Shown here: positions 1-64,000 of the stretch, in pieces | How the letters are laid out: each line of letters opens with the position of its first letter | How positions within the stretch are numbered: the stretch's first letter is position 1 | Assembly (NCBI GenBank): GCA_022316685.1 | Contig: JAKJHU010000388.1 | Coordinates: 1 to 64,000 of the forward strand | Length of the DNA: 64,000 nt | Direction of reading: 5' to 3' | Origin: Progne subis subis | Lineage: Eukaryota > Chordata > Aves > Passeriformes > Hirundinidae | Made by a program: the position numbers and the translations under genes | Notes under the pieces: generated by a model | Told to the model about the DNA's origin: nothing | Seen by the model: only the letters and a program-made list of their open reading frames with translations | The model's database searches: none

Positions 1-303
1 TTGAGAGAGGGATGCTGTTTTTATGCAGACCATACTGGAGTCGTGCGAGACTCCATGGCTGAACTGAGAGAAAGACTAGCCCAGAGAAAGAGAGAGAGAG
101 AGGCCCAACGAGGATGGTTCGAGTCATGGTTCAATCAGTCCCCATGGCTGGCCACCCTTGTTTCCACCCTAATAGGTCCTCTCACCATGATACTCTTGGT
201 ATTGATTTTTGGGCCTTGCATTTTAAACAAGTTAGTGTCGTTTGTTAGAAGCCGTTTAGAAAAAGTTAACGTCCTATTTGTCGAACGCCTGCAATTACCA
301 TGA
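1..303 (+). pseudogene. env: Env transmembrane (TM) C-terminal fragment, gammaretrovirus-like ERV
   Basis: The open frame runs in from outside the window and encodes the last 100 residues of a class I (gammaretrovirus-type) envelope TM subunit. The start shows the end of the cysteine motif ([10 protein letters not shown]), then a charged helix, a tryptophan-rich membrane-proximal stretch (GWFESWF) and one hydrophobic anchor (about residues 52-74, with FGPCIL at its end), then a short cytoplasmic tail. In this family TM mediates membrane fusion. The frame ends in a normal stop just upstream of a purine tract and LTR, so this is the true 3' end of env. The rest of the provirus lies before position 1. 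Family assignment is confident; whether the whole gene was intact cannot be seen. Confidence 0.85.
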
Positions 304-471
304 AGTGCGCTTGTTACTAACATTTTATACCACTTTTGTATCCTATTATACTAACTTTAACAGCTTTTGCATTTTTATGACATTTATATTTTTATAACAT
401 TTATACTTTTATACTTTTATAACATTGATACTTTTATACTTTTTTACTTAGTCATGGGAGGGGGGGGGAAA
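304..471 (+). other. AT-rich spacer and polypurine tract before the LTR
   Basis: Between the env stop and the LTR lies an AT-rich stretch with short iterations of 'tttatactttta' and 'ataacattta'. It ends in a purine run at about 456-470 that includes nine consecutive G. The run is placed where a retrovirus primes plus-strand DNA synthesis, and the LTR begins directly after it. Confidence 0.6.
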
Positions 472-767
472 TGTGGGAGATTAGGGACAGGCGGTCGGAA
501 GATATCGCGTTGTACGGGCAGACAGAACCCCTCCCTCAATACTTAGTTGGTTAGTGTCCTTGATAAGGTAAGCAACACCTAACTTGTAACGTAAGCAGAC
601 GGATGTGATGTAGCAAACAGAGGTTTTATAACTCCATGTAACCAGTTAATAAACGCCATTAGCCGTCCACCACACTGGTGTCTGTGAGCTGGTGGTCCGA
701 GCAGCCTGGCTGTGGCTGCCGTGTCGTTCCCGAACCAGGTCGCTACGCCTCAGCGGAGGCAGCAACA
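472..767 (+). mobile_element. 3' LTR of the gammaretrovirus-like ERV
   Basis: The LTR starts TGTGGGAGA directly after the purine tract and ends AGCAACA, about 296 bp. A TATA-like TTTTATAA lies near 624 and an AATAAA polyadenylation signal at 648-653, followed by a U5 of about 110 bp. Short class I LTRs of this layout are typical. The 5' LTR and the left target duplication are outside the window, so the insertion cannot be dated. Confidence 0.75.
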
Positions 768-2560
768 TGGAAAACAAAGCTTTGTAAGCAAGAGATGCAT
801 AGGCACACACCTGAAATAGTGCTTTCATGTTTGACCTCTAGAACTTCCTCCTCCTTTTATTTTGGGGTTTGTGTGATTATCTCTCCAGACTGTGTTTGAT
901 ATAACACCGTGGTCTGCAGCAACTGCTGTACATGCATTTCCCCAGCCTTAATTTTACTGTATAAAATAAGCTCTGGCAATGTGGTGACTAGTTAATTGAA
1001 CTATATAACCCTTTCTGGAATTTGTGACTCCAAGCCACTGAACAATATAATTCATCTCAGTTTTTATTAAAGTCCTAGTGAAATGGTAAAGGCTGTGGTG
1101 GTATATTAGAATGCAGAGAGTATGGTGTGTTACCAACAAAGCCACCTCTCCAGTGGGCCTTTAATAAAATAAATGTTTTCTGATGGTGCAGTGCTTATTT
1201 TTAGCTTGTTCCTGTTTCAGCTCAAAAATGTTGCATCTAGAACAATTCAGAAAACTGTAAAATGTGTTTGAGGAGGAGGAGATGGAGGAGAAGGGAAAAG
1301 GTCACAAAGAGATTTAAATGTTAAAGTAAAAATTTAGAAATCAACATGATTGTTGCATAGCATGAAGTGATCAGTAGAGTACAGTGGAAATACTGAATTT
1401 AGAAAGAATAAACTGCCTAACAGCATGCTCCCAAACCATTTGTTATTTCCTAATTAAAGCTTGTGAAAGGGCAGTTTATACATGACTATAATAAGTTCAG
1501 TGTGGGAGATGTCAGAGCATAAATCAGACCCTGTACAGCATTGGAGCTTTAAGCATCTCTAATGACAAGTGCTGGTAGGTAGATGATACAAAAAAGACTG
1601 TTTTGACAACATGATTGATTGAGATCTTGAAATTTATAAGCAAACAGAAAGTGTGAATTCAGCAGGAAACTAAGCCTGCGTGCTGTACCACATATAAAGA
1701 GAGTAAGGGGAAGCCTGTGGCAAAGAAAGTTTAAAGCCTTACTTGAAAAGAAAAAGTCATACTTAAGCAAACAAGCCTTTGCTACTCAAGTCAGGATTTA
1801 TCTTAAAAATCTCAAAGCAGTTGTATTAAAGGGTGCACTCTGCACCCTGAGGTTCCCAAGTGTATCTCTGACTCAGTGTGAGGGCAAAACTTGTCCTGTG
1901 CTCAGTGCACCTCTTCTAACACCCCCTGCACTTCCTCAGGTGTCTCTGTCCTCAGTTGTCCATGCCCAATCTCCTGCACTGGGGAATCTGAGAACCAAAC
2001 ATTTCACCTTTTTTAGGAGAGCAGAGATGTTTGTAGGAGACCACTGAAGTTACTGGTATTGCTTATTCACATCTGAAATTTGTCCCATTAATGTTCACAG
2101 GTAGGACTTTTAGCTGCATCTCTTTCTGGCCAGCCTGTGATTTCCAGCTGATTAAAATGTGAGCACAATGTTAATGTCAATGTTAAATGCTTTTCCATGT
2201 ACTCCCTTCTGTGGAGACATGGCCAAGTACATTCTGTGTCAAGCTGCTTAGTCCAGCATGGGCATCCAAAATGTCACTGGGGGCAGAGGGGAGGGGCAGG
2301 ACATTTTAGATTACTTCTGGTTTCATTTTGACCTTTGAAAGATTCGAGAAGCAGGCCCAGGAGGGCGATTGGGTTCTCTGCACTCATCTCTCTCGGCACA
2401 TTAGCAAATTACCTGTGTAATTAGCAGGGAGCCTCTGTCCGTGGGGGCTGTGTGAGGGATTCTGTCAAGGTTGCTGTGCTCCCCTGTGTTCTGTTTGCCT
2501 CTTCAGGATCTGGTTTGTCTTCATCCCACTGATGTGTTTGGTGATCTTAGCAGAGCCTTG
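768..2560. other. Host sequence without recognised genes
   Basis: No reading frame with recognisable protein similarity, no LTR ends and no RNA gene were seen. Composition is moderately AT-rich, with a short GGA-rich patch near 1270-1295. It ends where LTR-C of ERV-C copy 1 begins. Confidence 0.5.
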
Positions 2561-2950
2561 TGATTGGGATACACAAAGCAATCACACAGAGATGAGAGAT
2601 TTCGCAGGGCAGAGGTGTTCCTCTGAGAGAGCCCAAGGCTGAGCCAAGGCCGAGAGCCTCTCTGCCCGTTTATTTCTTACTTTTTATACATTTGTGGGTC
2701 TGGCTGTGGATTGGCTTCTGGAGTTTTCACCTCCCAGCCGAATGGCCAGACCAACTGTCAGTTACAATTGTTTTCAGGTTAGAAATATGCAAACAAAGGA
2801 CAGAGAATGAAAAACAAAGGATTTGTTTATGTTCCCATGTGTGAGAAAAAGGTAGAAACTGCTCCTAATATTGTGCAGTAGCTAAAAGGTCTGACTCCAT
2901 TTTATGAACAATCAAAAGGCTTTAAAAAACTCAGGAAAACCACGGTGACA
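2561..2950 (-). mobile_element. LTR-C, 3' LTR of ERV-C copy 1
   Basis: Read on the minus strand the LTR begins TGTCACCGTGG at 2950, immediately after a purine tract (plus 2951-2965), and ends near 2561. It is homologous to LTRs at 58694-59062 (minus) and 31463-31822 (plus). The terminal bases near 2561 are diverged from the copy at 58694, so that edge is uncertain by a few bases. A TATA-like TGTATAAAAAG and a polyadenylation region are seen on the minus strand around 2680. Confidence 0.75.
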
Positions 2951-3029
2951 TCTCACCCTTTTAACTCTACAAAAAAAGAAAAACAGAAAAAGAAAAATGA
3001 ACAAATTTACAAAGGGAATATATACAAAT

Positions 3030-5773
3030 TCAATCACTGTCTGTGGAGGAATCATCAGAGTGATCACTCGAGGATTCATCCACTTGGTGGCTTTCAAGTT
3101 GATCACAGCTTCCACCTTGCCTGTCGGCTGAATTCTGCCTCTGTGGTCGCAGGTCAGGACGGACACACTTTGAAGGTAGCCAGCATGTCCCAGTGTCTGT
3201 GGACACACACACATACCCTCGCCCCATAGCGATAAGGTCATAGGGTCCTTCCCATTGCTTGGTGACTAAATTTCAGACCCGTACCTTCGCTCGAGGCTGT
3301 TGCTCACCGTCCGAAGCCTGCAACGAGAGATGATGGTTCAGAATGACAGGATTGTTTGAGTTCTGCGCCACCGTAAGGTGATTGATGGTGTACAAAGCCT
3401 TTGCCAACCGACTGTGTGGGGTTTAACCCTGCATTCCCCGTTTCTGCTTCTGAAGAACACGTTTGAGTGTACCATGATTGCGTTCTACAATCGCCTGTCC
3501 CGTCAGAGAATGAGGGATGCCAAAGTTATGTGACACACCCCATGACTGTAGGAACTGCCGTACCTGCTGCGAGGCATAAGCAGGACCATTATGGGTCTTC
3601 ACAGCAGAAGGTATGCCAAGAACAGCAAAGGCCTGCCTCCAGTGGGCAATGACATCTCGGGCTTTCTCTCCTGTGTGAGCAGAAGCCCACATCGCAGAGG
3701 AGAACGTGTCCACCGTGACATGCACATACTTGAGCCGGCCAAACTCGACGACCTGGGTGACATCGGTCTGCCAAAGCTCCAAGGCTTTAAGGCCTCTGGG
3801 GTTAAACCCTGCCAGCAATGGCACACCAAGGGCGTGACAGTCGTCGCACGACTCGACAATTTCATTAGCCTCAGTGGCAGTCAGTTTGAACTGCTTCTGC
3901 AGCGTATGCGCATTTTGGTGGAAAAACCCATGCGATGCCTTGGCCTGCGCGAGCACGTCAGACTGAGGCGCTAGCCACTCTGGGTTAGCCAACTTGTCAG
4001 CCCTTGCATTACCTTCCGCTACAAATCCTGGCAAGTTAGTATGACTCCGTACATGCAGAACATAATATGCATGAACTCTGGCCTGAATTGCACACCACAG
4101 GGTCTTCAGTAAATTAAACAAGGCAGGGTTACTGACCTCCTTCAAAACTGAACAACCCAATCGAGTGTGATGTCGGCAACATAGGCTGAATCTGTGACCA
4201 AATTGAAAGGTTCCTGGGAAAATTTCTCAAATGCCGTGACAGCAGCCCTTAGTTCAACCAGTTGGGCTGAACCATCCTCATGGCTTTCCAACACCTGCCA
4301 CTCAGATCCATCCTGCCACGTAACAATGGCTTTTCCTGTTTTGCCCAAACCGTCAGTGAAGACGGTGGGTCCTTGCGCTGGCTCTTGGCTATTTTTGGGT
4401 CGTAGAGAAAATTGAGTATTTTTGGCCACTTGCAATAGCTTGTGGCTAGGCAGATGATAAGTGATCTGCCCTGAAAAGCCCTCGAGAGCACTTTGCAGCG
4501 AAACATTGTTCGCATAGCTCCAATCAAATTCCTCCCTCTGAACCGGGAGTATGATCTTTGAGGGATCTGCACCCATCAATTGCAAACAGCATGGCCGGCA
4601 CTTGATTATCAAGCGCGCAATCAATTCAAACAGCGCCGTCGCTGTCTTATGCGGCTGATGAGGCAGGAAGACCCATTCCAAGATGTGCAGAGGATCAGTC
4701 CAATCATCATTCCATTGGCCGATGATACCTGTAGGATGTAAATCAGGAGTGGTAATGAACACAGTGACATCAATGGAAGGTTCAATGCGGTACACCTGGC
4801 AAGCCGAAACAGCTTGCTGAACCTCCTCCAGAACTTTTCGTGCCTCAAGGGTCAATTCACGAGGTGACTTTAAATCAGTGTCCCCTTTCAACAATTCAAA
4901 CAAGGGAGACAGTTGTGCTGTGGTCAGCCCGAAGAAAGGATGTAACCAAATGATAACAACTACCAGCTTCTGAGCATCATTCAGTGTCTTCACCGATTGC
5001 ACAAATTGCACCTCCTGGTGACGGATTGTCCGTTCCAGAATTTTGACCCCCAAATATTTCCAGGGAGGTTGTTGTTGCACCTTTTCTGGAGCCACCTGCA
5101 GTCCATGTGAATGCAGAGCATTCAACAACTGAGGCTGTATCCTCAGCAGCTCATCCTGGGTGGGCGCAGCCACCAAAATGTCGTCCATATAATGATAGAC
5201 GTGAGCATCAGGAAACTGCTTGCAAAATCCAGACAAGGCACGGGCTACATACCACTGGCATAACACTGGGGACTTACACATGTCCTGAGGCAAAACTTTC
5301 CATTGATACCGCAGTGCGGGCTCGGCATTATTTATTGTTGGTATCGTGAAGGCAAATTTTGGTCTGTCATCGGGATGCAGAGGGATCGTAAGAAAACAAT
5401 CCTTCAGATCCACAATGAGGACCGGCCAGTCCACGGGAAGCATGGTAGGCGATGGTAAACCAGCCTGCAATGTTCCCATGCCTTCCATCACAGCATTGAT
5501 CTTTCAGAGGTCTTGTAGCAACCTCCATTTCCCAGACTTCTTTTTGATACAAAAGACAGGAGTGTTCCAGGGACTGGTAGATGGTTCCAAATGCCCCTGG
5601 TCCAACTGTTCCTGTACGAGTTCACGAAGGGCGACTAGCTTGTCATGAGGGAGGGGCCACTGGTTCTCCCAGATGGGTCTGTCCACCAGCCACTGTAAAG
5701 GAGGTGTGGGACACTCTGCGCCCTTCATCACAGTGGCCCCCCTCAAAAATCCGTTCCCATTCACACCCCTCAC
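3030..5773 (-). pseudogene. pol: pol remnant of ERV-C copy 1 (RT, RNase H, integrase)
   Basis: This region encodes reverse transcriptase, RNase H and integrase of a class II retrovirus. The N-terminal RT piece (5504-5773) is stopped by a TGA where copy 2 has arginine. RT resumes (4142-5491) with the polymerase motif YMDD inside HYMDDILVAAP and RNase H motifs TDG and TDSAYVAD. A frameshift near 4150 separates RNase H from integrase (3423-4160). Integrase shows the zinc-binding HH-CC region and a core with D (TDVTQ), H in KTHNGPAY where family members have D, and E (IVERNH). A TAA at 3423-3425 and a TGA at 3273-3275 interrupt the C-terminal domain, which ends in an acidic serine tail (ESSSDHSDDSSTDSD). 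At least four lesions make it non-functional. Confidence 0.85.
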
Positions 5774-6435
5774 ATGGCCAAAACATCCCTCCCCAAGAGG
5801 TTCTGAGCAATCTCAGTAACATGAGGCCAAATTATGGCTGTCTGTCCCTCCGGGTTCGTGATGGCCACAGGATTCCGGCTCTTGTAGCATTGCTTCATTC
5901 CTCCTAAGCCAGAGATCAATGTCTTTGCCAGGCTCAAAGGCCACTGCGGGGGTCAAGCAGCCAGGGAGAGAATGCTCACGTCAGCCCCCGTATCTAGAAG
6001 GCCACCAAGGTGGATCTCGGATGGCGTGGCACCAACCATGGACACGGTACACAGCGTCTCAGGACGGTCTTTGGTCAGGACAGCAGTCCAGCGCACTTGA
6101 GGCGGCCCAGTGGAGCCGAAGCCACCGTCACCTTGCGACCGGTCCTCGGTCCTGGAAACAGAAGACTTAAAAGGAACAAGTTGAGCAATTTGTGTGCCTT
6201 TTGGAATAGTCAGAGGGGGGGTGGGTGTGGAGACCATTGCGTGAATCTGTCCCGAAAAATCCGCATCAATCAGTCCCAGGTGCACCATGATACCCTGAAT
6301 GGTGGCACTGGACCTCCCCATCAGGAAGGCACTCATGCCATCACCCAAGGGACCAAAGGCATCCAGAGGAACCTTGTATATTTTTTCCGAATCAATCATG
6401 ACAGACTTGGCTGTGCAGACATCAACACCTGCTGA
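5743..6435 (-). pseudogene. pro: dUTPase-protease (pro) remnant of ERV-C copy 1
   Basis: On the minus strand a dUTPase-like domain ([16 protein letters not shown], then IPKGTQIAQL) is followed by an aspartic protease with the active-site motif [12 protein letters not shown] dUTPase fused upstream of the protease is the layout of betaretroviruses, where it cleaves dUTP and the protease matures Gag and Pol. A TGA at plus 5953-5955 replaces a tryptophan just after the active site, as judged from copy 2, so the protease is truncated. The last part of the frame leads to the pro-pol frameshift signal at 5746-5752. Confidence 0.75.
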
Positions 6436-6824
6436 ACCGCGGGTGCTGGCTGCAAGCCTGCTGAGCAGATCTCCATTGGTTGGGGCAGAGGCAGAGACAT
6501 TTGTTTCGGCACGCGTCTCGCCTTCGCGCTCTGTGTTGAGTTTCCCGAACTGCCCAACGAATGACCATTCACATGCACTGTTGCCTTACACGCGTTTGCA
6601 GTGTGGTTCGGCCTTCCACATCGTGCACAATGACACAAGACAGCCGTAGGCTTCTGTGCCTTTCTGCCCTGTTTCTTCCTGGCCCGAGCACCCCATTGCT
6701 GCTGGTGCACCCCCCGGGGAACGATCCAGACAGGCTGCTTAGCAGCTGCCTCAGCCGGTTGCACGGCCACAGGCACGGCCGGCTGGACCGCCGTAGCCAC
6801 CATTGGTTGGACAACCATAGCCAC
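6400..6824 (-). pseudogene. gag: gag C-terminal fragment of ERV-C copy 1 (nucleocapsid)
   Basis: The fragment encodes the end of Gag: an alanine/valine/glutamine/proline-rich repeat (units around AVQPA), a basic stretch, and one zinc knuckle CARCGRPNHTANAC (C-X2-C-X4-H-X4-C) that would bind genomic RNA. Upstream gag is replaced by LTR-A; the open frame runs a few codons into that LTR, so its first residues are not retroviral Gag. Compared with copy 2, the stop that ends gag before pro is absent here (CAG instead of TAG), so the frame continues to about 6396. Confidence 0.75.
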
Positions 6825-7497
6825 GGTTGGAGTCCAGGGCATTCCTTTGGCTGCTCTGGAGGGTCAGAGACCTGGACAGGGGGGTCTGGGACCCCAGCCC
6901 AGAGCTCAGAGAGACACTGGCTTTGATCTCAGTCCATGGGAAAGACTTCCTACACTGCGAGAGGGTTTGCAGGCCACAAGAGTGTGAAAAATATAGTAGT
7001 TTAGTATATCACAGGGTGAGAAAACAGTAAGTTTAGATTTCTAGCATTGAAGTGAATGGAGGCAAGATGGAGAATTTGGGGCGTTGTCTCCTTCTTCTTC
7101 TTTCTTCTTCCCTCACTCCACTTCGGCAGTGACGTTGGCACAAAGTAGTTTGTGAGGATTGGGTCAGAGTAGAGATGACCTTTTTAGTAATAGTGATAGG
7201 CATTGGCAATTAATATTAAATAAAGAATATGTAGCAATTAGTATAAAAGATAAAGGACAGCCCTGGGCGGGAGGAGTCGAGGAGTCGTCAGATGCCCGAG
7301 CAGCTGCAAACATCTCTCGTGGGGCGCTGAGAAAATTGTAAGATGAGAAAATTGTAAGATAAGAAAAATAAACGAAGCATGCAACCTTGAAAGATCAGAA
7401 CCAGAAGACTCCTTCTCTTTTATCCGTTTGGCTCAGAGCTTTGCAGAGGGCAAAAAAGACTCTAAAACCACCTGAATGCTGGGGAACAAACCCAACA
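6825..7497 (+). mobile_element. LTR-A, 5' LTR of a class II element
   Basis: About 673 bp, ending AACCCAACA. Its left end (GGTTGGAGTCC) matches TGTTGTAGTCC of a solo copy at 51790-52438 with small changes, so the exact left edge is uncertain by a few bases. It contains an AATAAA (7366-7371). A 17-18 bp tandem duplication around 7329-7360 ('gagaaaattgtaagat') is absent from the solo copy. A primer-binding site follows, showing that this is a 5' LTR on the plus strand. Confidence 0.8.
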
Positions 7498-7499
7498 AC

Positions 7500-7520
7500 T
7501 GGCGTCCCTGAGTGGGCCTC
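7500..7520 (+). other. Primer-binding site and leader stub of the LTR-A element
   Basis: Two bases after LTR-A lies TGGCGTCCCTGAGTGGG, a typical tRNA 3'-end complement beginning TGG. The last six bases of the segment (GGCCTC, 7515-7520) are the left target duplication of ERV-3. The leader therefore resumes at 21919. The tRNA identity was not determined. Confidence 0.65.
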
Positions 7521-7867
7521 TGTTGTGTTCCTCTGAGGAATGGTTTTCCCCCTCAGAGTCCCCCTGAAACCTGTGCTATGTAGTTCAACCCTTTTTCCCT
7601 ATCATACCTACTCCTGACCCTATTGGCTCAGGGCCAATATCTTTCCTTGGCCCAAAACTAGATATAACCCTGTTTCTTCCTGGTTCACTATCTCTCTCCT
7701 CGGCCTCCTGGAACATCACATCGAGAATAAAGCTTGGACGGAAGCTGGGGGTGAGAGCCACTCTTTTGAAATCTCTATTCTGTCTCTCTGAAATATATTT
7801 CCCTAAAACCCCTGAATAACTGAGCTAGCGAGAGCCAGGGGGGTGGCTAGAGGGAAGTATAGTTTCA
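7521..7867 (+). mobile_element. 5' LTR of ERV-3
   Basis: Starts TGTTGTGTTCC and ends AGTTTCA. U3 contains a CCAAT-type element (GGGCCAATATC, about 7631) and a TATA-like ATATAA near 7667. AATAAA lies at 7726-7731, and a pyrimidine-rich U5 follows. It differs from the 3' LTR at four positions: two A/C differences, one A/G and one G/A. Confidence 0.9.
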
Positions 7868-8456
7868 GTTGGCCCCCAACATCGGTTTGTTATGAAATAT
7901 TAATAAGCCCACGCATGAAGCGGGACTCCCTATTTCAGGGGTTAATAAAGCTCTTTGTGAGGTGCAACTACCTGGCCACTATCGGCTGCTTTCGAGCAGC
8001 TCGGGGTGCCAGGACAGGGTCGGGAGTTCGCTTTTACTACAAAAGTGAGTCGACCTTTAGACAGAAAACCCTGACGTTGCAGCACGTGCCCCAGGGTCCA
8101 CTAGAAGATCCCTATAGTGTAATAGTGAGAGGGCTTTAGGACCCTGCGCTGCAGTGTGTTGCGTAACGCGGTTAGAGATTTTTTTTTTTCTCTACGGAAT
8201 GGCTGGAGTTCCATGTACCGGGGAAAACCGCACGTTTTTGGGTTGGGCTAGCTACGGCAGGGTCCCGGGACAGAAGCCGGCACCGGGACACCCCCCTGCC
8301 CGTGTCCCCGCAGTCGGGAGAAGCAGCCGGAGACGGCGGCCCCGAGCCGTGGCCAGCCCGCCTTGCCACGGGAGTGAGCGGGCGCAGCGGTGTCTTTGTT
8401 TTTCACGTCAGATGTTAAGATTTTTCGAACAGTTTACCTTTTAAAACATCAGAAAC
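7868..8456 (+). other. Leader of ERV-3: primer-binding site and untranslated region
   Basis: The leader opens with GTTGGCCCCCAACATCGG, in the primer-binding-site position; copy 2 has the same site with one change. The following roughly 570 bp are GC-rich with CpG sites and should include the packaging region. An alternate frame is open across much of the leader in copy 2 but is broken here, so I do not call it a gene. Confidence 0.6.
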
Positions 8457-8631
8457 ATGGGCATACGTTTATCGAGAAATCAAAAGAGTGCTTTTAAACA
8501 ACTTAGAAACATTTCAACAGATCTAAAATTTCCTGATAAGCTCTTAATCAAATTTATTTCCTGGCTGTCAGCTGAGATTCCAGACAGTACTTTACAAGAT
8601 ATAAATTCGGTTTCATTTTGGGATGATGTGG

Positions 8632-9296
8632 TGTCCTAGGGTAACTTTATGATGCTTGTATCCCCAGTCGTCTGTTCTGTTTGGACTCTGTATATTGAGT
8701 CCTGTGCCTTTAAGACTGGTTCTAAGAGCAAGGAGAAGCACGGAGTTTGTTTTGAGAAAACTGCCTGACTCCTCCACATTCTTCTCCGGACGGTGTTCAG
8801 CGGAGGCTTGGAGAGACTGCAGGACAGACATCTTTTTGCTTTTAGTTAGTTTCAGCTAGCTAAGGCAGAGAAGTTCCCTGGACTGTTTTTTTTCTTTCTT
8901 TTTTCTTGGAACTGTTTAAACCTGCTCTGGACTGAAAACCCAGGGGAGCACTGGGGGCTGCACCTGCGGCCCACCGGGGCCTGGAGCTCGGCATTTTCCA
9001 GCAGCGCCGGAGGGACTGGGACTGAGGAGAGACTGAGAGGGCCGAGCTCCACCCACGGCAAGGACTTTCTCAATTTGCCATCTCACTTCAGAACGAGAGG
9101 TTTTATTGTTTCATATTATTCATTCTTTATACTTGTACGCACTTTATTTGTTTAGTAAAATAGTTTTTTCCACTTTTCTCCACAAAGGTTTTTTTTTTTT
9201 TTTTCGGACTGGTTGGAGGGAGGGGCCACTTGGGTTTGCTTCCCAGAGAGATCCTATACAGGGGTTTTCCCCCAAATTTGTCTCCAAACCAAGACA
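8632..9296 (+). mobile_element. 5' LTR of ERVL-1
   Basis: Starts TGTCCTAGGG and ends CCAAGACA, 665 bp. It has a TATA-like region and a T-rich run near 9190-9204. It matches the solo LTR at 36176-36838 at most positions where the 3' LTR of ERVL-1 carries A, so it keeps the ancestral bases. Confidence 0.9.
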
Positions 9297-9306
9297 TACC
9301 CTTAAT

Positions 9307-9323
9307 TGGCGCCTACTGCGGGG
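9307..9323 (+). other. Primer-binding site of ERVL-1
   Basis: TGGCGCCTACTGCGGGG begins 10 bases after the 5' LTR. ERVL-2 has a related site, TGGCGCCCAGTGTGAGG, after its LTR (about 47447). The tRNA is not assigned. Confidence 0.65.
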
Positions 9324-10149
9324 CAAAAGAGAGTAGAAAAAACTTGTATTACTATTAACTGCATTTTTTTTGTTGTTGTTGTTGTCCTTTGGGTAGGGAT
9401 TAAACAGACAGTGGCCATGTTGCTTCTTGAAGTCCTAATGTCTCTTAGAATAGAGTCTTTTCTGCATTTCTGTTCCCTAGGCTTTTTTGAGGTCTTAATA
9501 CCTTTCTGGTCCCTAGGTTTGTTTTCCTACCCAGAAATAGTTCCAATATTGTCCTTAACATACAGCTTTTACACTAGGGATGCACAAATTAGAATAGTTA
9601 TTTTGCTGGGTTCGGTGATTATGGCTTACAAGAAGCTTATAAAGATACTGGAGTTTGTTCTGGGTATGTTCAGTTTATGGTTTTTTCGTCCTACCCTGCG
9701 TCCTAGTTCCAGCAGCATGTTTTGGGGATTTATCAATAACTGCACCCAGTTTGTTAGAGGAGGAGTAGGGGATGAGGCTCTTCAGCCTCTTTTTTCCTTC
9801 TTCTCTTTTAAGTCAGTTACATCACTTTTGGAGAATGTTCAGGGTCTCCTGAATGTTAAAGACACCACCTTCCTGGTGTTTCACGTGGTGACTTTCCTCT
9901 ATATGGCTTATAGCTTTTCTAGAATGAGTCACACACTGCTAAACACTGTAGGGCAGCAGATAGAGGCAAGGGAGCAGAGAGATAAATCAGTCACTCAGGC
10001 TGCAGCCAACCCCACAGCTATTCAGGCTGCAGCTAAACCAGACAGTGAGACTAAGACACCGGCAGTTGCTGCAGTAAAGAAGGGAAAGAAGCACACGGAC
10101 AAAACCGATCAACCAGTAGACGATGATTCAGGTGAAGGATCCTCAGTGC

Positions 10150-10416
10150 CTCCTGACACCCAGTCGGAAGTCAAACCACCTGACACACAATCAGAAGCTG
10201 AAGCAACTGATGATACACAGTCAGAAGCTGAACCAACTGATACAAAATCGGAAGCCCAACCAACTGGTACAAGATCAGGAGTCCAACCAACTAGCACACG
10301 ATCAGAAGGCCAACCAGCTGCTACAAGATCAGGAGCCCAACCAACTGCTACAACATCAAGAGCCCAACCAACTGCTACAAGATCAGGAGCCCGACCAACT
10401 GCTACAAGATCAAGAG
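10150..10416 (+). repeat. 27-bp coding minisatellite in ERVL-1 gag
   Basis: About nine to ten tandem units of 9 codons, consensus near QPTATRSGA, with earlier units richer in acidic residues (DTQSEAEP). The units stay in frame. ERVL-2 has no such array at the equivalent place, so the expansion is specific to this lineage. Confidence 0.85.
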
Positions 10417-11369
10417 ATACTATTGAGTCCTTTTCCCTGAAGGACCTTCGTGGCCTAAGAAAGGATTATACTCAACGACCTGATGAATCTATAATTAGTT
10501 GGTTAGTCCGTCTTTGGGATGCTGCAGGCGAGGCTACAATACTGGATAGCACTGAAGCAAGACATCTTAGATCCCTATCACATGATCCAGTTATTGACCA
10601 AGAAATGATGAGGGAGGCTAGTCCTTGCAGTCTCTGAGAACGGGTCTTGAGAAGCGTGGCACAAAGATATCTGTGTGCCGACGATCTCTATCTGCAGCAA
10701 ACTCAGTGGAAAACCATTGAACAAGGGATTCAGCGCTTGAGAGAAATAGCAGTGGCGGAGATTGTCTTCTCAGATGACCTAAACACTAGGAACCCCGACT
10801 TGGTACCATGTACACCTGTAATGTGGCGAAAACTTGTACGACTTAGGCCACAAGAATACTCCTCTGCTTTAGCAATAATGAAGCGGGATGAGACAGAGGA
10901 GACTGTGCTGGATATGGCGAAGAAGCTCCGAACATATGCAGATGCCGTGCATGGTCCAACACATGCAAGAATCGCAGCTTTGGAAACACAAGTGCGGGGA
11001 TTAGCAGACAAGATAGAAGAGAATCACAAAGAACTCAAGGAGAACATTCTCCAGATCTATGCAGTACAAGTTAAGGGCTCTAGCACCACACGCAAACGTT
11101 CCCTAGATAGAGAGGGAAAAGGCATTCCACGAGCTAAGCTGTAGTCCTTCCTGCGTGATTGTGGAGAAAACATGAAAAGATGGGATGGAGAATCTACTGA
11201 TGCTATGACACAACGGCTGCGTGAATTGTTGGATGGCAAGACTGTGAGAAGAAGTTCTAGCAAGAAGGAAGCAGCTCCGGTTACCCAGGGAAATAGGGAT
11301 AATCAAGCTTAGAGGAGCCCTGCCTCTAGCCAGGTAGAGGCCAGGGAAAACCGTGTTTTTTGGACTGTG

Positions 11370-11654
11370 TAGATTCGTTAGCCTGGCACATCAGAACCAC
11401 AAAAATATGAAGCCTTAGTTGACACTGGTGCACAATGCACATTACTCCCATCAAGACATGTGGGGGAAGAATCTGTTTCCATTGCTGGGGTGACAGGGGG
11501 CTCACAAAATTTTACTTTGGTAGAAGCTAATGTGAGCCTGACTAGAAATGAGTGGAAGAGACACCGTATTGTGACTGGCCCAGAAGCTCCGTGCATTTTG
11601 GGCATAGACTTCCTCCGGAATGGCTATTACAAAAACCCGAAAAGATTTAAGTAG
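11370..11654 (+). pseudogene. pro: Protease region of ERVL-1
   Basis: An aspartic protease with active site LVDTGAQCTLLP (DTG at 11421-11429), a flap region (AGVTGGSQ) and the C-terminal ILGIDFL motif. In-frame TAGs at 11370-11372 and 11379-11381 lie before it, and another at 11652-11654 after it. In ERVL-2 the first and third positions are TGG. The catalytic segment itself is intact; the surrounding polyprotein frame is not. Confidence 0.75.
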
Positions 11655-14497
11655 GCATTCGGGATAGCAGCTGTAGAGACAGGAGATGTTAAGCAGTTGA
11701 ATACCTTGCCTGGACTATCAGAGAACCCATCTGCTGTAAGTCTTCTGAAGGTGGAAGAGCAACAAGTGCCAATTGCCACTTCAACAGTGCATCGCCGACA
11801 GTACAGAACAACTCGAGATGCTGTGATCCCCATCCACAAGATGATCCGTGAGCTGGAGACCCAAGGGGTGGTCAGCAAAACCCACTCACCCTTCAATAGC
11901 CCTATCTGGCCTGTGCGCAAGTCTGACAGAGAATGGAGATTGACCGTGAACTACCGTGCCTTGAACGAAGTGACTCCACCATTGAGCGCTGCTGTGCCGG
12001 ACATGCTGGAACTCCAGTACGAGCTGGAGTCCAAGGCAGCAAAATGGTATGCCACAATTGACATTGCTAATGCATTTTTCTCCATTCCTCTGGCTGCAGA
12101 ATGCAGGCCTCAGTTTGCTTTCACCTGGAGGGGCGTGCAGTACACCTGGAACCGACTGCCCCAGGGGTGGAAACACAGCCCCACCATCTGCCATGGACTG
12201 ATCCAGGCTGCACTGGAAAAAAGGTGAGGCTCCGGAACATCTACAGTACATTGATGACATCATTGTGTGGGGGAACACGGCAATAGAAGTGTTTGAGAAA
12301 GGAGAGAAGATCATCCAGATTCTCCTGAAGGCTGGCTTTGCTATCAAGAAGAGCAAAGTTAAGGGACCTGCTCAAGAGATCCAGTTTCTAAGAATAAAGT
12401 GGCAAGATGGAAAGCGTCAGATTCCCACTGAAGTCATCAACAAAATCACAGCAATGTGTCCACCAACCAACAAAAAAGGAAACACAAGCTTTCCTAAGCG
12501 CCATAGGTTTCTAGAGGATGCACATTCCTGAGTACAGCCAGATTGTGAGCCCTCTCTACCTAGTCACCCGCAAGAAGAATGATTTCCACTGGGGCCCTGA
12601 ACAGCAACAAGCCTTTGCCCAGATCAAACAGGAGATCGCTCATGCAGTAGCCCTTGGCCCAGTCAGGACAAGACCAAATGTGAAAAACGTGCTCTACTCA
12701 GCAGCCAAAAACAATAGCCTGTCCTGGAGCCTTTAGCAAAAAGTGCCTAGGGAGACTCGGGGCCAGCCACTGGGATTCTAGAGCCGAAGCTACAGAGGGT
12801 CCGAAGCCAACTACACTCCAACAAAGAAGGAAATCTTAGCCGCCTATGAAAGAATTCAAGCTGCCTCAGAAGTAGTAGGCACTGAAACACAACTCCTGCT
12901 AGCACCTCGACTACCAGTGCTGGGATGGATGTTTAAAGCAGAAGTACCCTCTACCCACCATGCCACCAATGCCACATGGAGCAAATAGATTGCCCTCATC
13001 ACTCAGCACGCCCGCATTAGAAACCCAAATCGCCCTGGGATTCTAGAAATAATTACAAACTAGCCAGAAGGTGAAAACTTTAGTCTCATAGATGAAGAAG
13101 AGCAGGAACAAGTGACACGTGCTGAAGAAGCTCCACCATACAACCAACTGCCAGCAGAAGAAACTTGCTACGCTCTTTTCACTGACGGTTCCTGCCGCAT
13201 CGTAAGGATGAAACGAAAGTGGAAAGCAGCCGTATGGAGCCCCACACGACAGGTTGCACAAGCCACTGAAAGAGAAGGTGAGTCAAGCCAACTTGCTGAA
13301 CTCAAAGCTGTTCAACTGGCCCTGGACATTGCTGAAAGAGAGAAGTAGCCAAAGCTCTACCTCTACACTCATTCGTGGATGGTAGCTAATGCTCTGTGGG
13401 GATGGCTGGAAAAGTAGAAAAAGGCCAATTAGCAGCGCAGAGGAAAGCCAATCTGGGCTGCAGATGAGTGAAAGGACATTGCCACTGAGGTAGAGAAGCT
13501 ACCTGTCAAAGTCCGTCATGTAGATGCCCATGTCCCCAAGAGTCGGGCTAATGAGGAGCACCGAAACAACGAGCAGGTAGATCAAGCTGCAAAGATAGAG
13601 GTGTCAAAGATAGACTTAGATTAGCAACACAAGGGAGAGTTGTTCCTAGCTCAATAGGCCCATGATGCCTCAGGTCACCAGGGCAGAAATGCCACCTATA
13701 AGTGGGCCCGAGACCGAGGGGTGGATCTAACCATGGACAGTATTTCTCAGGTTATCCATGACTGTGAGACGTGTGCTGCCATCAAACAGGCCAAGCGGGT
13801 GAAGCCCCTATGGTATAGTGGGCGATAGTCCAAGTATAAGTATGGAGAAGCCTGGCAGATTGACTACATCACCCTTCCCCAAACCCGCCAAGGCAAGCGC
13901 TACGTGCTGACCATGGTGGAAGCCACAACTGGATAGCTAGAGACCTACCCTGTGCCTCACGCTACTGCCCGGAACACCATCCTGGGCCTTGAAAAGCAAG
14001 TTCTTTAGAGGCATAGTACCCCTGAGAGGATTGAGTCAGACAATGGAACTGATTTCAAGAACAGCCTCATCAATAACTGGGCTAAGGAACATGGCATTGA
14101 GTGGGTGTACCATATCCCCTATCATGCACCAGCTTCAAGGAAGGTAGAAAGATACAATAGACTGCTAAAAACCACCCTGAAAGCACTAGGTGAGGGATCA
14201 TTCAAAAATTAGGAGCAGCATCTAACAAAGGCCACCTAGTTAGTTAACACCCGAGGTTCCACCAACCGAGCAGGCCCTGCCCAATCTGAGCCCCTACATA
14301 CAGTAAATGGAAAAAAAGTCCCAGTAGTACATGTAAGAGGTTTGTTAGGGAAGACAGTTTAGATCAATCCTGCTTCAAGTACAGAAGATCCCATCCGTGG
14401 GATTGTCTTTGCTCAGGGGCCAAGCTGCACATGGTAGGTAATGCAGAAAGATAGAACCACACGATGTGTACCCCAGGGAGATTTAATTGTTGGGTGA
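11655..14497 (+). pseudogene. pol: pol of ERVL-1 (RT, RNase H, integrase), multiply stopped
   Basis: RT fingers and palm are open from 11697 to 12227 (VNYRALNEVTPP, NRLPQGWKHSPT). A frameshift follows, then the catalytic motif in YIDDIIVWG near 12250. RNase H motifs (FTDGSC near 13184; AELKAVQ) lie in 13143-13348. The integrase region (about 13660-14490) keeps the zinc-binding HH-CC pattern and the D, D, E residues (QIDYI, ESDNGTD, KVERYN). In-frame stops occur at 12986, 13061, 13346, 13415, 13430, 13469, 13622, 13655, 13826, 13934, 14006, 14210, 14237, 14360, 14435 and 14495 (first base of each). Almost all are TAG or TGA where tryptophan fits, while other conserved residues remain. Confidence 0.85.
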
Positions 14498-14648
14498 GAA
14501 CCGTGTGTAATTATCGTTGTGTGCTGAATAGTACTGCCACTGTATGTAGTTATATATTGCATATTGTTTTTATATAGATGTATGTGTGTGTAGAGCTAGA
14601 GTATATATAAGTTTTAGTAAATTGACAATATGGGGATAAGGGGTGGAA

Positions 14649-15285
14649 TGTCCTAGGGTAACTTTATGATGCTTGTATCCCCAATCGTCTGTTCTGTTTG
14701 GACTCTATATATTGAGTCCTGTGCCTTTAAGACTGGTTCTAAGAGCAAGGAGAAGCGCGGAGTTTGTTTTGAGAAAACTGCCTGACTCCTCCACATTCTT
14801 CTCCAGACGGTGTTCAGCGGAGGCTTAGAGAGACTGCAGGACAGAGATCTTTTTGCTTTTAGTTAGTTTCAGCTAGCTAAAGCAGAGAAGTTCCCTGGAC
14901 TGTTTTTTTTCTTTCTTTTTTCTTAGAACTGTTTAAACCTGCTCTGGACTGAAAACCCAAGGGAGCACTGGAGGCTGCACCTGCGGCCCACCGGGGCCTG
15001 GAGCTCGGCATTTTCCAGCAGCGCCGGAGGAACTAGGACTGAAGAGAGACTGAGAGAGAGCCGAGCTCCACCCACGGCAAAGACTTTCTCAATTTGCCAT
15101 CTCACTTCAGAACGAGAAGTTTTATTGTTTCATATTATTCATTCTTTATACTTGTATGCACTTTATTTGTTTAGTAAAATAGTTTTTTCCACTTTTCTCC
15201 ACAAAGGTTTTTTTTTTTTTTTCGGACTGGTTAGAAGGAGGGGCCACTTGAGATTGCTTCCCAAATTTGTCTCCAAACCAAGACA
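14649..15285 (+). mobile_element. 3' LTR of ERVL-1, G-to-A edited
   Basis: Starts TGTCCTAGGG and ends CCAAGACA, 637 bp, with a deletion of about 28 bp near its end relative to the 5' LTR. It carries about 14-16 G-to-A changes, mostly in GG context, for example cttggag to cttagag, gcaaggac to gcaaagac and gagaggtt to gagaagtt. Few differences run in other directions. Confidence 0.9.
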
Positions 15286-16892
15286 TGTGGGAAAATTAAT
15301 AACTTTAAAATTTGAAAATGGGGAAAACAAAATTTCTTTATTTATTCCAATATTCTTACAAGTACGCAAGAAGCTGTTAGAAGCAGAAAACAACAGACAG
15401 CCATGCTCTCAGCAACTCCCTGTTCCCGAGAAGCAGGGATTCCCTGATTCCATACTGGATTCCGCTCCTCAAACCCACCCATCGTCCTTATACCCTCCTC
15501 TCCCACCTGTTTTCCCTCAGCAAGATGCACTTTTTTCCTCTCGGGGCTCTGGCCACGTGGATGAGACCCTGGGGGGCTCGCACCACGCGGTCACCCCTGA
15601 TGGCGGACGGCATTGTATTCCTCCTCCTTCCCACTATCCCTTCTTCCCCCCACTTCCCGCCCCGACCCCTTATCTCTCACCCAATCCCCCACCCCACCCT
15701 TCTCCCCAGTGCCTCCCCCTCCCTCCGAGCGGCCGCGCCAAGGGGGAGCGGGGAGGGTCCCTTGCAGTCACCAGTGCCAGCGTGGCTGGAGTGAAAGATA
15801 GTGACGGGCGGCTGCCAGCCCGCAGCAGCGGAGGGGTGAGTGGCCCCCCTGCAGCAAGGGCTAAGGAGCAGCCTAGCCTGGGGCCCCGGGGGAGGAGGGA
15901 AGAGCTGCCTGTTGCCGGACCCCAGGGAGGGGGTGGGACAACACCCTCTGGCTGCCTGGGTAATAGAGAAGCAGCAGGATTTTTAGCAACTCAGAATAAT
16001 GATCAAGAAAGCATACCATCTGTGGCTCCTGTAGTATATGTAGGCAAAAGACATGTGCGTAAAGAGTATCTGCCTTTTTCATACCAAGATAAAAAAGAGC
16101 TGTGTAAAATGCAGAAACAATTTGGGAGATCCAGTGAAATATTTAAGGGCATGATGAAAGCTACCTTCAGTTCAAATGAGATGGTACCCAGTGACATTAA
16201 AGATTTATTCAGATGCCTATTAACTCCCTCAGAGTATGACCTATGGGAAGGATTATGGAAAAAAGCTTTGAAAACAATATTGCAGGAAATTCAGCAAACT
16301 CCTGATGCTCAGGACAGCGATGACAATGACATCACACATGATCATTTGTGTGGTGAAGGTGATTTATCTAGTGCAAATGAGCAAATTCGGTTGTTATCCA
16401 AGTCAGTTTTAGATAAGATCTGTAATGCTGCAGAAAAGACTTTTTATCAGATTCCATCACCTGAGATAAAGACCAGTTATGTTAACATTAAACAGTTTCC
16501 TTCAGAGAATTTCTTGCAGTTTGTGGACCGTCTGAGAAGTCAAGTGGAAAGACAAGTGCAAGACCCAATGGTACAGGCAGAATTGATTAAGGAGATGGCT
16601 CAGAGGAATGCTAATGAGACCTGTCGTAGAATCATTCTTAGCCTTCCCCTTGACCCATTGCCTAGTCTTGCACAGATGATAGAAGCCTGTACCAGGAGAG
16701 AGGAACTTTTCAGTGCACCTGAAAGGAATCCGGGACTGACACACCCAAAGCCTGTGGCAACTGCAGCACCAGGAGCAAGGAGGCAACCAATGTCATCAGA
16801 CCAGCTGCAGCACATCATCTGCCACCGCTGCAAAAGGCCAGGACACTTCGCCAAGGCCTGCCCGGAAAACCAGAAACGCAAGTCAAAAATCA

Positions 16893-16902
16893 AAAAAACT
16901 GA
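16893..16902 (+). other. gag-pro -1 frameshift signal of ERV-3 (AAAAAAC)
   Basis: The heptamer A AAA AAC at 16893-16899 is followed directly by TGA (16900-16902), which is the gag stop in copy 2 (heptamer complement at 39869-39875). This is a canonical -1 slippage site of the kind used at betaretrovirus gag-pro junctions. In this copy the upstream 1-bp deletion takes gag out of register with the site. Confidence 0.8.
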
Positions 16903-16931
16903 ATTCACAGCGCGGCCCAGATTTTATCTCC

Positions 16932-17759
16932 TTGACGCGCCAAGAAAGAAATTTACAAGGCCATACCGTGGCAAATGTCTCTCTCTTAACAAAAAAGGGG
17001 GAGGGCAGGTTGCAGGGTGTGGGGGTACAGAAAAATAAAAATGTCAAATGTTCAACTAACAAGGTATGGCAGCCGCAAGGCCGATATAGGCTCGTGACTA
17101 CCAAAGGTTTTCATTTCAGATCTACTGATTGGACAGTAATTACAGTGGACCTGCAAAACATTTCACAGGACATGAAGGTTAACCACATGGAGCAGAACAG
17201 TGAGTATTTTGTTATTGGGGACACAGCACACACACCCTTGGAGGTTGAGGTAGCTCCCATGACCATTAAGGGAAAGATAACAGGCCTCATGCTGTTGGCA
17301 CGCTGCATGCACCCACCATTCTACCTGGTAGAGGGGCAAGTTCTTGCCCAGGCCATTCCTATTCCGGCTGAGGTCCTAGCAGATGGAAAATCACCGGAAG
17401 TCTACTGGGCAGAGGTGGTGGGGGAGAACAAACCTTCTCTGGCATGTAACTTAGCCTGTGGGTCAGACCGCCTCCACGTGGAGGGGGTGCTTGACTCCGG
17501 CGCAGACATTACTGTTATACCTGAGAGCATGTGGCCATCACATTGGGAGCTGCAACCTGTGGCAGGCAAACTTCAGGGCATAGGAGGAATCACAATGGCA
17601 AAAATCTCAAAAAATATAGTGCAAATTGAGGGACCTGACGGGAAATTGGCAAATGTCCGTCCATTCGTTGCTGAATATAAGGCTCTCTTATGGGGGAGAG
17701 ACACCATGTCGCAGTGGGGAGTCCAACTGGTCATTCCTAAGACACCCCAGGATTTTTAG
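16932..17759 (+). CDS. pro: dUTPase-like/protease (pro) of ERV-3
   Basis: An open frame of 275 residues overlaps the end of gag in another frame, as expected for a gene reached by -1 slippage; the real upstream limit is the slippery site near 16893. Residues about 55-150 (HTPLEVEVAPMTIKG through VEGQVLAQAIPIP) sit where betaretroviruses encode dUTPase, but the motifs are weak. The protease follows with active site LDSGADITVIP (about residue 194), GIGGI flap-like residues and a C-terminal LLWGRDTMSQWGV. It ends at GGATTTT-TAG, the pro-pol frameshift signal. No internal stop is seen. Copy 2 encodes an almost identical protein on the minus strand up to its truncation. Confidence 0.85.
   Translation: MTRQERNLQGHTVANVSLLTKKGEGRLQGVGVQKNKNVKCSTNKVWQPQGRYRLVTTKGFHFRSTDWTVITVDLQNISQDMKVNHMEQNSEYFVIGDTAHTPLEVEVAPMTIKGKITGLMLLARCMHPPFYLVEGQVLAQAIPIPAEVLADGKSPEVYWAEVVGENKPSLACNLACGSDRLHVEGVLDSGADITVIPESMWPSHWELQPVAGKLQGIGGITMAKISKNIVQIEGPDGKLANVRPFVAEYKALLWGRDTMSQWGVQLVIPKTPQDF
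17750..17759 (+). other. pro-pol -1 frameshift signal of ERV-3 (GGATTTT)
   Basis: G GAT TTT at 17750-17756 is followed by the pro stop TAG (17757-17759), and pol is open in the -1 frame from there. ERV-C uses the same heptamer at its pro-pol junction (minus strand, 5746-5752 and 61861-61867), which supports related betaretrovirus-like expression strategies. Confidence 0.75.
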
Positions 17760-17770
17760 AAATAGCCACT

Positions 17771-20473
17771 GTGGAGCGCCCTACCCACAAACTAAAGTGG
17801 TTGGACAATAACCCAAGATGGGTAGCACAGTGGCCATTGAGTAAAGAGAAGCTCAAGGCGCTTGAGGAGCTTGTGGAGGAGCAGGTGGCTCAAGGTCACC
17901 TAGAAGAGACAACAAGCCCCTGGAATTTCCCAGTCTTTGTAATAAAGAAACCGGGAAAGGACAAGTGGAGGTTGCTCCATGACCTCCGAGAAATAAACAA
18001 AATTATAGAGGACATGGGACCACTCCAACCAGGGATGCCTTCTCCAACAATGCTCCCTCGAGACTGGCAATTGGCTGTTTTAGATATCAAAGATTGTTTC
18101 TTCCAAATTCCTCTACACCCAGAAGATGCCCCACGGTTTGCATTCTCGGCTCCTACCATTAATCGAGAAGCCCCAATGAAGAGATATCACTGGAAAGTAC
18201 TTCCCCAAGGTCTGAAATCTAGTCCTTTCATATGCCAACAGTACGTAGCCTCATTACTCTCACCAGTACGTGCCAAGAGAAAGGATGCCATCATCCTTCA
18301 CTACATGGATGATCTACTCGTGTGTGCCCCCAATGACTCTATACTCCAACACACGCTTGACCTAGTGGTTAAGGTTTTAACCTCTGCTGGATTTCAGTTA
18401 CAGGAAGATAAACTTCAAAGGATGCCACCTTGGAAGTACCTGGGTCTACAAATAACTGCAAGGACCATTGTTCCGCAGAAATTGGAAATCGAGTGTAATC
18501 CCAAAACCCTAGCAGATCTCCACTCCTTGTGTGGGTCTTTGAATTGGGTAAGACCTTGGCTAGGCCTCACAAATGAAGATTTAGACCCTCTCTTCAATTT
18601 ATTGAAGGGGGAGAAGGAGCTGGTTTCTCCCAGGGAACTGACCCCAGAGGCAAAGACATCAATCGAAAAGGTACAGAAGGCCTTATCAGAGAGGCAGGCT
18701 CATCGATGTGAGCCAAACATACCTTTCCAATTCATTGTTCTAGGAAAACTGCCACATTTGCATGGTTTGATTTTTCAATGGATCGAAGGGCAGAGAGATT
18801 CACTCTTGATCATAGAGTGGGTCTTCCTCTCTCACCAAAGATCCAAGACCATCACTGAGCCGCAAGAGTTGATAGCTCAACTGATTCGGAAGGCAAGGGT
18901 GAGATTGTGTGAACTGGCTGGTTGTGACTTTACATGTATTCACCTTCCGGTCAAACTTTCTAAGGAGGGAAGGAACTCTCCCAAGAGATTGACCAAAGAG
19001 ATGTTTGAGCATTTGCTCCAGAGCAATGCCAGTCTCCAGTTATCACTGGACAGCTACAGGGGACAAATATCAGTCCATGCCCCGTCTCACAAGTTGCTCA
19101 ATGAGGAATTCCACCTCATTCCTCATGAGAAGAGGAGTCGGAGACCACTCAAGGCTCTCACAGTGTTCACGGATGCATCCGGGGCTCCCCACAAGTCGGT
19201 GATGACTTGGAGAAATCCTCAGACTCAGCGTTGGGAAGCTGATGTGGAGTTTGTGGAGGGATCCCCCCAAGTGGCTGAACTAGCTGCAGTGGTAAGAGCC
19301 TTTGAGAAGTTCTCGGAACCAATTAATTTGGTAACAGACTCTGCTTACGTGGCGGGGGTAGTGTCCAGAGCGGAGCAGGCTGTGCTCAAAGAAATTGACA
19401 ATGAACATCTCTTCAGATTGCTTTCAAGGCTAATTTATTTAATTTCTCATCGAGAACATCCGTTCTATGTGATGCATGTAAGATCACACACTGATTTGCC
19501 AGGTGAAATTGCAGAGGGGAATCGTCAGGCAGATTCCCTCGCTGCCCCTGTTGAAAATGCACGTCTCCCTGATATCTTCCAACAGGCAAAGCTGAGTCAC
19601 CAACAATACCATCAGAATGTGCCAGGCCTGATCCGTCAGTTCCAGCTAACATGGAGCCAGGCTCGAGCCATTGTGGCCACCTGTCCCAACTGCCAGGTCC
19701 AAGCGATGCCATCGATGGGTATGGGAGTTAACCCCCGGGGCCTTGGCAGTTGTGAGGTATGGCAGACAGACATCACACACATTCCTAGTTTTGGACGCCT
19801 CAAATATGTTCATGTAAGCATTGACACACATTCAGGCGCAGTGTATGCCTCTGCCCATGCAGGGGAAAAGACTGAACATGCCAAGAAACACCTAGTGCAA
19901 GCTTTTTCAGTGTTGGGGATTCCAAAAGAAATCAAAACTGATAATGGCCCAGCGTACACGTCCAAGGGGTTCCTGGAGTTTGTCCAGCAGTGGGGAGTGG
20001 AACATAAAACTGGCATCCCTCACTCCCCCACAGGTCAAGCTGTGGTTGAGCGAGCACATCAGACGCTCAAACAGGTCCTGGCTAGACAGAGTAGTACGAC
20101 TGTGTGGATGTCTCCACATGAGAAACTCTGCAAAGCCATGTTTACCATCAATTTTCTGAACTGTTCATTTGAAAACATGAGTCCACCAGTGGTACGCCAT
20201 TTTAACAGTGGCAATCAGTTCAAATTGTCTCAGCGTCCACCGGTCATGATTAGGGATCCAGAAACTTGGGAAACCAAAGGTCCCTATGAGCTCGTGACCT
20301 GGGGTCGTGGCTATGCGTGCGTGGCCACTCCCTCAGGCCCTCGGTGGATTCCCCAGAAGTGGGTGAAACCTTTTGTCCCTAAAAATCCAGCTCCAGCAGA
20401 AGGGGATAAGAGGCAAGTAGCCGTTGCATCCAAAAGAAGACGCCGCCGGATGGAAGAAAAAGAATCTTCCTAG
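17771..20473 (+). CDS. pol: pol of ERV-3: reverse transcriptase, RNase H, integrase (open)
   Basis: A 900-residue open frame with every expected domain. RT: WPLSKEKLKALEEL entry, LDIKDCFFQIPLH palm motif, LPQGLKSSP, and HYMDDLLV with YMDD at about residues 178-181. Connection domain about 250-440. RNase H: FTDASG (Asp about 468), AELAAVVRAFE, TDSAYVAG. Integrase: zinc-binding H-H-C-C (HQQYHQN to CPNC, about 615-645), catalytic D in TDITHI, D in KTDNGPAY, E in AVVERAH with 35 residues between the last two, and a C-terminal domain ending in a basic tail (KRRRRRMEEKESS). In a retrovirus it copies RNA into DNA and inserts it. Translation would begin by slippage from pro, so the first methionine is not a start. 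No disrupted catalytic residue was found; this is the best preserved gene in the window. Confidence 0.93.
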   Translation: MERPTHKLKWLDNNPRWVAQWPLSKEKLKALEELVEEQVAQGHLEETTSPWNFPVFVIKKPGKDKWRLLHDLREINKIIEDMGPLQPGMPSPTMLPRDWQLAVLDIKDCFFQIPLHPEDAPRFAFSAPTINREAPMKRYHWKVLPQGLKSSPFICQQYVASLLSPVRAKRKDAIILHYMDDLLVCAPNDSILQHTLDLVVKVLTSAGFQLQEDKLQRMPPWKYLGLQITARTIVPQKLEIECNPKTLADLHSLCGSLNWVRPWLGLTNEDLDPLFNLLKGEKELVSPRELTPEAKTSIEKVQKALSERQAHRCEPNIPFQFIVLGKLPHLHGLIFQWIEGQRDSLLIIEWVFLSHQRSKTITEPQELIAQLIRKARVRLCELAGCDFTCIHLPVKLSKEGRNSPKRLTKEMFEHLLQSNASLQLSLDSYRGQISVHAPSHKLLNEEFHLIPHEKRSRRPLKALTVFTDASGAPHKSVMTWRNPQTQRWEADVEFVEGSPQVAELAAVVRAFEKFSEPINLVTDSAYVAGVVSRAEQAVLKEIDNEHLFRLLSRLIYLISHREHPFYVMHVRSHTDLPGEIAEGNRQADSLAAPVENARLPDIFQQAKLSHQQYHQNVPGLIRQFQLTWSQARAIVATCPNCQVQAMPSMGMGVNPRGLGSCEVWQTDITHIPSFGRLKYVHVSIDTHSGAVYASAHAGEKTEHAKKHLVQAFSVLGIPKEIKTDNGPAYTSKGFLEFVQQWGVEHKTGIPHSPTGQAVVERAHQTLKQVLARQSSTTVWMSPHEKLCKAMFTINFLNCSFENMSPPVVRHFNSGNQFKLSQRPPVMIRDPETWETKGPYELVTWGRGYACVATPSGPRWIPQKWVKPFVPKNPAPAEGDKRQVAVASKRRRRRMEEKESS

Positions 20474-20525
20474 ATGTGGACTCCTTCCGGCAGAAACCGA
20501 AACTTTTAACATGTTTTAAAAATGT

Positions 20526-21521
20526 TTGTTTTTCCTTTTAGAGAAAGCCTACCTCGCACTCAACCCTGTGATGAACCCCATGCAAGTTGTCATCTTGTTG
20601 TTGTTGAACAGTCTGGCAGCTGCATGGATCATCCCTCAGCCACGTCAAAATGTCTGGGTGACCCTGGCACAGACACTTCCGCAGGAAAACATATGTTTGT
20701 CCACTGCATCAACAGAGAATCCTATGTCCACCTGTCTGGTAGGAATTCCATCATGGGCAGGAATTCCGTCTCAGCTTTTAGGAGGGCCATGTACCATAGG
20801 GCGGTTGTCCGTATTGACACCCAACCAAACTTTAATTGGTGAATGGACTCACAAAAACAAATCGGCAAACAAAATTCAAAAGAGAAGTGCTGACCAATTG
20901 GATCCAAATTGTAATTCAGAAATTTTTCATTGGGCCAAGTCAAAAAGAGTCGCTGTGTCCCTGTTCCTTCCATGGGTCACAGCAGCCAAAGCTCTAGGTG
21001 AATTGGGCCATCTAGAGTGCTGGGTAGTCAAACAGGCAAATTTAACGTCCACCGCCATCAGCTCTCTCCTAGAAGATGAGGAAATTACCAGACAGGCCAC
21101 TCTCCAGAACCGTGCTGCTATAGATTATCTCTTGTTACTTCATGGACATGAATGCCAGGAATTTGAAGGACTGTGTTGCCTAAACCTGACCTCAAAGGCT
21201 CCAAACATCCATGCTGCCCTTCGAAGCATGAACAACTTGATCGGACAAGTGAAGCAAGAATCTGAGGATTGGATCAAAGAACTGTTCAAAGGCTGGGGAC
21301 TTACAGGGTGGTAGACTTCTATAGTTAAAACAATTTTGTTATTTCTTGTTATTCTTTTCCTTGTAACAATAGCGTTCGGGATCCTACGCTGTTTGATTTT
21401 CAAGGCTATCAATAGTCTCATACCTTCTACCTCAGAAGTCAACCACATAGAGTTGGCAAACCTAAAGCAGGTTGACTCCCCCACCAATTGTAATTGGTGG
21501 GAAAACCCACATTCCGTGTAA
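20526..21521 (+). pseudogene. env: env of ERV-3: internally deleted SU, stop before the membrane anchor
   Basis: The frame begins with a hydrophobic signal peptide (VVILLLLNSLAAAW) and a short surface-subunit start (ENICLSTASTENP). It passes a basic cleavage-like KIQKRSA and enters the transmembrane subunit. TM has a fusion-peptide-like stretch, the LQNRAAIDYLLL region and the CX6CC motif CQEFEGLCC. SU is only about 110 residues, far shorter than a usual retroviral SU, so a large internal deletion is inferred. A TAG at 21312-21314 lies just before the hydrophobic anchor (ILLFLVILFLVTIAF), which continues in the same frame to 21521. The product would lack its anchor. CX6CC indicates a gamma/alpha-type Env attached to a betaretrovirus-like pol. 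Confidence 0.8.
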
Positions 21522-21551
21522 CCTAATGTTCTTCTTCTAATGTTCTTAAAC

Positions 21552-21564
21552 AAAAAAGGGGGAG
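21552..21564 (+). other. Polypurine tract of ERV-3
   Basis: AAAAAAGGGGGAG directly precedes the 3' LTR and would prime plus-strand synthesis. Confidence 0.8.
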
Positions 21565-21565
21565 A

Positions 21566-21912
21566 TGTTGTGTTCCTCTGAGGAATGGTTTTCCCCCTCA
21601 GAGTCCCCCTGAAACCTGTGCTATGTAGTTCAACCCTTTTTCCCTATCATACCTACTCCTGACCCTATTGGCTCAGGGCCAATATCTTTCCTTGGCCCAA
21701 AACTAGATATACCCCTGTTTCTTCCTGGTTCACTCTCTCTCTCCTCGGCCTCCTGGAACATCACATCGAGAATAAAGCTTGGACGGAAGCTGGGGGTGAG
21801 AGCCACTCTTTTGAAATCTCTATTCTGTCTCTCTGAAATATATTTCCCTAAAACCCCTGAATAACTGAGCTAGCGAGAGCCGGGGGGATGGCTAGAGGGA
21901 AGTATAGTTTCA
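21566..21912 (+). mobile_element. 3' LTR of ERV-3
   Basis: 347 bp, TGTTGTGTTCC to AGTTTCA, with 343 of 347 positions identical to the 5' LTR. It is followed by the GGCCTC target duplication, after which the interrupted LTR-A element resumes. Confidence 0.92.
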
Positions 21913-21918
21913 GGCCTC

Positions 21919-23641
21919 CTGTAAAGGAGCACCGAAAAGGGTCACAGCAACCTCTGCAACAAACATCATAAGCTCTCAGAAGATTGAAGCCAAACCAACA
22001 ACTCCGGAGAAGAAACACCCATCTGGCCAGAAGAACAGCTCGTCTCCAATTCATCCCAGACAACAGATCTCCAAGGGCCCTGGAATCCGTCACCCTGAGA
22101 CCTGCTGGACAGAGATCAGGACAGACCCTGAGACGACTTGGACCACAGCTGCAGACAAGCCTTTGTGCTTTGGTAAGAACAGTGAGATTTAGAACACACA
22201 ATGGGTGGAACCACTTCACAAGAACGAATTTCCAGACAAAAAAAAGACAAAATAACTGTGAAGTTTTCACCCGCAGGCAGAATTATATTAGAAGTTAGAA
22301 CATAGCAGTGAAAGCTCCAGGATTGGACAGCTGCCAAGAAGCAGCGAAAAGCAAGATAGCAGGGCCTTATCTGTCGGGCAGAGTGAGCAAGGACAGACAG
22401 CAAGGTATCTCCAAGGTTAATATCTCCTCTGGGGTATGGAGGGGGGGGATCTCTCAGCTATCGCAGGATTCGTCAGAAAGCTCGTCAAAAACCCCAAAAC
22501 TAATTCCAGGAAAAAGGAAGCTTTTAATATACCCAAAAGAACAGGAGGAATTGGACATGCTTTTCTCTGAAGCAGTTCCAGAAGATACCCCTCATTTCTC
22601 CAAAGCCGGGGCGGAGGGGGGGGGGGAAGCGAAGCCCCTTTACCCCTCCACAAACTTCGCGCAGCCACACCCCCCAGCCACCATTGCTCCTTTCCCTCCC
22701 CGTGGAAAAAACGGGCGCGAGCAGGGAGGACGGGGCGGGGGCAAAGCGCCGGGGGAAGCGCCAGGAGAACAGCAGGTCCCGACCGAGTCGGTAACGGGGA
22801 GCGGGACTGTGGCGCATGCGCGCGGGGGCGATTCTAACCTATCTCGTCGGAGCGCAGCAGGGCGCGGTGAAGCGCGGTCGGAGGACGCGTCGGGCGGGAC
22901 AGAGGCGGATCGCGGGGGAAGTCAGTTTGTGGATCGCGGTGGGGGTGAGACCGCGGACGGCAGAGCTGAGGCGCGGGGGGCTCGAGAACCGGGCAGGCGA
23001 CTCAGCGCACGCCGATGACGCAAGCTCCGGAAAGCGACACAGTTCAAAATATCGAGTCGCGAAGCGCCGGGGAGGGCGTGCCGAACCCGGGCGTATCGAG
23101 CCGAGAACTACAAATCCCAGAAGTCTCAGAGGAAGGTCCAAGCGCAGGTGCAGCACGGGCGGGAGGAAGCCCGAGACGCTGTTCTGTTCGGGGCGGAACA
23201 GATTTTGATGATGAGGGAGAGAGGGCGGATCCTGGGCGTGAGAGGAGACGGGACAGTCTGTCAGAGACCGCCGGGCCGGGGCAGGCAGGGGCGGGACAGG
23301 CGGAGACGGAGCGGCCAGGGATGGGGCGTGGCCTAGGCGGAGAGAGTCTCGAAGGTGCCACCCCCAGGCAGCAGAGGCTGCGGAGCCTGACTCCGCCCAC
23401 TGGCAGTTTTGATTCTGATTCACCTGCTTATGGAGATTCAGAAACAGCTGCCGAGATGTGGTGGACGGGGGCGCATCCGAAAATATCTCAGATTTTACAG
23501 GCATTTCCAAGGAAAGATGCTGCAGAGAAATTTGGAGATGCCCAGCAAACACTGGTTTCTACTCAGTGGGAAAAGGAGAAAGAAAAAGAAAAAGAGAAAG
23601 AAAATTAAAAAGAAAAGGAAAAAGAAAAGGATGAAGCAGCA
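21919..23641 (+). pseudogene. gag: Leader and gag remnant of the LTR-A element
   Basis: After the ERV-3 target duplication the leader continues to an ATG at 22201. That ATG opens a frame starting MGGTTSQ, a myristoylation-type Gag N-terminus, which stops at 22297-22299. Fragmented GC-rich frames follow (22308-23608) with no clean capsid motif, so several indels and a deletion are inferred. The end (about 23560-23640) is a purine tract coding for lysine/glutamate repeats (EKEKEKEKE). The zinc knuckle, pro and the RT catalytic half are missing. Confidence 0.6.
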
Positions 23642-24815
23642 GTGAAACCACAGAAAATTGAAATTAAAGCAGAAGTCACCAACTTGCAGGATTTGCAACA
23701 ACATTTAGGAGAACTTGCGCCATTGTTCAATTTCTTGAAAGGGGACAATAACATCAAATCTCCCAGGAGCCTCACCCCTGAGGCTCGGGAGGCCCTTGAG
23801 AAAATTGCTGGAGCCCTCCAGCAGAGACAGGCACATCGCTTTGTAACATCATTGCCATTCTTTCTTGCAGTGTTGGGGGGGAAAATACAGTTGTATGGGT
23901 TGATTTTTCAGTGAGACTCATCACAAAAAGACCCATTGTTGATTTTAGAGTGGATTTTTTTATCTTACAGGTCTCCAAGGACGATCCTCTCAAGTCTGGA
24001 AATGATAGCTCAGATCATCATCAAAGCTAAGACCAGGCTGCAAACAATGGCAGGCAAAGATTTTACAACAATTTACCTACCTTTGAAAAAAGATTATTTT
24101 GATTGGGCATTGCAGAAATCAGAGGACTTGCAAATTGCATTGTTAGATTACTCTAGTGTTTGTACTATTCATTTCCCAAGCCACAGACTGCTGAAAGCAA
24201 AAATAAGTTTCAGGGAAAAGCTGAAAATAAGTGAGGTGCCTTTGGATGCAATAACAGTATCTACCAACGGCTCAGGAAAAACTCACAAATCAGTAAGTAC
24301 ATGGCAGGATGACATCACGGGGGAGTGGAAATCAGATATAAGAATAGTACAAGGGTCACCACAAATAGTGGAATTAGCAGCAGTGGTCAGAACTTTTGAG
24401 CTGTTTCAGCAACCTTTTAACTTGATCACAGATTCAGCTTATGTAGCTAATGTGGTCAAGAGACTTGAAAGTTCACTCCTGAGGGAGATTGACAATGAAA
24501 TTTTTTATTCATATTTGCTGTGCATGAGGACATTGTTGCAAAACAGAAAACATAAATACTTTGTCTCTCACATCAGAGCACATTCATCCCTTACGGGATT
24601 TCTGGTGGAAGGCAATGCACACACAGACAAACTGACCATGCCAATTTCAAGGACTTTACTGAACATTTTTGAACAGGCAAAATTGAGTCACGCATTCTTT
24701 CATCAGAATGCTCAAGCACTAATGGAAAATTTTCACATTTCCAAAAATCAGGCGAAGGAAATCATTAGTGCTTGCCCAGATTGTCAGCTTGTACAGCATC
24801 CTGTGTCCATGAGGT
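23642..24815 (+). pseudogene. pol: RT connection-RNase H-integrase N-terminus of the LTR-A element
   Basis: The encoded sequence parallels the same part of ERV-3 pol: the RT connection (LFNFLKGDNNIKSPRSLTPE), a TGA near 23913, RNase H (23936-24862) and the integrase zinc-binding region (HAFFHQN to CPDC). The first RNase H acidic motif reads STNGSG, where ERV-3 has FTDASG, so a catalytic Asp appears changed to Asn. The other motifs (VELAAVVRTFE, ITDSAYVAN) remain. Homology ends near 24815 within the integrase N-terminal domain and host-like DNA follows, so the integrase core, env and 3' LTR are absent. Confidence 0.8.
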
Positions 24816-27151
24816 TTTTATTCTTTACCCTCCTAAAGCCTCAACCACATCTTTTCTGCTGACCTAGAACCGAATTTCAAAGATAGCAAGGGATAACCAA
24901 TGGATTTGTTCTTATTTAGGATGGGTTCAAATCCAGAAGCTTCTAGTTTGTAGGAACTTTAAATGGGTTAAGCTCTGAAAACATGTTTTGTGAACTAGAT
25001 CTCACTGGAAACTTCTCTAGATTCTCCTCAACTATTCCTGCATTCAAACATGTGTGTTTTAGGCTTGGGAAAATGCTGTCCACTGTGGCTGTTAGAAAGG
25101 GGGAATATTCAGACACAGAGGAGAAGCTGGCAGTACCTGGCTTTCCCAAGGGTTTATTTGTCAACCTGCTTCTGTTACCCAAGTGCTCATGTTTTATTTG
25201 CATTTACAAAAGGATAGAAGAATAGAAGTTATGCAAATCTAAGTTTATTTAAAGGTTATGACAGAAATACCAAATTTATAAGATCTTATCAACATTTCCA
25301 TTGCCACAGTATCTGATCATTCCCTTCCTGCTGCCATCACACAGTACAGAATCAAGGAGTCATTCACTGAAATAAAGGTGAGCAATTTTATATTAGAAAA
25401 TTGCTTGTTTAGGCAGTAGTCAAAATCTGGAATTAGCTGAAACAAATGGCTATGAAGGCAAACACTGTCAGGATTTCAGACAGGAGGGGTTTTTACAGCC
25501 ATGTCCAGCCTAGGATAACTGCAAGAATAAAACACTGCAGGTGACCAGGGGTCAAGGTGGAATTTATAACCATCCATGAGCTGTAGAGCACTATCTGGCT
25601 CTGGCTGTGTATGACAGATGTTTGGTGAGTTTGATTTTGCCTTTTCCAGATCCCTGTGTCCATAAAAATCAGTGACTGGGTGCTACCTGTGGCACCTGCA
25701 GCCCGAGAGTTTGAGGGGCTTTGAGGCTGAAGCAGGAGGAGGGGGAAGAACAGGGGAAATCATCTTTGTTTTTCCTTGTAGCTGTTTTTCTGTCCTGTTT
25801 GACTAATGCAGACCCATGCATCAAAGTGGCACAAATGTGGTCCCTGAATCACCTGTGCTGTGTTTGAGAGCTCTGAACAATGTTCAGGGAGGTCAGCAGC
25901 TACAGGATGAACACTCCAGGTTCCTGAGCATCTCAGAGGTGTTTGTAGGAGGAGGTAACAGGATGGAGAATGAGTTTACTTGTTTTTTATTTCCTTTTCT
26001 CTCTTCCTCCCGCACAAATCCCTTGTACCTTCAGCCCCAGTATTGCAGTAGCTCTGGAAAAGGCAGCCCGGTCAAACAATCAGCAGAAGTTCCAGAGACT
26101 GAGAGGTACAAAAGGGGCATTGAACTGTCTGGGTTCTTTGGAAGGGACTGTCTTAGTTCCAGATTAAAACCTGCCAAATGCTCCCCACTGTTTTACACAC
26201 TGGCTGAAGCAGCTTTCTACACACCTTTGGCTATCTTTGTTTTGAATCTGTAGCTGAATCCCTTCAGCTGTTGAGTTTAGTAAAGAGAGAGAAGTTGCTG
26301 AAGAGTTGATAACTCCATTTAACCTTCTGTGAGATAATGGCTGTGGGGTGTCCCAAAGCACCTAGATTGTCCTTCAGATACTGATAATGTTAGGAAAATA
26401 GGACTTTTGTTAGCTGCAGCTGCTGATTTTTCTTTTCAAGAGGGAAGCCTTTTTCGTGCTGTGTTATAGTGATTATTAAAGGTTTGACTGTCCAGCACAG
26501 TGTACGGCAATAATGTCTCGGTGGAGAAAGAGTCTGCTTTTCTGCTGTGATATCGCTGTGTTCATCCAAGAACTTTTTTTCTTTCTACTTCCTGTTCTTT
26601 TGCCATTGCTTGCCAGTATTCATAAATATGAGTTATCAGCTGAATCTCTCCAAGTTTCCCTGTCAGAATGTGCCTTTTTTTTCCAAAGGTCTCTATTTAA
26701 TATGAACTGCTCTCCAATCATTTCTAACACCTGTTCTCTGGTTACATGGTACATCAGCAGCAATTTTAGAATTCTTCAGCAGAGTGACAGCTTGAAATTG
26801 TCATTTCTTTATGAACACTAGATGCACTGAAATCATGTCAGTGCAGATGTCATTTTCCTTTGTACTCAAACATTAGATAGGTTTTTGTGAGTTTAGATGG
26901 GTGGTGAACAGTTTTGCAGGAAATGAGAAGGGGTCTTTAGCCCAGGGTGTTTTTCAATGGTTATCCATAGCAAGGAGAATGCTTTTTGAAATGGTAGATA
27001 TGGACACTTCAGCTTAAGACACAGATGATGCTGCCACATGAAGGACTTTTTGAAGCACTTAACTTCATTATAATAAGTGGAATAACATTATCTTTACTAG
27101 CAGGGATTGAAAACAAATAATGTGTTGGGGTTGGGGTGTTTTTTGTTTTGT

Positions 27152-27186
<35 letters not shown>

Positions 27187-27429
27187 TTAATATATATAGC
27201 ACTAAGGAAAGAGAGAGATTTTAGCTGAAAACTGTAATGAAGTTATAAAATATGTGATATTCAGCATGGGTAGTGTGATAAATGTCCAAAGATTAATTCG
27301 TGTGGAATATGTCTGTATTTTAATACACCCATATAAAGTATAAGTTGTACATGTTCAAATAAAAGCTGTGAGATATTTTAAGGTTAATTCATGTAAGTTT
27401 ATATTCTGTAAACCACAAAGCCATACAGG
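24816..27429. other. Host-like sequence without recognised genes
   Basis: No convincing coding region, LTR ends or RNA gene were seen. A run of about 31 T at 27153-27183 follows G/T-rich sequence. Short open frames, such as 25816-26253, lack recognisable domains and are treated as chance. Confidence 0.45.
27153..27183. repeat. Poly(T) tract
   Basis: About 31 consecutive T, preceded by T/G-rich sequence. No adjacent retroposed gene body was identified. Confidence 0.9.
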
Positions 27430-28014
27430 GAATGTACAAAATATTTCTGCTGGCAGCAAAAACCCCAGACCAGGGACACAAGGACGAGAGAGGAATTTCA
27501 GTGACATACCTCTGCCAGGAAACCCTGAAAAGGAACACAAAAGCCACGGGAGGAACAGATAAGCTACTCAAGAACCACTGATTACATCAGATATGTATCT
27601 CACCTGCTTCCTCCGGACATTATCATATCTACTCATATCTCATCGGACTCTCCTGGACATTATCATATCAGCGACACACCTGAGCTCAACCATTAAGGTC
27701 ATTGTTAACCCCGGAAAAACTATTCAAGACTCCTAGACCCGAGCATGAATAATCAATGAAGCAGCCGCGGACGAGGACAACATCGGAGCCTCGTCTCTTC
27801 TCTGCGATCCAGTGTATAAAAGGAGACTGCTTCAGACCAAAAATGTGAACTTGGGGGGATAGCAGACTGGCAGAGTTTGTTATCAGAGTTCACCCAGTGC
27901 CGTGCCCGGGCTCGACACTGTCCTTTTAATTGTGGCTGTCCGAGACTGTCATTTTGTCTCTCAATAAAATTCTAAATTTTGATTTCTAAAATTTGGTCAA
28001 TCTCATTTATAACA
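27430..28014 (+). mobile_element. Solo LTR, family not assigned
   Basis: The segment has promoter-like TATAAAAGG (27815-27823), then about 145 bp later AATAAA (27963-27968), and ends in a T/A-rich U5 finishing ATAACA at 28014. This is the arrangement of an LTR in plus orientation. The right edge is reasonable; the left edge (perhaps TGTACAAAA at 27433) is a guess, and no target duplication was found. Confidence 0.55.
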
Positions 28015-28068
28015 GTAGCATTCAAATAATTTTATTGTTTTAGCATCCACATTAGGAGTAGGTTGTAG

Positions 28069-28281
28069 TCAGATGGGTGAAGTGTCTGTGTCCTCATGTG
28101 TGGTTCCAGGGTATGTGCCAGCATCTCCATGGTTTATATGGCTCAAAGCTTCAGGTATTGATTTTATATCCAAATGTTCATTGGAACATTCTAGATAGTG
28201 CTGAAAGTGGCTTTGTTTGATTTTAGCTGTTTGCATCAGTAGTTGAGCGAGTTCCCCAAACTGTCCATCATCCATAGTCAT
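28069..28281 (-). other. Small unrecognised reading frame, possible exon remnant
   Basis: On the minus strand a 70-codon frame begins MTMDDGQFGELAQLLMQ and ends THEDTDTSPI. Its composition is protein-like (amphipathic leucines, no low complexity). It is preceded on the minus strand by TATTCTGCAG, a possible splice acceptor, 8 bases before the first ATG and in an open frame. I cannot name a family. It could be a decayed exon of a host gene or chance. Confidence 0.25.
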
Positions 28282-30321
28282 ATAAGAACTGCAGAATATT
28301 AATTTAGATTGACTGCTTGGCAGGTCCTATCACTATGAGTAGTTACTTTATATATGAATTAATACCCCTCTCAGTGTTTAGGTTGTCTAGCACAGCCAAA
28401 TAGAACCCCAAAATACCCTAAGAAACCATTTTTTCAGTTTGTTAAGCAGACAGTTCAGCTCTTAATTGGTAAACCCTCACAGCTTGTAGGGGAAACTTGT
28501 GCTAGGATGGTAAAGAGACAAATAATTCCTAGTGTTTAAAGTGAAATTACTCTGCCTCTGACCCTCTCCTGACTCCTCTGACATGCATGACTGACACAGT
28601 CAATACTTATACTCAGAAAAATCCTAAATAGCCATCTCTTTTCCTGGCCTGTCATGCAGCTTCTTGAACTATCACTTTGAAATTGTGGTTACTATTTTGT
28701 CACTATCTGAATGCTGCCATCTTTACAGCTGATCCTATCACCCATTTCCTCCACCTTTATCTCCAGTGTTGATCCAGTCACTCCTTATTGTCTTGTAAAT
28801 ATGTTAACATTGACATTTAGAATTGCTTGTTTTCCTTTGCTCTGTTCTGTTCTTATCTTACCCTGGAATCTCTGTAATAATTATGCTCCTCCAATCTCAT
28901 ATCCATCTCATCCCTGTAAATGTGCAGACACTGTCTTACTTCCAGTTCAGTCCTTTTGTTCCTGGTCCTTCCACAGATTCCCTGGTGCTGTTGATCACTG
29001 GAAATTGTCTTCTCATTCTTACAACCTTTTGTTGTGCTATTTCACTCTATCTATTCATCCCTCTTCCTAATATGACCTTTATTTCCTTATCTTGGCTGTC
29101 TCTGAGATAATTAGTTCATATCTGGAATGATCCTTCTTTCTTGTCTACTAACTTCTCTGTTTTCATTAAGTTCTGCCAGAAATCCTGCCTAGAAAATCAG
29201 GTCCACAGAAATCAGTAAAGACACTCAATTGACTTCAGGATTTTACACCAAGTCTTAAGCAGTCTTTTACCTTTCCCAGATCAATAGCCCAAATAGTGTC
29301 ACTTAAATTGTTCTCCATTATCAAATAGCCCATTTTGGGTTTTTTCTGTTTGCAGTAAATTATAAGGTCTTTGAGAAAGGTTTCTGTTTCAGTCTATTCA
29401 TGTATAATAAAGATGTAGTGGTAAATAATTTTTATTTCATCGTGGAAATGGTCTTTGAACACTGAGGAAGAATTTTTTAAATTTTGTTGTTTTAACATTT
29501 AAATGGACACAAACTGGAGACAATGAGGATCAGAAGGAAAATATACATGATTGAACATTAATATTTTACTGTAAAAGAATTAAATATGCTAAGGAAATAA
29601 TGAAAACTTCTTCCTGATGGTAGTTAAAGTTTGATGAAATAATAATAAAAATTTAATCTTCCAGCTGAATGAAGACATTCCATATGTTGTTAAATGTGCC
29701 TAAATTTGAATTCAATTTTGTTGGTTTTTTTTGTCTCAGACAACTGCTGTACGTAGAGATCAGTTTGCTACAGCTAAAGACCAGGCCATCCCTTGTTTGT
29801 GTGATCATCTGTAATTTTATCACACAGTTTTTCTTTTGGATCCTCCTGCTGTCCAAATCCTTGTGGGCAAGCCAGAAGTAAATGGTTGAACAGAGTAAAT
29901 TCATGTGAGAAGCACTTGTTTGTTCACAGAACACATTGCATTTAAATATTTAGAGGTTAAATACTGATTCTTTTTTAAAAGTAAACCAGTGCATTTAAGA
30001 CCATTGTAACCATGGAACAGACACCTTATGGATCTTGGAGCACTGTTTTATATCTTATTTGTATTTTTCCATCTGCCAGTGCAGCTGTGACAGTGGAGCT
30101 AAGTGTCATTCTTGCACTTTGTGTTCTGCATCTGCTCCATAGCAGTTCATCTCTAAACTTTTTGTTCTGTGCCATTCCTCACTCTGTCTGTTCTGCACAC
30201 ACTTGCTCTTTCCTCTGTTTATCATTCCTTGCTCTCTGGTACATATTATCATGTACAGTATCCTTGCAAGTTCCTTCTTCACATATGCTGAAACTGTTAA
30301 AACTGTCTTCTTGAAATCCTT
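28282..30321. other. AT-rich host-like sequence, nothing recognised
   Basis: Long AT-rich stretch with many stops in all frames. Two overlapping short frames at 28711-29110 are pyrimidine-rich and show no domain. Confidence 0.45.
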
Positions 30322-30627
30322 TGTAACAGATTCACTTCATGCCCTACAATGAGTCCTGTTTTGAGGAGGCTGAAATCTGATCTCCTCCCTTGACCTAAAC
30401 CCTAAAATTCCTTCCCTAGAATACCCAATAAAACCCACGACCCTGCCCCTTCTCACTCTCTTCATCTTCACCTCTCTTTGTTCTCACCCCCTCCCCGGCC
30501 CAGAGTAGGGGGGAATAAATGGATTCTCAAGCTTATCAACAAAGACTAGTCTCATCTGTTTCCTCTGCCAGTGGTTGTAACCTCCCTGGACACAATGGTC
30601 ACTGTTGCCGCACAAAGAAACACTACA
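30322..30627 (+). mobile_element. Solo class I LTR with 4-bp target duplication
   Basis: 306 bp, TGTAACAG to ACTACA, flanked by CCTT on both sides (30318-30321 and 30628-30631). An AATAAA-like element at about 30427 may serve as the TATA box, and GGAATAAATGG (near 30510) is the polyadenylation signal. A 4-bp duplication is typical of gammaretrovirus-like elements. Confidence 0.7.
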
Positions 30628-31462
30628 CCTTTTATTAAAACTTACCTTTTATTTCGATTTTTTTTTCAGCTGTCATTCCTTCTAACAAGCACATTTTTAT
30701 AGCTAGTACAATCTCACTTCATCTGGCACCCAGGTCGTTCCCTCTGTGTCCACCATCATCAAATCTGTCCATGAGTAGTCACGGCAAATGAATAACAAAT
30801 GTTCCTTCAGAAAAAAATTCTCATCTGCCTACCCTTTTGTTTTGCATAAACTAGTGATTTCCCCTAAAATATCCTTTCATTTTATGTGCAAGACCTACAG
30901 ATTGCTGTAACATTCCTGCAAATCTCTGACACGCTGAGTTCGTGCCATAACTCCTGTGTTCCAGCCTGATGTGATTCTCTCTGTGCCAGTCACAGGTTTG
31001 TTTTCCCAGTCTCTGTCTATTGATGATTGATAGAGAGAGGGGAAGACTGATTCAGTGATCAGAATTCGATTTTGCTCAGGTTTCCCAAAAGCTTATATAC
31101 TATTTCAGGAAGGTTAATAATTTTCCACTACAATAATCAGGTTAAAAGATCATACAGACAACTCATGCATTCGCAACATGTTTTGCTTGCAGAGGGTTGA
31201 TTGAATCTCTTTTCTTCCCATAAGCAGGTTTAATCCCATCTCCTGTAATCTTCAAGCCTCTGTTTGTTCCTGTCATGGCATCTTGGTTATCAAACCAGCC
31301 ATGCTAATTAAATCTGTTTTACTCTCTGTCTTGTGTATTCCCACATGTGTGGCAAGGGATAAAAAATGGAGCATTTTTGTAGCTGTCCCTTACCATCCTG
31401 GGATATGTTCCCTACCTAGGGTATGTTCCCAACCATCCCATTCCTGTGATCAGACACAGAAC
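30628..31462. other. Host-like sequence, nothing recognised
   Basis: No gene, LTR end or RNA gene seen. A short near-repeat of 'tatgttcccta.c' occurs at about 31400-31435. Confidence 0.45.
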
Positions 31463-31822
31463 TGTCACCCTGGTTTTTCTGAGTTTTTTAAAAGCCTTCT
31501 ACTTGTTCATAAGATGGAGTCAGTTTCTGTAGTTTCTGCACAATATCAGGAGCAGTTTTCGCTTTTCTCACACATGGGAACATAAACAAACCTTTTGTTT
31601 TCATTCCCTGTCCTTTGTTTACATATTTCTAGCCTGAAAATAAATGTAACTGACAGCTGGTCTGGCCAGTGGGGTAAAAGGTAGTAACCCCAGAAGCCAA
31701 TCCACAACCAGACCCACAAATGTATAAAAATGAAAGAATAAACAGGCCTGCTCTGGGTTTGAGGAGCAACTCTGCACTGCAGACCTCTTGTCTGTGTTAT
31801 TGCTTTGTGTGCTACTACCACA
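31463..31822 (+). mobile_element. Solo LTR-C
   Basis: Plus-oriented LTR beginning TGTCACCCTGG, homologous along its length to the LTRs of ERV-C at 2561-2950 and 58694-59062. It has TGTATAAAAATG at about 31720 and AATAAA at about 31737. No ERV-C interior follows. The flanks CAGAAC (left) and GAAGAC/CAGAAG (right) resemble each other but give no clean duplication. Confidence 0.75.
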
Positions 31823-34162
31823 GAAGACCTTGCTTTAGGAGTTCCCCATGTGTGCGGCCTGAGCTACTCCCAGGTTGTGGTGGTGTTGGCAGCAGAGCTT
31901 TATGTCTGTTTCAGAGGAGCAAATTCCCCTTTTCCCTGTGTAGTGGTTTTAATTTAATAAAACCAGGCAGAACACTAATCAATGCAGGGATTTTAGTGTT
32001 AATATTTTTGTGGGAGGGAGAGATTAGGAGAAAAATAAACAAAGCAGGCTTAAGCTTAAAAATGAACAAAAAAATGGTTTTATTAACACACACTAAAAGA
32101 ATAGAAGAAAAAAAAACTAAAACAGAATGAAACTTTAAAAAACGCTTCTTTCTTCTTACAAACTATTAACTTTCTTATTAAACAACATAGAAAGACACAA
32201 CTTAGGATTTTCAGTCAGTTTCACTACTTAGACATAACTACACATTATTTTAGGAGAAGAGTCCTTCTAAGATTTTTTCATGAAGATGTTTGCTACAAGA
32301 CACAATAGTCTAGTGCTGTTACACATCTGCTGCCGCCCGGAGCTTTCGCAGACTGTGATGTTCTATCTGCAGAGCTTCTCAGTGTACTTAGGGTATTATT
32401 TACAAATACTACTTCTTATCTAAAATTATCTTTGTCTCAAAAGGCTGAGACCTCCTTTTCTGACCCAGGAGCGGGGGTTTGCAAAGTTTCCAAATGAATC
32501 TCTATTAAACCAGTCCTTAATTTTGATTAGAATGGCATTCAACCCAAAAATAATACTAAGAATGCTTCAAAGAACAGTTCATTTCTTCATAATTTACCTT
32601 AGAAGAGTCTGGTTAAAAATGTCCACTTCTTCAGTCCTATTCCAATATTATTAGTTCTTTCACTTCTCATCTAACTGACTTCATGCAGTGTCTGTTTTAT
32701 GTACCCTTATGTTTTCTTTTCTTCTTTCTTTCGAGGAAGAATTGTGCTTTAAAAGTTCTGTGTTGCTAAGAAAGGGTTAAGTTTACTCGAGCTTGCAAAA
32801 AAAACCCACATGCACACGCCAGGTTGGTAGAAGAAACTGGCAAATGTCTTTTTTTCCACCCTTTGGTCTCATCCAGGGCAGTCCAGCTATGAGCTATTAC
32901 TAAGCTGCAAAGAAAGGCTTCACCCGAGCTGCTCCCATGCGAGCAGCAGCTTTCAGAGGGCTCGGCTGGGCCCAGCCCAGCCGCTCAGAGGCAGAAGGGC
33001 CCGACCTAGGCCTCCCCTCCTGCTGCATTTGGGCAGCAGCTCTCAGAAGCCTGGCCAGGCCCAGCCCAGCCAGCAATGGGAGGGCCAACCTGGGCTCCCC
33101 CCTCTCTCCATGCAGGCAGCAGCTTCTGAAAGCCTGGCTGGGCCCGGCCCGTCCGCCCAGAAGGGCAGCAGAGCCTGACCCGGGCTCGGGCCCAGGCCTG
33201 AGCACGTTACTGCATGGCTATTCACCAAAGCAAGTGAGTGGGCAGTCTCAGCAGATTAGTTTTAAATGTTCCTTCCAAAGTCGCACTGACACTTCTCATT
33301 GGTCAACTTAGCTGCCACTATCCCAGCCTGCTTTCTGATAGGTCCTTGTCCTCCTCCCCCCAACTTACGCCACGGTTAAGGCAGGAAAAAAAAACCAACA
33401 TTTTACATTCCTCTATATCTAGAAAACAAAATTGTGCTAACCTATGATACCCTGGAGTGCTGCACTGCTGAGCTGCTGAAGGCAGCAGTGGGCAGCACCT
33501 CTCATGGCACAGCTCGGCCGAATCGCTCGGGAAAACTTCAGCCAGCACAGGATCTGGAACTGGCAGAACGCCCTTGCAGGTTTGTACCTTGAGTTTGCAC
33601 CTGTGCCCATCCTAAAGGCTGCCACTGTACTGTTCCTGGGCTGCGTTTGCTGCCCTTGGAGGTTGCAGGGAGCTGCAGTGGGTGCTGCACAGGCAGGAAG
33701 ACACCAAAGGTACCAGAACACAGCTTCACAGGATGGCACAGGGTAACACTGAAGATCCAGGAGCATTTAAAAAGCTGGGCAGGGCCTTGGGTTTTGGGCT
33801 TTGAAGAGAGCAGCAGTTCCTTAAGCATTCACCAGGCAAAGCAGGTGATCGCTTCCTGTTCATTTATGCATGAGGTGTCTGTACATCTCTGCAAAGGAAT
33901 CTTCTAAGAAAATGATGCATGTGGCAAAAAGCCAGCCAGGGGAGCAGCTAGAAGAAAAGTAACTGGAGTGCTTTGATTCCAGCCATGAATATTCTAAGCA
34001 GACAGATACATGTCTGTGGCTGTGCCTCTTCCACACCGGGCGGACACTGGCCCCTGGCTGGCTCAGATCTGCACAGCGACCAGGACATTTTCAGTCCGGA
34101 TATGCAAGCAGGTTATCTTTACCTGCTGGGCTCGGCTTGTCAGCAGCAGCTGGACCAAGTAG
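31823..34162. other. Host-like or highly decayed sequence
   Basis: The first part (about 31937-32880) is A/T-rich. It opens with TGTGTAGTGGTTTTAA, loosely like the start of some avian ERVL-type LTRs, but no second end or signal was established. The tandem repeat at 32935-33205 is listed separately. From 33230 to 34162 no domain was recognised. Confidence 0.35.
32935..33205. repeat. GC-rich tandem repeat, about three units of 85-92 bp
   Basis: Three degenerate units, each beginning near GCAGCAGCTTTCAGA and containing GGCCCAGCCCAGCC, then a GGGC..CC-rich end. Units start at about 32943, 33030 and 33118. The array stands out sharply from the AT-rich surroundings. The frames through it are repeats, not genes. 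Confidence 0.7.
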
Positions 34163-34694
34163 TGTCGTGACAGCAGCAGCTGTAAGAAAAGGATGGCTCT
34201 CGGCTAAGCAGGTTAAAAGATGGTTTTATTCATGCCGGGCTGCGGGAAGTCCGCAACTGGTCTAAACTGCCAGCCAGAGAGAGTTTGAATCTCCCTCTCT
34301 CATCTTATAAGTGGGGGAGGGTTCAGGGGAGGTTACAACAAGCTAACAAATCAGGGGATTCAGGGGGCAACAAGGGGTGCCCACCTTCAAGCCTCTGACC
34401 ACTCACACCCAGAGGAAAGGAATTCCCCCCGGGCAACCTATCACTCAGCGCCCTCCCTGGGGATTTCCCAATCTTGGGAGGGGTTCTAAAGTGATAGACA
34501 AGATGCCCCAGACAAGGGGGGGGGAGAGGGGATGGACAAGGATAGGTGGGGGGTGGGATGATTGACATACAACACCTTGTTATACAGAAAACTCAAAAGG
34601 GGATGGACTGTTACAGAACTGGGGCTACAGTGAACTGAACCATAACATAAAACTTCTTATAAAAACTTAATAAAACAATTCTTGCACCGCCACA
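34163..34694 (-). mobile_element. LTR-E (minus orientation)
   Basis: 532 bp, on the minus strand starting TGTGGCGGTGC and ending TCACGACA. It contains a TATA-like CTTATAAGA (about 34305) and AATAAAACC (about 34217) in minus orientation. It is homologous to the interrupted LTR at 51731-53079. The flanks GTAG and GGAG do not form the 6-bp duplication seen at the other copy, so recombination or deletion at an edge is likely. It lies only 7 bp upstream of the gag-pro stop of ERV-D. Confidence 0.75.
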
Positions 34695-34704
34695 GGAGGG
34701 CTGA

Positions 34705-36175
34705 GGGGGACTGGAGGGCCCTACCCTCGGGGACCCTCTGGTTATAGTTAAACTGGGGAACAAAGAAACAGAAGTGAAATTTTTGATAGACACAGGGGCA
34801 ACATTTTCAGTATTGAATAAGGCCCTAATACCTGTAACCAATAACTATGTTATGGTAAAAGGGGCAACTGGCCAATCTGAAAGAGCTTATTTTTGCAAAT
34901 CATTGAAGTATAAAGTGGGAAAACAGTGGGGCGTCCATTGATTTTTATACATGCCTAATGCTCCATCTGCACTTTTGGGCAGAGATTTGCTAGAACAGCT
35001 GTAAGCAAGAATAATATTCAAAAATGGGGAAATTAGTTTGGAGGTAAAGGATCAACAATATGTAGAACTGTTAAGCTTAATGCTAATAACCAAAGAAATT
35101 GAAGTGGTAAGTGAAAAGGAAAATTTTAGGAAAATAATGGATCAAGTATTTCCAGGAGTGTGGGCCTCCAATATACCAGGAAGAGCAAAGAATGCACTAC
35201 CAGTGCAAATCAGGCTTAAAGAAGGAGGACAGCCAGTAAGGGTTAAACAATACCCCCTAAAGAAGGAAGATATAGAAGGGGTTAGCCCGATTATTGAAAA
35301 CTTTCTGCAGCTAGGACTACTGAGAGAGTGTCAATCTGATTTTAATACTCCTATTCTGCCAGTAAAAAAACCTGATGGGTCATACAGATTAGTACAAGAT
35401 TTAAGGGCTGTTAACAAGGTAACTGAAGACTTGTATCCAGTGGTTGCCAATCCCTACACCTTGTTAACCCGTTTAACACCTGAACTAACTTGGTTTACTG
35501 TTCTAGATCTAAAGGATGCTTGCTTTTGCCTCCCTCTCCATGAAGCCAGCCAGAAAATTTTTGCATTCGAGTGGGAAAGCCCTAAAACTGGAAGAAAATC
35601 TCAGCTCACATGGTGTGTGTTACCGCAGGGGTACAAGAACTCCCCCACTATATTTGGGGAACAGCTTGCCAAGGATTTAGAGTCCTGGGAACCTCCACCA
35701 GGAGAAGGACAGTTACTCCAGTATGTGGATGATCTCTTAATAGCCTCCCGGACCCAGGAGACATGCGTGGACTGGACGGTAAGCCTCCTGAACTTTCTAG
35801 GCCTGCAAAGGTATTGAGTATCCCAGAAAAAAGCCTAAATGGTGCGGCAAACAGTTATTTACCTGGGTTACGAAGTGTGTGCTGGACAAAGGACTCTAGG
35901 GCAGGATCGCAAGGAAGCAATATGCCAGACCCCAAAACCTCAGACAGTGAAAGAACTAAGAACTTTTTTAGGCATGACAGGGTGGTGCAGACTGTATATT
36001 TATAACTATAGGTTGCTTATTAAACCTCTATATGCCCTGATTATGGAAGGGAGCAGAGATCTTCAGTGGACAAAAGATGCAACCCGAGCCTTCGACCAAC
36101 TAAAGAAAGCCCTTATGTCAGCTCCAGCCCTGGGACTTCCAAACGTGAGTAAACCATTTTTCCTGTTTTCCCACA
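34705..36175 (+). pseudogene. pol: Protease and RT of ERV-D (5' part of pol)
   Basis: The protease shows LIDTGATFSVLN near 34787 and LLGRDLL near 34980, with in-frame stops at 34939-34941 and 35002-35004. RT is open from 35038 to 35817. It has VQDLRAVNKVTEDL, LDLKDACFCLPLH, LPQGYKNSPTIFG and the catalytic YVDDLLIAS, all gammaretrovirus type. Stops at 35815-35817 and 35836-35838 follow. The RT thumb/connection (LGYEVCAGQRTLG, FLGMTGWCR) continues in the same frame to 36175, where a solo ERVL LTR splits the gene. At least four stops plus an insertion make it non-functional. Confidence 0.82.
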
Positions 36176-36838
36176 TGTCCTAGGGTAACTTTATGATGCT
36201 TGTATCCCCAATCGTCTGTTCTGTTTGTGCTGTATATTGAGTCCTGTGCCTTTAAGACTGGTTCTAAGAGCAAGGAGAAGCGCGGAGTTTGTTTTGAGAA
36301 AACTGCCTGACTCCTCCACGTTCTTCTGCGGACGGTGTGTTCGGCGGAGGCTTGGAGAGACTGCAGCACAGAGATTTTTTTTGCTTTTAGTTAGTTTCAG
36401 CTAGCTAGGGCAGAGAAGTTCCCTGGACTGTTTTTTTTTTCTTTCCTTTTTCTTGGAACTGTTTAAACCTGCTCTGGACTGAAAACCCAGGGGAGCACTG
36501 GGGGCTGCACCTGCGGCCCACTGGGGCCTGGACCTCGGCATTTTCCAGCAGCGCCGGAGGGACTGGGACTGATGAGAGACTGAGAGAGAGCCGAGCTCCA
36601 CCCACGGCAAGGACTTTCTCAATTTGCCATCTCACTCCAGAACGAGAGGTTTTATTGTTTCATATTATTCATTCTTTATACTTGTATGCACTTTATTTGT
36701 TTAGTAAAATAGTTTTTTCCACTTTTCTCCACAAAGGTTTTTTTTTCGGACTGGTTGGAGGGAGGGGCCACTTGGGTTTGCTTCCCAGAGGGATCCTATA
36801 CAGGGGTTTTCCCTCAAATTTGTCTCCAAACCAGGACA
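36176..36838 (+). mobile_element. Solo ERVL LTR (ERVL-1 family) inside ERV-D pol
   Basis: 663 bp, TGTCCTAGGG to CCAGGACA. Flanking 5-mers CCACA (36171-36175) and CCACG (36839-36843) fit a 5-bp target duplication with one change. Pol sequence of ERV-D is continuous across it. It agrees with the ERVL-1 5' LTR at nearly all GG sites edited in the ERVL-1 3' LTR, so it serves as an outgroup for that comparison. Confidence 0.88.
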
Positions 36839-37540
36839 CCACGAGAAGCAAGTGATTGCCTTGGGAATATTAGCACAGAACTTAGGCCGGTACCAGAGGG
36901 CAGTGGCCTATTTTTCCAAACAACTGGACGCAGCAGAAAAGGATGGCCCGGGTGCCTCAGAGCAGTTGCATCAGTGGCAATAAACATCCATGAGGCACGC
37001 AAATTCACCCTAAGCCACAAGATGACTGTGCTAGTATTTCACACGATGTCTGCAGTCCTTGAGGCAAAAGGGGGACATTGGCTCTCCCCACAGAGGTTCC
37101 TGAAGTACCAAGCCATACTGGTAGAACAAGATGATGTTGAAATTGTGCTAACATTGTGAACCCAGCTTCCTTCCTCAGTGGGAGTATAGGAGAACCAGTG
37201 ATCCATGATTGCCTGGAGACCATTGAAGCCACCTATTCGAGCCGCCCAGATCTGAAGGGCACTCCGCTTGAGGATGCTGAGACCTGGTTTACTGATGGAA
37301 GCAGCTATGTCATCAGTGGAAGAAGACATGCTGGGTATGCAGATACCACAAGCAGTAAGAAAAAACTTGGAACCACAGTGGGAAGGACCATTCCAGGTGC
37401 TCCTCACTGCCTTCACTGCAATCAAGATCAAAGAACAGAAGGCCTGGATCCATCACTCCCGAGTGAAGAAAGCACCAGAGGGAATTTGGAAGGTCACACC
37501 AGGTGATAGCGAACTGAAGCTCACTCGGAACAACGAATAA
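36839..37540 (+). pseudogene. pol: ERV-D pol distal part: connection, RNase H start, integrase C-terminus
   Basis: After the solo LTR the connection resumes (KQVIALGILAQNLGRY), changes frame, and continues to an RNase H beginning with WFTDGSSYV near 37285. Around 37350 the sequence jumps to an integrase C-terminal domain (EPQWEGPFQVLLTA, then AWIHHSRVKKAPEG). The rest of RNase H and the entire integrase zinc and DDE core are missing, an internal deletion of more than 1 kb. The frame stops at 37538-37540. Confidence 0.75.
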
Positions 37541-37557
37541 ATGGACTAATAGTTATT

Positions 37558-38930
37558 ATGGACATTATGTGGAAAGTTGTAACTATTGTAGTAATTACCT
37601 TAGCCATAAACAAGAGTCAATGCAATACCACATCAGTATAACGTGTCCAGGATATGCCGGTGCCATGGAAGAGCTTATGATCCTTACTCTCGTATGGCTT
37701 TAAACAAGACACTAAAAGTCACAAATGCAAGCTTGTGGGAAGGGAGAGATGTTTGGGGATGTAAGTATGCATTCGTACAGGATGGGTTCCACGAGGCTTA
37801 CCATCCACCCATGAAACTCATCCGGATTAGTCCTGAATGCTGTGATAAATGCTCGAGTAAATGTCCAGAGTTTAGACTCAAAATAGAGGCGTGTGCGATA
37901 AAGGAGTATGCCATTGAATTTAAGAGTGAGATCGTGAAGTAATAATTAATGTGCTAGGCACAGCTTGTGAAAACATCTTGCTAGCTCTAGAGTGTACTCA
38001 AGCACAACTGTGGATGCAATCAGTAGCTGCTGCAGTTATCAAAAAAACTGGAAAAGGAACATTCCCTGCTGAAATTTGCAAAATTGTCTGGGACAATGCC
38101 TCTGATATAGAAAGAGAGCTGCAGTCTTAGTGGACTTTAGTCAATTTCACCTATAATCCTGTGACTAGTAAACTTAATTCACCCAGTAGTTCCCTTGGGA
38201 TTAAATCATGAGGGAACTATATTGTACCCTTCTGAACACAGAATATGGGCATGAGAAATTAGAGGAAAGTGGCAAACCATTAACTTAGAGCCCTGTTCTA
38301 TGAAGAAACAATTAGGGTACATATGTGATAGAAGGTGATAAAGGCACATGTTTGGACACAGACCAAAGCATTTGCCAATTTGAAACGCATTCATGCAGAC
38401 AACTTCACTTGTGTATATAGGACAAGGCTGTGTCTGCCTTAGGACAGCATGCCCCACCATAAAGATAGACAACCAAATTGTAGAATTAAAGAATGTGATT
38501 TTTCCTATTGGGCACCTGTAATATCACATCAATATAAAGGCCAACATATATCTTTAAAGAAATTAAAGATGGAGGGAAAAAGACATTAATTACGATACAC
38601 CATGACACAGAGACCATCAAAGGGGTTTTTAAAAGGCTTGAGGAAGATTTGTCTCATCATTAGTGGGATGTGCTTTTTAGGTGGTCACTGATAGCAGCCG
38701 GTATACTGAATGCCTTAATCCACCCTATAGTTGTGTTGCTTAGTTTGGTCAGCATAAGTTTAGTGTTAATACTTGTTTAGAATTAGAAGATGCTACGATA
38801 GTGGCAGCTTTAACATCACTGTCAAAGGTGTATGGCTTAGTCTTGAGAGACACTAGCTGTACAACATAGATAGATGAGGAAGATTCTGTATACTGAGTAA
38901 AAGAATTTACTCATTTCAAAGAAGAAGTGG
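37558..38930 (+). pseudogene. env: Env-like remnant of ERV-D
   Basis: An ATG at 37558 opens a signal-peptide-like sequence (MWKVVTIVVITLAI) that stops near 37640. A cysteine-rich 99-codon stretch in another frame follows (37643-37942; motifs ECCDKCSSKC). A further segment (about 37950-38130) contains LECTQAQLWMQSVAAAV and WDNASDIEREL. Position, signal peptide and cysteines fit an env gene, but I do not recognise the subfamily. Many stops and frameshifts interrupt the rest. Confidence 0.5.
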
Positions 38931-38934
38931 GGAA

Positions 38935-39130
38935 TGAGACGTTAATTTTAAAGAATTAAGGATTTTTAGGAAAGTTAAGATAATAAGTTGCTGAATTAGC
39001 TGAAGTAGATAGGTAATCTTTGTTCGCAGTTAACAGAAGCCGAATCTTAGATAAGCTACCCCGGATCTTGTAACTCATTTCTTGTCAGGTTTATGTTTAT
39101 GTAGTTGTGCTTGTAATGAAAAACAAAATG
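38935..39130 (+). mobile_element. Partial 3' LTR-D of ERV-D
   Basis: A purine tract (about 38918-38934, AAAGAAGAAGTGGGGAA) precedes TGAGACGTTA, the start of LTR-D. The first 196 bp match the LTR at 41269-41947 in inverted orientation. Homology ends exactly at 39130 after AAAACAAAATG, where ERV-3 copy 2 begins. Confidence 0.85.
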
Positions 39131-39836
39131 CAGGTCCCTCAATTTGCACTATGTTTTTTGAGATTTTTGCCATTGTGGTTCCTCTTATGCCCTGAAGTTT
39201 GCCTGCCACAGGTTGCAGCTCCCAATGTGATGGCCACATGCTCTCAGGTATAACAGTAATGTCTGCCCCCGAGGCAAGCACCCCCTCCACATGGAGGCGG
39301 TCTGACCCACAGGCTAAGTTACATGCCAGAGAAGGTTTGTTCTCCCCCACCACCTCTGCCCAGTAGACTTCCGGTGATTTTCCATCTGCTAGGACCTCAG
39401 CCGGAATAGGAATGGCCTGGGCAAGGACTTGCCCCTCTACCAGGTAGAATGGTGGGTGCATGCAGCGTGCCAACAGCATGAGGCCTGTTATCTTTCCCTT
39501 AATGGTCATGGGAGCTACCTCAACCTCCAAGGGTGTGTGTGCTGTGTCCCCAATAACAAAATACTCACTGTTCTGCTCCATGTGGTTAACCTTCATGTCC
39601 TGTGAAATGTTTTGCAGGTCCACTGTAATTACTGTCCAATCAGTAGATCTGAAATGAAAACCTTTGGTAGTCACGAGCCTATATCGGCCTTGCGGCTGCC
39701 ATACCTTGTTAGTTGAACATTTGACATTTTTATTTTTCTGTACCCCCACACCCTGCAACCTGCCCTCCCCCTTTTTTGTTAAGAGAGAGACATTTGCCAC
39801 GGTATGGCCTTGTAAATTTCTTTCTTGGCGCGTCAA
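39131..39836 (-). pseudogene. pro: pro of ERV-3 copy 2, truncated
   Basis: The minus-strand frame matches copy 1 pro from MTRQERN through the protease (VLASGADITVIP) to about IVQIEGP, where the junction at 39131 replaces the C-terminus with sequence read from LTR-D. The protease active site reads LASGAD instead of LDSGAD: the catalytic Asp codon is changed to Ala. That is a second inactivating change besides the truncation. Confidence 0.82.
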
Positions 39837-39865
39837 GGAGATAAAATCTGGGCCGCGCTGTGAAT

Positions 39866-42336
39866 TCAGTTTTTTTGATTTTTTGACTTGCGTTTCTGGT
39901 TTTCCGGGCAGGCCTTGGCGAAGTGTCCTGGCTTTTTGCAGCGGTGGCAGATGATGTGCTGCAGCTGGTCTGATGACATCGGTTGCCTCCTTGCTCCTGG
40001 TGCTGCAGCTGCCACAGGCTTTGTGTGTGTCAGTCCCGGATTCCTTTCAGGTGCACTGAAAAGTTCTGCTCTCCTGGTACAGGCTTCTATCATCTGTGCG
40101 AGACTAGGCAATGGGTCAAGGGGAAGGCTAAGAATGATTCTACGACAGGTCTCATTAGCATTCCTCTGAGCCATCTCCTTAATCAATTCTGCCTGTACCA
40201 CTGGGTCTTGCACTTGTCTTTCCACTTGACTTCTCAGACGGTCCACAAACTGCAAGAAATTCTCTGAAGGAAACTGTTTAATGTTAACATAACTGGTCTT
40301 TATCTCAGGTGATGGAATCTGATAAAAAGTCTTTTCTGCAGCATTACAGATCTTATCTAAAACTGACTTGGATAACAACCGAATTTGCTCATTCGCACTA
40401 GATAAATCACCTTCACCGCACAAATGATCATGTGTGATGTCATTGTCATCGCTGTCCTGAGCATCAGGAGTTTGCTGAATTTCCTGCAATACTGTTTTCA
40501 AAGCTTTTTTCCATAATCCTTCCCATAGGTCATACTCTGAGGGAGTTAATAGGCATCTGAATAAATCTTTAATGTCACTGGGTACCATCTCATTTGAACT
40601 GAAGGTAGCTTTCATCATGCCCTTAAATATTTCACTGGATCTCCCAAATTGTTTCTGCATTTTACACAGCTCTTTTTTATCTTGGTATGAAAAAGGCAGA
40701 TACTCTCTACGCACGTGTCTTTTGCCTACATATACTACAGGAGCCACAGATGGTATGCTTTCTTGATCATTATTCTGAGTTGCTAAAAATCCTGCTGCTT
40801 CTCTATTACCCAGGCAGCCAGAGGGTGTTGTCCCACCCCCTCCCTGGGGTCCAGCAACAGGCAGCTCTTCCCTCCTCCCCCGGGGCCCCAGGCTAGGCTG
40901 CTCCTTAGCCCTTGCAGAAGGGGGACCACTCCCCCCGACTCCGGTGCTGCGGGCTGGCAGCCGCTCTTCATTATCTATCCCCCCATCCGCGCTGGCACTG
41001 GTGATTGCAAGGGATCCTCCCCCCTCCCCCTTCGCGCAGCCGCTCGGAGGGAGGGGGAGGCACTGGGGAGAAGGGTGGGGTGGGGGATTGGGCGAGAGAT
41101 ATGGGGTCGGGGCGGGAAGTGGGGGGAAGAAGGGATAGTGGGAAGGAGGAATGCAACGGCGTCTGCCATCAGGGGTGACCACGTGGTGCGAGCCCCCCAG
41201 GGTCTCATCCACGTGGCCAGAGCCCTGAGAGGAAAAAAGTGCATCTTGCTGAGGGAAAACAGGTGGGATGACTTATTAAAGAAATATGGGTACTGATCTA
41301 GTATCGATACCCAGCTGTGACGGACAAAAACTCTCTAACAGTTTTAAGTTAGAAAGTGTATGTTTATTACGGCCGGGCAGCACAGCAGGATATTTCCCTA
41401 ATTCGCACTGCGAATTTCACAGGTAATTACAAAGCCTTTTATTTACAAAAGTGTTGAATACCCAAAATACAAATGCATATTCATGCCCCTGTCCCCTCCC
41501 ATTCCTCGCTTCGTATGCTAATTGGCAAAAAGGCTATTAAGCATGCGTACTTTGTTTCTTAAAATGAGTCGGGGGTCTATTTTGGGGTGGGGTCACCCAA
41601 AATGAGGAAGTAAGATGAGTCTTCCTCATCCTGACCTTTCTACCTTTTCAATGCATTCATGACAAATGGATCCTTGGTAGAACTTATAGTTTCCTGTGTT
41701 CAATGGGTCCTTTAAGCAGGAAATCTGCAGCTATCTTATGTCCTATTTACCACATTTTGTTTTTCATTACAAGCACAACTACATAAACATAAACCTGACA
41801 AGAAATGAGTTACAAGATCCGGGGTAGCTTATCTAAGATCCAGCTTCTGCTAACTGTGAACAAAGATTACCTATCTACTTCAGCTAATTCAGCAATTTAT
41901 TATCTTAACTTTCCTAAAAATCCTTAGTTCCTCAAAATAACGTCTCAGGGAGAGGATTGTATAAGGATGATGGGTGGGTTTGAGGAGCAGAATCCAGTAT
42001 GGAATCAGGGAATCCCTGCTTCTCGGGAACAGGGAATTGCTGAGAGCATGGCTGTCTGCTGTTTTCTGCTTCTAACAGCTTCTTGTGTACTTGTAAGAAT
42101 ATTGGAATAAATAAAGAAATTTTGTTTTCCCCATTTTCAACTTTTAAAGTTATTAATTTTCCCACATCATCCCAAAATGAAACAGAATTTATATCTTGTA
42201 AAGTACTGTCTGGAATCTCAGCTGACAGCCAGGAAATAAATTTGATTAAGAGCTTATCAGGAAATTTTAGATCTGTTGAAATGTTTCTAAGTTGTTTAAA
42301 AGCACTCTTTTGATTTCTCGATAAACGTATGCCCAT
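39866..42336 (-). pseudogene. gag: gag of ERV-3 copy 2, split by solo LTR-D
   Basis: Gag starts MGIRLSR at 42336 and is open through the matrix region to about 41952, covering the segment that ERVL-1 interrupts in copy 1. LTR-D lies at 41269-41947. Gag resumes at 41264 and runs through the proline-rich region, capsid (FLQFVDRLRSQVE) and zinc knuckle CHRCKKPGHFAKAC to a TGA directly after the AAAAAAC slippery site (39869-39875 on plus). Apart from the LTR insertion the frame appears open. Confidence 0.85.
41269..41947 (-). mobile_element. Solo LTR-D in ERV-3 copy 2 gag
   Basis: 679 bp, on the minus strand TGAGACGTTA to AATAAGTCA, flanked by GGGA on the plus strand (41265-41268 and 41948-41951), a perfect 4-bp duplication. 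The minus strand shows AATAAACATACAC, a likely polyadenylation signal. A 4-bp duplication fits a gammaretrovirus-like family, matching its role as the LTR of ERV-D. Confidence 0.88.
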
Positions 42337-42933
42337 GTTTCTGATGTTTTAAAAGGCAAACTGTTCGAAAAATCTTAACCTCTGACGTGAAAAACCAAAG
42401 ACGCCGCTGCGTCCCGCTCGCTCCCGAGGTATCAGAGGCAAGGCGGGCTGGTCGTGGCTCGGGTCGGCCGTCTCTGGCCGCTTTTCCCGACTGCGGGGAC
42501 ACGAGCAGGGGGGTGTTCCGGTGCCGGCTTCTGTCCCGGGACCCTCCCGTAGGTAGCCCACCCCAAAAACGCGCGGTTTTCCCCGGTACATGGAACTCCA
42601 GCCGTTCCGCAGAGAAAAAAAAATCTCTCACCGCGTTACGCAACACACTGCAGCGCAGGGTCCTAAAGCCCTCCACTGTTAAACTATAGGGATCTTCTAG
42701 CGGACCCTGGGGCACGTGCTGCAACGTCAGGGTTTTCTGTCTAAAGGTCGACTCACTTTTGTAGTAAAAGCGAACTCCCGACCCTGTCCTGGCACCCCGA
42801 GCTGCTCGAAAGCAGCCGATAGTGGCCAGGTAGTTGCACCTCCCAAAGAGCTTTATTAACCCCTTAAATAGGGAGTCCCGCTTCATGCGTGGGCTTATTA
42901 ATATTTCATAACAAACCGACGTTGGGGGCCAAC
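42337..42933 (-). other. Leader of ERV-3 copy 2
   Basis: On the minus strand the leader begins with GTTGGCCCCCAACGTCGG, the primer-binding-site position, and matches the copy 1 leader. An alternate frame is open from the LTR through the leader into gag (42296-42958, 220 codons). Copy 1 has stops in it, so coding is not supported. Confidence 0.6.
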
Positions 42934-43278
42934 TGAAACTATACTTCCCTCTAGCCACCCCCGGCTCTCGCTAGCTCAGTTATTCAGGGGTTTTAGGGAA
43001 ATATATTTCAGAGAGACAGAATAGAGATTTCAAAAGAGTGGCTCTCACCCCCAGCTTCCGTCCAAGCTTTATTCTCGATGTGATGTTCCAGGAGGCCAAG
43101 GAGAGAGAGAGAGAACCAGGAAGAAACAGGGGTATATCTAATTTTGGGCCAAGGAAAGATATTGGACCTGAGGCAATAGGGTCAGGAGTAGGTATGATAG
43201 GGAAAAAGGGTTGAACTACATAGTAGAGGTTTCAGGGGGACTCTGAGGGGAAAAACCATTCCTCAGAGGAACACAACA
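42934..43278 (-). mobile_element. 5' LTR of ERV-3 copy 2
   Basis: 345 bp; on the minus strand TGTTGTGTTCC to AGTTTCA, highly similar to the copy 1 LTRs. AATAAA is conserved. The outer flank is AATGATGACG; the matching duplication is lost with the 3' end. Confidence 0.88.
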
Positions 43279-43584
43279 ATGATGACGTGCCAGTTAAAGA
43301 ATGGAACAGGAGATTTTTTAATATCTTTGAAAGGTGTGCAGTGAGGAGAGTCTGGAGCAGAATGCAAAGAGAAGAAAAACCCCTTGTATTGATGAGCTCT
43401 TGGTGAAGCAGGAAACAGGGCCTTAATAATGAACTCCTCAAAGCAATTAAAGAATTTTGGAGGCAGCATATTTCTGTCTCTAGATTCAGCTTCACACATG
43501 ACAAATGCTTTTGCTATGAGAGCAAGCCTCTGACCTTTTCCTTCCCATGTCTCCTGCAGCTGCAGTGCTCAGCCTGCTCATTAT

Positions 43585-44063
43585 TGTTAGGAAAATTAAT
43601 CCACGAACACCAGAGGTTTATGTCCAAAAAGGAGACAGAGGAGTCCTTTTACTTTATTCAAATAAAGGGAGAGGCCATGGGGCATTTCCCCTGGGGTCTC
43701 TCAGTTTTTTAGAGGACACAGCCTCCTTTTTATCCTAATTTCCTGGCCACATTTCCCTCTCTCTTTCCCCATTGGCTGAGGTACTTGAGAGGTACAGACT
43801 TCCCGAAATGCCTAAGATTCCCCTTTTAATGTATAACTCCCCTAATTTTTAATCTTTAGGGGATTTATGGGTTTTTCCCCATTGTTGCATTCATCTTTCA
43901 GTATTCAACTTCATTTACCTATGGTTTGTTTGTAAAGGCAAGTATCTTCTTCTCCATTCATCAATGAATAGAATCCTTCCCATTGTTTCTCTTATCTCTC
44001 GGTGCTAGTTTTATCTACCAGAAGACCCAGGGCTTGTTTGTAAAGACAAATTTTGTCATTCCT
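43585..44063 (-). mobile_element. Solo LTR-like element flanked by an 8-bp direct repeat
   Basis: The plus-strand left edge TGTTAGGAAAATTAATCC is the U5 end of a minus-oriented LTR-like sequence. On the minus strand a GAATAAAG polyadenylation signal (about 43660) and a TATA-like GATAAAAAGG (about 43728) are correctly spaced. CTCATTAT occurs on both sides (43577-43584 and 44064-44071). The distal end does not show the expected TG/CA, so the boundary is provisional. Confidence 0.45.
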
Positions 44064-44071
44064 CTCATTAT

Positions 44072-44928
44072 CAGTGCCTAGGTATTAACCTTGGAATAAT
44101 CCAAGGGAAAAGTCCAGAGAAAGCTGCAGCCTCTGTTCTTAAATACACCATTGCAGGCTAAATGGATGGAATAGCTACAGTGTTCCTCTGCTCAGGGCAT
44201 TTCCCATTCAGGTGACCCATGGTTTGGAAACCACCAGTGGAATCCTTTTGAAAGCACTGATGTGAATATATGAGAAGGATTTTGGTTGACCCAGTCTGTC
44301 AGATTGCAGATACACAGCTCTATGTGTGATATGAAAGGAAAAGAAAGCACATCTTCCCATCTCTTTATTCCTTGCAATGTGCAGACATATGCTCCAAACA
44401 CAGGGAGCACAAGGCAGGGGTTTGAAGGGAAAGGTGCTGACAGGAGCTTGCTGACATCCCTGATGCTCTGTAACATCCTTGGATGCTGGTTCCTCGCTGT
44501 GTCTGTTGCAAACACAGCTGCTGCTTGTTCCACTCCTGTCAACACCCCTAGCCTTCAGCAAGCACAGAGCTCTCCCTGCTTTCCTGGGAGTTGTGCTGGA
44601 AATCTTCCTGAGCTGTGCTTAAAGAGGTGTAGGCAGGGCTGGCTCCCAGAATATCCTGCAGATTCAATGGCAGCAGGAGCAGAGCTTTGCCACTCCCTCC
44701 AAAGGAGGAGAGCTGGATGTTAACAGTGACAGCTTTCATTGCCTCACAGGTAATCACTTGTGATTTTAGAAGCACTTATGCACTTAAGAAATTTCCCAGT
44801 TGTATCCAGCAGAGTACAAACTCGAGGTCCCACCCATTGCTTGTCCCCAGCTTTTGTAAAAGACCTGCTTTGTTTTCTTCCCTTACCTTACTAGACTGGT
44901 TTCAGACAGCAGTAAAATCTTGCTCTAA
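44072..44928. other. Host-like sequence without recognised genes
   Basis: Several medium-length frames occur on both strands (44208-44561 minus, 44286-44723 plus), but they overlap each other and have no recognisable domain, start context or repeat support. Confidence 0.4.
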
Positions 44929-45205
44929 AATTACAGAATCATTATAAAATGGTTTGGGTTGGCAGGGACCTTAAAGATTGTCTCATTCCAACTCCCCAGC
45001 CATGAGCAGGGACATCTTCCACTATCCCAGGCTGCTCCAAGCCTGGTCTTGGAAAATTCCAGGGATCCAGGGGCAGCCGCAGCTTCTCTGGGCACCCTGT
45101 GCCAGGGCCTCCCCACCCTCACAGGGAAGAATTTCTTCCTAATATTTAATCTAAACCTGCCCTCTCTCAGTTTAAAGAGGGTTTTCCCTTGTCCTATAAA
45201 TGAAC
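44929..45205 (-). repeat. CR1 LINE 3'-end fragment
   Basis: The plus strand reads AGAATCATTATAAAATGG, then GGGTTGGCAGGGACCTTAAAG, and continues through the 'ttccactatcccaggctgctcc' and 'cttcctaatatttaatc' segments typical of avian CR1 tails. It is therefore a 5'-truncated CR1 in minus orientation. Confidence 0.85.
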
Positions 45206-45851
45206 ACTTAATATAATATTCTTAATAAGAATAATAAGTAAATACTGCTAAGGCCATTCCCCTACTGTTCCTGATATTCAGTAATTGCATTTTAATTCAT
45301 GCCTCTAGATTTAATTGGAAAGTTAGAAGGCCTAGTTACAGACCTGGAACCCAGTTGCCTTCTCTGGAGACTGCGTCAAGGTGTGCCAGCACATCACTGA
45401 CATGAACCAGTAGCTGGCAAAGCACTGCACAGCCTTCAGACACACAGATATGACTTGCAAAAGCTTCTGGATGTGAGTTTTTATTCATTTTACAAGGCTC
45501 TTTCATAAATGATCAAATGCTGTTCTGTACTCTCCAGTAACCTGATATTCATCTTAGGGCAGGGATATTTGTCATGAGATACCAGCTCCAGTTGTCACAG
45601 GAACAAAGGCCAAAGAGACCCAAGAGCTGCATGGCCATTTCAGCTCCTTTCTGATGAAGAAATCGTCTCTTCCACAGCTGTTCTCTATCCACCTTCCCCT
45701 GGGATATTGCCAGTTCACACAAGGTATGGGTAATCCTGGATACTCAGATGGGGGCTTCCAAGTAATAGCCAGGTTGCTGAAGAGCAATCTCTGGGGGATT
45801 CAGTAGGTGAATAATGGTGCATCTGTGCCACAGAAATGCAGTCTTTCAATG
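45206..45851. other. Host-like sequence, nothing recognised
   Basis: No LTR end, domain or RNA gene seen. Confidence 0.4.
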
Positions 45852-46395
45852 TGTCCTAGGTTACAATGTAAGATGTGCCCAAAGTATGTATTCTGTCACC
45901 ACCTACATGAGCTGTTGAAACTAGGTTGGGCAGTGTTTCTCTTGCCCCCTCCCTCTGGACTCTTCTGTTAATGGCCCATCAATGCCCTGCTGCATGACTC
46001 ATAGATAACTCCCTCCAGGAGCTATCTCTGTTTAATGGGCAATCAAGGACTCATTGCAAGACCCATAGAATGATATCAGCCCATTGTGAGATGTTCCGCC
46101 CAGGGGGAGGAGCCAAGCATTCCCACCTGGATATAATCTGGGATTTGGGACAGCACAGGCAGCCTTACCCACTGGATTCCCTGAGGACAAGAGCTACCAG
46201 ACCTTTCTATGGGATTACTGCTTCAACAAGACCACTTCATCTGGACTGTTTCCACCATGGTGTCAGGTTGTAGTCTGACTCTGTAAGTGATCTTTTGTAC
46301 TATTGCATGTGTTTTATTTTATTTTACTTTCTTTTACTTTTCTCTCCTATTAAATTGTTTTTCTGACTTGGAGTCTCTTGTTGGTTTTGCCTTCA
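45852..46395 (+). mobile_element. Old ERVL-type LTR (partial)
   Basis: Begins TGTCCTAGGTTACAATG and shares blocks with the ERVL-2 LTR: 'aaactaggttgggcagtgtttct', 'cattgtgagatg.tccgccca', 'gtcaggttgta.tctgactct'. A TATAATC element is near 46132. The 3' end fades into unrelated sequence at about 46395, so the right boundary is approximate. Confidence 0.55.
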
Positions 46396-46691
46396 AGCAG
46401 TGCACAATGACACATAAACCCACTCTCTGAGCACACACTGTCAATGCTATCTGCACGTTTGACAGAGGTTGGTCCAATAAATTCCCATTTTGGTGACCTC
46501 CTGTCACATGGGATTCCAGAAAAGAAATATGCAAAAACATACACCAGGCTTTTCCTGTGATTGTGTTTCCAGACAGTACCTCATTTGTTGGTAGTTACTG
46601 TTTTTCCTCAGACTTTTGGAGGAAGTGGAATCGAAACAATGGTAGCTTATTTGATCAAATATGATTAAGCAGTAATCAATCATTTGCCAAG

Positions 46692-47441
46692 TGTATTGGA
46701 TTATGTAACCTAAAAATGTGTATTCTATTTCATCTGTTGAAAGCTGTTTTTTGGGAGATGTTTTATCCTTCTAACTCCAGGGGGGAGGAGGAGGATGCCT
46801 TCTGATAATGGCCCAGCCATTAAAACTAGGTGGGGCAGTGTTTCTTATCTCTTTCACCACCCCTCCATCCTCCAGGGGGACATCTTCTGATAATGGGCCA
46901 TTAGGGCCCACCAATGACATGACACATTCCATCATCCCATTGTGAGATGCTCCACCCAGTGAGAGAGGAGCTAACTGTTCCTAGCTAGATGAAAACTAAG
47001 ACTGAAGGACACAAGGTATACGGTTTTTCTACTAGATTCCCAGAGAAAGACCTGACCCATGTCGCCACCACTGCACTTCCCATAAGACCATCTCTACTCC
47101 ACAGAACCACATCTGTTACTCCAGGAGGACTTATTTGGACTGCTTCCAACACCCTGGCCAACCAGGTGCCAGGTTGTATCCCTGACTCTCTCAGGGTTTA
47201 TTCCAGGACATTTGTTTGCTTCCTTGCTTGTTTTTTTTTGTACTACTACATTTGTAATTTCTTTTTTTTTTTTTTTTTTTAATATTCCTAGTAAAGAACT
47301 CTTATTCCTATTCCCATATCTTTTCCTGAAAGCCCCTAATTGCAAAATTATAATAATTTGGAGGGAAGGGGGCTTACATTCTCCATTCCAAGGGAGGCTC
47401 TAGCTTTCCTTGGTAGACAGCTGTCTTTCAAAACCAAGACA
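46692..47441 (+). mobile_element. 5' LTR of ERVL-2
   Basis: About 750 bp; the right end AAACCAAGACA matches the ERVL-1 LTR end and is followed by TTTTGGCGCCCAGTGTGAGG, a primer-binding site. It contains a 23-T run at about 47258-47280. The left edge (TGTATTGGATT) is inferred by alignment to the LTR at 45852. Confidence 0.65.
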
Positions 47442-47473
47442 GATTTTGGCGCCCAGTGTGAGGCACGAGGGCA

Positions 47474-49058
47474 TTGAGAGAAAAAGGAATAACAGTTCTT
47501 AAGTGCCTACATTCTTGTGTACTGGATATCATGTGGTCTGGCTTACCCTGGTTCGGTTGGCATGTGGTGGTGGCCATATTTCTCCCATTTGCGGGCCCTT
47601 ATCTAAACATGGGCCCTATAACTAAGGCTACTGTGACTGTCATCCAGTTTGCTATATGGGTTAAACAAGGTGAGGAATTTGTGGATTTTTAAATTCCTCT
47701 GGAAGGCAGGCACATGGATTCAGGGCTATCATGCACTAACTGTGTGTTTTTGGGGTTACTTTAACAAAGGTACCTACTGTGAGGAAATGACACCAGGGGA
47801 AATTTTTTCCCAACCCTTCACCCAGCTCTTTGGGTCTACCCCACCAGTTTTTGACGGGTTCAAATCTCTGAATGTTAATGATATCATACAGTGGCTGGTG
47901 TTGCTGGTATGCCTGTTCTGTTTAGCATTTAAAGATAAGGGGAGACTGACCTGAATAACCACCCTGATACCTACCCTAGGGAATAAGGATACTGCCCCAC
48001 AGCCTGACCCTGCCCCACAGCCTGCCTCAGAAATAAACCACCCAGATTGGGTGAAGGAGATACATGAGATGGGCCAGATGCTGAGGGAGTACATTTCCCC
48101 TGTAGTAGCCTCATTAGCCCCAGCTGCTGGGAAACCCTCCCCCTACCCTGACAAAGGAGAGTCTGATGGTGCAACAATGGAACTCACAGACTTTACAACT
48201 GTCCAGGTTCCAGCTGAACCACAGGGGCAGTCACCGCCAGCAGCAGTTGCCCCTGTGGAAACAAAGAAGTCTAAGGTGAAATCGGCAAACCCAGGTAATA
48301 AGAATAAGAAAAGAGGGCCGTCACAACCCGCAGGGGAGTCAGAGGTTGAGATCATCACCGAGTGCCTGTTGTATGAAAGTCTGCATAATCTGCAAAAAGA
48401 TATTGTACGAGGAGTACGTGAGGCTTATAAAACCTGGTTACTTCGGGTCTGGGACCTTATAGGTATAGGCATGCAACTAGATAGTGGTGAGGCAAGGAAT
48501 TTGGGACCCTTCACCCAGGACTCAGATGTGAATCAGGTATTTGTAAGGGAGCCAGGGCCCCTTTCCCTTTGGGAGCGGCTTTTAATGAGTGTAAGGGAGA
48601 GGTTTGTCCACAAAGAATGAATGCAGGAGGACCACCATAGAATGCGCTGGAAGACCCTTGAGGAAGGGATCCAACAGCTGAGGGAAGTGGAAGTATTGGA
48701 GGTACTTTTTGGGAGGAGCGGACAGCATGATAATGACCCCGACAAGGTTAGATGCACAGGGCAAATGCTGTGGAATCTGGAAACTCTAGGACCATCTCAA
48801 TACGCCACATTCATTGCAACAATTAATGCTGAGGACAACACAGAGACAGTGGGTTCTGTAGCCAACAAACTGAGAAGTTATGAGAGTATGATCAATGGCC
48901 CAGTGCAGGCTCAGGTCTCTGCTGTAGTTAAAGAACTCAAAGAAGAAATGAGGGAGGAGATGAGGAGGAAGGGTTCCCATGTGGCACCGGTGCGAGTTAC
49001 AGGCCCCAGAGTCAGAGCTCAACAGCCCCCAGCTAGAGAGAGAGGGTACACCTCATGA
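47474..49058 (+). pseudogene. gag: gag of ERVL-2
   Basis: The N-terminal part has hydrophobic segments (HVVVAIFLPFAGPYL near 47560; WLVLLVCLFCLAF near 47892), like ERVL-1. The conserved capsid-like portion lies at 48051-49058 (SLWERLLMSV, RWKTLEEGIQQLREVE, ANKLRSYESMINGP). A frameshift splits the N-terminal frames (47474-47692 and 47649-47954), a TGA follows at about 47952, and a TGA at 48618-48620 interrupts the capsid part. The linker between the two regions is proline/alanine-rich and lacks the 27-bp array of ERVL-1. Confidence 0.7.
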
Positions 49059-49339
49059 GCTGACCTGTGGTTCTTTCTGTGTGACCATGGGGAAGACATG
49101 GGAAGGTGGGATGGGAAACCCACTTCTGCCCTGGCAGCATGGGTGCGTGAGCTCAAGGAGAGAAACACAAACCAAGGGGGTTCCACTAAGATGAAAGTAG
49201 CCTCAGCCTACCATAACCAAGCTCCCAGGTATTATAGAAGTGAGGAGGCTCTCACGGACCCCTTTGAAGGATCGTCTACTATGTATGCCCAGGAAGGGAA
49301 TAATAACCAGTGCTAGAGAGGTCCTGCCTCTAGCCAGGA

Positions 49340-49876
49340 AGAGGCACAGGAAAACCGGGTCTTTTAGACTGCGTGGATCTGATGGCCTGGCACATCAGAG
49401 CCACAGGAATATAAAGCTTGGCGCCATTGGAACATGTGGGGACAGAACCTATTTCCATTGCCGGGGTGACGGGGGGATCACAAGAATTGACTCTGTTGGA
49501 AGCCGAGGTGAGCCTGACTGGGAAGGAGTGGCAGAAACATCCGATTGTGACCGGCCCAGAGGCCCTGTGTATTTTGGGCATAGACTTCCTCCGGAACGGC
49601 TATTACAAAGACCCTAAAGGACTCAGGTGGGCTTTTGGAATAGCTGCTGTGGAGGCAGAGGGCATTAAAAATTTGAATACCTTGCCTGGACTGTCAGAGA
49701 ACCCATATGCAGTAGCGTTCCTAAAGGAAGAAGAGAAAAAGTGCCAGTTGCCACTTCAACAGTGCACCGCCGACAGTATCGGACAAATTGAGATGCCATG
49801 ATCCCCATTCACAAGATGATCTGAGAGCTGGAGAGCCAAGGGGTGGTCAGCAAAACCCACTCACCCTTCAACAGCT
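49340..49876 (+). pseudogene. pol: Protease and start of RT of ERVL-2
   Basis: The protease keeps the flap (AGVTGGSQELTLLE) and ILGIDFLRNGYY segments. The stretch that carries the DTGA active site in ERVL-1 is deleted between AATATAAAGCTTGG and CATGTGGGG (about 49410-49440). RT begins with NTLPGLSENPYAV and breaks off near 49876. Small frameshifts occur near 49790. Confidence 0.7.
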
Positions 49877-50877
49877 TTTGTAGCTGATATTCTACCTTTA
49901 AAATTGATCTGTTTTCTAAAGGAGACAACAACTCTTTTTTTAATCGTGTCTTCCATGCTAGTGTTGCTCTACCTTTGTTAAAGCATGGGATTATCCAGGG
50001 CTTTCCCAAAAGTGTTTGGGATGGGGGGAAGGCAACATAGCCATGCTTAGCTGTGAAGCCAGCCTTAAAGAAATTCAGCTTTTTCTGGGAAGGGGCCAAC
50101 TGCAGCCTTACATCTGAACTCATTCCAGCTCTAAGATTTTGTCCAATCTGTGGACACAGGGAGATTGGTGTGCTAGGGAAGCCAGCAGGGATCCTTCAAA
50201 GGGAGTCTCGGTGGACCCCTGCAGTGCCAGCCCACCTTCCGCTTGTTGTCTTGACCTGCAGCTCAGCTCCAGTTCTAAACTAACATCCAGTAACTGGTAA
50301 AGTGCAAATGCCAGCTGCATCTGCAGCCACACAACACAAACTGCAGGCTCAAGCCCGCAGTCATGTCTCTGGGAGCATGAACATGGGCCCTGGTGATGGA
50401 ACACCTGTGCGTCTGCGTGTGTCTGTGTGTGCACTCTGGGCCCACACCTGGGAGGCTGCAGGGCACTCCTTGCCTTGTGTTCTTTCTCAGATCACGCACA
50501 AGGACCACAAACAATGGGGCAAACAATTTTTAATCTCTTCAATTAAAAAAACGCAGTGCTGTTGCTGACTTCCTCCTTCAGAACCCAGGCTGCCTGAGTT
50601 CTCGTTTCCTTGGTTCCCTGTGGCAAGAAGGGCTGAAAACCCTCTGCTCTTGCAGCCCTGCTGCCAGGTTTGCAGTGCATCCATCAGCCAGGGGTGGCCT
50701 CTGAAGTCCTGGTATCCAGAAGAACAGCCCCCATTCCTTGTCCCTCCTGCTGTGGCATCCAGCTAAGAGAGGTGTCCTGGCTTGTCCAATTTGGGCCCAT
50801 TTAACTATTGTCTCTAATCTCCCCTTTCTTCACTCTTTTGGGACCTCCTCAAGGCTGACATTTTGGACATGTTTTTA
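49877..50877. other. Host-like sequence without recognised genes
   Basis: No domain, LTR or RNA gene recognised. The CR1 tail begins at its right end. Confidence 0.4.
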
Positions 50878-50971
50878 CAGAATCACAGAATGTCTAGGTT
50901 GGGAGAGACCTTCAAGATCATCGAGTCCAACCCATGCCCTAACACCTCAACTAGATCATGGCATCGAGTAC

Positions 50972-51566
50972 TGCAGATAGGGCTCCGCCGGACAGTTTGG
51001 ATGGATGTAGACGAGAGATCTCTGAAGTTAGGTTTTAGAAGATGTGGTTTATTATAAAGGGTGTGGGGCCTAGCTTGGAGTTGCCGGGTGCAACTTGTGA
51101 CAGGCCCCAGGGAGTGGGGGAAGGGAGAGGTATGGAGTGGGGGAAGGGAGAGGTAGGGAGAGGAAATCCCAAGAGGAAGGTCCCTGGGAGGAAGTTGCAA
51201 GAGGCCAATCCACTCTCTCGGCCCCCTTATCAGGGGGCTTCAAGGTGGGCTGGAACAAGACTTGGGCCAATGGGGTTACAGATACCTGATACTTCAGGGG
51301 AGGGTTACAAGTGTGGGATGAACCATACATTGGGGGTGAGACAGAACATTCCATTTCACCTTTGGACCTATCTGTAGGTAAGGGACAGTGTTTAATCAAG
51401 GGGGGATTACCTTCAGCTGGCCATATAACTGTTTTCCAGACATTCAGTAACTAGGACATCTCAGACATCGAAACTTGCTTTCAATTCTATCTCACTTATG
51501 GGTTTCATATTCTCAAAATCTAAGCAGTCATATTTATAAGGCTTTCTAGTTTCATCCTCCCCAACA
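50972..51566 (-). mobile_element. LTR-F, solo class II LTR in the CR1 3' tail
   Basis: 595 bp; on the minus strand TGTTGGGGAGG to CCTATCTGCA. Perfect 6-bp duplications GAGTAC flank it (50966-50971 and 51567-51572). AATAAACC in minus orientation is near 51050. It contains a 23-bp tandem duplication (51112-51157) based on GAGTGGGGGAAGGGAGAGG. Confidence 0.9.
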
Positions 51567-51730
51567 GAGTACCACATCCAATAATTTTTTTAAACACGTC
51601 CAGGGATGGTGACTCTACCACCTCCCCAGGCAGACTATTCCAGTACTTTATCACTCTTTCTGTAAAAAATTTTTTCCTAATATCCAGCCTATATTTCCCT
51701 TGACGTAGCCTGAGACTGTGTCCTATCGTT

Positions 51731-53079
51731 CGTAGTGGTGCAAGAGTTGTTTTATTAAGTTATTTTTGTAAGATTTATAAGTTATTTTTTGTTGTAGTCC
51801 AGGGCATTCCTTTGGCTGCCCTGGAGGGTCAGAGACCTGGACAGGGGGGTCTGGGACCCCAGCCCAGAGCTCAGAGAGACACTGGCTTTGATCTCAGTCC
51901 ATGGGAAAGACTTCCTACACTGCGAGAGGGTTTGCAGGCCACAAGAGTGTGAAAAATATAGTAGTTTAGTATATCACAGGGTGAGAAAACAGTAAGTTTA
52001 GATTTCTAGCATTGAAGTGAATGGGGGCAAGATGGAGAATTTGGGGCATTGTCTCCTTCTTCTTCTTTCTTCTTCCCTCACTCCACTTCGGCAGTGACGT
52101 TGGCACAAAGTAGTTTGTGAGGATTGGGTCAGAGTAGAGATGACCTTTTTAGTAATAGTGATAGGCATTGGCAATTAATAGTAAATAAAGAATACGTAGC
52201 AATTAGTATAAAATATAAAGGACAGCCCTGGGCAGGAGGAGTCGTCAGATGCCCGAGCAGCTGCAAACATCTCTCGTGGGGCGCTGAGAAAATTGTAAGA
52301 TAAGAAAAATAAACGAAGCATGCAACCTTGAAAGACCAGAACCAGAAGACTCCATCTCTTTTATTCGTTTGACTCAGAGCTTTGCAGAGGGCAAAAAAGA
52401 CTCTAAAACCACCTGAATGCCGGGGAACAAACCCAACAGTTTTTGTAATGGTTCAGTCCACTGTACCCCCCGTGTTCTGTAATAGTTTCCCCCCTTATGA
52501 GTTAGTTATATAACCAGATGTTTTATGTCAATCATTCCTCCCCTGCACCTGTCCCTGTCAATCCCCCCTCTCTCCTCTTGGTTGCCCTGTCTGTCACTTC
52601 GAGACCCTTCCCTGGATTCTGGAAAGATCCAGGAGAGGTGTTGAGTGATAGGCTGGTGCCCGGGGAATCCGCTCCTCCCCTCTTGTGATTTGTTCATTGT
52701 TCAGAAGTTGACACCCCCTGTTACACCCCTGTGTTCCCTGGTTGGCTGACCCATTGTCACCACCCCTGGATCCTCCCCCATTTATAAATGGCCGCAGGGC
52801 TTTGATCTATGCTCTCCCTGGGCATCAGTGGTCTGAGGCGGAGCTCCTTGCCGGACTCCCCTTAATAAGCTACCTTTTACCCTGCTCAAAGAGAGTCGAC
52901 CCTTTTTCCGTCGCCGCAGTCGTTACGCCATCAGATCCACTCGCCTTTGTGGGGAACCAAAAACCCACTGGGAGGAGGTTACTCGCCCTGCCTGTAACCC
53001 TGACCGATCCACGCTGCTGCAGTGCAGAACTGAGCTAGCCTGTGGTCAACGCCTGCTAGGTGTGAGGGACACTGCGACA
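51731..53079 (+). mobile_element. LTR-E in the CR1 tail, itself interrupted by LTR-A
   Basis: LTR-E begins CGTAGTGGTGC (the other copy begins TGTGGCGGTGC) and ends CTGCGACA. ATCGTT flanks it on both sides (51725-51730 and 53080-53085). The LTR sequence amounts to about 700 bp once LTR-A (51790-52438) is excluded. A TATA-like TTTATAAATGG (about 52780) and AATAAGC (about 52864) suggest plus orientation. Confidence 0.85.
51790..52438 (+). mobile_element. Solo LTR-A nested in LTR-E
   Basis: 649 bp, TGTTGTAGTCC to AACCCAACA, about 98% similar to the LTR at 6825-7497. The flanks ATTTTT and GTTTTT fit a 6-bp duplication with one change. LTR-E sequence continues on both sides, as shown by the copy at 34163-34694. 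Confidence 0.88.
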
Positions 53080-53270
53080 ATCGTTCTGTCAGTTGCTGCC
53101 TGGAGAGAGTGACCAATCCCCAGCTGTCTACAACCAGCCTTCAGGAAGTTGTAGAGAGTGATAAGGTCACCTCTGAGTCTCCTTTTCTCCAGCCTAAACA
53201 ACCCCAGCTCCCTCAGTCATTCTTCATATGGCTTGTTTTCCAAGTCCTTCACCAGCCTTGTTGCCCTCCT

Positions 53271-56166
53271 CTAGATGCACTCAAGCATCTCAACGTCCTT
53301 CCTAAACTGAGGGGCCCAGAACTGGACACAATACTCAAGGTGTGGCCTGACCAGTGCTGAGTACAGGGGAAGAATGACCTCCCTGCTCCTGCTGGCCACA
53401 CCATTCCTGATACAGGCCAGGATGCCATTGGCCCTCTTGGCCACCTGGGCACACTGCTGGCTCATGTTCAGCCAGCTGCTGACCAGTACCCCTAGGTCCC
53501 TTTCCTCCTGGGCACTGTCCAGCCACACCATCCCCAGCCTATAATGCTGCAGGGGGTTATTGTGGCCAAAGTGCAGGACTCGGCACTTGGACTTATTAAA
53601 CTCCATCTTGTTAGACTCTGCCCATCCATCCAACTGTTCCAGGTCTCTCTGCAGAGATATCCTACCTTCCAACAGATCGACACACGCTCCCAGCTTAGTG
53701 TCATCTGCAAATTTACTAATGAAAGATTCAATACCCACATCCATGCCATCAATAAAAATATTGAACAGAACTGGCCCCAGCACAGACCCCTGAGGGATGC
53801 CACTGGTGACTGGCCGCCAGCTAGATGCAGCACCGTTCACCACCACTCTCTGGGCCCGGCCATCCAGCCAGTTCCTAACCCAGCAAAGAGTGCTCCTGTC
53901 CAAGCCATGGGCTGCCAGCTTATCCAGGAGTGTGCTGTGGGAGACAGTGTCAAAAGCCTTGCTGAAGTCCAAATAGACAACATCCACAGCCCTTCCTGCA
54001 TCCACCAGGTGGGTCACCTGGTCATAAAAGGAGATCAGGTTGGTCAAACATGACCTACCTCTCCTAAACCCGTGCTGGCTGGGCCTGAGACCCTGGCCAT
54101 CCTGCAAATTCTGTGTGATGACACTCAGTATAAACTGTTCCATTATCTTGCCAGGTACTGAGGTCAGGCTGACTGGTCTATAATTACCAGGATCCTCCTT
54201 TGCACCCTTTTTGTGAATGGGTGTCACATTGGCCAGCTTCCAGTCATCTGGAACCTCACCAGTGAGCCAGGACTGTTGGTAAATGATGGAGAGTGGCTTT
54301 GCAAGCTCATCTGCCAGCTCCCTCTTCACCCTGGGATGGATCCCATTTGGGCCCATAGATTTATGAGTATCCAAGCATCTCAGCAGTTCTCTGACTGCCT
54401 CCTCTTGGATAATGGGGGGACCATTCTGTTCCCTGACACCACCAACCAACCCAAGAGAACAGTTGTCTTGAAGGCAAGTTGTCTTCCCACTGAAAACTGA
54501 GGCAAAGAAGGCATTAAGCACTTTTGCCTTCTCATCTGCAGTTACTATGTTCCCTCCCTCATCCAATAGAGAACAAAGGTTGGCCTTACCTTTCCTTTTA
54601 CCATTAATATATTTGTAGAAATATTTTTTATTATTCTTTACAGATGTTGCCATTTTAAGTTCAAACTGAGCTCTGGCCTCCCTAATTTTTTTCCTACATG
54701 CTCTAGCAGCCCCCTTAAATACTTCCTGGGAGACCTGACCCTCCTTCCAAAAATGATACATCCTCTTTTTACTCCTAAGTTCCTCCAAAACCTCCTTGCC
54801 CATCCTGGCTGGACGTTTACCTCGTCGACTCATCTTTTGGCACACAGGGACAGTCTGTTCCTGTGCCCTCAAAATCTCTTTTGAAGCATGACCAGCTTTC
54901 CTGAACTCCTTTGTTTTTAAGGGCTGCTTCCCAAGGAACTGTCTGAATAAGCTTCCTAAATAGGCCAAAGTCTGCCCTCCGGAAGTCCAATGTAAGAGTC
55001 TTATTGGTGTTCCTCCTGATTTCACCAAATATTGCGAACTCTATAATTTCATGATCACTATGCCCCAAGCAGCCTCTAGCCACCACATCTCCCACCAGCC
55101 CATCTCTATTTGCAAACAACAGATCTAACATAGTCCTTCCCCTCGTGGGCTCACCCACCAGCTGCAACAAAAGGTTGTCGTCCATGCACTAAAAATTTCC
55201 TGGACTGCCTCTTTTCTGCTATATTAAGTTCCCAGCAGATGTCTGGCAGGTTGAATTCACCTATAAGAACAAGGGTTGATGATCCTGAAACATTCTCCAT
55301 CTGCTTATAGAATAAGTTGTCCACTTCTTCTTCCTGGTTGGGTGGACGATTACAGACTCCCAGTAGGATGTCAGCCTTGTTGGCTTTCCCCTTAATTCTT
55401 ACCCATAGGCATTATCCATCTTCATTAGTTTCAATACCTATGACGTCAAAAGCCTTCTTAATATAAAGGGCCACCCCTCCACCTCTTCTCCCTTTCCTGT
55501 CTCTTCTGAGGAGCTTGTAGCCATCCAGTGCAGTGCTCCAGCTATGTGACTCATCCCACCACGTGTTACAGTGTGTTAATTTGGTTTATATTGTGTTTCA
55601 TTTTTATATTGGGTTTGTAATATTTTCCCCTGTTCCACTTAGAAACTGTATCACGTGGTTTGTCCCTGCTCAGCAGTGCCCATCCTCCCACACTGGAATG
55701 TAACCCAACTCTGTTCCACTCCCACCTTATCCCTGATTGGGTAGTGGCTTGTCTCTGCCTCTAGGCCCTTCCCCCCTGGGTAAAAGCCCTGGGAGGGGGC
55801 GGGGCGGTCTCTTTCACCTGGGAACGGGGACAAGGAAGGAGCTAGCTACTGGCTCCGGACTTGCCAAGGGGCTGGAACACAAATAAAGCCTTGATTTTCC
55901 CTCGGAAAGAGCAGACTCTCTTTCTTTTTGCCATCGACGGTTGTCTGGGTCTCTCAAAAGAACTCCCACAACCATGTTTCTGTGATGGCAACTACATCAT
56001 AGCATTGCTGTTGCACCATGGCCTCCAGCTCTTCCTGTTTGTTACCCATGCTGCGTGCATTGGTACACATGCACTTCAGCTGGGCTACTGATTTCACCCC
56101 TGACTCAGGCTTACCACCTTTGGGCCTGCTTCCAGGCAGCCCAGCTGCATCCCCTTCCCCCTTCAA
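53271..56166 (-). pseudogene. CR1 ORF2: endonuclease and reverse transcriptase, split by LTR-H1
   Basis: The N-terminal endonuclease begins near 56100 (CTNARSMGNKQEELEAM, then ITETW). It is cut by LTR-H1 at 55564-55970 and continues through 55185-54817 ([13 protein letters not shown]). The RT is open from 55028 to 53271 over 585 codons, with [30 protein letters not shown] and the catalytic FADDTK near 53690. In LINE retrotransposition the endonuclease nicks target DNA and RT copies the RNA in place. The RT segment looks intact; the endonuclease is broken by the LTR and several stops. Confidence 0.88.
55564..55970 (+). mobile_element. LTR-H1, solo class II LTR in the CR1 endonuclease
   Basis: 407 bp, TGTTACAGTGTG to ACTCCCACA, plus orientation. 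Flanks ACCACG (55558-55563) and ACCATG (55971-55976) are a 6-bp duplication with one C/T difference at a CpG. AATAAAGCC lies at about 55882. Confidence 0.88.
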
Positions 56167-56421
56167 ACCTAGTTTAAAGCCCTCTCAATGAGGTCTGCCA
56201 GTTCATGAGCTAAGAACCTTCTACCCTTAACAGAGAGATGTATCCCATCTGATTCCAGCAGAGCAGGTGCCATAAAAGTTGCCCCATGATCAAAGAATCC
56301 GCAATTTTGTTGATGTCACCAACCCTTAAGCCACTTGTTAATGATGTGAGTTCTCCTATTTCTTTCATCATTTTTCTCAGCCACAAAAAGGACTGAGCAG
56401 AACACTACCTGGGCCCCTGTC

Positions 56422-56954
56422 TGTGGCTTGTCTCCCTCATGGAGCCTCGGCTCTGTTTTTGCTCCAGCTAGCTCGCGAGACAAACCAGTTGGAAGGATTT
56501 TACCTCAGGGTCCCAAAACCCAGGAGTGGCCGAGAACCTTTCCCTTAGCAGAGAGAGTGAGTCCCCGTCAATGGCAAAAGAAGGTCTACACTTGATCCGG
56601 GGAGAAATCAGGGCTTTATTCAGTCTTTCTTCTGTGTCCTGCCCCAGCCTGGGTCAGGAGCCCCTTCCCACTCCTCGAGCCAAGAGGCTTTGGCCATATG
56701 TCACTTCAGCTCATATCCAGGGAAGGGGCTAAAGGTGGGGGCAAGCCACTACCCAATCAGGGATAAGGTGGGAGTAGAACAGGGTTGGATTACATTCCAG
56801 GAAGGGAACAATGTGGGAGATGGGCTGGGGGAAGAGCAGGGACAAACTTCGGGATAGTACATTTTCCAGGGGAACAAGGGGATACAGAAGAAACCATTAC
56901 AAAACCCAGTATAAAAATGAAATACAATATGAAACCAAATAATACACAGCAACA
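56422..56954 (-). mobile_element. LTR-H2 in CR1 ORF1
   Basis: 533 bp; on the minus strand TGTTGCTGTGTATT to CAAGCCACA. Flanks CCTGTC (56416-56421) and CCTGTG (56955-56960) match at 5 of 6 positions. It is the same family as LTR-H1 but longer at the U5 end. Confidence 0.82.
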
Positions 56955-57100
56955 CCTGTGTTATCAACCACTTAACCCAGTGTCCTAAAGTCTCTTTTAA
57001 TTGTCTTGACATTCCTCTTTTAGATCTCATCACTGCCAGCCTGGAGTATGAGCAGTGGGTAAGCATCAGAGGGCTGAATCAGCCCAGGCAGTCTCTCTGA

Positions 57101-57621
57101 TGTGTCTCTCTGGGAGCCCCTGCTCCATTTTTGCCTTGGCTAGCTTGAGAGAGAAACCACAGCCAGAAGGATTTTTTCCCTCAGGGTCTTAAAGATTCCA
57201 GAGGCTGCAAACCTTTTCCTTTAGAGAGAGCAGGTCCCCATCGATGGCAAAAGGAAAGAGTCTGCCCTTGGTCCAGGGGGGAATCACAGCTTTATTCAGT
57301 CTGTGGTCCTGCTCCCACAGGGTCAGGAGCCCAGTCCAGTCCCCGTCCCAAGAGCTCGAGAGAGCGATCCATGTGCTCTCCTTGCTTTTATCCGGGGAGA
57401 AGGGGCTAGAGGCAGGGACAAGCCACTGCCCAATCAGGGATAAGGTGGGAGTGGAATAGGGTTGGGTTACATTTCAGTGTGGGAGAATGGGAGGGGAGAA
57501 GGAGCAGGGACAAATCTCGTGATGTTACATTTTCCATGGGATCAGGGTGGTACAGAAGAAACCACTACAAAACCCAATATAAAATGAAATACAATATAAA
57601 CCCAAATAATGCACAACAACA
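57101..57621 (-). mobile_element. LTR-H3 in CR1 ORF1
   Basis: 521 bp; on the minus strand TGTTGTTGTGC to GAGAGACACA. Flanks CTCTGA (57095-57100) and CTCTCA (57622-57627) match at 5 of 6 positions. It lies only about 150 bp of CR1 sequence from LTR-H2. Confidence 0.82.
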
Positions 57622-58440
57622 CTCTCAGCGATATTTCGTACCCAGGCCCCAGGAAGGCAGCAGACTTCCCTGTGGGATGGGTCTAGGTGACATATGGCGC
57701 CTTCTGTTCCTCTCAGAAGGGAGTCACCTATTATGATTACCCTTCTTTTCTTCTTGATGTTAGAGGTGGAGATCCGTCTTACAGATGAATCATAATTGGG
57801 AGGCTCACTGGTCAGATAATTTCCCTCTAAATCATCTAAATCATCTGTCTGGCTCTCTAGATCCAGGGCCTCATACCTATTCTGAAGTGGCACCTGGCTA
57901 GGGGAGGGGGGTCGGGAGGAGTTTTTATTATTACCTTCCCTACCAGTTGCCCTTCTATTGCCTGGGAGTGGGAGGCATATGAGTCCTCTGAATCTTGATG
58001 GGCTTCCCTTAAAAATGGAAGGGCTGAATTCCAGCAGTCTATTTCCCTTTCACTTTCCCTGATACTTCTTAATCTTTCAACTTCCTCCCTAAGTTTGGCC
58101 ACCAGTGAAAGGAGGTCGTTCACCTGTTCACACCTCAGGCACGCCTCCTCCACAACACCCCCTGAAACAACTGATAAGCTCAAACACTCCAGGCAGGAAT
58201 GGGTCTGTACAGACGCATCCTTTTTGGAGGGCTCCACTTGGTCACATATACTTGTACCAACCACAGTTTTTGACCATGTTGAAACCATTACTAACAGAAA
58301 CCCCAAGACCAACCAGCCAGCAGAAACACCTCAAACAACACACAGCACACCTTACTAGCAAGAGAACTTGCAACCCTGCCTGCTTGCCCTGCCTGTGCAA
58401 ACTGCCTGCTAAAAGGTTCTTGTTCAAACCTTCTTAATGT

Positions 58441-58693
58441 TTTCCTTCTCAGGTTTCTTGCAAAGGGCTCCTGTGGGAGCCCTGCTCCTCTCAGTCCTTC
58501 ATTTCATAATCCTCGACCCTGGTCTCAAATACGACATGGTAGATCTTGCTGATTCCCCAGTTAAAATGAGTGGAATAATTTGGATTATTTTAACAATAAT
58601 TTTAACACAGTTTAAATCTGCCCAATTGATTGTTCTCTCATGTAGCCCCTATCAGGTGTTTCCTGAGAGGGAAGAAAAAAAAGCATCACTTTT
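58441..58693. other. Unassigned sequence between CR1 and ERV-C copy 2
   Basis: May include the extreme 5' end of CR1. No LTR end, gene or RNA recognised. It ends in an A-rich stretch next to LTR-C. Confidence 0.35.
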
Positions 58694-59062
58694 TGTCACC
58701 GAGACACACAAAGCAGTCACACGCAGACAAGAGATTTCTGCAAGGCAGAGGTCCTTCCGATCCAGCTCCCAGCTGAGAGAGCGGAGAGAAGAGAGCCCCT
58801 TTGTTTATTTTTACTTTTTATACATTTGTGGGTCTAGCAGAAGATTGGCTTTTTGGGGTTTCCACCCCTCAGCCTCAGTGGCCAGACCAACAGTCAGTTA
58901 CAATTGTTTTCAGGTTAGAAATATGCAAACAAAGGATTTGTTTATGTTACATCTGTGGGAAAGGTAGAAAACTGCTCTAATATTCTACAGTAACTAAAAG
59001 ATCTGACTTCATTTATGAAAATCAAAAGGCAAATAAAAAAACTCAGAAAAAGCAGGGTAACA
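58694..59062 (-). mobile_element. LTR-C, 3' LTR of ERV-C copy 2
   Basis: On the minus strand TGTTACCCTGC to CTCGGTGACA, 369 bp, following a purine tract (AAAAGGGTGAGA, minus). The minus strand has TGTATAAAAAG near 58815. It is homologous to the LTRs at 2561-2950 and 31463-31822. Confidence 0.85.
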
Positions 59063-59142
59063 TCTCACCCTTTTAACTTTAAAAAGAAAACAAAAACAGA
59101 AAAAGAAAAATGAACAAATTTACAAAGGGAATATATACAAAT

Positions 59143-61888
59143 TCAATCACTGTCTGTGGAGGAATCATCAGAGTGATCACTCGAGGATTCATCCACTTGG
59201 TGGTTTTCAAGTTGATCACAGCTTCCACCTTGCCTGTCGGCTGAATTCTGCCTCTGTGGTCGCAGGTCAGGACAGACACACTTTGAAGGTAGCCAGCGTG
59301 TCCCAGTGTCTGTGGACACACACGCATACCCTCACCCCATAGCGATTAGGTCATAGGGTCCTTCCCATTGCTTGGTGACTAAATTTCAGACCCATACCTT
59401 CGCTCGAGGCTGTTGCACACCGTCCGAAGCCTGCAACGAGAGATGATGGTTCAAAATGACAGGATTATTTGAGTTCTGCGGCACCGTAAGGTGATTGATG
59501 GTGTACAAAACCTTTGCCAACCGACTGTGTGGGGTTTCACCCTGCATTCCCCGTTTCTGCTTCTGAAGAACACGTTTGAGTGTACCATGATTGCGTTCTA
59601 CAATCGCCTGTCCCGTCGGAGAATGAGGGATGCCAAAGTTATGTGCCACACCCCATGACTGTAGGAACTGCCGTACCTGCTGCGAGGCATAAGCAGGACC
59701 ATTATGGGTCTTCACAGCAGAAGGTATGCCAAGAACAGCAAAGGCCTGCCTCCAGTGGGCAATGACATCACGGGCTTTCTCTCCTGTGTGAGCAGAAGCC
59801 CACATCGCAGAGGAGAACGTGTCCACTGTGACATGCACATATTTGAGCCGGCCAAATTCAGCGACCTGGGTGACATCGGTCTGCCAAAGCTCCAAGGCTT
59901 TAAGGCCTCTGGGGTTAACCCCTGCCGGCAATGGCGCACCAAGGGCGTGACAGTCATCACACAACTCGACAATTTCACGAGCCTCAGTGGCCATCAGTTG
60001 AAATTGCTTCTGCAGCGTATGCGCATTTTGGTGGAAAAACCCATGCGATGCCTTGGCCTGCGCGAGCACGTCAGGCTGAGGGGCTACCCACTCTGGGTTA
60101 GCCAACTTGTCAGCCCTTGCGTTACCTTCCACAACAAATCCTGGCAAGTTAGTATGACTCCGTACATGCAGAACATAATATGCATGAACTCTGGCCTGAA
60201 TTGCACACCACAGGGTCTTCAGTAAATTAAACAAGGCAGGGTTACTGACCTCCTTCAACATTGAACAACCCAATCGCTGTGCGATGTCAGCAACATAGGC
60301 GGAGTCTGTGATCAAATTGAAAGGTTCCTGGGAAAATTTCTCAAATGCCATGACAGCAGCCTTTAGTTCAACCAGTTGGGCTGACCCATCCTCATGGCCT
60401 TCCAAAACCTGACACTCAGATCCATCCTGCCAGGTAACAATGGCTTTTCCTGTTTTGCCCAAACCGTCAGTGAAGACGGTGGGACCTTGCACTGGCTCTT
60501 GGCTATTTTTGGGTCGTAGAGAAAATTGAGTATTTTTGGCCACTTGCAATAGCTTGTGGCTAGGCAGATGATAAGTGATCTGCCCTGAAAAGCCCTCGAG
60601 AGCACTTTGCAGCGAAACATTGTTCGCATAGCTCCAATCAAATTCCTCCCTCTGAACCGGGAGTATGATCTTTGAGGGATCTGCACCCATCAATTGCAAA
60701 CAGCATTGCCGGCACTTGATTATCAAGCATGCAATCAATTCAAACAGTGCTGTCGCTGTCTTATGTGGCTGATGAGGCAGGAAGACCCATTCCAAGACTT
60801 GCAGAGGATCAGTCCAATCATCATTCCATTGGCCGATGATACCTGTAGGATGGAAATCAGGAGTGGTAATGAACACAGTGACATCAATGGAAGGTTCAAT
60901 GCGGTACACCTGGCGAGCCGAAACAGCTTGCTGAACCTCCTCCAGCACTTTTCGTGCCTCAGGGGTCAATTCACAAGGTGACTTTAAATCAGTGTCCCCT
61001 TTCAACAATTCAAAGAAGGGAGACAGTTGTGCTGTGGTCAGTCCCAAGTAAGGACGTAACCAAGTGATAACACCTACCAGCTTCTGAGCATCATTCAGTG
61101 TCTTCACCGATTGCACAAATTGCACCTCCTGGTGACGGATTGTCCGTTCCAGAATTTTGACCCCCAAATATTTCCAGGGAGGTTGTTGTTGTACCTTTTC
61201 TGGAGCCACCTGCAGTCCATGTGAATGCAGAGCATTCAACAACTGAGGCTGTATCCTCAGCAGCTCATCCTGGGTGGGCGCAGCCACCAAAATGTCGTCC
61301 ATATAATGATAGACGTGAGCTTCAGGAAACTGCTTGTGAACTCCAGACAAGGCACGGGCTACATACCATTGGCACAACATTGGCGAATTCCGCATTCCTT
61401 GAGGCAGAACTCTCGATTGATACCGCTGTGCAGGCTCTGCATCATTTATTGTTGTTACCGTGAAGGCAAATTTTGGTCTGTCATCGGGATGCAGAGGGAT
61501 TGTAAAAAAAACAATCCTTCAGATCCACAATGAGGACCGGCCAGTCTGTGGGAAGCATGGTAGGCAATGGCATACCAGCCTGCAATGTCCCCATGCCTTC
61601 CATCACGGCATTGATCTTTCGGAGGTCTTGTAGCAACCTCCATTTCCCAGACTTCTTTCTGATACAAAAGACAGGAGTGTTCCAGGGACTGGTAGATGGT
61701 TCCAAATGCCCCTGATCCAACTGCTCCTGTACGAGTTCACGAAGGGCGATTAGCTTGTCATGAGGGAGGGGCCACTGGTTCTCCCAGATGGGTCTGTCCA
61801 CCAGCCACCGTAAAGGAGGTGTGGGACACTCTGCGCCCTTCATCACAGTGGCCCCAATCAAAAATCCGTTCCCAATCGCACCCCCCAC
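59143..61888 (-). pseudogene. pol: pol of ERV-C copy 2
   Basis: RT N-terminus at 61888-61481 ([28 protein letters not shown]). A run of eight A near 61504 causes a frameshift relative to copy 1. RT resumes at 61395 with HYMDDILVAAP, then RNase H (FTDGLG, TDSAYVAD), the integrase zinc region (HGFFHQN to CDDC) and the core: TDVTQV, KTHNGPAY with His for the second catalytic Asp, and IVERNH. A TGA at 59386-59388 precedes the last C-terminal segment, which ends in the acidic serine tail (stop at 59143-59145). A single open frame of 669 codons covers most of RT to integrase. Confidence 0.87.
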
Positions 61889-62514
61889 GCGGCCAAAACA
61901 TCCCTCCCCCAGAGGTTCTGAGGAATCTCAGTAACATGGGGCCAAATTATGGCTGTCTGTCCCTCCGGGTTCGTGATGGCCATGGGATTCTGGCTCACAT
62001 AGCATTGCTTCATTCCTCCTAAGCCCGAGATCGATGTCTTTGCCAGGGTCAAAGGCCACTGCGGGGGCCAAGCAGCCAGGGAGAGAATGCTCACGTCAGC
62101 CCCCGTATCTAGGAGGCCACGAAGGTGAATCTCGGATGGCGTGGCACCAACCATGGACACGGTACACAGCGTCTCAGGACGATCTTTGGTCAGGACAGCA
62201 GTCCAGTGCACCTGAGGTGGCCCTGTAGAGCCAAAGCCACCGTCTCCTCGCGACCGGTCCTCGGTTCTGGAAACAGAAGACTTAAAAGGAACAAGTTGAG
62301 CAATCCATGTGCCTTTTGGGATAGTCAGAGGGGGGGTGGGTGTGGAGACCATTGCGTGAATCTGTCCCGAAAAATCCGCATCAATCAGTCCCAGGTGCAC
62401 TATGATACCCTGAATGGTGGCACTGGACCTCCCCATCAAGAAAGCACTCATGCCATCACCCAAGGGACCAAAAGCATCCAGAGGAACCTTGTGTATTTTT
62501 TCCGAATCAATCAC
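61858..62514 (-). CDS. pro: dUTPase-protease (pro) of ERV-C copy 2 (open)
   Basis: A 218-codon open frame on the minus strand. A dUTPase-like domain (residues about 10-75: [40 protein letters not shown]) precedes the aspartic protease (active site [11 protein letters not shown] about residue 136, flap GLGGM, and [12 protein letters not shown] near the end). It terminates at GGATTTT-TGA, the pro-pol slippage site. The fused order is betaretrovirus-like. A true dUTPase has further motifs that would lie upstream of the first Met; the product would come from gag by slippage, so the start is not a normal initiation codon. Confidence 0.82.
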
Positions 62515-62543
62515 GACAGACTCGGCTGTGCAGACATCAACAC

Positions 62544-63949
62544 CTACTGAACCGCGGGTGCTGGCTGCAAGCCTGCTGAGCAGATCTCCATTGGTTGGGG
62601 CTGAGGCAGAGACATTTGTGTCGGCACACGTCTCGCCTTCGCGCTCTGCGTCGTGTTTCCCGAACTGCCCAACGGCTGACCATTCACATGCACTGTCACC
62701 TTACACGCATTTGCAGCGTGATTCGGCCTTCCACATCGTGCACAATAAAACAAGATAGCCGTAGACTTCTGTGCCTTTCTGCCCTGTTTCTTCCTGGTCC
62801 GAGCACCCCACTGCTGCTGTTGCATCCCCTGGGGAACGACCCAAGCAGGCTGCACAGCAGCAGCCACAGCCAGTTGCACGGCCGCAGGCATGGCCGGCTG
62901 GACAGCTGTAGTCACCGTCAGTTGGACGATCGTAGCCACAGCTGGCTGCACAGCTGTAGGCACGGCAACCACCTGTTGGCTGGAAGGGGATACCTTTGCA
63001 CAGGCCCCAACCATGTCCGACATGGATGGTTCCCTGGGAAGCGCTTCAATTATCCTCTTGCAAACTGCATTGCAGTTGCCCTGAGCAAGAGACTGAATCA
63101 TGAGCTTCCTTGTTGCAGGATCACTCACCTGCTTCTCCACAGCAGCCGTCAGCCGTCCTGCAAAGCGCAGGAAGGGCTCATCAACTCCCTGGACAATCGT
63201 TGCATAGGGCTGCTGTGGAGTAGCCAGCTGTAAGGTCTGAACCAGGGCTGCCATGCCTGTTGGCACTGCTCCTGGACCAAGGGCTCATAACCAGCCTGCC
63301 CTTCGGCCCTGGTATAATTGCCTGTTCCCATTAGCATATCAATATTAACCATACACCTAGGATCACCCTGACCCAGTGTCCTATTCCGTTCCACCGCTCT
63401 GACTGCCAGCTGAGTCTATTTATTCTCAAAGAAGTCATATTTAGCCGGTGGGAAAAGGGCTCGAGCCAAGCTCCGAATGTCAAAGGGTGTCAAAAGACTG
63501 GCATTAAAATAACGGAGAACCTGCATTACCTCAGCTGAGCCCAGACCATACTTCCTGACTGCATCACGTAGTTCTGTCAAAGCCTGCCAAGCCAAGGGTT
63601 GACAGGTGTTATGAGTAGCACCCTGAAGGACAGGAAAGGCCTGAAGACCCTCAGATGAAGCAGCAGCACCTGCCTTATCCTGCCCTGTAGACCCCACAGG
63701 GTCAGATGCAGGCACTCGACTGGGGACTGTCTGAACCTCAGGCACTGCAGGTCCCGCACCAGCACTCAATCCTTCAACCTTAGCCTTTACTTCGTCCCAG
63801 AACTGCCCGCGGTCTCTCGGCCTTACGGTCACCTGACAAGGGGGGAGCATCCAAGCTGTTGATGAAGAGCCAACAGCGCGGGAACTTTTGCTCCTGTCAA
63901 AGACCGGCCGCATTCCAGCCGTGTCCCCGTTCGCACTGAACTTAAACAC
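62544..63949 (-). pseudogene. gag: gag of ERV-C copy 2
   Basis: The N-terminal part in the window (63949-63419) encodes a matrix/linker and capsid start (FFENK). It is cut by a TAG at 63416-63418, and a frameshift lies near 63270-63300. The capsid end (63266-62990) has the major-homology-like FLRFAGRLTAAVEKQ. An alanine/valine/proline/glutamine repeat (about 62850-63000) and one zinc knuckle CARCGRPNHAANAC follow. Gag ends at a TAG (62544-62546). Two lesions break the polyprotein. Confidence 0.8.
62850..62990 (-). repeat. In-frame Gag repeat of ERV-C (AVQPA-type units)
   Basis: About five units of 8-10 codons with consensus near AVQPAVAA(T), also present in part in copy 1 (6730-6824). The units are imperfect, and the count differs between copies as far as copy 1 extends. 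Confidence 0.65.
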
Positions 63950-64000
63950 CTCGCCGCCCGTAGCCGCCGCAACGCTCGCAGCGGGAAGCAGGGGGGGTGG

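What the first reader, a model, noticed from the sequence alone, without database searches (positions are those of the whole stretch)
8632..15285. ERVL-1 carries an APOBEC-like G-to-A hypermutation footprint
Seen: about 22 in-frame stops in gag-pro-pol are TAG or TGA. Nearly all fall where tryptophan fits, several confirmed against ERVL-2 (SLWER, LWFF, RWAFGIAA). Non-Trp catalytic residues of protease, RNase H and integrase survive. The 3' LTR differs from the 5' LTR by about 14-16 G-to-A changes, mostly GG to AG, with only about 4 substitutions in other directions. The solo LTR at 36176-36838 shares G at most of these sites, so the change is to A. ERVL-1 lies inside ERV-3, whose LTRs differ at only 4 of 347 sites, so slow decay cannot account for this load. 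Known: cytidine deaminases edit minus-strand retroviral cDNA and give plus-strand G-to-A in bursts, and such editing of bird LTR elements has been reported. Inference: one editing event before integration.
Basis: partly seen in the sequence, partly recalled or inferred. Interest (0 to 1): 0.85.

Follow-up and report, generated by a model that had tools for sequence, protein, structure and literature searches.

The report
Songbird retrovirus hypermutated before insertion
A young endogenous retrovirus in what is probably a songbird genome carries a burst of G-to-A damage of the kind made by APOBEC-type DNA-editing enzymes, and because its second LTR is edited while its first is not, the damage most likely happened while the virus was being copied into DNA.

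Summary
The finding holds. ERVL-1 is one provirus (8632-15285; 5-bp target duplication TGTGG). At 5075 internal sites where 8-10 related copies of the same genome agree, it has 107 changes: 95 G>A, 4 C>T, 2 T>C, 0 A>G, 6 transversions. Edits fall at GG (73 of 365) and GA (18 of 414), hardly at GC/GT (4 of 533). Of 25 in-frame stops, 23 are premature and sit on codons that are TGG in relatives (22 in all ten, 1 in nine); the other two are stops in all ten relatives. Of 39 other copies examined, two more (L015, L053) are hypermutated, independently. In the three edited copies, LTR-private G>A lie in the 3' LTR 28 times, in the 5' LTR once; in ten unedited copies 6 and 5. This fits editing of minus-strand cDNA, the 3' LTR minus strand being exposed again by displacement, as proposed for mouse Mtv proviruses in 2025 (PMC12548423). 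The genome holds APOBEC2, an AID-like gene and two APOBEC1-like exons; the motif speaks against AID, so an APOBEC1-like editor is my inference. Editing of songbird LTR elements is known; 3'-LTR-only editing in a bird or ERVL I did not find reported.

The parts
8627..8631 (.). Left copy of the 5-bp target duplication TGTGG
   Evidence: Printed flanks
8632..9296 (+). 5' LTR (TGTCC...GACA), little edited: 1 private G>A among 5 private changes
9306..11312 (+). gag-like frame; open for 443 codons from 9306, first premature stop at 10635; no Pfam match in its first 443 codons; stop at 11310 is shared by ten relatives (probably the family's own gag end, inference)
11382..11651 (+). Protease piece (RVP, 25.6 bits, cut-off 20.7)
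11655..12528 (+). Reverse transcriptase, two open pieces in different frames (RVT_1, 60 and 19.6 bits, cut-off 29.6); the frame changes come with two one-base length changes private to ERVL-1
13064..13621 (+). RNase H pieces (28.4 bits above the cut-off of 25.8; second piece 13.7 below it), split by premature stops
13658..14209 (+). Integrase pieces (Integrase_H2C2 26.4 bits, cut-off 25.5; rve pieces 18.1 and 25.5 bits, below the cut-off of 32.6), split by premature stops
14632..14648 (+). Purine-rich stretch directly before the 3' LTR, candidate polypurine tract (read by eye)
   Evidence: Sequence
14649..15285 (+). 3' LTR with 15 private G>A (13 at GG) and 1 T>A; also lacks about 29 bases near its end that the 5' LTR and the solo LTR have
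15286..15290 (.). Right copy of the target duplication TGTGG
9297..14648 (+). Internal region: 95 G>A among 107 changes against agreeing relatives; GG sites edited by thirds 10/99, 32/136, 31/130
36176..36838 (+). Solo LTR of the same family, used as outgroup for the LTR pair

Best explanation
ERVL-1 is a young endogenous retrovirus whose minus-strand cDNA was deaminated (C to U) by a host APOBEC-type enzyme during reverse transcription; the edited DNA was then integrated. Shown: strand-specific G>A at GG and GA, private to this copy, sparse in the 5' third, and present as LTR-private changes in the 3' LTR but hardly in the 5' LTR. Inferred from the known steps of reverse transcription: the 5' LTR is clean because it is completed from the plus-strand strong-stop copy made early, whereas the minus strand of the 3' LTR is then displaced, becomes single-stranded again and is edited further. 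Tryptophan codons (TGG) are hit because they are GG sites, which disabled gag and pol together. Least certain step (about 0.6 by itself): the enzyme is one of the two APOBEC1-like proteins encoded near the AID-like gene.
For: G>A 95 of 1316 G sites against C>T 4 of 1150 C sites, p 7e-22; GG 73/365, GA 18/414, GC+GT 4/533; 23 premature stops on codons that are TGG in relatives; LTR-private G>A 15 in the 3' LTR and 1 in the 5' LTR, the same bias in L015 (10:0) and L053 (3:0), pooled p 1e-7, against 6:5 in ten unedited copies; ERVL-1 and L015 share 28 edits against 23.2 expected from context and none of their other changes (12 and 27); mean position of edited GG sites shifted 3'-wards, permutation p 0.008 in ERVL-1 and 0 of 20000 in L015; APOBEC-family exons in the same genome.
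Against: The gradient is not significant in L053 (p 0.29), which has no edit in its last 537 internal bases, where exposure should be long. In ERVL-1 the densest bin is 12507-13041 and not the stretch next to the 3' LTR. Three of the ten unedited copies also have two or more LTR-private G>A, so single LTR changes say little. The ten references are fewer than ten independent insertions: five share the same printed 5' flank and two of these share both flanks. No test links any enzyme to these edits.
Confidence: 0.9

Rival explanations
1. Slow decay after insertion, including deamination of methylated CpG, made the stops and LTR differences.
For: ERVL-1 does have some ordinary private changes: 12 of 107 internal and 6 in 613 LTR columns.
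Against: Decay would give C>T as often as G>A; seen 4 against 95. It would not respect GG context, nor the 3' LTR. Ten other copies together have 40 private G>A beside 46 C>T.
Confidence: 0.01
2. The edits were inherited: ERVL-1 was copied from the RNA of an already edited provirus.
For: Such a case is described in PMC12548423 (Mtv23 from Mtv17; section 7). Retrocopies of edited parents cannot be excluded for the internal region alone.
Against: A copy made from RNA takes both LTRs from one template, so 3'-LTR edits would appear in both LTRs; here 15 are in the 3' LTR only. No parent with the same edit set was among the 39 other copies examined.
Confidence: 0.04
3. The 3' LTR alone was replaced by gene conversion or recombination with an edited copy.
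For: Flanks of several relatives do not match as target duplications (L009, L017, L018, L022), which suggests recombination or duplication in this family.
Against: ERVL-1's own duplication is intact, its internal region is edited with the same motif, and the same 3'-only bias recurs in L015 and L053. A donor LTR was not searched for directly.
Confidence: 0.02
4. Same mechanism, but the editor was AID (or another deaminase) and not an APOBEC1-like enzyme.
For: An AID-like gene lies in the same cluster (named by recall). Enzyme activity was not tested by any search.
Against: AID's preferred WRC motif (recalled) reads GYW on the plus strand; at 289 such sites the three edited copies have 3, 5 and 1 edits, against 73, 108 and 30 at 365 GG sites.
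Confidence: 0.1

Closest known systems
3'-LTR-specific G>A in mouse Mtv proviruses (PMC12548423; passages, section 7)
   Same: Hypermutated proviruses whose LTRs differ almost only by G>A in the 3' LTR (13, 16, 2 and 9 differences in four Mtvs, all but one of them 3' G>A); one MLV with four such changes
   Different: Mouse Apobec3, betaretrovirus with very long LTRs and many edits shared by both LTRs; here a bird ERVL-like element with LTRs of about 660 bp, few shared LTR edits (1, 4 and 2), in a genome where the Pfam search showed no obvious APOBEC3
APOBEC editing of songbird LTR retrotransposons (Knisbacher and Levanon 2016, not held; seen only as cited in PMC6523648 and PMC6497032, passages)
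   Same: G>A-edited LTR elements in a songbird; zebra finch is said to be strongly edited among 111 vertebrates
   Different: I could not read whether LTR pairs or motifs were examined there; here single proviruses are resolved and the LTR asymmetry is shown
APOBEC3G hypermutation of HIV-1 (PMC6395001 passages; PMC3909203 listing)
   Same: Plus-strand G>A with GG preferred and TGG hit; rate rising towards the 3' end
   Different: The clear peak just 5' of the polypurine tract is not seen in all three copies here
TguERVL2-type elements of estrildid finches (PMC6523648 passages)
   Same: Recently active songbird ERVL subfamily
   Different: Not compared by sequence here

Membership tests
APOBEC-hypermutated provirus | Strong excess of plus-strand G>A over C>T and other changes, private to the copy | tested here: met
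   95 of 107, C>T 4; p 7e-22
APOBEC-hypermutated provirus | Fixed dinucleotide context | tested here: met
   GG 73/365, GA 18/414, GC+GT 4/533; odds ratio 10.6, p 4e-25 for GG
APOBEC-hypermutated provirus | Tryptophan codons turned into stops | tested here: met
   23 premature stops, TGG in all ten (22) or nine of ten (1) relatives
APOBEC-hypermutated provirus | Gradient that follows single-strand exposure, rising to the polypurine tract | tested here: inconclusive
   5' third lowest in three of three copies; trend significant in ERVL-1 and L015, not in L053; no clear peak next to the 3' LTR
APOBEC-hypermutated provirus | A named deaminase shown to make the edits | not testable with these tools
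   Needs enzyme assays; candidates seen
3'-LTR-specific editing (Mtv kind) | LTR-private G>A in the 3' LTR and not in the 5' LTR | tested here: met
   15:1, 10:0 and 3:0 in three edited copies; 6:5 in ten unedited ones
3'-LTR-specific editing (Mtv kind) | Further G>A shared by both LTRs | tested here: met
   1, 4 and 2 in ERVL-1, L015 and L053; small numbers, and one unedited copy, L023, also has 2
ERVL (class III) endogenous retrovirus | LTRs with TG...CA ends and a 5-bp target duplication | tested here: met
ERVL (class III) endogenous retrovirus | Protease, reverse transcriptase, RNase H, integrase in that order | tested here: met
   the integrase core (rve) pieces lie below the Pfam cut-off
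ERVL (class III) endogenous retrovirus | Reverse transcriptase groups with ERVL in a tree | not tested
ERVL (class III) endogenous retrovirus | dUTPase-like domain in pol and no env (recalled) | not tested
   No call addressed it

The most novel reading that the evidence does not exclude
Editing of the displaced 3'-LTR minus strand is a general step of vertebrate retrovirus restriction and not a mouse or APOBEC3 peculiarity: in this bird it happened at least three times independently in one ERVL-like family, made by an APOBEC1-like enzyme with a CC motif. The difference between 3' and 5' LTR then works as a fossil mark that editing took place during reverse transcription, and it makes naive LTR ages of edited copies too old (21 differences in 635 columns, against 6 in 613 once 3'-LTR G>A is set aside).
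Probability: 0.6. Interest if true: 0.6.

Novelty: new member of a known kind. Interest (0 to 1): 0.5.

Why it matters
Three edited proviruses of one family, with unedited sister copies as built-in controls, show during which step of the retroviral cycle the editing happened. They carry the 3'-LTR-only footprint, described for mouse in 2025, into birds. The motif speaks against AID and directs attention to APOBEC1-like genes as a songbird counterpart of mammalian APOBEC3. It also warns that LTR ages of edited proviruses are inflated.

Tried and rejected
Twin gradient from an internal plus-strand primer: ERVL-1 keeps all eight TGG codons found between 11655 and 12510, and a 9-base match to the tract before the 3' LTR lies at 11863-11871 (read by eye). 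GG editing in 11697-12496 was lower than in 12497-13696 in ERVL-1 (6/50 v 26/81, p 0.01), borderline in L015 (12/50 v 33/81, p 0.06) and L053 (4/50 v 18/81, p 0.05), but not lower than in 10497-11696 in any of the three (p 0.26, 0.84, 0.44). Not supported as a separate minimum.

ERVL-2 as comparator: about 700 bp; G>A 33 v A>G 15 (p 0.013), GG context 16 of 33 v 2 of 15 (p 0.026). Suggestive only; replaced by own-genome copies. GG/AG and CC/CT composition by window: no clear signal by itself. Relatives in viral contigs: two scans, none confirmed. Amino-acid comparison of the reverse-transcriptase piece with 30 of 120 listed bird proteins: six clear departures, four possible through G>A, two the other way; too few to weigh. 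Five other repeat pairs of the window: no strong strand-biased GG excess (4.1-kb pair G/A 48 v A/G 34, GG 11 v 9; ERV-3 inner pair G/A 9 v A/G 9, GG 6 v 1). Counting edited and unedited copies genome-wide by pattern did not complete, so prevalence rests on 39 other copies picked by similarity, some of them probably duplicates.
Full report
What is there. ERVL-1 is a single provirus at 8632-15285, flanked by the duplication TGTGG and inserted in ERV-3: an uninterrupted copy of that ERV-3 stretch on the other strand (43278 to 41948) aligns on both sides of the insertion, with an overlap that fits the duplication. Open pieces, searched apart, match retroviral protease, reverse transcriptase, RNase H and integrase profiles in that order; the integrase core pieces and the second reverse-transcriptase piece lie below Pfam's cut-off. 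The reverse-transcriptase piece is 96% identical to a barn swallow protein, the best of 956 hits of which 120 are listed. The genome's L061 deaminase piece has its best named hits in songbirds (that these are oscines is recalled). So the host is probably a songbird; the species is not given to me.

LTR pair. The LTRs align over 635 columns with 21 mismatches, 17 of them G in the 5' and A in the 3' LTR; the solo LTR makes 14 of 15 3'-private changes G>A. With LTRs of 11 further copies as outgroup, the 3' LTR has 15 G>A (13 at GG) and 1 T>A, the 5' LTR 2 A>G, 1 G>A, 1 G>C and 1 T>C, over 613 columns. The 3' LTR also lacks about 29 bases near its end that the 5' and solo LTRs have.

Internal region. 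The window's assembly (1.17 Gb, 2896 contigs) could be searched; the LTR query scored 40 of 3175 first-look candidates. Of 20 regions fetched, 12 hold full-length relatives. L020 is identical to L019 and was dropped; L015 proved edited; ten remain as reference, not all independent insertions (five share a printed 5' flank, and L009 and L017 share both flanks). At the 5075 sites where 8-10 of them agree, ERVL-1 has 107 changes: 95 G>A, 4 C>T, 2 T>C, 0 A>G, 6 transversions; GG 73/365, GA 18/414, GC+GT 4/533. Scored the same way, each against all other copies, the ten references have 0-10 private G>A beside 0-15 C>T, 40 and 46 in all.

Stops. In the followed frames 25 codons are stops. Two, at 11310 and 14495, are stops in all ten references and are probably the family's own gag and pol ends (inference). 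The other 23 are TGG in all ten (22) or nine of ten (1). In nine of 21 integrase relatives that I printed, tryptophan stands at the four integrase stops in 7, 9, 3 and 2 of them; at the last two most of the nine end earlier or read differently. ERVL-1 also has two private one-base length changes in the reverse-transcriptase region.

Other edited copies. L015 (contig C2485) has 150 G>A of 177 changes, the L053 element (C2220) 40 of 45. L015 shares 11 of ERVL-1's 23 premature stops (13 of 25 codons including the two family stops), yet their shared edits, 28 against 23.2 expected from context, and none of the 12 and 27 other changes shared, indicate separate hits on the same hot sites. ERVL-1 and L053 share 9 against 5.5 expected, L015 and L053 10 against 8.9. 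The three have different target duplications (TGTGG, TAGGG, AACAT). In all, 39 other copies were examined: 11 full-length and 28 over their 3' half (29 loci, one being L022 again); two are hypermutated. They were picked by similarity and some look like duplicates, so 2 of 39 is not a prevalence.

Timing and mechanism. LTR-private G>A, 3' against 5', are 15:1 in ERVL-1, 10:0 in L015 and 3:0 in L053; in the ten unedited copies 6:5 (p 1e-7 for 28:1). Other LTR-private changes are few in the edited copies: 5 in ERVL-1 (4 in the 5' LTR, 1 in the 3' LTR), 4 in L015, none scored in L053. LTRs of a new provirus are normally identical, so a one-sided, one-type difference points to a late step of reverse transcription. 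PMC12548423 (passages; section 7) reports such 3'-only G>A in four mouse Mtvs and one MLV, states that it had not been reported for other retroviruses, and explains it by the displaced minus strand of the 3' LTR becoming single-stranded a second time. The same reading fits here. GG editing is lowest in the 5' third in all three copies (10/99, 16/99, 5/99); the shift is significant in ERVL-1 (p 0.008) and L015 (0 of 20000 permutations) but not in L053 (p 0.29), which has no edit in its last 537 internal bases. So a simple rise up to the polypurine tract, as described for HIV-1 (PMC6395001 passages), is not seen in all copies.

Which enzyme. The Pfam APOBEC_N search of the genome gave 7 exon matches: one on C2491 (L060, best Pfam family APOBEC2), four on C1112 at 7734920-7735976 that I read as AICDA (L063; by recall, not scanned further), and two single exons about 10 and 22 kb from it. 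L062 scores 165.6 bits with APOBEC4_like and 157 with APOBEC1; L061 scores best with SNAD4 (115) and lower with APOBEC1 (78.5); both have human APOBEC-1 as their best solved structure, and both show HAE and SPCxxC motifs. L061's best named relatives are bird 'ABEC1' proteins. Only single exons were seen; whether the genes are whole or expressed was not tested. At the 289 GYW sites, where AID would act (motif recalled), the three edited copies have 3, 5 and 1 edits, which speaks against AID. An APOBEC1-like editor is thus the best candidate by elimination. Zebra finch and lizard APOBEC1 homologues are noted in PMC3880073 (passages). That APOBEC3 is specific to eutherian mammals is from the listed abstract of PMC5399452.

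Known or new. Strong APOBEC modification of zebra finch LTR elements is in print (PMC6523648, passages, citing Knisbacher and Levanon 2016, which is not held). I found no report of 3'-LTR-only editing in birds or in ERVL in the listings; most subscription papers are not in that library and only a few of the listed papers were opened. Verdict: a new member of a known kind, which carries a 2025 observation from mouse to a bird.

Noticed in passing
window 14649-15285, near its end: The 3' LTR lacks about 29 bases that the 5' LTR and solo LTR have; the 3'-only loss might have arisen in the same late step as the 3'-only edits (speculation).
   Followed up: partly
window 10149-10416: Diverged tandem repeat inside the gag-like open frame (self-matches of about 80% at offsets near 30-100 bases).
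   Followed up: no
window 2668-6824 and 58803-62939: A direct repeat pair of about 4.1 kb, 93.6% identical, without marked G/A strand bias.
   Followed up: partly
window 38935-43278: A reverse-strand copy of ERV-3 that lacks the ERVL-1 insertion and so serves as an empty-site relative.
   Followed up: partly
L009, L017, L018, L022, L023: Five near-identical full-length copies share the same printed 5' flank but mostly differ in the 3' flank, and four of them have no matching target duplication: probably duplication with recombination.
   Followed up: no
L061 and L062 (contig C1112 near 7.71-7.72 Mb): Two diverged APOBEC1-like exons near the AID-like gene; L061 fits the Pfam family SNAD4 better than APOBEC1.
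   Followed up: partly
window 9306-10634: Long open 443-codon 5' frame with no Pfam match, the least edited part of ERVL-1.
   Followed up: no
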